A DNA stretch of 30,022 nt from a virus. The stretch covers positions 1 to 30,022 of the IMG/VR virus record IMGVR_UViG_3300027856_000373. One strand, given 5' to 3'. Every line of letters starts with the position of its first letter. Positions within the stretch are counted from its first letter, which is position 1. Positions 1-30,022 of this stretch are shown piece by piece. A model generated the notes under the pieces. That model was not told the origin of the DNA, made no database searches, and saw only the letters and a program-made list of their open reading frames with translations. Made by a program: the position numbers and the translations under genes.

Positions 1-57
1 CCTTGCCGCGCCACGCCCAGCCGAGCCAGGCCGGGCCATGTCAAGCCGCGCCACGCT
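1..57 (-). repeat. Degenerate pentanucleotide array, GGCNN on the coding strand
   Basis: On the plus strand GCC occurs at exactly 5-base steps at 5, 10, 15, 20, 25, 30, 35, 45 and 50. GTC sits at 40, GCT at 55, and positions 1-2 (CC) fit a further unit cut by the window edge. The two bases between fixed triplets are nearly all different (TT, GC, AC, CA, GA, AG, GG, AT, AA, GC, AC). The array begins next to the stop codon of the exonuclease gene, so it lies in the mRNA just downstream. A period of 5 is not a codon multiple, which argues against a protein repeat, although no stop codon is visible. Its function is unknown to me. Confidence 0.85.
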
Positions 58-58
58 G

Positions 59-1057
59 TCATTCCTCCGTATCCTTTGCTGTTAAATCGATCACATCTTT
101 GTGCCACGCGGTCGTTACGCGGGCCTCTTTGGCTGGCTGGGCTTTGTAGTGCTTCGGACGGTTCTCCCAGGTCACGAGCCAGTCGCCGCGCAGCAGGTTC
201 GTGCCCTGCTTGGCCTTGACCGTTTTCTCAACGACCTTCTCGGCTGCGTTGATTGCCTTGACATCTTCGGCGTGCTCTCGCAGGTACGTGAGCGCTTCGA
301 TCAGGGGCGCGTCATTGAACACCTCGACGCCCTTACCGGTCATGCACTCGGGGCAGCACAAAGAGTCGAAGCCGCACCGGCCGCACTCGGAGGCGTCGTT
401 GAGCTTATCAGGCGGGATTTCGGCGAGCACGTGCTCGTTGACCGTCGCAGCCTTTTGCAACAACGTCTCAGCGAAGGCCATGTCCAGAGCCAACGGGATC
501 ACCTTGATGTCGAACAGGTTCTCCTTGTTGATGAACAAAAACCAACCTTCGTCGAAGTTGCTGGCCAGCATATAGACCGTCAGTTGGGCGATGTAGTTGC
601 GCATCCACCACATAGTGCGCATACTGTCCAGATCGCTCAATCGCGCAAAGATATGGGCGGCAGCGGTCTTGACCTCACACGGGCCTTGCGTGACCCAGTG
701 TCCCCCGCTGCCACCCTCAAGCACTTGTAGAAACCAGTCAGGTCGGTAGCCGATCTGGTACTGGGTGATGAGCTTGTCGTTGACACTGATCTGCGGTATG
801 ACGATGCGCCACTGTGGGCAGCACGCCATGCCGATGCGGTTGTATAGTGTTCGGCAAAGGTCCTCGAGCTGCTTGCCGGTCTCCATGCGGCCTTGTGCGA
901 GGACCGGCCAAGAGCTGGCCTTCTGGCCTTCGGTGCGGTAATAAAAAAGCTTGCGCAGGCACGCCTCACCGAGTCGGCTCGCGTAGTTACTCGCGGCATT
1001 CTTCGGCGGCTGGGGCTGCATAGCCGCTGCAATATCGTTCATCAGGTCGGGTGTCAT
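59..1057 (-). CDS. PD-(D/E)XK exonuclease, Cas4/RecB-like with probable Fe-S cluster
   Basis: 332 aa, probably a phage recombination exonuclease that resects double-stranded ends. The PD-(D/E)XK nuclease core is visible as RPDW (Asp107), CEVK (Glu128, Lys130) and a following QLTVYM (Gln158, RecB motif QxxxY). One cysteine near the N-terminus (ACLRKLFY, Cys33) and a C-terminal cluster (Cys225, Cys228, Cys234/235, Cys238) match the split four-cysteine Fe-S site of Cas4/AddB-type nucleases. The start is fixed by an AAAGGAGAACGCG leader before the ATG. It follows a candidate annealing protein gene with one small gene between, the usual exonuclease-annealase pairing of phage recombination modules. 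The family is clear; the cluster and the polarity of digestion are inferred. Confidence 0.8.
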   Translation of the reverse strand: MTPDLMNDIAAAMQPQPPKNAASNYASRLGEACLRKLFYYRTEGQKASSWPVLAQGRMETGKQLEDLCRTLYNRIGMACCPQWRIVIPQISVNDKLITQYQIGYRPDWFLQVLEGGSGGHWVTQGPCEVKTAAAHIFARLSDLDSMRTMWWMRNYIAQLTVYMLASNFDEGWFLFINKENLFDIKVIPLALDMAFAETLLQKAATVNEHVLAEIPPDKLNDASECGRCGFDSLCCPECMTGKGVEVFNDAPLIEALTYLREHAEDVKAINAAEKVVEKTVKAKQGTNLLRGDWLVTWENRPKHYKAQPAKEARVTTAWHKDVIDLTAKDTEE

Positions 1058-1071
1058 CGCGTTCTCCTTTG

Positions 1072-1416
1072 CTAAATGGGTTCGGCATCACCATTTTGCT
1101 CCTGTAAGACGTGTGCTGCAATCATGGTCTCCGCTTGTGCTGCATCGATCTGCGCGAACAGCGATCGCATGTGATCAGCATGTTTAGCCGGGTCTTGTGT
1201 GTTATCGGTTACCAGTATGGCCAACGTAAATTGTGTTGGCGCGTGCTCTAAGTACCACGTTACTGCGCCGGTACGCAGCAGCTCAACCGTACAGACTACC
1301 TGCAACGGTTGCAGGCTCGCCCACTTGTCCGCCAGCTCGCGGGGGATGTCGGTCTTACCTCTGAACTTCTCCGTTGATCTGTGGATCTGTGTGTATCTAT
1401 AACAGTCAATTTCCAT
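1072..1416 (-). CDS. Hypothetical protein in recombination module
   Basis: 114 aa, not recognised. The start is the ATG at 1416 (MEIDCYRYTQ), preceded by AAGGAG with 7-base spacing. A longer reading from 1449 lacks such a site. The first 11 bases overlap the end of the upstream candidate annealing protein gene, so translation is probably coupled. No membrane segment or clear motif is seen. The composition is that of a small soluble protein with a helical C-terminal half ending in an acidic tail. Its position between candidate annealase and exonuclease genes suggests a recombination or replication accessory role, which is only inference. Confidence 0.75.
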   Translation of the reverse strand: MEIDCYRYTQIHRSTEKFRGKTDIPRELADKWASLQPLQVVCTVELLRTGAVTWYLEHAPTQFTLAILVTDNTQDPAKHADHMRSLFAQIDAAQAETMIAAHVLQEQNGDAEPI

Positions 1417-2371
1417 TGCCTGCTCCTTGTAATTGCTTGGCCATGTCACGCGCCGTTTTCAAGGTGCTGCCGAGCCACTTACCGCTAAGCTCGCGGATCG
1501 ACTTGCCGATGACACGTTTCTTATCCTTCTTGCTCCAGAAGCTGCTCAGGTTGACGCATATCTCCCGGCAGTGCTGCTCTTTCGTATACTCCGGGCCGGT
1601 CAATTCGGGGTCAAGCTCCACAAGGCTGTGGCCCTTCTCATCCTCAAACACAACAAGCATGTTGGCCCCGGCGAGCGCCAAGATGATCTCAGACAATTCC
1701 TGCCGGGCCTCGACGTCTTTTTCCGACGTGCCGCCTTCGCTGCCCTTGGCATAGTCGTGGGCTTTGGTCTTGCCGGCGTCTTGGCCGGTCTGCCCCATGA
1801 GCGACTTGAATCGTTCGACCGGCACGCCGCCGCGTAGGCCGAGCAAAGACTTGATCCCTGCGCCACGAAAAATGTGGTAGGCAGCCTGTCGCACGTTAGT
1901 CTCGTTGACATCCTCGACGGGCCGCAACTCGCCCTTGACGACGCCAACGAAAGGCTCACGCGATGAGTACTGGCCCTGGATGAAGTAACGTCGCGGTGGC
2001 ATGACTGCGTAGCCTGTATAGATGTAGCGATAACCCTCACCTTTGCTGTCTTTCCACGTTTCCTTGTTGAATGCGGCGTCCTCGAATTGAATCGGGAAAT
2101 GCCGTGCAATGCGTTCGGCTCCCGAACTGCTTAGGCATGCCTGGGCATCAGCCCCGCTGCCGAAGATATGCCAGTCTTCAGGAAACGTGCAGGACGCACA
2201 AATCTTCCAAACGGCGGCGTTAAACCGAGTAGCCAGTTCGGCCGCTTGCTCGGCGAGCAACGTCATTTCAAGCGGAGCGCTGACGAACTCCTGTCGAACG
2301 AGTGCGCTGCTTTCTGTCTCTACCGGCTCAGGGTCCGGCACTTCTTGGGGGGTTGCTTTCGTGTTGGTCAT
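1406..2371 (-). CDS. Candidate phage single-strand annealing/recombination protein
   Basis: 321 aa. The region around residues 55-130 (WKICASC, DWHIFGSGADA, LSSSGAERIARHF, then a basic YIYTGYAV segment) resembles phage recombination proteins of the type that begin with a compact nucleic-acid-binding core containing a G-x-E-x-I-x-x-x-F helix. A central NETNVRQAAYHIFRGAG stretch and a Lys-rich C-terminus follow. Its place two genes upstream of a PD-(D/E)XK exonuclease is the expected position of a Red-beta/RecT/Erf/Rad52-like annealase. I cannot assign a specific SSAP superfamily by eye. The start is supported by AAAGGAGAACAGCC before the ATG. Its first 4 bases (ATGA) overlap the stop of the upstream gene. 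Confidence 0.55.
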   Translation of the reverse strand: MTNTKATPQEVPDPEPVETESSALVRQEFVSAPLEMTLLAEQAAELATRFNAAVWKICASCTFPEDWHIFGSGADAQACLSSSGAERIARHFPIQFEDAAFNKETWKDSKGEGYRYIYTGYAVMPPRRYFIQGQYSSREPFVGVVKGELRPVEDVNETNVRQAAYHIFRGAGIKSLLGLRGGVPVERFKSLMGQTGQDAGKTKAHDYAKGSEGGTSEKDVEARQELSEIILALAGANMLVVFEDEKGHSLVELDPELTGPEYTKEQHCREICVNLSSFWSKKDKKRVIGKSIRELSGKWLGSTLKTARDMAKQLQGAGNGN

Positions 2372-2610
2372 GGCTGTTCTCCTTTCAAGATTTGCTCGAT
2401 GCGGGCGGTGACGAGTTGCATATATTTTTCTTGGCCGTAGATGGTATCACACAAGCTCAGAAAGTCATTTATCAGCGGAGTCAGCGCGATAAGGATTTTG
2501 GACATCGCAACAGGAGACAAACCCAGATTCGGTCGCGTGTAAGACATCGCACAGTAAATCAATGCGCCCAAGTCGGCCCACTGCTCATCTTCCAGCTCTA
2601 TGTTCTGCAT
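2368..2610 (-). CDS. Small hypothetical protein
   Basis: 80 aa, not recognised. It begins MQNIELEDEQW, is mostly helical in character (LGALIYCAMSY, KILIALTPLINDFL), and has no clear transmembrane segment or metal motif. It ends in a 4-base ATGA overlap with the next gene (candidate annealase), so the two are probably translationally coupled. A modest GAG-type ribosome site lies about 9 bases before the ATG. Its role is unknown. Confidence 0.7.
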   Translation of the reverse strand: MQNIELEDEQWADLGALIYCAMSYTRPNLGLSPVAMSKILIALTPLINDFLSLCDTIYGQEKYMQLVTARIEQILKGEQP

Positions 2611-2611
2611 C

Positions 2612-2734
2612 TTACATTCTCAAAAAACACGGGGCGATGGGAAGGAAAACGCCAATCTGCCAAAACCCACCGCCCCACTCTGCCCAGTGTGTTGTGTTGT
2701 ATGTATGATTGCTGGAGGCATCCATGCCGCCCAT
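2612..2734 (-). CDS. Possible 40-aa membrane microprotein
   Basis: A short ORF from ATG 2734 (alternative ATG at 2725) to a TAA one base before the start of the next gene. The C-terminal half (WAEWGGGFWQIGVFLPIAP) is hydrophobic and aromatic like a single membrane segment. The tight spacing to the next start fits an operon gene. There is no strong ribosome site, and an overlapping reading frame is also open, so this is tentative. Confidence 0.3.
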   Translation of the reverse strand: MGGMDASSNHTYNTTHWAEWGGGFWQIGVFLPIAPCFLRM

Positions 2735-2799
2735 CCGTGAGCCTATCGTCCTTGTTGCCCGATCCGTCAGTTGCCGTCCTGGCTGTCATCGTCGCTCCA

Positions 2800-2985
2800 T
2801 CAGTCGTGTTCGTACCTGGAGGTGGCCGCCGCGATGTCGCGGCCTGCGCCGTTGATCGCGCGACATCCATACAAGGCGACGCACGTTGCCGCCCCGATCA
2901 AGAAGGCCAGTGCTGTTATTGCACAGCGAAAGACAACCTTCTTGCACGCGCTCAGCATTTCGTTCTCGTCGTTGTTCCTCTCCAT
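2800..2985 (-). CDS. Small single-pass membrane protein
   Basis: 61 aa. A charged N-terminus (MERNNDENE) is followed by one predicted transmembrane helix (about residues 18-40, VVFRCAITALAFLIGAATCV) and a polar C-terminus. A good GGAG site lies 8 bases before the ATG. It is not assigned to a family. Its location among early genes suggests a host-envelope or exclusion role rather than lysis, but nothing in the sequence proves this. Confidence 0.6.
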   Translation of the reverse strand: MERNNDENEMLSACKKVVFRCAITALAFLIGAATCVALYGCRAINGAGRDIAAATSRYEHD

Positions 2986-3135
2986 GATACTGTCTCCAAA
3001 AAGGGTTAACAGGTCGGCGGGCGGCAGCCGGGCAGGCTCTTGGATGCTTTTGGGGGTAGCTAAGGACTATGAGCTACTCCATATCTGCCCGGCCACCCAC
3101 GCTCCCGTCGTTATTCACTTGTCAAAAACTACAGG
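2986..3135 (-). other. Non-coding gap in early operon
   Basis: 150 bases between the truncated DUF932-like ORF and the small membrane protein. No convincing ORF, terminator or promoter is seen. It could be the eroded remainder of the DUF932-like gene, because the following start has its own ribosome site. Confidence 0.4.
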
Positions 3136-3258
3136 TCATGCTACGAGCGTTGCCCACGACTTCTTGGGCAGGCCGCTGGACGCGACGAAGTCCTTTTTGG
3201 TCTCCATCTGCCTTTGGATCTCAGCGGCCAATTCCTGAATTGTTTTACCCGTTTTCAT
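3136..3258 (-). pseudogene. Truncated N-terminus of a DUF932-like phage protein (remnant)
   Basis: 40-aa ORF with a strong start (AAAAGGAGACGCCAA-ATG) overlapping the end of the upstream gene by 14 bases. The first ~26 residues (MKTGKTIQELAAEI...KKDFVA) look like the conserved opening of phage proteins with a DUF932-type domain, which normally continue for over 200 residues. Here the similarity stops after DFVA, the reading ends 14 codons later, and no continuation is seen in the following 150 bases. The family link is recalled from the characteristic N-terminus and is not verified. It could alternatively be a functional short peptide. Confidence 0.45.
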
Positions 3259-3526
3259 TTGGCGTCTCCTTTTCCGATTGTCGGTTGATGACCACAATTC
3301 GTTTTACAGCCTGTTCGACCAGCAACAGGTTGACTCCGCATCGCACACCCTGTGCAAAGACTGCTTTAAGTTCTTCATTGTCGCCGTGTTTGCTTGCAAC
3401 GATGATTTGATACCATCGCGAGACGGCGACGCCGCAATCCCCAGTGCCGAGAAGCCTCAGAATCTCCTCGACCAGCACAAAGCGGCTCTTGAAGTGCTCA
3501 TCGCATCTAATCACGTGTCGCATCAT
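3245..3526 (-). CDS. Small hypothetical protein
   Basis: 93 aa, not recognised (MMRHVIRCDEHFKSRFVLVEEILRL at the start, split here only for description). It starts in an ATGA overlap with the stop of the frameshifted gene upstream, suggesting coupled translation. It is helix-rich with a basic tail (VKRIVVINRQSEKETPNENG) and no visible catalytic motif. It overlaps the next start by 14 bases. Confidence 0.6.
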   Translation of the reverse strand: MMRHVIRCDEHFKSRFVLVEEILRLLGTGDCGVAVSRWYQIIVASKHGDNEELKAVFAQGVRCGVNLLLVEQAVKRIVVINRQSEKETPNENG

Positions 3527-3758
3527 CGTCGCACCGCCTTGCGTTTTCGCTTCTTGGCCTTTTCGCGGAGGCCCGATTCAACGTCGGCGCGCACGGCCAT
3601 GATGTACACGGTCTCCAAACTCAACTGGTACTCCCGCCCACGGGGGACACGTAGGCCGATAGTGCCTGCGGGATATAGGGTCACACTGATCGCATGCGAC
3701 CTTGTTCGCGGACCTGCGCCCGCGTGCGACGTCTGACTGGCTTCGTTAAGTCGGTCAT
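3523..3758 (-). pseudogene. Small phage protein with apparent -1 frameshift
   Basis: Translation should begin at ATG 3758, which overlaps the SprT-like stop codon as ATGA. That frame reads MTDLTKPVRRRTRA and then ends at TGA 3681-3683. The -1 frame is open across the same point and gives a coherent C-terminus (SVTLYPAGTIGLRV, LSLETVYIMAVRA, KAKKRKRKAVRR) whose own TGA overlaps the next ATG. Both ends therefore fit one 78-residue gene, and the span is 236 bases, one short of a multiple of 3. The combined product matches a recurrent small phage family as I recall it (N-terminus KPVRRRT, then a beta strand with PGD/PAG-I-G-LR). No canonical slippery heptamer is obvious, so this is an indel, a sequencing error or an unusual recoding site. 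Confidence 0.6.
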
Positions 3759-4309
3759 CGGTGCGCCGCCTCTCTCCGCCGTATAAGCTGGAACACGAGT
3801 TCCCACTTCGGCGTGTAGTGGACACCTTGAAAATCATATGCCTCAATGAGGAGGCCGTGCGCGTGAGCCGAAAATGCATTGTACGCGGCATACAGCAGAG
3901 CGCGTGCAAACCAGCGGCCGTGCGCCGGGCCAGCATCTTGCGGCCTAGCCAGGTGGATCAGCTCGTGCAGAACCACCATCGGAGAGGTGGCCAGACAGAG
4001 GTGGATGGAGTTGTTGTGCTGGCTGCTCCACGGGTTGCGGCGCAGCGACATCTGAACATTGACACCGCTCCGCTTGAGTGACCATCCGAATGCTTGCCCC
4101 CACCAGCCCGCGTGCGTCCAACCCGCGATGCGTCGTCGGGCTTCTGACAAGCCCCAGTTGCGTGCAGCCATTTCCTGCATCGCTGCATTCTCGGCTGCGT
4201 ACACTCGGGACCGCTGAGAATCGCGGCCGTAGCCGTTGTTCGGGTCGTGCGCCCAGACTTGCGGCGGCAATAAGTACCACGAGTCGGCTTTGTAAATCTT
4301 CTTGTTCAT
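3755..4309 (-). CDS. SprT-like zinc metallopeptidase-fold protein
   Basis: 184 aa. The zincin signature HELIH (His115, Glu116, His119) is followed by a downstream histidine in AHGRWF (His130), the SprT/SprT-like arrangement (HExxH plus a third His). The N-terminal part carries RNWGLSEARRRIAGW, and strands precede the active-site helix as in other phage SprT-like proteins. Such proteins are thought to be DNA-associated or protein-processing metalloproteases, but phage substrates are unknown. The start is supported by AAGGAGAACGCCG before the ATG. It is preceded by a perfect 10-bp hairpin in its leader and overlaps the next gene by ATGA. Confidence 0.75.
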   Translation of the reverse strand: MNKKIYKADSWYLLPPQVWAHDPNNGYGRDSQRSRVYAAENAAMQEMAARNWGLSEARRRIAGWTHAGWWGQAFGWSLKRSGVNVQMSLRRNPWSSQHNNSIHLCLATSPMVVLHELIHLARPQDAGPAHGRWFARALLYAAYNAFSAHAHGLLIEAYDFQGVHYTPKWELVFQLIRRREAAHR

Positions 4310-4333
4310 CGGCGTTCTCCTTGTGGGAAGGCC

Positions 4334-4359
4334 GGGCGGCGCAGGACGATGCGCCGCCC
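4334..4359 (-). promoter_or_regulatory. Perfect 10-bp hairpin in the leader of the SprT-like gene
   Basis: Arms at 4334-4343 and 4350-4359 are perfect reverse complements (GGGCGGCGCA / TGCGCCGCCC) with a 6-base loop. On the minus strand the hairpin is followed by GGCCTTCCCAC, not a T run, so it is not a standard terminator. It ends about 15 bases before the AAGGAGAACGCC ribosome site and may stabilise, process or regulate the downstream message. Confidence 0.7.
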
Positions 4360-4377
4360 AGACAAACCCCTAGGCCC

Positions 4378-4761
4378 CTACAGACCCATCTTGCAGCTGA
4401 ACGTCGTGGGGAACGCCAGCGGAATGCTGACGTCAACCTTGCCCTTGAGCGCTTGTGCAGTCGCGCCGGTCGGCTTGAGCGTCCGCTTGAGGCTGCGCAC
4501 TATGCCCTTCGCAAGCACGGCGTTAAGTCCGTCGAACCCTTCGATTCCGTTGCTCGGTCTGAGGTGGACTTCCAGCATGATGTTGCCGTCCGGATGCTGA
4601 AGGACCTCGGTGTGGACCTCGCAGTCGCATTTGATCAAAGCCGACAAAGTGGTTTTCGTTTTGCTGCTCTTGATCACTTTGGTTTTGGGTTCCCCGGCAG
4701 CATCGCTGCTCGGCACGGTGGCGGGCGACGCGCCCGCTGTTTCCTTTGTTGCCTTTGTCAT
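4378..4761 (-). CDS. Hypothetical protein
   Basis: 127 aa, not recognised. The N-terminal ~40 residues are a low-complexity, Ala/Ser/Thr/Lys-rich linker. A compact domain follows (LIKCDCEVHTEVLQHPDGNIMLEVHLRPSNGI in outline, then AVLAKGIVRSL) with strand-strand-helix character. It starts with AAAGGAGAACGCT before the ATG. No catalytic residues are recognisable. Its place in the early operon suggests a regulatory or accessory role. Confidence 0.65.
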   Translation of the reverse strand: MTKATKETAGASPATVPSSDAAGEPKTKVIKSSKTKTTLSALIKCDCEVHTEVLQHPDGNIMLEVHLRPSNGIEGFDGLNAVLAKGIVRSLKRTLKPTGATAQALKGKVDVSIPLAFPTTFSCKMGL

Positions 4762-4797
4762 AGCGTTCTCCTTTCAATAGAGGTTAGCAAAGACAAA

Positions 4798-4837
4798 GGC
4801 CGGGGCGGGAGTCGAACCCGCCCGACGCCACGCGGCC
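4798..4837 (-). other. tRNA T-arm-like hairpin, possible attP fragment or leader hairpin
   Basis: On the minus strand a 7-bp stem (GGGCGGG/CCCGCCC, 4803-4809 with 4817-4823) encloses the loop TTCGACT, a canonical T-loop sequence. It is followed by CCCGGCC-T, which looks like the 3' acceptor strand. An outer GGCCG/CGGCC pairing (4833-4837 with 4798-4802) adds stability. No matching 5' acceptor, D-arm or anticodon arm precedes it, so it is not a tRNA gene. It lies between two early genes, upstream of a T-rich stretch and a strong ribosome site. Confidence 0.5.
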
Positions 4838-4844
4838 CGGTCAG

Positions 4845-5054
4845 TTATGATACCCCTCCACCTTCCCAGTAGTCGGCTAACCACGGGAAGCTAGCTGCTG
4901 TTTGGAATGTCACAAGAAGGTGGTGTTGCTCCATGTAATCTTTGACCTTGATTTGTAGGCGGTCATTTACTCGCCATACCTTAATCAGGCCACCATCTAG
5001 CCACCCAATCGCAAAATGATGGCCCATTAGAAATACTCTAACCGTTTTACTCAT
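4845..5054 (-). CDS. Small hypothetical protein
   Basis: 69 aa from ATG 5054, chosen because AAAAGGAGAACGCC precedes it; longer upstream readings have no support. The sequence (MSKTVRVFLMGHHFAIGWLDGG, described in parts) has alternating strands and a C-terminal aromatic helix (FPWLADYW). No family was recognised. It ends just before the T-arm-like hairpin. Confidence 0.65.
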   Translation of the reverse strand: MSKTVRVFLMGHHFAIGWLDGGLIKVWRVNDRLQIKVKDYMEQHHLLVTFQTAASFPWLADYWEGGGVS

Positions 5055-5078
5055 GGCGTTCTCCTTTTGAATGGTTGC

Positions 5079-5129
5079 GCCAGGCCGAGCAGCGAAGTAC
5101 CCTGGGGTGGGAGTGTCGCCCGGCCCAGC
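5079..5129 (-). promoter_or_regulatory. Long GC-rich hairpin in early leader
   Basis: Arms 5118-5129 and 5079-5090 pair over 12 bp in the minus-strand RNA (GCUGGGCCGGGC with GCUCGGCCUGGC), nine Watson-Crick and three G-U pairs, with a 27-base loop. It lies about 15 bases before the AAAAGGAGAACGCC ribosome site of the 69-aa gene, a layout similar to the hairpins at 4334-4359 and 4798-4837. Confidence 0.5.
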
Positions 5130-5145
5130 CCGTGAATGTTGGTGG

Positions 5146-5340
5146 TCATCTGAGCAGCGGACTCGTCGCGTCGTTCCACTCGGCCTCGGCTGCTTCGCGC
5201 GTCCAGCCGGTCGCCGCGAAGCCGCACGCACATCGTATCGCATACGAGCCGAACGGCGTGTCTCCTGCGACGATGTCCAAGCTGCCGCACTCCGGGCACG
5301 GGGCAAGGATGGTGGTAGTGTGTCTCAACATCGGATTCAT
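5146..5340 (-). CDS. Lar-like zinc-ribbon protein (restriction alleviation type)
   Basis: 64 aa from ATG 5340, fixed by CAAGGAGAACGCC. The order PCPECGS (two Cys), a short strand, YAIRCACGFAATGW (two Cys), and a final EAAEAEWN matches the Lar-like zinc-ribbon pattern (CPxCGS...CxxCGA...A...WN). Lar of Rac prophage modulates type I restriction-modification. Most phage homologues share only the fold, so an anti-restriction role is an inference. It is the first gene of the early operon, behind the structured leader and candidate promoter, a good place for a host-defence countermeasure. Confidence 0.7.
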   Translation of the reverse strand: MNPMLRHTTTILAPCPECGSLDIVAGDTPFGSYAIRCACGFAATGWTREAAEAEWNDATSPLLR

Positions 5341-5353
5341 GGCGTTCTCCTTG

Positions 5354-5451
5354 AAAAAGCGACGCGGGCAAAGCCTGAGACTTGTGGATAACAAGATTGG
5401 CTGGCCCGCGTCGCGGTTGAGTAAATCGGATTTGTTCTATCTTGTTATCCA
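5354..5451 (-). promoter_or_regulatory. Structured 5' leader: two interlocked perfect inverted repeats
   Basis: Repeat B: 5439-5451 and 5385-5397 are perfect 13-bp reverse complements (TGGATAACAAGAT on the RNA side). Repeat A: 5404-5414 and 5359-5369 are perfect 11-bp reverse complements (GCGACGCGGGC). In transcript order the arms are B', A', B, A, with spacers of 24, 6 and 15 bases, so the two stems interlock. The last A arm is followed at once by five T residues and then the CAAGGAG ribosome site of the first early gene. The layout fits either an H-type pseudoknot or a choice between a 13-bp hairpin and an 11-bp terminator-like hairpin ahead of the gene. Confidence 0.75.
5384..5392 (-). promoter_or_regulatory. 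Perfect DnaA-box-like sequence
   Basis: The minus strand reads TTATCCACA, identical to the strict DnaA box consensus, within and beside one arm of repeat B. The other arm (TTATCCATC) does not match. A single box may be coincidence, but the location between early and late operons is where an origin could lie. Confidence 0.35.
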
Positions 5452-5461
5452 TCACACTCAT

Positions 5462-5489
5462 ATTATCGGCTATATCTGCCGGGAAGCAA
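5462..5489 (-). promoter_or_regulatory. Candidate sigma-70-like early promoter
   Basis: On the minus strand TTGCTT (5489-5484) and GATAAT (5467-5462) are separated by 16 bases. The -10 element is good and the -35 matches only TTG. Predicted start of transcription is about 5455, a few bases before the first arm of the structured leader. It lies between the late-operon terminator and the first early gene, where a promoter is required. Confidence 0.45.
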
Positions 5490-5590
5490 AGCACAAAATC
5501 CAAAAAAGGCACATTTATTTTGTCGGCCGTAAGTCTTTATGTGGTAAAGGGTTAGGGTAGCAGGTGGTAAGCAAGCCGATAAAATGGGTC

Positions 5591-5622
5591 AAAAAAACGG
5601 GCCGTCTGACTGCAGACGGCCC
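5591..5622 (-). terminator. Strong intrinsic terminator ending the late operon
   Basis: A perfect 10-bp stem (5613-5622 with 5599-5608, GGGCCGTCTG on the RNA) and a 4-base loop are followed, in the minus direction, by G and seven T residues (5597-5591). It lies about 40 bases after the stop of the lipoprotein gene and before the early promoter, so it separates late from early transcription. Confidence 0.9.
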
Positions 5623-5661
5623 ATTTGGAACAGACGCCGCATGGTGTCGGAGATGTCGCGG

Positions 5662-6111
5662 CTACTCCTTGGCCGGAAGGCCGCGCAAGGCACGCACGAC
5701 ATTCTCGGTGCGGACGCCGGTATTGTCGCCGAGTATCTTCGACAACTTCCTCCATTCTGTCGGGTTCGACGTCTTGAAGGATTCGAGGGCCAGCACAATC
5801 GATTCTGTCGCCGAGTGGTACATCGTCGCGTCACTTTGTGCAGCCGTCAGTTTGGGCTTGATCTTCAGCCATGCACCGAGTACGCCTGCGACGATTCCGG
5901 CAACGGGCGTCAGCCACGGTACGAACGGCGACAGGACCGTCAACCCCGTTGCAGCGGCGGAGGCTCCGGTTTCAATCTTGGCCGCTGTGTTGGGGTCGAC
6001 TTGCACCAGCTTCTCTCCCGTCTCTGGATCAGTCGTCACGCGACAACCGCCCATCAGCGGCAAGAAGGTGAGCAGTAACGCCGCGAGCCAATAAACCATT
6101 GTCCGTCTCAT
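5662..6111 (-). CDS. Phage lipoprotein with membrane hairpin, possible lysis/holin-related
   Basis: 149 aa from ATG 6111 (GAAAGGAAGACAC before it). The N-terminus is a lipoprotein signal: RR, hydrophobic core (YWLAALLLTFLPL), lipobox LMGGC with the Cys at about 23. A second hydrophobic hairpin follows (TVLSPFVPWLTPVAGIVAGVLGAW). The C-terminal ~55 residues are polar and helical. A lipoprotein plus hairpin at the end of the late operon suggests an envelope or lysis function (holin/spanin-like), but no family was recognised and no endolysin is seen nearby. Confidence 0.65.
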   Translation of the reverse strand: MRRTMVYWLAALLLTFLPLMGGCRVTTDPETGEKLVQVDPNTAAKIETGASAAATGLTVLSPFVPWLTPVAGIVAGVLGAWLKIKPKLTAAQSDATMYHSATESIVLALESFKTSNPTEWRKLSKILGDNTGVRTENVVRALRGLPAKE

Positions 6112-6138
6112 GTGTCTTCCTTTCACCAAACCTATAAG

Positions 6139-6157
6139 AGCCGCCTACGCGGCGGCT
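6139..6157. other. Short perfect hairpin between lysis-type genes
   Basis: A 7-bp stem (AGCCGCC / GGCGGCT) with a 5-base loop lies between the two membrane-protein genes. It is not followed by a T run on either strand. It could stabilise message ends or partly attenuate transcription. Confidence 0.5.
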
Positions 6158-6159
6158 AT

Positions 6160-6486
6160 TCAATGTCCGTTGATCACCCTCAGTTCCGCGAGTATCTGCT
6201 GCTGTACGGCTGCCTGGGTCTGGAGCGTCTTATCGATGTGTTCTACTTTGTCGCGCACGTGCCGCACGTCCGATTTGATTCCGGCCATGACGATCTGTGA
6301 TAGCTGGCACTGCTGCGTACCCTGCTCGTCGATGCGGGTGATGTCGCCGTCTTGGCGAGAGTCGCACTCTTCCACGTGGGCGATACGCTCGCCAATGTGC
6401 ACCGCTACGCCGAGCAAGCCGACGATTACAGCGATGCCGGCAATGAAAGATACGTTGCGTTTGAGTAACCCGTTATTCCTTACCAT
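6160..6486 (-). CDS. Membrane-anchored coiled-coil protein
   Basis: 108 aa from ATG 6486, preceded by GGAAAGGAATAGCAC; an in-frame GTG at 6504 overlaps that site and is unlikely. A short N-terminal basic segment is followed by one transmembrane helix (about 15-35, VSFIAGIAVIVGLLGVAV). A long, charged helical region (DITRIDEQGTQQ, VRHVRDKVEHIDKTL) looks like a coiled coil. This one-helix-plus-coiled-coil plan occurs in phage holin-associated and spanin-like proteins. Function is not proven. Confidence 0.65.
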   Translation of the reverse strand: MVRNNGLLKRNVSFIAGIAVIVGLLGVAVHIGERIAHVEECDSRQDGDITRIDEQGTQQCQLSQIVMAGIKSDVRHVRDKVEHIDKTLQTQAAVQQQILAELRVINGH

Positions 6487-6521
6487 TGTGCTATTCCTTT
6501 CCACTCTATTTGTGTGGCCTC

Positions 6522-6836
6522 TTATAAGTCATTCCATCCGCTTTCAGCGCCTACGGTTGTCAGCACGCCTTTGGTAAAGGTCAGCGAGCGATTCTTGTAT
6601 TGCAGGCCAATGCCGCCGCCGCCGCCCGCCTGCAAGGCGGTGATAATGGTGATGGTGCTGTCCTGCCCGGCGGAGCCAGCCATGCTGAGGTTGTTGTTGA
6701 TCCGCGCGTCATTCAAGACGTACACGTCGGCGACCTCCAGGTCGCCGGTGATTTTTAGATTGTCACGATCATCCGTCGCGTAGCTCAATGAAGCGGTGCC
6801 GGGCGAGTCACTGATGATATGGACGTTCGTTGTCAT
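6522..6836 (-). CDS. Small tail-fibre-like protein
   Basis: 104 aa from ATG 6836, 6 bases after the J-like stop codon. A beta-rich, Gly-rich sequence (AGSAGQDSTITIIT, QAGGGGGIGLQYKN) resembles the distal part of phage fibre proteins, and a short strand pattern (DLEVADVYVLNDARI) recalls fibre repeats. It probably assembles with or decorates the tip fibre encoded just upstream. The specific role is unknown. Confidence 0.55.
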   Translation of the reverse strand: MTTNVHIISDSPGTASLSYATDDRDNLKITGDLEVADVYVLNDARINNNLSMAGSAGQDSTITIITALQAGGGGGIGLQYKNRSLTFTKGVLTTVGAESGWNDL

Positions 6837-6841
6837 TTTGC

Positions 6842-9718
6842 TTAGCCACCTGCCAATAGCCTGCGGCACGCCAGCGTACCCGCAGTCAAGCTAATATCGT
6901 TCGTCGAAATTGTCCAGTCCCCGGTCAGATCACGCGAGCCGTTTGCGAGCAGATATTGATCATCTAAGACCTTGAGGCCATAGATGGGAACCGGCGTTCC
7001 TGAATCATTGCGGCACAGCAGCCATTGATTCGCGCCAGTGGGATAGGTGTCGGACGTAGACAGTACGTATGGATTCCCCGAATCCGAATCAAAGAAAATC
7101 CACTTATGCGCGGTCCCGACGGCATCGGCGACGATCTGATACGGCTCATTTTTGTAGACGATTAACCCGGCGTCCCAGCTCACCTTTCCGCCGCCGGCGT
7201 CGGCGAAGTCCATGCCACGACATTGCGGTGTATAGATGTACCCGCGACCGAGAGCAAAGGTCGCGGGCCGTCTATTTTCAATCTCGCTCCAGGACGGCGG
7301 CCGCACACCGCCCGCGACATCAGGACTGCCGGCGGTAATCAATATGTCCCCCGGGATTTCCGGCGTCTCAGTTGTGGGATAGACATTATCACTGTATTGC
7401 ATGCCAGTGAGGCGCACACGCGCGTCCTTGGTGCTGGTGAACGCGATGATGCGATACGTTTCTGTTAGCAAGGTTGCGGGACCGATGATGTAGACGTCGC
7501 CGTTGGAGGGGTCCGGCGACCACGTGCCGAAAATCTTAACCGTACTACCTGTCACCCCTCGCACACGTTTCGTTTGCAGTGCATCAGCGCCGGCGCTGAT
7601 GCTGCGTACAATGATCCGGTCGTCACCACTGGCGGTGAACGGCTTGTCGAGCATAATGGCGTTGTCTTGCGCATGAACGACTCGCCCGCCGATGAAATCC
7701 GTGCCAATGGCATCGTGTTGTACGTACACGACATCGCCGATTTGACAGACGATGGCTTCAACATCGCTGGTCCACTCGGCCATTTTTTTCACATATCGGT
7801 TGTTGCGCAGCATGTGAGCGCCTACCCGCCATGCTTGCGTAGCTCGTGTGCAGCCGACCAAATTCAGTGAGACCTTGCGTGTTACATCTGTAAGCCCTAT
7901 GTCTCTCGCTCGGACTGTGCTGATCCGGTAGTCCTGTGCGGCGTCGGTGTAGCGGATGTCAACTTCGGCGGCGCGCTCAGCTTGGTCGATAGCGGACATG
8001 CGAAACTGTGATTGTAGGACGTTGCTGACATTGAAGACTTGGACCGGCGATCCGGCTTGGTCGATGACGACGCGCCACTTGTCGCCGTTGTTGACGAGTT
8101 GGGCGCGGCAGGACGCACAGACCTGCCGCGCGGCGTCCCAGGTACTGGTTTGCCGTTCAAAGTAGCCATCGAAAGTATACCGTGCCTCTGTACCACCGGC
8201 TCCGTCGTCAACCAACGCATCGCAGAACGCCGCGAACGCGACGAAATCAGCCAGCGTCAAATCATCAGGGTCAATGCCTTGATAACTGTCTATCGCATAC
8301 GCTGTGCCGCCGCCATCGCCGGTGATAACTGGTTGAGTGAGGATATCCCACAGGACCCATGCCGGGTTGTTGCTGTACTCGATTGTCCAGCCGCCGTCAT
8401 ACACGCGGACAACGCGGCCCTGTACGACACACGAGAATTGCAGCGAGCCTGAAATCTCCTTCGTGGCCAAGGCTGAGACGCCGACGTAGGCCATGCCGGG
8501 ATACTCGAAATCGTCGTTGAGAATTTCCCGCACGGCGTAGAGCCGCAGCGAATTGATCGTACCCCAGGCATTGTCGCCGGTCGTCTTGGTGACGCGGATT
8601 TCATATTGCGTGCCTTGGTTGACGGTTTGCGATGCTCCGCCTTCATAGCTACCGTCGCTGTCGAACTCGAAAAATACGGGGTCGGTCATTCGTGCCGCGA
8701 CCTTGCCGTCCAGCAGCGTACCCCACGCTCCACCGACGGGCCTTATTTCGATTTTGAGTTCACACCATTGGTGAACGACATCACCCATATCGTCGGGATA
8801 GTAGAGCCCCCTATCGAAAACCAGGATGATTTGCAACTTGTCAAAGTGTTTGTCCGGCGTGGTATACGTCACCGCGCCGTCGGCATTCGTGACTTCAAGA
8901 TTGGGCCGCAGCTCTACTTTGCAGTGGCTGAATACCTCGGTCTGAACATCCGTGCCTTTGCGCTCGGTTACGGTGACATCGTCGAACTCTGTTGCGGTGC
9001 GGCCCTGCAGTTTCGGAGTACCCGCGGCAATCCCCTCGATTGGTCCCTCGCTCAATGCAATTATCGTATCCAAGTTCTGCACGCTGGCTGTAACCATAGT
9101 CTCAGGAAAACCGTATAGCGATTGTTGGATCGCGTTGACTTCTAATGTGGTGTTGTCAATCGCGGTCCACGCACCAAAAACATTGCCATACGCTTTTAGT
9201 CTGCCGTACGCGCGCGGGAGTGCTGCGCCCTGGCGCTGCATCGTCCCCGGACTCCAACTGAATGCTTGGGACGGCCCGCGTTGCGTGGGCATGTTCGGCG
9301 GCAACACGGCATTGATGAGCAGACCGCCACCCATTACCATCGCGCCCATGAACAGAGCTTTGCCCATACCGGCCAAGCCAAAGTGTGTAGCTGCACCTTG
9401 CGTTATGACAATAAGCGCCAGCATCGCGCCCATGCGCGCAAGGTCGCTCCCCTTCTTGCCCATGTACGGTGCGACAACGAGATGGTCGCCGGGCTTGGGG
9501 ACGATAGTGTCGAGCCGGTCGTCGGGCAAAGCAACGCCGTTGAGCGCGACCTTGAAGCTCGCATCGGGCGGTACTTGCAGCGATAGCCATTGGCTCACCG
9601 GCTGGATGGTGTACGGCAGCTCGTATGACTTACCCTGCGCATTGTTCAACGGGTGCGACAGCACTGTCAGGCGGACTGGCGGTATCGCGTCGTCGATAAT
9701 AACCTTCGATCCGTGCAT
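6842..9718 (-). CDS. J: Central tail tip/host-specificity protein J with fused I-like N-terminus
   Basis: 958 aa. Residues about 1-90 form a beta-grasp-like region, followed by a hydrophobic hairpin (about 95-145, MGAMLALIVITQGA...MVMGGGLLINAVL), the plan of lambda gpI. From about 160 (LPRAYGRLKAYGNVFGAW) the sequence follows lambda gpJ-type tip proteins: a long beta-rich body with fibronectin/OB-like segments and a fibre-like end (LANGSRDLTGDWTIS). Gene order (L, K, then this gene) agrees. It forms the tail tip that contacts the host receptor. Its start overlaps the K-like gene by 89 bases, longer than usual, so a later start is possible. Confidence 0.85.
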   Translation of the reverse strand: MHGSKVIIDDAIPPVRLTVLSHPLNNAQGKSYELPYTIQPVSQWLSLQVPPDASFKVALNGVALPDDRLDTIVPKPGDHLVVAPYMGKKGSDLARMGAMLALIVITQGAATHFGLAGMGKALFMGAMVMGGGLLINAVLPPNMPTQRGPSQAFSWSPGTMQRQGAALPRAYGRLKAYGNVFGAWTAIDNTTLEVNAIQQSLYGFPETMVTASVQNLDTIIALSEGPIEGIAAGTPKLQGRTATEFDDVTVTERKGTDVQTEVFSHCKVELRPNLEVTNADGAVTYTTPDKHFDKLQIILVFDRGLYYPDDMGDVVHQWCELKIEIRPVGGAWGTLLDGKVAARMTDPVFFEFDSDGSYEGGASQTVNQGTQYEIRVTKTTGDNAWGTINSLRLYAVREILNDDFEYPGMAYVGVSALATKEISGSLQFSCVVQGRVVRVYDGGWTIEYSNNPAWVLWDILTQPVITGDGGGTAYAIDSYQGIDPDDLTLADFVAFAAFCDALVDDGAGGTEARYTFDGYFERQTSTWDAARQVCASCRAQLVNNGDKWRVVIDQAGSPVQVFNVSNVLQSQFRMSAIDQAERAAEVDIRYTDAAQDYRISTVRARDIGLTDVTRKVSLNLVGCTRATQAWRVGAHMLRNNRYVKKMAEWTSDVEAIVCQIGDVVYVQHDAIGTDFIGGRVVHAQDNAIMLDKPFTASGDDRIIVRSISAGADALQTKRVRGVTGSTVKIFGTWSPDPSNGDVYIIGPATLLTETYRIIAFTSTKDARVRLTGMQYSDNVYPTTETPEIPGDILITAGSPDVAGGVRPPSWSEIENRRPATFALGRGYIYTPQCRGMDFADAGGGKVSWDAGLIVYKNEPYQIVADAVGTAHKWIFFDSDSGNPYVLSTSDTYPTGANQWLLCRNDSGTPVPIYGLKVLDDQYLLANGSRDLTGDWTISTNDISLTAGTLACRRLLAGG

Positions 9719-10001
9719 CCCAAAACCTATTGTCCAAGCGTTCGATGGTCACGTGGGTGTTCTCTGCCATGTGCGCGAATGTCTCACAGCCGGGCAGAAC
9801 CACGCCAACGTGCCAATCTTCCGGATTCAATTCAAAGAGCACCAATGCCCACGCCGCTTTGTCTGTCTTTGCCAAGCCCTCAGCGGCTTTTTCTTGCGAC
9901 GGCATGCTATAGCCGTGAATTGCCAGCAAGGCGCGTGCCCAGTCGTAGCAATCGTACTGGCCCCACTGGGCGGTCATCAATTCTATCGGCACATCATCCA
10001 T
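9630..10001 (-). CDS. K: NlpC/P60-like tail assembly protein (lambda K type)
   Basis: 123 aa. The NlpC/P60 catalytic cysteine is seen in YDCYDWAR (Cys18), and the histidine in DWHVGVVLPG (His64), giving the Cys-His pair. The short length fits the NlpC domain of lambda gpK without its JAB domain. It is expected to be a tail-tip component with peptidoglycan-hydrolase ancestry. It overlaps the L-like gene by 8 bases and the J gene by 89. Confidence 0.8.
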   Translation of the reverse strand: MDDVPIELMTAQWGQYDCYDWARALLAIHGYSMPSQEKAAEGLAKTDKAAWALVLFELNPEDWHVGVVLPGCETFAHMAENTHVTIERLDNRFWDARIEGYYRRRDTASPPDSAVAPVEQCAG

Positions 10002-10623
10002 TCCACACGGCTACAACAAGATTGTTGCTGATGAGTCCGGGAAAGCCACCAAAGTGCTGCGAGTTGCTGAGCGTGCGGCACGTGCTCAATTTGCCGTCGC
10101 AAGTCGTCACGGCCCCGGCGTACTGACACAGCGCATCGCCGAGCACGTGGCGGCACTGCATGGCAATGAACTCATTGAGAGGGAATCGCTGCATCGCCAG
10201 ATTTGCACCGCCCAAGGTGAACTCGACCGTATCCGGTCCCATTGCGTAATTCTTGACGGTGAAATTCACAGCCAATGCAGCATGACTTTCAGTCAGATTC
10301 TCGGTATGGACAAAGGTGAGTACAACCGCCGCGCCGATTACATCATCAGGGTCAGTGAGATAAGCACAGAGTACCTGACTGATATTCGATACATTCAGGC
10401 TCACTTCGGACAGTTGATCTCGCTGTGAGTTCTCAACGAGCGACACGTCGAAGTTGAACCGGGTGTATGTGTTGCCGCCGTATTCGACATCCTGAGTATC
10501 GCGGGCGTAGCGCAGCACCGTGCCAGCGTCATCCGGCAGCGTCATTTGCACAAGCAAGATCCAACCGCCCGCCTGATTGATCAGGTTCTTGGCGGTAACG
10601 AGATTGCTCGGTAGCGTTTTCAC
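9994..10623 (-). CDS. L: Tail tip assembly protein L-like (Cys-rich C-terminus, probable Fe-S)
   Basis: 209 aa. The N-terminal ~150 residues are a beta-rich domain (YARDTQDVEYGGNTYTRFNF) typical of minor tail protein L/DUF1833-type proteins. The C-terminal ~55 residues carry four spaced cysteines (MQCRH, ALCQY, TTCDG, STCRT) and an FGGFPG turn. Lambda gpL is known to bind an iron-sulfur cluster through C-terminal cysteines, so the same is likely here. It is an adaptor between tail tube and tip. It overlaps the beta-helix gene by ATGA. Confidence 0.75.
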   Translation of the reverse strand: MKTLPSNLVTAKNLINQAGGWILLVQMTLPDDAGTVLRYARDTQDVEYGGNTYTRFNFDVSLVENSQRDQLSEVSLNVSNISQVLCAYLTDPDDVIGAAVVLTFVHTENLTESHAALAVNFTVKNYAMGPDTVEFTLGGANLAMQRFPLNEFIAMQCRHVLGDALCQYAGAVTTCDGKLSTCRTLSNSQHFGGFPGLISNNLVVAVWNG

Positions 10624-12275
10624 GGGTTGACCGCCTTCGTGCCTTCAATGTACCACCATGCTGTGCCGTCCGACCAACAGAACCATTCGGTTGCATGGGC
10701 ACCGTCGTCGTCTACGATTCCCATAAAGCCCGGCCCGACTGCTGCGGGCGTGCCGAATGCGGTGTCCAGTTCTGTATCCGTCGGCGGGTCGGCTACGTCG
10801 TCGGTAGCCACTATCGTTTGCACGCCGTTGCGGATCAGCAGGCCATACTGGCCGGTCTGGTCGTAACTAATGACGCCGACAGTGTGCGTGGACGCCCCTG
10901 TGATTGCGACTTGTGCCGTATCATTGCCTGCGCACCGCCCGCCGATAATCATGTTGTAGTTGCCGGACCCAGCCTCCCAGATGCCGTAATCTTGCGTAGG
11001 GCTGCCGCTCGTGTCGATGCATACGTTGCCGATCAAAGTGTTGTATTGGCACACCTGGCTTTCGACGTCATCGGCCATGACAATACCACATGAGTTCGCG
11101 CTGACCTGGCCGTTGTTCGTGCATTGATTATTGCTGATGACGTTGTTCTCGGCTCCGAGCAGGTGGATACCGTGCCGCCCGTTGTTGTAGCAAATGTTGT
11201 TCGTGATAATGTTGAGAATTGCGATTGCGCCTTCGCTGGCGTAGTCCGACCCGTCCAAGATAATGCCATCTATGCCATTATCGTGGCATTGATTCTCGGT
11301 AACGGTAACGTGGAACGTATTGCCGTGGCCTACAAAAATGCCGCTTAGCTCGTTGTTGTAACAGAAGCAACCACGAATGAGTCCAGCCTGCACCGCGTTG
11401 AAATCGATAGCGTGGTCATTGTTATCGTAGCAGCGGCAATCCAGTACGCGGATGTAGCTCGACTCGCCCGGCGACGACACGCCGCCGACACCAATAGCCT
11501 GCCCGAGGTAATCATATACACGGCAGTTGATGATATCACAGTGTGTGCAATCGTGATAGAATAGGCCGATGTTACCCACCGTCGTTGTGTCACCGCTACG
11601 ATTGCCGTCTATGCCAATGTTCGCGATAATGATGTTCGTCTCTGTTTCGGCGTGCAGGCCGTGGTGACCGGTGTTTTTGGTTTTGAAGATGCAGGTCTCC
11701 GGGTCTACGCCGATGATCTGGACATTGCTGTCCAAGGTGACAACAGTGTCGATCTTGTAGGTGCCGGGTAGGATTTTCACAACGCCGCCAGGCGTCGCCA
11801 GGCTCGTGATAGCTGCCTGGATTTCGGCTTTGTCGTCGGTGCTACCATCGGCGAGAGCGCCCCACCACTGCGGGTACACCAAGCCTTCATTACTGAAGAT
11901 CACTTCGCCTGTGCCTTCGATTACAAATATCTGCCTGCGTGGCGGTGCGATAATGTGTTCGGGGCTGTTGATTGTCAGGTCGATGCCGGTTTCGATTGTC
12001 AACTGACCGGCCCCGACAAAGTGGAGCTTCATGGTGCTTGGCACAGTGACGTTCTCATCGACATCTTGAGCGTCTGGGATCAGCAGCGTCGTCTCTGTCA
12101 CTCCGATACTGGTCACTGCGTCGGCAATATCATCGTAGTTGCGGATATCGTCCCACGTGCCCGACCACAGTTGGTCGGCATGTGTGCCGTCAGCTTCATG
12201 GCCGACTAAGAGCCACGTGTTGAGCTTGCCGCCCCAATCGCCTCTGTCATCATCTGTTGATGGCAAATCAGCCAT
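10620..12275 (-). CDS. Right-handed beta-helix tailspike/fibre protein (possible depolymerase)
   Basis: 551 aa. Residues 1-40 form a fibre-anchor motif (DDDRGDWGGKLNTWL) shared with the next upstream fibre gene. From about 130 there is a pectate-lyase-like start (ADGSTDDKAEIQAAI), then about ten beta-helix coils with the repeating pattern C-Y/H-N-N-G-x-x-G-I and stacked cysteines (NICYNNGRHGIHLLG, NQCHDNGIDGI). The last ~60 residues (GFMGIVDDDGAHATEWFCWSDG) are a C-terminal domain. Such spikes often bind or cut surface polysaccharide. No catalytic residues can be assigned by eye. GAAGGAGAACTC precedes the ATG. Confidence 0.8.
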   Translation of the reverse strand: MADLPSTDDDRGDWGGKLNTWLLVGHEADGTHADQLWSGTWDDIRNYDDIADAVTSIGVTETTLLIPDAQDVDENVTVPSTMKLHFVGAGQLTIETGIDLTINSPEHIIAPPRRQIFVIEGTGEVIFSNEGLVYPQWWGALADGSTDDKAEIQAAITSLATPGGVVKILPGTYKIDTVVTLDSNVQIIGVDPETCIFKTKNTGHHGLHAETETNIIIANIGIDGNRSGDTTTVGNIGLFYHDCTHCDIINCRVYDYLGQAIGVGGVSSPGESSYIRVLDCRCYDNNDHAIDFNAVQAGLIRGCFCYNNELSGIFVGHGNTFHVTVTENQCHDNGIDGIILDGSDYASEGAIAILNIITNNICYNNGRHGIHLLGAENNVISNNQCTNNGQVSANSCGIVMADDVESQVCQYNTLIGNVCIDTSGSPTQDYGIWEAGSGNYNMIIGGRCAGNDTAQVAITGASTHTVGVISYDQTGQYGLLIRNGVQTIVATDDVADPPTDTELDTAFGTPAAVGPGFMGIVDDDGAHATEWFCWSDGTAWWYIEGTKAVNP

Positions 12276-12387
12276 GAGTTCTCCTTCTATGCGCTTGCGA
12301 GCAGGCCGTGGTTTTCGAGCGCAGCCACTTGCCGGTACTCGCCAGTTTGTTCTTTTCCAAGATCACGTCGAGTGGAATATCATTCAT
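12268..12387 (-). CDS. Possible 39-aa protein between fibre genes
   Basis: ORF from ATG 12387, 7 bases after the fibre stop codon, to TGA 12268, overlapping the next gene start. It begins MNDIPLDVILEKNKLASTGKW, a plausible phage-tail-like opening, and ends in a basic tail (AHRRRTHG). There is no own strong ribosome site, so reinitiation after the fibre gene would be needed. Confidence 0.35.
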   Translation of the reverse strand: MNDIPLDVILEKNKLASTGKWLRSKTTACSQAHRRRTHG

Positions 12388-12393
12388 CGGTCA

Positions 12394-13368
12394 TTACAAG
12401 GTGACAGCAGTGCGCCACGCACCGTTGGCGTACACCATCAAACTTCCGTTTGCCCCTAGGTCAGTATCAACACAGATTGCACCCTCTGTGTTCGGCGTGG
12501 GGCTGGTCACAGTCGGCAAGACAAGGCCAGCGTCGCTGATCGTCACGACGCCAGAACTGCTTATCACCAAACGATCTAGTGTATCGGTGCGTAAGTGCAT
12601 CGCTCCGGCAGCATCCGTATTTTGTATATATAAATTGCCGATATCATTGCGAATGTTGCCGAATGATCCAGCCCCAGCAACCAACCGCACACCGGCTTGA
12701 TAGCCAGCCTCGCCTGCAATCTTGGCGGTAATGTCCTCACCTGGACCCGCGACATGTAATCTTTCTGTAGGCGTGTCTTCACTGATACCGACATACCCAC
12801 TTGGCAAGACAGTAACTCGTGTTGTAGAGTTTGTCCTGAGCTGGAGCTTACCAGTGGCGTCCTGATTGCTAAGGACGAGGTCTCCGACTGTATTAAAGAT
12901 ATTGCCATAACCACCCGCACCTGCTGTAAGATCTATTCGAGCTTGCTGGCTGGCAGTTTCACTCCAAATCTTAATTGTCGGATGCTGAGTATCCTTGACT
13001 TCCAGTCGGCTCCCGCCACTGGCTCCGCCACCAATGGTCACATCGCCAGTATCTCCGCGAACAAAGACGGCGTTCGCGCCGATGATGAAATCCACGTCCG
13101 CCGCAGCCGGATTCACCCAAAACTTGTCCTGCGTCCCATCTTCCACTAGGCGCAGCATCTCCACGTTCCCGACCAGCACGCTTATCTGATCATCCGTGAA
13201 GTCGATTTGAGTATCCGCGTCGTCTTTGTGACGAAGGTACTGCTCGATCTCCACCGGATCTTTCAGATACCCGGAGGCATTGAACACGTTCTCCGTGAGG
13301 AACGTATTGAGTTCGGTGCCCCATGTGCCCCTGTCACCGCCGGGCGTCGGTAATGTCACGTCACCCAT
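12394..13368 (-). CDS. Tail fibre protein
   Basis: 324 aa. The N-terminal anchor (GGDRGTWGTELNTFL) is shared with the downstream beta-helix spike. The body is a repetitive, beta-rich fibre with two related segments (QARIDLTAGAGGYGNIFNTVGDL and YQAGVRLVAGAGSFGNIRNDIGN, cited in part), each containing A-G-x-[GS]-[YF]-G-N-I. A C-terminal head with LPTVTSPTPNTEGAICVDTD resembles endosialidase-type fibre ends. It likely makes host contact or supports the spike. Its start overlaps the upstream gene by 8 bases. Confidence 0.75.
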   Translation of the reverse strand: MGDVTLPTPGGDRGTWGTELNTFLTENVFNASGYLKDPVEIEQYLRHKDDADTQIDFTDDQISVLVGNVEMLRLVEDGTQDKFWVNPAAADVDFIIGANAVFVRGDTGDVTIGGGASGGSRLEVKDTQHPTIKIWSETASQQARIDLTAGAGGYGNIFNTVGDLVLSNQDATGKLQLRTNSTTRVTVLPSGYVGISEDTPTERLHVAGPGEDITAKIAGEAGYQAGVRLVAGAGSFGNIRNDIGNLYIQNTDAAGAMHLRTDTLDRLVISSSGVVTISDAGLVLPTVTSPTPNTEGAICVDTDLGANGSLMVYANGAWRTAVTL

Positions 13369-13624
13369 CGTCTTCCCTTTCCATGAACTGCTGACAGATC
13401 TTCTTGTGCATGGGAAGGAGCTTTTTGGACTTATTCAGTTGATCGAGTTTCGCGGCGATAATGTCGGCCGCTGCTTGCGTTACACGGATCGGCTTTGGCT
13501 TATCTGCCTCATCAGACAATTCCTGACACGTTTTGAGCGTGTCCAGGTCGCCGCTATCCGGCAACAGCGACAGCATGACCAAGACGTCCCTCGCCCCCAA
13601 ATCAACTGTGATGTCAGCTTCCAT
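13361..13624 (-). CDS. Small protein in tail operon
   Basis: 87 aa from ATG 13624, which lies inside the last codons of the M-like gene (11-base overlap). It is charged and helical (LKTCQELSDEADKPKPIRV, AAKLDQLNKSKKLLPMHKKI) without recognised family. Location between the M-like and fibre genes suggests a chaperone or minor tail role. Confidence 0.65.
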   Translation of the reverse strand: MEADITVDLGARDVLVMLSLLPDSGDLDTLKTCQELSDEADKPKPIRVTQAAADIIAAKLDQLNKSKKLLPMHKKICQQFMEREDDG

Positions 13625-14039
13625 AGTAGCCTTCGTTGTACTCGCCGCCGCCGTAGGCCCATGCGCTCGGCGGGTTGGCTTCGATGAAGTCCCAAACGAC
13701 GCGCCACCGCCGTTGCGGGAGCATGCCACCTTGCGGCAGCAGAGTATAATTGATCGGTGCGGCGAAACGCACGCTTCGCGTTTGCCCATCTTCGGAACAG
13801 AACCAATTGAAGTCTTCGCCGCCAAAAGCGGCGTCTTCTTCCTCGAAGAACTGGAGGCTGAGCTTGTCGTCGTTGTCAACTGTGCGATCAATATGGAAGA
13901 CTCGTGGGCACCACGTCCACCGCTTGCGGGTGATAACAGTGCCGTCTTCCATCGTTGATCGCAGCGTGGGATCACCACTAGCTTTAATGGTGAAGGCTGT
14001 TGCGCTGGGGCCGGTTTTGAGAGCGGGGAAATCAGTCAT
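13614..14039 (-). CDS. M: Minor tail protein M-like
   Basis: 141 aa. A beta-rich protein with a central FEEEDAAFGGEDF loop and a C-terminal YGGGEYNEGYYG region, placed immediately after the tape measure gene where lambda gpM lies. The sequence similarity itself is not strong by eye, so position carries most of the weight. It overlaps the tape measure gene by ATGA. Confidence 0.6.
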   Translation of the reverse strand: MTDFPALKTGPSATAFTIKASGDPTLRSTMEDGTVITRKRWTWCPRVFHIDRTVDNDDKLSLQFFEEEDAAFGGEDFNWFCSEDGQTRSVRFAAPINYTLLPQGGMLPQRRWRVVWDFIEANPPSAWAYGGGEYNEGYYGS

Positions 14040-16483
14040 GCTTGTGGCCTCCCTGCGCGCTGCATCGTTTGGAAGATCGGTCCGCGCACACGCGCATCCC
14101 GCAGCACAACGCCAGCTACAAGCTCATCGCCGACCATTGATAGGTCGGCGTCCTCGGCTTCAAGCGGCACGTTCGGGGGGTTGGTGATGTTCACAGTTAC
14201 CTTGCCGCCGCCTCTGGGCGTTACAGTTTCGCCACGCTGCAAAATGGCGGGGTACTCGTCTGCGGCGAGCGTGCCATGCAGGCGCTCTGCGCCGGCGAAG
14301 GCACCCTTTGGCACATTGCGCCATGACGATGCGCCGGCAACGGTGCCATAATGAAAAGCTGGTTGCGTATCAAGCCATGTGTCAGCCTTGGTCGCCATAG
14401 CACCGATATTCTTGCCACCTATTAGGCCGAACAATCCTTGCCCTATACCTGCGGCAATAGGCCCGGTGATGTACTCCCGCATGAAAAGGCGGGCAAGATC
14501 GCTGGCGAGTGCCGTCAGTGCATCAGATAAGCTCTTGACTTGAAAGACAGCATCCTCAAAGTTGCTGGCGAAACTCTGCCCCACTTGGTTGGCCATCTCA
14601 GCTAATTGCAACCGATCCAAGTCTTTCTTGTATTGTTGGATGAGCTGCCGCTGTGCCTCCATGTCATCGGCATACTCCTTCCGCACTGCCGTCTCGAAGC
14701 GAACGATATCGGCGGCCCGCTTGTGGCTTTCGGTGAGGCGGCCGATGATGGCGTATTCCTCTTGTACGCGGCGGCGTAACTTGTCGGTGACCGACGTGTC
14801 ACGTGTGGCGGCCGGGGCAACTACTGTAGGTGCAACGCGCGAGGGCTCGGCCAACGGTTCGCCGAGCCATGCCTCGGCCTGGCGTGTCCAGGATTCCCGT
14901 TTTTGACGAGCAGCACGAGCCGGTGCTGTCGCAGCTTGCGCTCGCGTATACGAATCGAGTAGCCGTCGGATATATTCAGGTTGTTGATTGAGAGCTGATT
15001 CCAACCACGGCCCTCCCGCCAATGTTTTGCGTTGCTCCGGTGTTGGAGGTTTCTGGCCTCGCAGATATCCGCGATTGTATAATTCATCCCAATCTGGCCC
15101 GATAGTTTCTGGAAAGCGTGACTCAAAAGCCTCTCTCACGGACTTTTGCATGTCCTGCGTAAGAGCTTGCCATTGAGTCCATACTTGGGGCATGACTTCT
15201 GTGGGTCGTTGACCTTGTATGCCGCCGGTCCAATCGCGGACGTTTTGAGCGGCGTTCAGTAGTCCCAACACGCCTTCAATCTGCTCACGCAAGAAGTCGC
15301 CAATATCCTTGCCGAGCTTCTTCACGTTTTCACTATTGCGCACTGCCTGATCGTTGAATGATGTTAAGGCAGCAGTCACGGCTGGCATGACATTTTGGCC
15401 GACTTCCACGAGCACGTTCTTGAATCCCTGCCATGCCTGGCTGGCCTCAAATGCTATGGTATCCGTGGATTTGCCAAAGGCCTCTTGCGCCTGCCCGGTT
15501 GCGCTCAGCATGAACTCATAATCGCGGGCCATGCCTTCGGCGTCTTGCAAGGCAGCGGCGAAGCCGGTCATCGCCCGGACGTTCGGAATGATCGCGGCGA
15601 TTTGCTCGGCGTTGGCGTTTTTCAGCTTGCCGAGGATGCCCAGCAACCCTTCGGACCTGAGCGTTGCGACGTTGATTTCAAGCCCGAACTGCTTGGCGGC
15701 CTCGGTCGCTTCCTCAGTGGGACTCAGGAATGTGTTGAGCACGCCACGCAGGGCGGTAGCGGCGATGTCCATCTGCAAACCAGCTCGCGTCATTGTCGCC
15801 AGGGCTGCGCCGACTTCCTCAAAACTGACGCCAGCGATTGCAGCAATAGAGGCGACGCGCCCGATCTGGTCGGCAAGCTCCTGATAGGTCAACTTACCCT
15901 TCTTGACAATGGCGAACATGACGTCTGAGACCTGCACGACTTGCTCGGCTTCCATACGATAGGCGTTGAGGATTGTCGTCAAGGCGTCGGCGGCAACGGC
16001 GGTCGTTGTGAAGCCGCCGCGAGCGGCTTTTGCCGCCGCTTGCAGGACTTGCATGGCTTTAGCCGGTGCGATAGAGGCCGACAGGATATCGTACATACCC
16101 TTTGCCAGCGTTTTGGTGCTCTCGCCGAACTGCACAGACATCTGGCGTATGCCCTGGCTGAAACGCTCAAGGGTAGGCAAGGCTCGCCCGGTGAGCATGG
16201 TATGCACCATCGCCATGCTGTGTTCGAAGTCGGCGGCGAACTTGATTGACGCGACACTCATGGCAGCGAACGCCATTGCTGCCCGGCGCGCCCAGCGCGT
16301 AGCGAACGCTCCAAGGTGACGGTTCGCGGATGCGGCGAAGGCGCGGAAGTGCGATTGGCTCCGTTGCATTGCTCTTCGCACGTTGCCGCTGAAATTGCGG
16401 ACCTGAGCCGATGCGGCCTTCAAGCCATTCTTGAGGCCGCTGATCTCAGCTCTCACTTTGACTGTCAAGTCGCCCAGGTTCAC
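14036..16483 (-). CDS. H: Tail tape measure protein
   Basis: 815 aa. The N-terminal helical region (LKNGLKAASAQVRNFSGNVRR) is followed by a TP901-type core (about 75-400: EHSMAMVHTML, LAKGMYDILSASI, LTYQELADQIGRVASIAAIAGVSFEEVGAAL in part) and a hydrophobic C-terminal part (PIAAGIGQGLFGLIGG). It sets tail length and is ejected with the DNA. At about 0.15 nm per residue this gives a tail of roughly 120 nm. It overlaps the G/GT frame by 4 bases. Confidence 0.9.
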   Translation of the reverse strand: MNLGDLTVKVRAEISGLKNGLKAASAQVRNFSGNVRRAMQRSQSHFRAFAASANRHLGAFATRWARRAAMAFAAMSVASIKFAADFEHSMAMVHTMLTGRALPTLERFSQGIRQMSVQFGESTKTLAKGMYDILSASIAPAKAMQVLQAAAKAARGGFTTTAVAADALTTILNAYRMEAEQVVQVSDVMFAIVKKGKLTYQELADQIGRVASIAAIAGVSFEEVGAALATMTRAGLQMDIAATALRGVLNTFLSPTEEATEAAKQFGLEINVATLRSEGLLGILGKLKNANAEQIAAIIPNVRAMTGFAAALQDAEGMARDYEFMLSATGQAQEAFGKSTDTIAFEASQAWQGFKNVLVEVGQNVMPAVTAALTSFNDQAVRNSENVKKLGKDIGDFLREQIEGVLGLLNAAQNVRDWTGGIQGQRPTEVMPQVWTQWQALTQDMQKSVREAFESRFPETIGPDWDELYNRGYLRGQKPPTPEQRKTLAGGPWLESALNQQPEYIRRLLDSYTRAQAATAPARAARQKRESWTRQAEAWLGEPLAEPSRVAPTVVAPAATRDTSVTDKLRRRVQEEYAIIGRLTESHKRAADIVRFETAVRKEYADDMEAQRQLIQQYKKDLDRLQLAEMANQVGQSFASNFEDAVFQVKSLSDALTALASDLARLFMREYITGPIAAGIGQGLFGLIGGKNIGAMATKADTWLDTQPAFHYGTVAGASSWRNVPKGAFAGAERLHGTLAADEYPAILQRGETVTPRGGGKVTVNITNPPNVPLEAEDADLSMVGDELVAGVVLRDARVRGPIFQTMQRAGRPQA

Positions 16484-17132
16484 GTTTTGCCTCTATTCTT
16501 TGCCAGCCACTTATCCAACGGGCCGGGCATCCCGGCGTCGTAGTATGCCTGCATCTCGTCGGACGTTGCCTCAGAAACAGGCAGGCCCTTGGCTTTGGCC
16601 TTGTCTAATTGCCGCTCGGTCGTTTCGGCCTTGCCGAACAGCCCGGTGATGATCAACTTCATCGCCACATCTGCCGGCGGCACGTCTTGGCGGTACTCAA
16701 TCAACTCCCAAAGATACACCTGCATGTCAGGCACAAGTGTTTCGTCGATCTGCCACGCGGTCCAACCAAACTCACGACTGAACTGAAAGTAGATTTCGGC
16801 CCACGTCAGTTGCCGGCTGCCGCCTCCACCAGTGGCTCGGGTTCGGTAGGGTTTTTCTGCGTTCCAAACGTCTTGGTCACAACGCCGGTCATCAGCTCCA
16901 TAAAGGCTGCGACTTCCATGTCGTCGGCCGATGCTTTGAGTGCGTCCTCTGCTTGGCTGCTATCGCATTGCACGCCCAGGGCTACGAACAAGTCCCTGAA
17001 CTTGTCCATGTTGAGGTCGATTTTAGACAGGTCTTTGCCCCACTGCGTTTCCAGTTTGCGCAGCGTTCCGACCTTGACCACCAAGTCAATTTTCAGCCCG
17101 TTCGGTACGTTTTGTGTTGCTACATTTGCCAT
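16480..17132 (-). CDS. GT: Tail assembly chaperone GT, made by -1 frameshift
   Basis: The -1 frame relative to G is open from the end of G to TGA at 16480 and includes a well-formed protein (QLTWAEIYFQF, REFGWTAWQID, YLWELIEYRQD), which has no credible own start: its first ATG (16734) is inside a conserved stretch. The likely slip is at 16850-16856 in the codons CAG AAA AAC, i.e. a G-AAA-AAC run. In lambda the equivalent G/GT fusion is a known programmed -1 frameshift at the same gene position. GT recruits the tape measure protein and tail tube subunits. Confidence 0.7.
16806..17132 (-). CDS. G: Tail assembly chaperone G-like
   Basis: 108 aa, zero-frame product ending at TGA 16806. Charged helical protein (KIDLVVKVGTLRKLETQWGKDLSKI in part; DALKASADDMEVAAFMELM) typical of tail assembly chaperones, located between the tail tube and the tape measure genes. 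AAAGGAGACGACCG precedes the ATG. See the GT entry for the frameshift extension. Confidence 0.8.
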   Translation of the reverse strand: MANVATQNVPNGLKIDLVVKVGTLRKLETQWGKDLSKIDLNMDKFRDLFVALGVQCDSSQAEDALKASADDMEVAAFMELMTGVVTKTFGTQKNPTEPEPLVEAAAGN

Positions 17133-17144
17133 CGGTCGTCTCCT

Positions 17145-17699
17145 TTACTGTTCCACCAGTATTTGTCCCAGTCGTTCGTTGACCGGCCTATCGTCGTCTT
17201 GGATGGCGTGAAATTCTATATTAGCGGCCGTGAACGTATCGCTGGCGAACGCCAGGTCTATGCGGGCTGGCGTCAATGCCCTGTACAGAATCACGACAAC
17301 CTTCTTGTCCGCCGCCGTGGTGTGCTCAAAGCGCAAGGCGAATATCGTTGTGTCGATAGATGCGTAGCCGAGATGTACCACATCGTAGCTATTGCCTGTG
17401 CCGTCAAAGCTCGCGGGGTTGTAGGACGGACTGCCGGAGATTGTCTCGATGCTGTCACCGGACAAACCCAGGGCAAGCCGCAGATGAGTAGTGTTGAACT
17501 CAGCCGACGCCGCACGCAGAATCATCGAGTCCTGCGTGCGGAAGCCTGTCGGCTCGTCATAGCTGGGCTCATCCGGCGGCAACGTCAAGCCGCTACGCTC
17601 TATATGCACGGTGACGGGGCCTGTTAAGTGCCCGACGTCCACGTTGTCGATATAGAGCGTGCCGCTACCGAGAACGACCGCATCCCTATCAACTGCCAT
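17145..17699 (-). CDS. Tail tube-like protein, copy 2
   Basis: 184 aa, paralogue of the gene just upstream. Shared landmarks are LGSG-LY-NVDVGHL at the N-terminus, LRLALG-S, S-DV-H-G, and a C-terminal LRFEH...DKK-VV-Y-A. Location before G/GT is that of the major tail (tube) protein. It starts 2 bases after the copy-1 stop codon. It may be a second tube or decoration subunit. Confidence 0.7.
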   Translation of the reverse strand: MAVDRDAVVLGSGTLYIDNVDVGHLTGPVTVHIERSGLTLPPDEPSYDEPTGFRTQDSMILRAASAEFNTTHLRLALGLSGDSIETISGSPSYNPASFDGTGNSYDVVHLGYASIDTTIFALRFEHTTAADKKVVVILYRALTPARIDLAFASDTFTAANIEFHAIQDDDRPVNERLGQILVEQ

Positions 17700-17701
17700 G
17701 T

Positions 17702-18265
17702 CTACGCCTTCTGCACTTGTACCGCAATAAAGCCGAGCCGGTCACCGGCTGTCCGATCCGCATCAGCGAGCGACGTCCATTCGATGTCCTCGATAATGAC
17801 GTCGCGCTCCGCAAATGGGATGTTGAGCACTCGATTGCTGACGGCCTGATACATGACGACGATGATCTTCTTGTCGGTATCCTGTGCGAGCTGGTGCTCA
17901 AAGCGCAGAGATACCTCGCTGACCGTCTTGTCGTCGCCGACGTGGATCACGTCAAAGCTATCGTCGGCCGCCGCCGAGTAGCTTGACGGATCGTAGTCGG
18001 GAAAGCTCTGTGACGCACCCACTGCCGTGCTAATGCCCAGTGCCAGCCGCATGTTGGCAGTCTTGATCTCGGCCAGCCTCGCCGTCAACCGAAAAACCTC
18101 GCCGGTCACGAACCGTTTAACGGATGCGTTCATATTCGACGGCCGGAAGTCGACGAACTCGGACTCTAAGGTGAGCACAACGTCGCCTTGCAGGTGCCCG
18201 ACATCCACGTTGTTGAGGTACAAGTCGCCGCTACCCAGCGTAACTTGTGTGCTGTCCTTACCCAT
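17702..18265 (-). CDS. Tail tube-like protein, copy 1
   Basis: 187 aa. The same fold landmarks as copy 2 (LGSGDLYLNNVDVGHL, MRLALGIS, FDVIHVGD, LRFEHQLAQDTDKK) show tandem duplication. Which of the two forms the tube cannot be decided from sequence. Its start overlaps the end of the GT4 glycosyltransferase gene by 8 bases, so the glycosyltransferase lies directly upstream in the same operon. Confidence 0.7.
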   Translation of the reverse strand: MGKDSTQVTLGSGDLYLNNVDVGHLQGDVVLTLESEFVDFRPSNMNASVKRFVTGEVFRLTARLAEIKTANMRLALGISTAVGASQSFPDYDPSSYSAAADDSFDVIHVGDDKTVSEVSLRFEHQLAQDTDKKIIVVMYQAVSNRVLNIPFAERDVIIEDIEWTSLADADRTAGDRLGFIAVQVQKA

Positions 18266-19226
18266 GATTCTTACCTTTCAAATGTCCAAAAAACCGCACG
18301 TACTGCGCTGCCATCGCTTTAATGTCATGGTGCTTTTCAGCAAAGCGCCTGCCGCCCACAGCCAGCCGCTCTTGCAATGTCGGGTCGCCGATCAGCCGGT
18401 CAATCTTTGCGATGATGTCGTCAATGTGGCGTTCGATCCAAAGCACATTTTCTCCGTCCACCAGCCGTTCGCCGTGAAAACCGACTTGAGTAGTCAAGAC
18501 AGGCACGCCACACGCAAGGGCCTCGGTAATGACGTTAGAGCATCCTTCACTGAGACTTGGCAGCACCAGGCAATCAATGCCGTGGTAGAACTCACGCGGC
18601 ATCTCTGCATGGCGCACTTTGTTCAGATGGTTCAGCCGTTTGCTGATTTCGATCCGCCCGAACATGCGGGTGGTAGCGCCTACCCAATAGCGGTAGCCCT
18701 TATGCGTCAGGCCTTGCTTGACGATGTTGCCTGCAAAGCCAACAGTGAATGCCCTGCCGGCAGGTTGTGGGGCAGGCTTGAATACTTCGAGATCAACGCC
18801 GTTGGCAATCAGCACAGCGTTCTCATTGACGCTTCGGGCTACGCTGTAGAGAGCGTCATTCGTTGCGATGATACCCCGGCAGCTTTGGAGCCATTCGTTG
18901 TAGCGGTCGGCGGCGTATTGCTCATTGACGACCATTCCCGCGCTGCGGCAAACCGCGTTGCTCAGGTCCTCCATCAGCGGCAGCGTATCAACGTTCTGTA
19001 CGAGCACGAGATCGAAGTGCTTTGTCAGGCCAGCACCGATCATGGGTGGCACAACGGTGTGGTCCGTCACCTCATGGCAGACATTGCAGACGAGTTGAAT
19101 ATCGATCTTCGTCCATCGCAAAAAGCGGGCCACCTGCCAGCCATGCCAATGCGGGATGTACTCGTCTATCGTCTCGCCCCAAGACCAGTTGCTTGCATGG
19201 TCGATTGTTAACAGGGTTGGGCTCAC
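18258..19226 (-). CDS. GT4-family glycosyltransferase (intact)
   Basis: 322 aa from GTG 19226, supported by GGGAG 7 bases before it and by the tail-terminator stop codon next to it; a longer reading from 19337 is unsupported. C-terminal GT-B domain: GFAGN (163-167), HKGYRYW, then the E-x7-E motif in SEGCSNVITEALACGVP (Glu227, Glu235) and VGFHGERLVDGEN. It transfers an activated sugar to an acceptor. It sits between the tail terminator and tail tube genes, so virion glycosylation is an attractive but unproven role. The split GT at 20000-21003 is a paralogue. Confidence 0.85.
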   Translation of the reverse strand: MSPTLLTIDHASNWSWGETIDEYIPHWHGWQVARFLRWTKIDIQLVCNVCHEVTDHTVVPPMIGAGLTKHFDLVLVQNVDTLPLMEDLSNAVCRSAGMVVNEQYAADRYNEWLQSCRGIIATNDALYSVARSVNENAVLIANGVDLEVFKPAPQPAGRAFTVGFAGNIVKQGLTHKGYRYWVGATTRMFGRIEISKRLNHLNKVRHAEMPREFYHGIDCLVLPSLSEGCSNVITEALACGVPVLTTQVGFHGERLVDGENVLWIERHIDDIIAKIDRLIGDPTLQERLAVGGRRFAEKHHDIKAMAAQYVRFFGHLKGKNHG

Positions 19227-19227
19227 G

Positions 19228-19635
19228 TTATTGCTCCCACACGATAAATTCGTAGCGGGCTTGCTGGTAGTAGCACTTGAGGTCGGCGTCGTACAGCTCA
19301 GGACCAAGGCCCTCCCAGAAGCATTTGAGCATATCATAGTCGTCGGCTGTGAAGGTCTGCTCGTGCAGCAGGGCCTCGATGCGGTCGAGGATGTCCACCC
19401 AAGCGCCGGCAGCCCACACGGTGAAGCCCATCAGGATGCGGCGAGGCTTGTATCCGACGCCAGAGATCACTGAGTAGGTGATGTACGGTGGTGTGGTATT
19501 CTCCGGCGGGAAGCTGTGATAAACGCCGTAAGGCGCAGTACCCGTCTTGCCCAGCAATGCACCGAGTTGACCGGCCCCGGCGTTCTGGGCGTCGGTACTC
19601 AAAATCGAGTAGACAGCTTCTTTCAGCGAAGCCAT
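19228..19635 (-). CDS. Tail terminator/completion protein (DUF3168-like)
   Basis: 135 aa. LKEAVYSIL start, PYGVYHSFPP, PYITYSVISG and a C-terminal helix-strand end fit the DUF3168/tail terminator proteins that cap the tail tube and join it to the head. Position after the gp10-like gene and before the tube agrees. Only 3 bases separate it from the gp10-like gene upstream. Confidence 0.75.
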   Translation of the reverse strand: MASLKEAVYSILSTDAQNAGAGQLGALLGKTGTAPYGVYHSFPPENTTPPYITYSVISGVGYKPRRILMGFTVWAAGAWVDILDRIEALLHEQTFTADDYDMLKCFWEGLGPELYDADLKCYYQQARYEFIVWEQ

Positions 19636-19638
19636 ACG

Positions 19639-20052
19639 CTACGGCCCCCCCTCTACGCCTGCTTCGTCCTTGAGCGCCACCAAAAAAGAGTTGCGGTGCG
19701 CGTGCAGCGCTGGCATCAGGTAGGGATATGGCCGGGACTTGCTGGTGCCCAACTCGACGAAGACGCCGTACTCCGCACCGACGACGACGGACGCTTCGAT
19801 GGCCTCGTTGGTGATGGTCGCATCTGTTGGCTGGATCGACTCGACAAGAACGTCGGTTTGTGTCTCAAAGCGGCCCCTGGCGTGTGGGTTACTGCCTCGA
19901 TCATGCTGATCTGCGGCGTGCTTAGTAACCCTAACGGCCGTGTTTTCGCAGGCGCGGACTATGCCGCCAAGCATATCAGCTTGGGCGGCGATCATCCGGT
20001 TAAGGATGTGCTGCTGGCCCTCGATGTTCGGTTCTGTCGCCACTTCGACCAC
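19639..20052 (-). CDS. HK97 gp10-like head-tail component
   Basis: 137 aa. The C-terminal GVFVELGTSKSRPYPYLMPAL is a clear HK97-gp10-family signature (Y-x-x-x-x-E-x-G-T, R-P-P-L-P-A). It acts in the connector or tail completion. It starts within the end of the split GT C-terminal ORF, a 53-base overlap, which suggests the glycosyltransferase was inserted or the ends have been extended. Confidence 0.85.
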   Translation of the reverse strand: MVEVATEPNIEGQQHILNRMIAAQADMLGGIVRACENTAVRVTKHAADQHDRGSNPHARGRFETQTDVLVESIQPTDATITNEAIEASVVVGAEYGVFVELGTSKSRPYPYLMPALHAHRNSFLVALKDEAGVEGGP

Positions 20053-20755
20053 CTTGCTGCCTGTCGAGCACCGATTTGAATACGGCGTCGTACATGGCCG
20101 CTACCTTCCGAACATCGTGGTGCTGCTCGGCGAAGGCACGTCCATTGATCGACAGACGCTTTCTAAGGTCGGGTTCGGCGATGAGCCGTCGAATTGCTGT
20201 TACTATTTGCTCAGTCGTATGGGCACTTGGCCCAGTCAGGTCGCGCTCAATATACAGCACGTCGTGGCCATTTGTCAAGCGTTCTCCGTGAAATCCTACT
20301 TTGGTCATCACAACGGGCACGCCACATGCCAGGGCCTCGCTCACCACATTGGAGCACCCCTCGCCCTTACTCGGCAGGACCAAAACGTCGATTAGCTGGT
20401 AGAACTGCTCTGGCATGGCGTCGTGGGGAATCTGGTTGTGCTTGTGGAGTAGGTACTTGGGCTTCACATCGTCGCTGGTTGCCAGTTCGAGACTGGCCCG
20501 CACAAAGGCGTCCCAGCCCTTGTAGGTGCCGCCAGCACCCCACGTATTGCCTGCAAAGCCCATTGTGAAGGGCCTATCGTAGTTGGGGTTCGGTTCGCCC
20601 GGCTTGAAGTGGTCCAGGGGTACGCCGTTGGGGATCACGGTGACGTTCTCGTTGGCAGCCCGGCCGACAGTCGCCAAGGCGTCATTGGTGGCGATGACTG
20701 CCGCGACGCTCTTGATATCCTCAAAATACCGCTTTGGGTCGAGTTCAGGTATCAT
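20000..20755 (-). CDS. GT4 glycosyltransferase, C-terminal half (split gene)
   Basis: 251 aa. Contains VIATNDALATVG, GFAGNTWGAGGTYKGWDAF, and the GT4 E-x7-E region GEGCSNVVSEALACGVPV followed by KVGFHGERLTNG. It starts by an ATGA overlap with the stop of the 83-aa ORF that supplies the N-terminal domain. Together the two give about 330 aa, like the intact paralogue at 18258-19226. Either the protein works as two chains or the junction carries a one-base indel at CAAATG. The C-terminal ~25 residues overlap the gp10-like gene. Confidence 0.75.
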   Translation of the reverse strand: MIPELDPKRYFEDIKSVAAVIATNDALATVGRAANENVTVIPNGVPLDHFKPGEPNPNYDRPFTMGFAGNTWGAGGTYKGWDAFVRASLELATSDDVKPKYLLHKHNQIPHDAMPEQFYQLIDVLVLPSKGEGCSNVVSEALACGVPVVMTKVGFHGERLTNGHDVLYIERDLTGPSAHTTEQIVTAIRRLIAEPDLRKRLSINGRAFAEQHHDVRKVAAMYDAVFKSVLDRQQGGRSGDRTEHRGPAAHP

Positions 20756-21003
20756 TTGTCAAACTCTCCTGGGAACAGCTTTATGGCGTTCAAATGCTGC
20801 ACGATGACCGGGCCAACGGGCAAGCACCGCAGTATTCGTGGGTCCGGACAGACGACGATATCGGCCTCGATCAGCGGGGCGAACCCTTGGGCCGGGTAGC
20901 ACACAATCTCGTGCTCGTAGCCCGGCATCGCTGCCGCCAACGCCCGCGCCCTGTTATCGTATGCCCAACCGGGTACGTCTGTCAACCATGCGATTCTTTC
21001 CAT
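20752..21003 (-). CDS. GT4 glycosyltransferase, N-terminal half (split gene)
   Basis: 83 aa. Rossmann-like N-terminal domain: IAWLTDVPGWAYDNRARAL, AMPGYEHEIV, EADIVVCPDPRIL, VIVQHLNAIKLFPGEFDK, then TGA. In the family this continues directly into the C-terminal domain. It shares the W-x-x-D-x-x-G-W-A-Y-[DE]-N-R opening with the two small ORFs at 21972-22283 and 22258-22617. It overlaps the upstream CgeB-like gene by 22 bases. Confidence 0.7.
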   Translation of the reverse strand: MERIAWLTDVPGWAYDNRARALAAAMPGYEHEIVCYPAQGFAPLIEADIVVCPDPRILRCLPVGPVIVQHLNAIKLFPGEFDK

Positions 21004-21953
21004 TGTGCGTAAACTTCCAGTATTTGAGCGGCCCGGTGCTGGATCATGTGCCGCTTCTGCACCAGCTTTTGGCCAGCGGGGGCGATGTACCTCCAGGCGT
21101 CACTGCCCAGGACGCGAGACAACTCAAACTTGTCGCTGGGGTCGTGCAGCTTGATGTACGTTTCGCCGTCTACAAGGCCGTAATCGGCACATCGTGGTGC
21201 TTCCGGCATCACCAAGCACGCGCCAGCATTCATCACTTCGATGCACTTGGCCGGGATACACACGTCCCAAGTACCAGCCGTCACATAGTACCGCGCGTTG
21301 CCGATGATATACTGGTAGCGGTCGGTGCTGATTGGGTAACGACACTGGTTATTCGTTGATGCGACGAGAATGCCGTCCCGTTCCTCATCTGCTATCTGTT
21401 GCAGGTTCTCCATGATGACGGTGCGCTGCGGATAACACGGGTAGCCAAAAGCCCCGGTTGAAACTGCCGTATAGAGCTTGTCGGCGATGTACGGTTTGGC
21501 TTCAAGCTCAAACCAGCCCATCGGAACCACTTGGCAGTCATAGGGCTTGCATAGCTCGGCAAGATGCGGGCGCGGATCGTGCAGGCTGAAAAGCACGTCC
21601 GGTTTGGTGCTGCGCAGCCAGAGTTCGAGCTGTCGCTCGTTGCCCTCCACGTCGTCGATGCAGCCATAGACGAAACTACCGAACGTAGGCAGTGGCCGTC
21701 GCAGCGGCGGGTCGAACGGCTGGCAATAGGTGATGTTGTGTGGGATATCAATAATCTGGTAGGGACGAATCCGGTCCAGTGAATTATCGTAATTGAACGC
21801 TCTTCCGACGAGCGTGGCGTTACCGAGCAGCTTAGGCAAGGCGATGCCCAGCGCTGTCTCCCACCATCGCCTCGCTCCAAGGCCCGGCAAGCTCATGCCG
21901 AAGCCCTCCTGCTTGTCGGGGCAATACTTATAGTAGCTGGCGACTGTAAGCAT
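20982..21953 (-). CDS. CgeB-like glycosyltransferase (GT-B), copy C
   Basis: 323 aa. The C-terminal part matches the Glyco_trans_1_2/CgeB-like pattern also seen in the two genes at 24076-26060: IPAKCIEVMNAGACLVMPEAPRCADYG, GETYIKL, a W-R-x-I-x-x-A-G-Q-x-[LM]-V motif and [HR]-H-x-I-Q-H-R-A. The N-terminus (YYKYCPDKQEGFG) parallels the SCYKVL opening of its relatives. It is thought to be a retaining GT-B sugar transferase of unknown acceptor. Confidence 0.8.
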   Translation of the reverse strand: MLTVASYYKYCPDKQEGFGMSLPGLGARRWWETALGIALPKLLGNATLVGRAFNYDNSLDRIRPYQIIDIPHNITYCQPFDPPLRRPLPTFGSFVYGCIDDVEGNERQLELWLRSTKPDVLFSLHDPRPHLAELCKPYDCQVVPMGWFELEAKPYIADKLYTAVSTGAFGYPCYPQRTVIMENLQQIADEERDGILVASTNNQCRYPISTDRYQYIIGNARYYVTAGTWDVCIPAKCIEVMNAGACLVMPEAPRCADYGLVDGETYIKLHDPSDKFELSRVLGSDAWRYIAPAGQKLVQKRHMIQHRAAQILEVYAQWKESHG

Positions 21954-21971
21954 TTGCTTATCTCCTGTCGG

Positions 21972-22283
21972 TCATCCTTCTGGCAAAGTCATATCATCAG
22001 CCAATTGGCGGGTATAGGGCGCTGCGACCACCTCAAATGGCCTCATTCCCGTCAGCATTATCACGACCTTGTGGCGGCAATCCGACGGCACATAGTTGAC
22101 GTATCGCAGGTACATGGCGATGATTACATCAGCATCGCGACTAGCAGCCACAATCACAGGAGTGTCCGGCGGCACGCAAAACGCGAGCTTGTGCTTGTGC
22201 TGCGACAGTTCGCTGCTCACGTGCCCCACAATCGCAGAGTAGGCCCACTCAGGGCCGTCAGCCAGCCACAGGATTTTCGCCAT
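21972..22283 (-). CDS. Stand-alone GT N-terminal-domain-like protein
   Basis: 103 aa from ATG 22283 (AAAAGAGAAACGCCG before it; 26-base overlap with the upstream ORF). MAKILWLADGPEWAYSAI resembles the Rossmann start of the split GT, followed by DADVIIAMYLRYV and a VVIML strand. No catalytic C-terminal domain follows: the ORF stops after TLPEG. Role unknown; possibly a binding partner of the nearby transferases or a decayed gene. Confidence 0.6.
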   Translation of the reverse strand: MAKILWLADGPEWAYSAIVGHVSSELSQHKHKLAFCVPPDTPVIVAASRDADVIIAMYLRYVNYVPSDCRHKVVIMLTGMRPFEVVAAPYTRQLADDMTLPEG

Positions 22284-22617
22284 CGGCGTTTCTCTTTTGC
22301 TGAAGGAAGTCTTTGAATGGCCCGTCAAAGAAATCATAGTACACGCCGCCATGGTCGATGCGCATGCTGTCAAGTCTCAAGACCACATTGCCGACGTCAA
22401 CGTCATTCTGCACCAGCCGGTCCGGCCACTTGACGCCTTGGCAGACCACAATATCAGCTTGAGCGCACAGCATTTTCCACAGACACGGTGGTACGGAATT
22501 GGACATCATCACCCGGTGCTCGTACTGCGGCATCGCCCGGCGCATAACCTGTACGCGGTTCTCATAGGCCCAGCCCTTGACGTCGGCAGTCCACAGAATT
22601 ATCGGCTTATCAGTCAT
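22258..22617 (-). CDS. Stand-alone GT N-terminal-domain-like protein
   Basis: 119 aa. IILWTADVKGWAYENRVQVM, RAMPQYEHRV and QADIVVCQGVKW align by eye with the N-terminal domain of the split GT at 20752-21003, but the protein ends after DGENPVAG with no GT4 C-terminal domain. It shares its first base with the final base of the methyltransferase stop codon. Confidence 0.6.
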   Translation of the reverse strand: MTDKPIILWTADVKGWAYENRVQVMRRAMPQYEHRVMMSNSVPPCLWKMLCAQADIVVCQGVKWPDRLVQNDVDVGNVVLRLDSMRIDHGGVYYDFFDGPFKDFLQQKRNADGENPVAG

Positions 22618-23165
22618 CAGTCATGTATCCAAGCTATGAGAGCATCGAGCGGGAAGTCGGTATCCTCAAGGCGCGCGCAGTACCGACGGTTGATCTGCAT
22701 AATGGCATCCAAGATGTCGGCCAGCAAGATACACCCCCACTTCGGTAAACCGCTGCGACGAAAATACCGTATGTCGTCAATCATTATAGTATGGTTCTTG
22801 TTGTGGTGCTTGCCGATCTGCGTAAGCTCGTCGAGCAATGGGCACTTGCTGACGCCATTGCCAAGCTCTGGTTCGCCGGTAGACCAGTGCGCATCCAACC
22901 AGAAACATGCCTTGCCGTCGATGCCATGCAGTAGGTCCGGCAAAACCACTCTGCTGTCGCCCAAGAGTATTTGCACATTGGGCACGCTGATGAAGCGCTC
23001 GTTAGCCGCCCGCCAGGTATCGGGGTTGGCTTCGATGCTGAAAATGTCCGTGAAGCCGTGAGCGATAGCCAGTTGCACGCCCTCACCCTTTGCTGTGCCC
23101 GTCTCGATGAAGGTGTTGCAGTCATAGGCGTAGTGGTTAAGTAAGCGGGGTTTCAGAGTAGTCAT
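22617..23165 (-). CDS. SAM-dependent methyltransferase (class I, Methyltransf_24-like)
   Basis: 182 aa. The SAM-binding motif is FIETGTAKGEG (19-29), followed by SIEANP (acidic residue at end of strand 2), LLGDSRVVLP, FWLDAHWS and IMIDDIRYF. These features match methyltransferases found beside glycosyltransferases in glycan clusters. It likely methylates a sugar or a small precursor. It overlaps the FkbM gene by ATGA. Confidence 0.8.
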   Translation of the reverse strand: MTTLKPRLLNHYAYDCNTFIETGTAKGEGVQLAIAHGFTDIFSIEANPDTWRAANERFISVPNVQILLGDSRVVLPDLLHGIDGKACFWLDAHWSTGEPELGNGVSKCPLLDELTQIGKHHNKNHTIMIDDIRYFRRSGLPKWGCILLADILDAIMQINRRYCARLEDTDFPLDALIAWIHD

Positions 23166-23896
23166 GGCTTTCCTTGTTTGTGTACTGCCAGCACGTTTAT
23201 GGTGCAGGCCTTGCTGTTATCCATCGCCTCGATGGTGTCCACAGTAATGTGCTGCTGCTTGCAAGTTTGCAGTTCATAGCCGCAGCGCAGCAGTGTGTCG
23301 GCGGCCAGGCAGCCAGGTTCACCCAATGTCAATTCTATAACAATGACAGGATGGAAGGTCTCTATCGAACCGACCATTCCGGGCAGCACGTGGTGCTCGG
23401 TGAAATCTACGTCAATCTTCACGAAGTCTAAGCGGTCGTGCCGCCAGGCTGAGTCAAACGTTGTGCACGATATGCAGTAATCATCATCTTCTTCACAACA
23501 CCACCAGCAGACCGTTGCTGACGAATGATACGGCGGGCCTTCGGGTGTTATCCAAGCGATGCCGGCCTTTTCCATGAGAGCAAACGGCCACAGAGTTACG
23601 TTATCGCACGCATTTTCGCGCACGTGCTTGAGCAACCGCCGCATGAAACCATACTCCGGCTCGACAGCCACTACTTTACCGGTCGGCCCTACCATGCGGC
23701 TCATCGGTAACGTGAAACACCCGAAGTTCGCACCGATGTCGGCCACAACCATCCCCGGCTTGATGTACTGCTTGCACCATGCGACCATATCCAGATCATA
23801 GTAGCGGCCAGCCGCAATCTCATTGTCAACATTGCTCGGCAACCGCAGGTGCCACGTGAAGCCGTCAAACTCAACTGTCTTATGCTGCTGATCCAT
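23162..23896 (-). CDS. FkbM-family methyltransferase
   Basis: 244 aa. Motif I is VADIGANFGCFTL (51-63), then KVVAVEPEYGFM, a DFVKIDVDFTEHHVLPGM motif (in most relatives this is IDVEG-E; here IDVDFTE) and VIVIEL. The FkbM family O-methylates glycans and natural products. It follows glycosyltransferase genes and precedes another methyltransferase, so two-step decoration of a sugar is plausible. Confidence 0.85.
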   Translation of the reverse strand: MDQQHKTVEFDGFTWHLRLPSNVDNEIAAGRYYDLDMVAWCKQYIKPGMVVADIGANFGCFTLPMSRMVGPTGKVVAVEPEYGFMRRLLKHVRENACDNVTLWPFALMEKAGIAWITPEGPPYHSSATVCWWCCEEDDDYCISCTTFDSAWRHDRLDFVKIDVDFTEHHVLPGMVGSIETFHPVIVIELTLGEPGCLAADTLLRCGYELQTCKQQHITVDTIEAMDNSKACTINVLAVHKQGKP

Positions 23897-24098
23897 CAGA
23901 TTTTATCCCCAACCATTGCCGAAAATCGTGCCAGCACTTGTCACACACGATGTAATATATTTCAGTCAGCTTGCCATCTGCATTATTGTCGTAAACCATT
24001 ATGGTATGTCCACCAATACCAGATGTCGTTTCTATTAACTCTGCCCGTTTAGTACGGCCGATCTCGGTTGGACATCTATCGCAGATTAGTGTTTGCAT
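23880..24098 (-). CDS. Small zinc-ribbon-like protein
   Basis: 72 aa with two CxxC-type pairs (CDRC at the N-terminus and CDKC about 50 residues later) and a helix after the second pair (WHDFRQWLG). It looks like a two-strand zinc finger. It overlaps the end of the upstream CgeB-like gene by 23 bases and the FkbM start by 17. Its role is unknown. Confidence 0.6.
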   Translation of the reverse strand: MQTLICDRCPTEIGRTKRAELIETTSGIGGHTIMVYDNNADGKLTEIYYIVCDKCWHDFRQWLGIKSDGSAA

Positions 24099-25080
24099 CA
24101 GTCATCTCCTTGTAAATAGCAACGATATCTTTGGCTCGCTGTTCGATGCTGTGACGCTCCTGGACCATTCTCTGCCCGGCCGGGCCGATTTTTCGCCACG
24201 ACTCATCGTCGTCGAGAATCATCGGTATTTGGTCGATGCACTCGATAGGGTAGTAGGTTTCCCACGGAACAAAACCGCTGGCTTCCATCATCGGCATATC
24301 CGGCGAGACGAGGCACGCACCGTAGTTGCAGACCTCATAGTACTTTGGCGGGATCTGTAGGTCATAGATGCCCCCGGAGAAGTAGTAACGAGTTGCCGCC
24401 AATGCCTCGTGATACTCCTTGTGGCTCATCCAAAACTCGTGGTCGGTTTGACTGCCGCTGAGTACGACATCGTCGCGCCCCAATGAATGCAGCAAGTGAA
24501 AGCTGTCATGGCGAAATGGATAGGTGCTCGGTGCAATCCTGCCGGTGCACATACCTTTCCAACCTCTGGCCGCCGTGCAAGTCGTGATGTTATGTGGGTT
24601 AAACCAAGGCAGGTAGACGACGCGGCAGCCATGCGACCCGCACTGATTCACAAGATTGGGCAGTGCTCCGAGTTGCGGCAGCTTTTCCAAGCGAAGCGGC
24701 GGGGCCAGCGGATATTGCAATGATATGATCAGATCGGGCTGTGCTCCAACCAAAAAATCCTCAAGCACGCCTTCCATGCCGATGTAGTCGCTGACGACTG
24801 ACCACACGAAGCAATCGGGTCGGTCATGCGGTGGATCGAAGGCTTCAAGATAGGCCATATCAAAGTTGTCTGTAGGGGGGTCATAAGCAACCAGATCACG
24901 GTTGTCGCGGCCCCGCTTTCGGTGGCTCAGCACAAGCTCACAATCCAACAGGGTTGCGATGCGCTGCTGTAAGGCTATGCCTACCTCGTTTTGCCAGTAC
25001 AGGCCGCCGCCTTGACCGACGCCGCCGAAGGTTGGATCGTCGTCACGCAATACTTTGTAGCAAGATAGAATTGAACTCAT
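24076..25080 (-). CDS. CgeB-like glycosyltransferase (GT-B), copy B
   Basis: 334 aa. SCYKVLRDDDPTFGGVGQGGG opening (cited in part), PDLIISLQYPLAPP, LPWFNPHN, then the catalytic-domain block IPPKYYEVCNYGACLVSP, GFVPWETYY, SWRKIGPAGQRMVQERHS. It is a close paralogue of the next gene upstream, an apparent tandem duplication, and overlaps it by ATGA. Confidence 0.8.
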   Translation of the reverse strand: MSSILSCYKVLRDDDPTFGGVGQGGGLYWQNEVGIALQQRIATLLDCELVLSHRKRGRDNRDLVAYDPPTDNFDMAYLEAFDPPHDRPDCFVWSVVSDYIGMEGVLEDFLVGAQPDLIISLQYPLAPPLRLEKLPQLGALPNLVNQCGSHGCRVVYLPWFNPHNITTCTAARGWKGMCTGRIAPSTYPFRHDSFHLLHSLGRDDVVLSGSQTDHEFWMSHKEYHEALAATRYYFSGGIYDLQIPPKYYEVCNYGACLVSPDMPMMEASGFVPWETYYPIECIDQIPMILDDDESWRKIGPAGQRMVQERHSIEQRAKDIVAIYKEMTDANTNLR

Positions 25081-26060
25081 GTCATTGCGCGGATGATTTC
25101 AGCAATCTCACGCGCCCTCATTGCCATGCTGTGGTGTTTATGCACCATGCGCTGACCAGCTATGCCGATGCGACGCCACGATTCTTCATCTTCTATGACG
25201 CGGCCTATTTCGCCGGGCGTGTATCCGACTTGCATATAGGTTTCGCCGTCAATGAAGCCGCACGACTCCATCAGTGGCATGCCATGTGATACTAAGCACG
25301 CGCCATAATTACAAACCTCAAAGTATTTCGGTGGGATTTGAAAGTCATAGATGCCGCCGCTAATAAAGTACCGGCTGGTTCGCAGTCGCAGTTGATATTG
25401 CTCGTCGGTTAAGGCGAAGTCATCTGGCGACCGGCCGACAGAAACGACAATGTCATCGCGATGAAGGTTCGTCAAGTATGACGATGCCATGTAGCGGAAC
25501 GGATAACTGCTCGTGACCTTGCCGGTGCACATTGCAGTAATCGGTTTTGGAATGGCCGCAACAGGTTGGTTGAGTTCATTGAACCACGGTAGGCTTATAG
25601 CGCGGCATCCGTGCGATTCGCATTGGCTTACCAAATCTGGGAGTACAACGCCGAAAGGCAGCCAGGGTAGCGTTTTTGGCGGGATGAGCGGATACTGCAA
25701 GCTGATGAGCAAGTCGGGTTCTGCCGCAGCTAACCATTGGTCCAGCGTGTTCTCCATACGAATGTAGTCGCTGAGTATCGACCAGACGAACGCGGCGGGC
25801 TTATGAGTTGGGAGGTCAAACAGTTGGACGTAAGCGACGTCGAAGTCCTTGTGGGGTGGGTCGTATGGTTGTACGTCGTAGCTGTCGCGGCCATGAGGCC
25901 GAACATGCAATTCAACTTGACCGCCGAGGTGCGCGGCAATTTCCTGTTGCAACCGAACCCCGACCACATCCGCCCACCAGCCGCCGCCTCCTTGACCAAC
26001 GCCGCCATCCAGAATGACGTGTGGGTTTAAGACCTTGTAGCAGCTCAGTATACGATTCAT
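25077..26060 (-). CDS. CgeB-like glycosyltransferase (GT-B), copy A
   Basis: 327 aa. SCYKVLNPHVILDGGVGQGGG opening, PDLLISLQYPLIPP, LPWFNELN, IPPKYFEVCNYGACLVSHGMP, GFIDGETYMQVGYTP, SWRRIGIAGQRMVHKHHS. This is the best-conserved of three copies and has its own AAAAGG ribosome site. CgeB-type GT-B enzymes are sugar transferases; substrate unknown. Confidence 0.8.
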   Translation of the reverse strand: MNRILSCYKVLNPHVILDGGVGQGGGGWWADVVGVRLQQEIAAHLGGQVELHVRPHGRDSYDVQPYDPPHKDFDVAYVQLFDLPTHKPAAFVWSILSDYIRMENTLDQWLAAAEPDLLISLQYPLIPPKTLPWLPFGVVLPDLVSQCESHGCRAISLPWFNELNQPVAAIPKPITAMCTGKVTSSYPFRYMASSYLTNLHRDDIVVSVGRSPDDFALTDEQYQLRLRTSRYFISGGIYDFQIPPKYFEVCNYGACLVSHGMPLMESCGFIDGETYMQVGYTPGEIGRVIEDEESWRRIGIAGQRMVHKHHSMAMRAREIAEIIRAMT

Positions 26061-26087
26061 GGTATGTACCTTTTGCGATTTCTTTTC

Positions 26088-26411
26088 TTATCTATTCGGT
26101 GGTGGCTCAGGGAGTTCTTCATTTTTGGTATTCGCCATGCGCGCTATGAGGGCCCGCTTGACTTGTGCAGGGTTGAATAGCACGGTGCCTTCAGCCTCAA
26201 CACAGGGTAAGAGGTTGGCTTTCGCTTGACTTACCAGCCAATGGCGGCCGACACCTAACATGCGGGCCATAGTCCGCGCATTCACGATGTCTGGCTCTAG
26301 CGCTGGGCCAGACGGATGCGGAGCAGGCGGAGCAGGCGGAGCAGGCGGAGGTGGAGGCTTTGTGATCCCCTTTGGAGGGTACCTTGGAGGCTTGCATCGT
26401 GGTTCCATCAT
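26088..26411 (-). CDS. Pro-rich protein with excisionase-like HTH
   Basis: 107 aa. Residues about 8-40 are a Pro-rich, Ala/Pro repeat tract (the DNA shows GGAGCAGGC repeated three times on the plus strand near 26320-26350). Residues about 42-90 (DIVNARTMARMLGVGRHWLV, then LPCVEAEGTVLFNPAQVKRAL) look like a winged HTH of the excisionase/MerR-like type. The role in a glycan cluster is unclear. It may be a regulator or a DNA-binding adaptor. Confidence 0.55.
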   Translation of the reverse strand: MMEPRCKPPRYPPKGITKPPPPPAPPAPPAPHPSGPALEPDIVNARTMARMLGVGRHWLVSQAKANLLPCVEAEGTVLFNPAQVKRALIARMANTKNEELPEPPPNR

Positions 26412-26422
26412 CTTTTAATTCC

Positions 26423-28183
26423 TCAACCGAAGTGCTTCTTCATCCACAGGTGCAGCATCAAGATAATCCACAACTCATGGCCGATGCTTGTGCGATTGCG
26501 CAGGTGGGCTTCGACGCGCTCCGCGACTCGGTCAGCCTGCAAGACGTCCCACGGCCAACACGGGTCAGTCATCATGGTCAATAGCATATCGACGCCGGTC
26601 TGCTCGCGGAACCACTCATTCATCGGCACTGAGAAGCCCCGCTTGGGTCGCAGCAGCACCCACGTCGGCAGTACATTTTGAAAAGCCTCGCGCAGGATGT
26701 ACTTGCCGGTGTCGGCAAATACCTTCTGGTCGTCAGGTATCGCCAAGGCCAATTCGAGAACCTTATGGTCCAGGAACGGGCACCGCACCTCGACGGATGC
26801 AGCCATTGACGCCCGCTCCATTTTGACAATGATGTCGTTGGGCAGGTACGTCATCATATCCAGCCACATCCACTGGTTCAGCACGCCCTTGGCCGGGCAG
26901 TCCATCGCGTGATTCAGCAGCCAGACCCGCGTATTGAGTGCGTCCTTGACTTGCTCTTTGAATGGCTCGGCCAGCATTGCGTTGCGCTGCACCATCTGTA
27001 TCGGCATCATCCAATTGGTATAGCCGACAACGCCGTGTCGCCTGTCGGCTACCCAGTATCGCTCGTAGCCGCCAAACGCCTCATCGCCGCCGTCGCCGCT
27101 CAAAGCTACAGTGATATACTTTTTGCTAGCTTCACAGAGCAGCATCGTCGGGATTGCCGAGTAGTCGCCGAAGGGCTGGTCGTATTGCGCCACGATGCGG
27201 TCGGCCATTACGGGCAGGCTCACCGACTCGCAGACGTGCTCGTGATGCACGGTGCCCAGCTCGTCGGCGAGCCGCTTGGCGTAGGGCAGCTCATTGTAGC
27301 GGTCGTCTTGAAAGCCCATGCTGAACGTGTGCAGCTCAGGCACAAGCTTGTTAGCTACGGTTGCGATAATGCTACTGTCGATGCCGCCGGACAAGTACAC
27401 GCCAAGCGGCACATCGCTCTCCATGCGGCCCGCAACGGCCCGGTCAACGACATCTCGCACTACTATTGGGTTAATATCCAGGTAATTGCCGGGATCGAAC
27501 TCGTGCCAACGCGCGATGGTAAATGAGCCTTCTGTGGGTCGATAGATTGCCATGCAGCCCGGCGACACGCACATTATGCCCTTGTATGCCGTTGCAGGTT
27601 CAGGCACGTACTGTAGGGACAGGTAATCGCACAGGCCGACTGGATTGATCTGCTTATCGACAAGAGGATGGACCAAAAGGGCCTTGATCTCGCTACCCGC
27701 CAGGAGCACGTTACGCTGCTCATCCCAGAAGTAGTAGAGCGGCTTCTTACCGATGCGGTCGCGCACCAAGTACAGCGCCTCTCTGGTGCGGTCCCACACG
27801 GCGAAGGCAAACATTCCTTCCAGCGTCGTCACGCAATCCGGCCCGTCGGCTTCCCAGGCGCGAGCCAATGCTTCGGTATCGCATTGGGTCTTGAACGGGC
27901 CGCCTGTCAGTGTGAGGTTGTGCCGCAGCCAGCGGTGATTGTAGATTTCGCCGTTGAACACCAGTGACGCGCCGCCGCGGTGCATGGGTTGTTTGCCGTG
28001 CTCGCGGTCCAGGATGGCCAGACGACGCATGCCAAGGTTGACGGCCCACTCATTGGAGCTGACGTTGAGGTAGCCTTGCCCGTCCGGACCTCGGTGCGTA
28101 ATAGCCGCGGCCATTAGTTCGACCTTAGCCGAGCCGGGCTCAATAAAACAGCGGCTGCCCGCTTCTACTACGATGCCACACAT
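26423..28183 (-). CDS. asnB: Asparagine synthetase B (glutamine-hydrolysing)
   Basis: 586 aa, full length. Cys2 is the class II glutaminase nucleophile (MCGIV). RRLAILD and NGEIYNH complete the glutaminase domain. The synthetase domain carries the PP-loop LSGGIDSS (264-271) and SGDGGDEAFGGY, so both active sites look intact. It makes asparagine or, in glycan clusters, amidates a uronic acid or similar. The neighbouring GT, FkbM and MTase genes favour an amidotransferase role in surface glycan synthesis; amino-acid supply during infection is the alternative. AAAGGAATATGGC precedes the ATG. Confidence 0.92.
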   Translation of the reverse strand: MCGIVVEAGSRCFIEPGSAKVELMAAAITHRGPDGQGYLNVSSNEWAVNLGMRRLAILDREHGKQPMHRGGASLVFNGEIYNHRWLRHNLTLTGGPFKTQCDTEALARAWEADGPDCVTTLEGMFAFAVWDRTREALYLVRDRIGKKPLYYFWDEQRNVLLAGSEIKALLVHPLVDKQINPVGLCDYLSLQYVPEPATAYKGIMCVSPGCMAIYRPTEGSFTIARWHEFDPGNYLDINPIVVRDVVDRAVAGRMESDVPLGVYLSGGIDSSIIATVANKLVPELHTFSMGFQDDRYNELPYAKRLADELGTVHHEHVCESVSLPVMADRIVAQYDQPFGDYSAIPTMLLCEASKKYITVALSGDGGDEAFGGYERYWVADRRHGVVGYTNWMMPIQMVQRNAMLAEPFKEQVKDALNTRVWLLNHAMDCPAKGVLNQWMWLDMMTYLPNDIIVKMERASMAASVEVRCPFLDHKVLELALAIPDDQKVFADTGKYILREAFQNVLPTWVLLRPKRGFSVPMNEWFREQTGVDMLLTMMTDPCWPWDVLQADRVAERVEAHLRNRTSIGHELWIILMLHLWMKKHFG

Positions 28184-28234
28184 GCCATATTCCTTTCAGG
28201 TCGGTCACTATCGTAGGCCCTCACGGATTCTATG

Positions 28235-30022
28235 TCAAGCCTGTCCTTCCGTGCGCTTCAGTCTGACGGTGCAATGGTCTTCGTGCCACCGAACGTAGTT
28301 GACGTAGTAAGCGGTGCCGTCTGCTCGGATAATCTGATCGTCGCCTTGAACGTCGATGTCTGGGGCGGCGTTGAACTGTGCCACGCTCTTTACGGCCAAG
28401 CCTTCTTCTTGTCGGCGGGTCCGGCCGCTGACAGGCTGCCAATCGCCCTGCACGGTCGCTACCTGTGCCCACGCACTCGTTGCGACGCCGCCGTCGTCGT
28501 AGCTGGGCGTGCGACGCTTGACCTCGATGCTCTCATACCAGTCGGCGAGAATTGCGTCGGTATCAGCAGTCAACGTAGCCTTGTTGCCTGCCGGTGTTGG
28601 TGTCAGGGCTACGCTCACACCGTCTCGCTCGGCTTCCTTGAGGAAGATCGACGTGTGGCCTTCATGTACTGCGACGTGGTCGACCGTCATATAGCTGCCG
28701 TCGGTCTGCACCAGCCTATCGCCTTCTTGCACGTCCAGGTTGCACGGGCCAATGACGTAGCCGGTGTTCGGCGCGACCAGCCCGGCCTCGGCGTACATCT
28801 GTTCGCCGCCTACGGGCTGCCAATCGCCCTCAAATGTCGCGACCTCAGCCCATGACTTGCTGGCGACGCCCGCTGCGCCATACGTTGTCGTTGCTCGCTG
28901 GATGCTCAGCGTCTCGGCCCAGTTGTCCAGAATGACCTCAGTGTCGCTGCACAGCACGCCGGTGTCGATTGCCCCGTATATCCGCAGCAGCGCCGTCAGG
29001 CTCTCGCCCACGGTCAAGCTCTCGGAAATCGCGGCTTCTGGCGTGAAATAGTTGCCGCTGACAGACTCCGCAATCGAGATGCTGTCATAGGCCGTAGCGG
29101 TCAGGAGCTGGAAGCCCTCAAACAGAGCCTCGCCTACAGTGAGATCGTCCACTACCGAGCCGTACAGAGCCGGGATCAGCCCGCTCGCGGACTCGCTCAC
29201 AGAGATCGCATCGCTGATATTGGCGTACAAGACCGGGAGCAAGCCGCTGGCAGCCTCGGCTATGGCTATCGCGTCGTTGACGGATGCGGAGAGGGCGGCA
29301 GGGATGGAGCCGGTCAAACTCTCGGCTACTGTTATCGTGTCGTTGACGCTGGCAAAAAGGGCACCGCTGGTCGTCGCGCTCTCTGCGATGGACAAGGATT
29401 CACACAAGCTCGTATGCAGTAGCGGCAGCAAACCAACGGTGCTCTCGGTGATGCTGACAGAATCATTGACGTCAACTGTGAGAGCGGCAAGGGCCGGGAT
29501 GGAAGCTGTGGCGCTCTCAGCGACCGTAGCCGTATCGCTGACAGCCGCATACAGCACCGGCAGTAATGCACTGACCGATTCGGCTACGGCAATGCTATCG
29601 TTAACCGTAGCCCCGATGGCGGCGGCTCCGGAGAGGGATTTGGTGACGCTTTCGGCGACTGTGCTGGTATCGCTGATTGACGCATAGAGGGCCGGTATTA
29701 GGCCACTGAGGCTTTCGGCAATCGACAAGGTGTCTACGACGGTGGCCGATAGTTTCCCGGCTGTGGCAAGGCTCTCGGCAATGCTCACGGTGTCATTAAC
29801 TGCACCGTACAGAACTGGCAGCAAACCGGCGAGGCTTTCAGCGATGGAGAGCGTGTCGACTACTTCGGCAGACAGCGATCCGGTTGCTGCGAGGTCTTCT
29901 GCAACGCTGATGGTATCAACTACGCTGGCCTCAAGTTGCCCGGCGGCTTCAACGGACTCAGCAATGCTGATCGTGTCAACGACGGAGGCGTATAAGACGG
30001 GAATGTGGCCGGTAAGCGACTC
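28235..30022 (-). CDS. Repeat protein with two head-closure-like domains (start beyond window)
   Basis: 596 codons within the window; the frame stays open to the window edge, so the N-terminus is missing. About 16 repeats of 20-24 aa (30022 to ~28990) have the core D-[ST]-[IL]-[ST]-[IV]-A-E-S preceded by GL[LI]P[AV]LYA and appear to be solenoid- or fibre-like. They are followed by two related domains (about 28960-28620 and 28580-28235), each with a W...SIQR/EVKR...Y-G/D-G-A/GV...W-A-x-VAT-x-x-GDWQPV and a final DQ/DR-x-x-x-DG-x-x-x-V-x-x-V...H.., the pattern of head-tail joining (head closure) proteins. The fusion of a long repeat array to duplicated head-closure domains is unusual. Confidence 0.75.
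   Translation of the reverse strand, partial: ESLTGHIPVLYASVVDTISIAESVEAAGQLEASVVDTISVAEDLAATGSLSAEVVDTLSIAESLAGLLPVLYGAVNDTVSIAESLATAGKLSATVVDTLSIAESLSGLIPALYASISDTSTVAESVTKSLSGAAAIGATVNDSIAVAESVSALLPVLYAAVSDTATVAESATASIPALAALTVDVNDSVSITESTVGLLPLLHTSLCESLSIAESATTSGALFASVNDTITVAESLTGSIPAALSASVNDAIAIAEAASGLLPVLYANISDAISVSESASGLIPALYGSVVDDLTVGEALFEGFQLLTATAYDSISIAESVSGNYFTPEAAISESLTVGESLTALLRIYGAIDTGVLCSDTEVILDNWAETLSIQRATTTYGAAGVASKSWAEVATFEGDWQPVGGEQMYAEAGLVAPNTGYVIGPCNLDVQEGDRLVQTDGSYMTVDHVAVHEGHTSIFLKEAERDGVSVALTPTPAGNKATLTADTDAILADWYESIEVKRRTPSYDDGGVATSAWAQVATVQGDWQPVSGRTRRQEEGLAVKSVAQFNAAPDIDVQGDDQIIRADGTAYYVNYVRWHEDHCTVRLKRTEGQA

Follow-up and report, generated by a model that had tools for sequence, protein, structure and literature searches.

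A candidate transcription attenuator of interlocked layout in the leader of a phage DNA-metabolism operon

The leader of a phage operon headed by a Lar-like gene carries two interlocked inverted repeats, and these data indicate a real, strongly non-random leader element, represented by a single sequence, whose most probable role is that of an attenuator with an unusual, interlocked arrangement. To the more specific proposal, that this leader acts in cis as a transcription attenuator of the phage DNA-metabolism operon behind it, we give about as much weight for as against. The DNA analysed was a virus record of 30,022 bases, taken in full and referred to here as the window (IMG/VR IMGVR_UViG_3300027856_000373), and its source is an uncultured tailed phage without close known relatives. 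All of the predicted genes examined in the window lie on the minus strand, as does the leader. Read from right to left, head-completion and tail genes (tape measure and tail tip) are followed by the operon in question, which comprises the Lar-like zinc-ribbon gene, several unknown genes, a recombinase-like gene and a Cas4-like exonuclease. The name ‘early operon’ would follow from this content of recombinase-like, Cas4-like exonuclease and Lar-like genes; the Lar-like assignment itself corresponds to a Pfam E-value of 1.6e-4, which is below the curated cut-off, and to an E-value of 2.9e-4 for PHROG 599. A stretch of 321 nt without a predicted gene separates the tail/head block from this operon, with an intrinsic terminator (5622-5590) at its start and the interlocked leader at its end. 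With this terminator the upstream block ends, and transcription arriving from that side should be kept out of the leader. The features discussed below are, in the direction of transcription:

5590–5622, minus strand: intrinsic terminator of canonical form at the end of the preceding operon (stem GGGCCGTCTG, T7)
5462–5489, minus strand: weak promoter-like pair TTGCTT-16-GATAAT (8/12 match, predicted start about 5455)
5439–5451, minus strand: B' arm, TGGATAACAAGAT, 5' strand of the hairpin predicted to form first
5404–5414, minus strand: A' arm, GCGACGCGGGC, 5' strand of the terminator-like stem
5385–5397, minus strand: B arm, ATCTTGTTATCCA, partner of B', or one strand plus the loop of the terminator's apical hairpin
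5381–5395, minus strand: CTTGT-TATCC-ACAAG dyad, in RNA the 5-bp apical hairpin of the terminator and also a dyad in DNA
5359–5369, minus strand: A arm, GCCCGCGTCGC, 3' strand of the terminator-like stem
5354–5358, minus strand: T5 (U-tract), directly after stem A
5347–5352, minus strand: Shine-Dalgarno AAGGAG, within a 15-mer, AAGGAGAACGCCATG, common to other genes of the Lar-like operon
5146–5340, minus strand: gene for the Lar-like zinc-ribbon protein (64 aa, ATG at 5340), first behind the leader
1406–2371, minus strand: recombinase-like gene, about 28% identical to a gene of MW202801 that likewise adjoins an exonuclease
59–1057, minus strand: Cas4-like exonuclease

The original prediction had described two perfect repeats, of 13 and 11 bp, in the order B', A', B, A, with a T5 run immediately before the ribosome site, and both were located on the minus strand. 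Read 5' to 3', the layout is B', a spacer of 24 nt, A', 6 nt, B, 15 nt, A, TTTTT (5358-5354), C and then AAGGAG from 5352, B'/B being the perfect 13-bp repeat and A'/A the perfect 11-bp repeat. This is the sole interlocked pair with both arms of at least 9 bp in the 30-kb window; shuffled windows held a mean of 0.23 such pairs, and a pair with both arms of at least 11 bp occurred in none of 150. When the 321-nt intergenic stretch was shuffled 20,000 times with its dinucleotides preserved, a repeat of at least 13 bp appeared in seven shuffles, one of at least 11 bp in 156, and an interlocked 11/11 arrangement in none (0/20,000). The interlocked repeats are thus far from a chance pattern. Simple inverted duplication was rejected as their origin, as it would give a nested order (A B B' A'), yet the order is interlocked. 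The A' arm, lying inside the B'/B loop, could also fold on itself as a small CCGC/GCGG hairpin.

In RNA, the segment from A' to the U-tract can fold into a single rod of 11, 4 and 5 pairs (20 bp), in which the A'/A stem is extended by AGCC/GGCU and by an apical CUUGU/ACAAG hairpin with a 5-nt loop. The predicted energy of this hairpin is −34.4 kcal/mol (z −7.9), and none of 200 shuffles was as stable. The 11-bp stem consists mostly of G-C pairs and is followed at once by UUUUU, the combination of stem and U-tract that marks an intrinsic terminator. A scan for perfect stems of at least nine pairs followed by T5, with loops of up to 60 nt and 100 shuffled windows as the control, found two places in the window, the A hairpin and the upstream terminator at 5622-5590; the pattern was absent from all of the shuffled windows (0.00 expected). 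The perfect A arms are 34 nt apart, so a scan limited to short loops (3-8 nt) misses them, although the inner 4-bp and 5-bp stems leave an apical loop of only 5 nt. The weak points of the hairpin are its short U-tract (U5 and then C), the lack of an A-tract and the long gap between its main arms. It is oriented with the genes, and its end lies immediately ahead of the Shine-Dalgarno, so that no promoter would fit in between. Given this position of the T5, any Lar-like transcript that starts upstream of A' must pass the hairpin, and a conditional terminator would be the simplest reading of such a structure before the Lar-like gene.

A candidate promoter just before the arms had also been proposed, but this part of the original prediction was not supported, as 8/12-type sites were no more frequent in the region than by chance (three found compared with 2.4 expected) and a stricter scan returned no site. 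Inverted near-copies (14/16) of AGCCGATAAWATGRGT, possibly regulator sites, occur at 5456-5471, overlapping the promoter-like −10, and at 5574-5589, just behind the upstream terminator.

The order of pairing was followed by folding the transcript length by length from an assumed start at 5455. The predicted probability of B'/B is about 1.0 at transcript lengths of 69 to 90 nt and that of A'/A is about 1.0 from about 93-96 nt onward, with fold energies near −21 kcal/mol at the B'/B stage and then near −38 kcal/mol. The native combination of stability at the early stage, stability at the late stage and number of pairs lost was equalled by none of 2000 shuffled leaders. The predicted sequence of B'/B and then A'/A provides the earlier-forming, competing alternative pairing that distinguishes an attenuator. 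B comprises the 5' strand and the loop of the apical hairpin, which B' matches over 13 consecutive bases, and the competition is topological and kinetic, with no strand common to both stems. Since B' is ready before the terminator can close, it should be able to delay that closure. In equilibrium folding the terminator wins whether B' is free or not, so that any effect of B'/B would have to be kinetic or depend on a factor. The position of the true start is relevant here, because transcripts that start at or above 5461 are predicted to form a local hairpin (UGAGU/ACUCA, GGAU/AUCC) that would hide part of B'. An earlier suggestion of either a pseudoknot or a switch between a terminator and an alternative stem fared unevenly: the terminator-like A'/A stem with its U5 and the early B'/B pairing speak for the switch, whereas the energy of the pseudoknot is ambiguous.

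In the mechanism that we propose, B'/B would form while only B', A' and B have left the polymerase, and this pairing would represent the antiterminator state. We favour it as the state that permits readthrough, since it takes away the apical hairpin from which the terminator would otherwise nucleate, leaving A' to close across a 34-nt loop held by the 13-bp helix, so that the polymerase would often read through. If B' were unavailable to B, whether owing to protein binding, to another RNA or to a local 5'-end hairpin, the terminator would zip up and transcription would end without reaching the Lar-like gene or those that follow. Were both stems to coexist, the final product would be an H-type pseudoknot. 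Against attenuation stands the fact that the stems are not strictly exclusive, A and B sharing no strand, and B'/B might leave termination untouched. We also suggest, more tentatively and as something that we would not expect to be the case, a kinetically gated pseudoknotted terminator, in which an upstream strand captures the terminator's apical loop without a shared antiterminator strand, a topology absent from the families checked. Such gating could possibly be exerted by a phage or host factor on the 5' arm.

Among the ways in which phages are known to control early transcription are antiterminator proteins (N and Q), put RNAs and antisense immunity RNAs, to which a leader gating its own terminator via loop capture would, if true, be a compact addition, protein-free or protein-assisted. 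It would also be a clean test case of whether a pseudoknotted hairpin can still terminate transcription, and the element, at about 115 nt, is small enough to suit an ordinary reporter assay. In timing, the leader resembles transcription-attenuating riboswitches that combine a pseudoknot with an intrinsic terminator, such as the fluoride/crcB riboswitch, where a pseudoknotted pairing and the intrinsic terminator downstream of it, both ahead of the first gene, refold as the RNA is transcribed (PMC11077080); the leader likewise has an upstream pairing and an intrinsic-terminator-like hairpin before its first gene. The riboswitch pseudoknot overlaps the terminator sequence, an overlap to which that paper gives a section (PMC11077080), whereas the stems of the leader, with 13 and 11 perfect pairs, share no strand, and the leader has no known aptamer and no Rfam match. 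The put RNA of HK022, at the beginning of an early phage transcript, is likewise structured and has a bearing on termination (PMC9378689). However, its two separate stem-loops modify the polymerase to pass distant terminators, whereas the leader stems interlock and one is itself terminator-like. By analogy, the leader resembles a transcription attenuator in how it would work, and it is a proven member of none of the systems compared.

The interlocked arms could alternatively serve after transcription, as a stable pseudoknot of the H type, with a B stem of 13 bp and an A stem of 11 bp, that a phage or host protein binds or that shields either the 5' end or the loading of ribosomes, with termination of minor importance, although we consider this unlikely. 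Both stems may coexist in this way because they share no strand, and the two helices have the interlocked H-type arrangement, with loops of 24, 6 and 15 nt that are long enough to span them. Sterically, both stems could be held in one pseudoknot, and a rough and crude estimate of −31 to −38 kcal/mol places its energy near the −38.3 kcal/mol of the nested fold, so that the comparison is ambiguous. The position 5' of a ribosome site recalls the translational operator of T4 gene 32, also a pseudoknot-capable phage leader (PMC535899), but that operator is about 28 nt long, precedes the gene for a single-strand-binding protein and acts on translation, whereas here the arms are much longer and are followed by a U-tract and a Lar-like gene. 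Stems of 13 and 11 bp are long for a protein-binding pseudoknot, a U5 straight after a GC-rich stem would be needless for a translational operator, and the Shine-Dalgarno is unpaired in predicted folds starting at 5475 or later.

The presence of a terminator directly behind a structured leader would also fit a gene for a small RNA of about 100 nt (about 5455-5354), the terminator leaking into the operon and the RNA acting in trans; this RNA might, for instance, act on the readthrough transcript or function in superinfection or immunity. The P4 CI RNA, the IsrK RNA of Gifsy-1 and C4-type RNAs offer precedents, with complementary segments in a phage leader and both terminated and readthrough transcripts, and in the first two a leader terminator that can make a short RNA; the two forms of a single leader are documented for IsrK, and the P4 CI RNA brings about premature termination in P4 (PMC4825925). 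We nevertheless consider this quite unlikely for the present leader, which has no Rfam match and hence none to the curated C4 family, and carries one copy per arm pair. A search of the rest of the window for additional operator copies or second targets of the B or A arms gave nothing convincing, and no repressor, antirepressor or immunity gene was seen adjoining or nearby.

We also considered whether the B repeats might be DNA sites, namely two inverted repressor or DnaA sites about 54 bp apart in a promoter or origin region, with A as a plain terminator. B contains a perfect DnaA-box match, TTATCCACA, at 5391-5383, inside the perfect 15-bp CTTGT-TATCC-ACAAG dyad, and the spacing corresponds to about five helical turns. 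However, B' keeps only seven of the nine DnaA-box bases and one half of the dyad, and the 13 identical bases begin upstream of both box and dyad. Because the right half of the dyad is lost at B', the contiguous 13-bp match, which includes the loop, favours RNA pairing over two protein sites. No second DnaA box with 0-1 mismatch occurs in the intergenic region and the GC skew shows no marked turn, so that the several boxes and skew turn of a replication origin are not seen; the interlocking with A would, moreover, be left unexplained. We regard paired DNA sites as improbable, and a DnaA-regulated promoter or origin is disfavoured by the lone box, the absence of a skew turn and the partial retention of the box at B'. 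The intergenic stretch holds two 15-bp dyads with 5-bp arms and a 5-bp spacer, at 5536-5550 and 5381-5395 (minus strand; CTTTACCACATAAAG and CTTGTTATCCACAAG).

Translation-coupled attenuation, in which ribosomes on a frame from ATG 5461/5452 (MSVMDNKIEQIRFTQPRRG...) block terminator folding, is very improbable, as neither ATG is preceded by a Shine-Dalgarno, there is no run of regulatory codons, and the frame, although open through the leader with a codon score above those of the other two frames, meets no stop codon close to the terminator and continues to 5051, overlapping the Lar-like gene in a different frame. A leader peptide was likewise rejected, since the frame lacks a ribosome site and any stop ahead of the gene. 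Since this open frame crosses the leader with a roughly neutral codon score (0.008, compared with 0.07 to 0.20 for genes), some coding constraint on the leader is possible.

Relatives of the leader were sought at the RNA, protein and DNA levels. Rfam gave no match to the leader at the gathering score, and at E≤10 returned only chance matches and a match of terminator shape at 5584-5647. Searches of viral contigs with the Lar-like, recombinase-like, exonuclease, tail-tip and tape-measure proteins yielded no relative close enough for a leader comparison, and a search of genome contigs with the recombinase-like protein yielded no close relative; these single-protein scans rest on a few short peptide patterns, with partial coverage of proteins and collections, and may miss relatives. 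Nor did a close relative emerge when viral contigs were searched with two leader patterns, or when phages and plasmids were searched at the DNA level. The distant relatives found were Hydrogenobaculum phage 1, L002 (27% identity to the tail-tip protein) and a spring-water podovirus (MW202801.1), in which recombinase-like and Cas4-like exonuclease genes are neighbours at 22-28% identity. This neighbour pair points to a protein family, as yet without a name, that is linked to phage recombination.

Some further observations concern the operon and the window at large. The ribosome-site 15-mer, AAGGAGAACGC(C)ATG, precedes four operon genes (5338-5352, 5052-5066, 4759-4773 and 1055-1069, minus strand), two of the copies being exact and two having one mismatch; with up to three mismatches allowed, there are eight sites compared with 0.9 expected. 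Amid the phage structural genes, a large block of sugar- or modification-type genes (18258-28183, minus strand) encodes several glycosyltransferase-like proteins, an FkbM methyltransferase and a full-length asparagine synthase. At 28235-29824 (minus strand) lies a gene for a 529-aa protein with many degenerate repeats (S-V-SDT-T-VAES-like) and a phage head-completion domain toward its C-terminal end.
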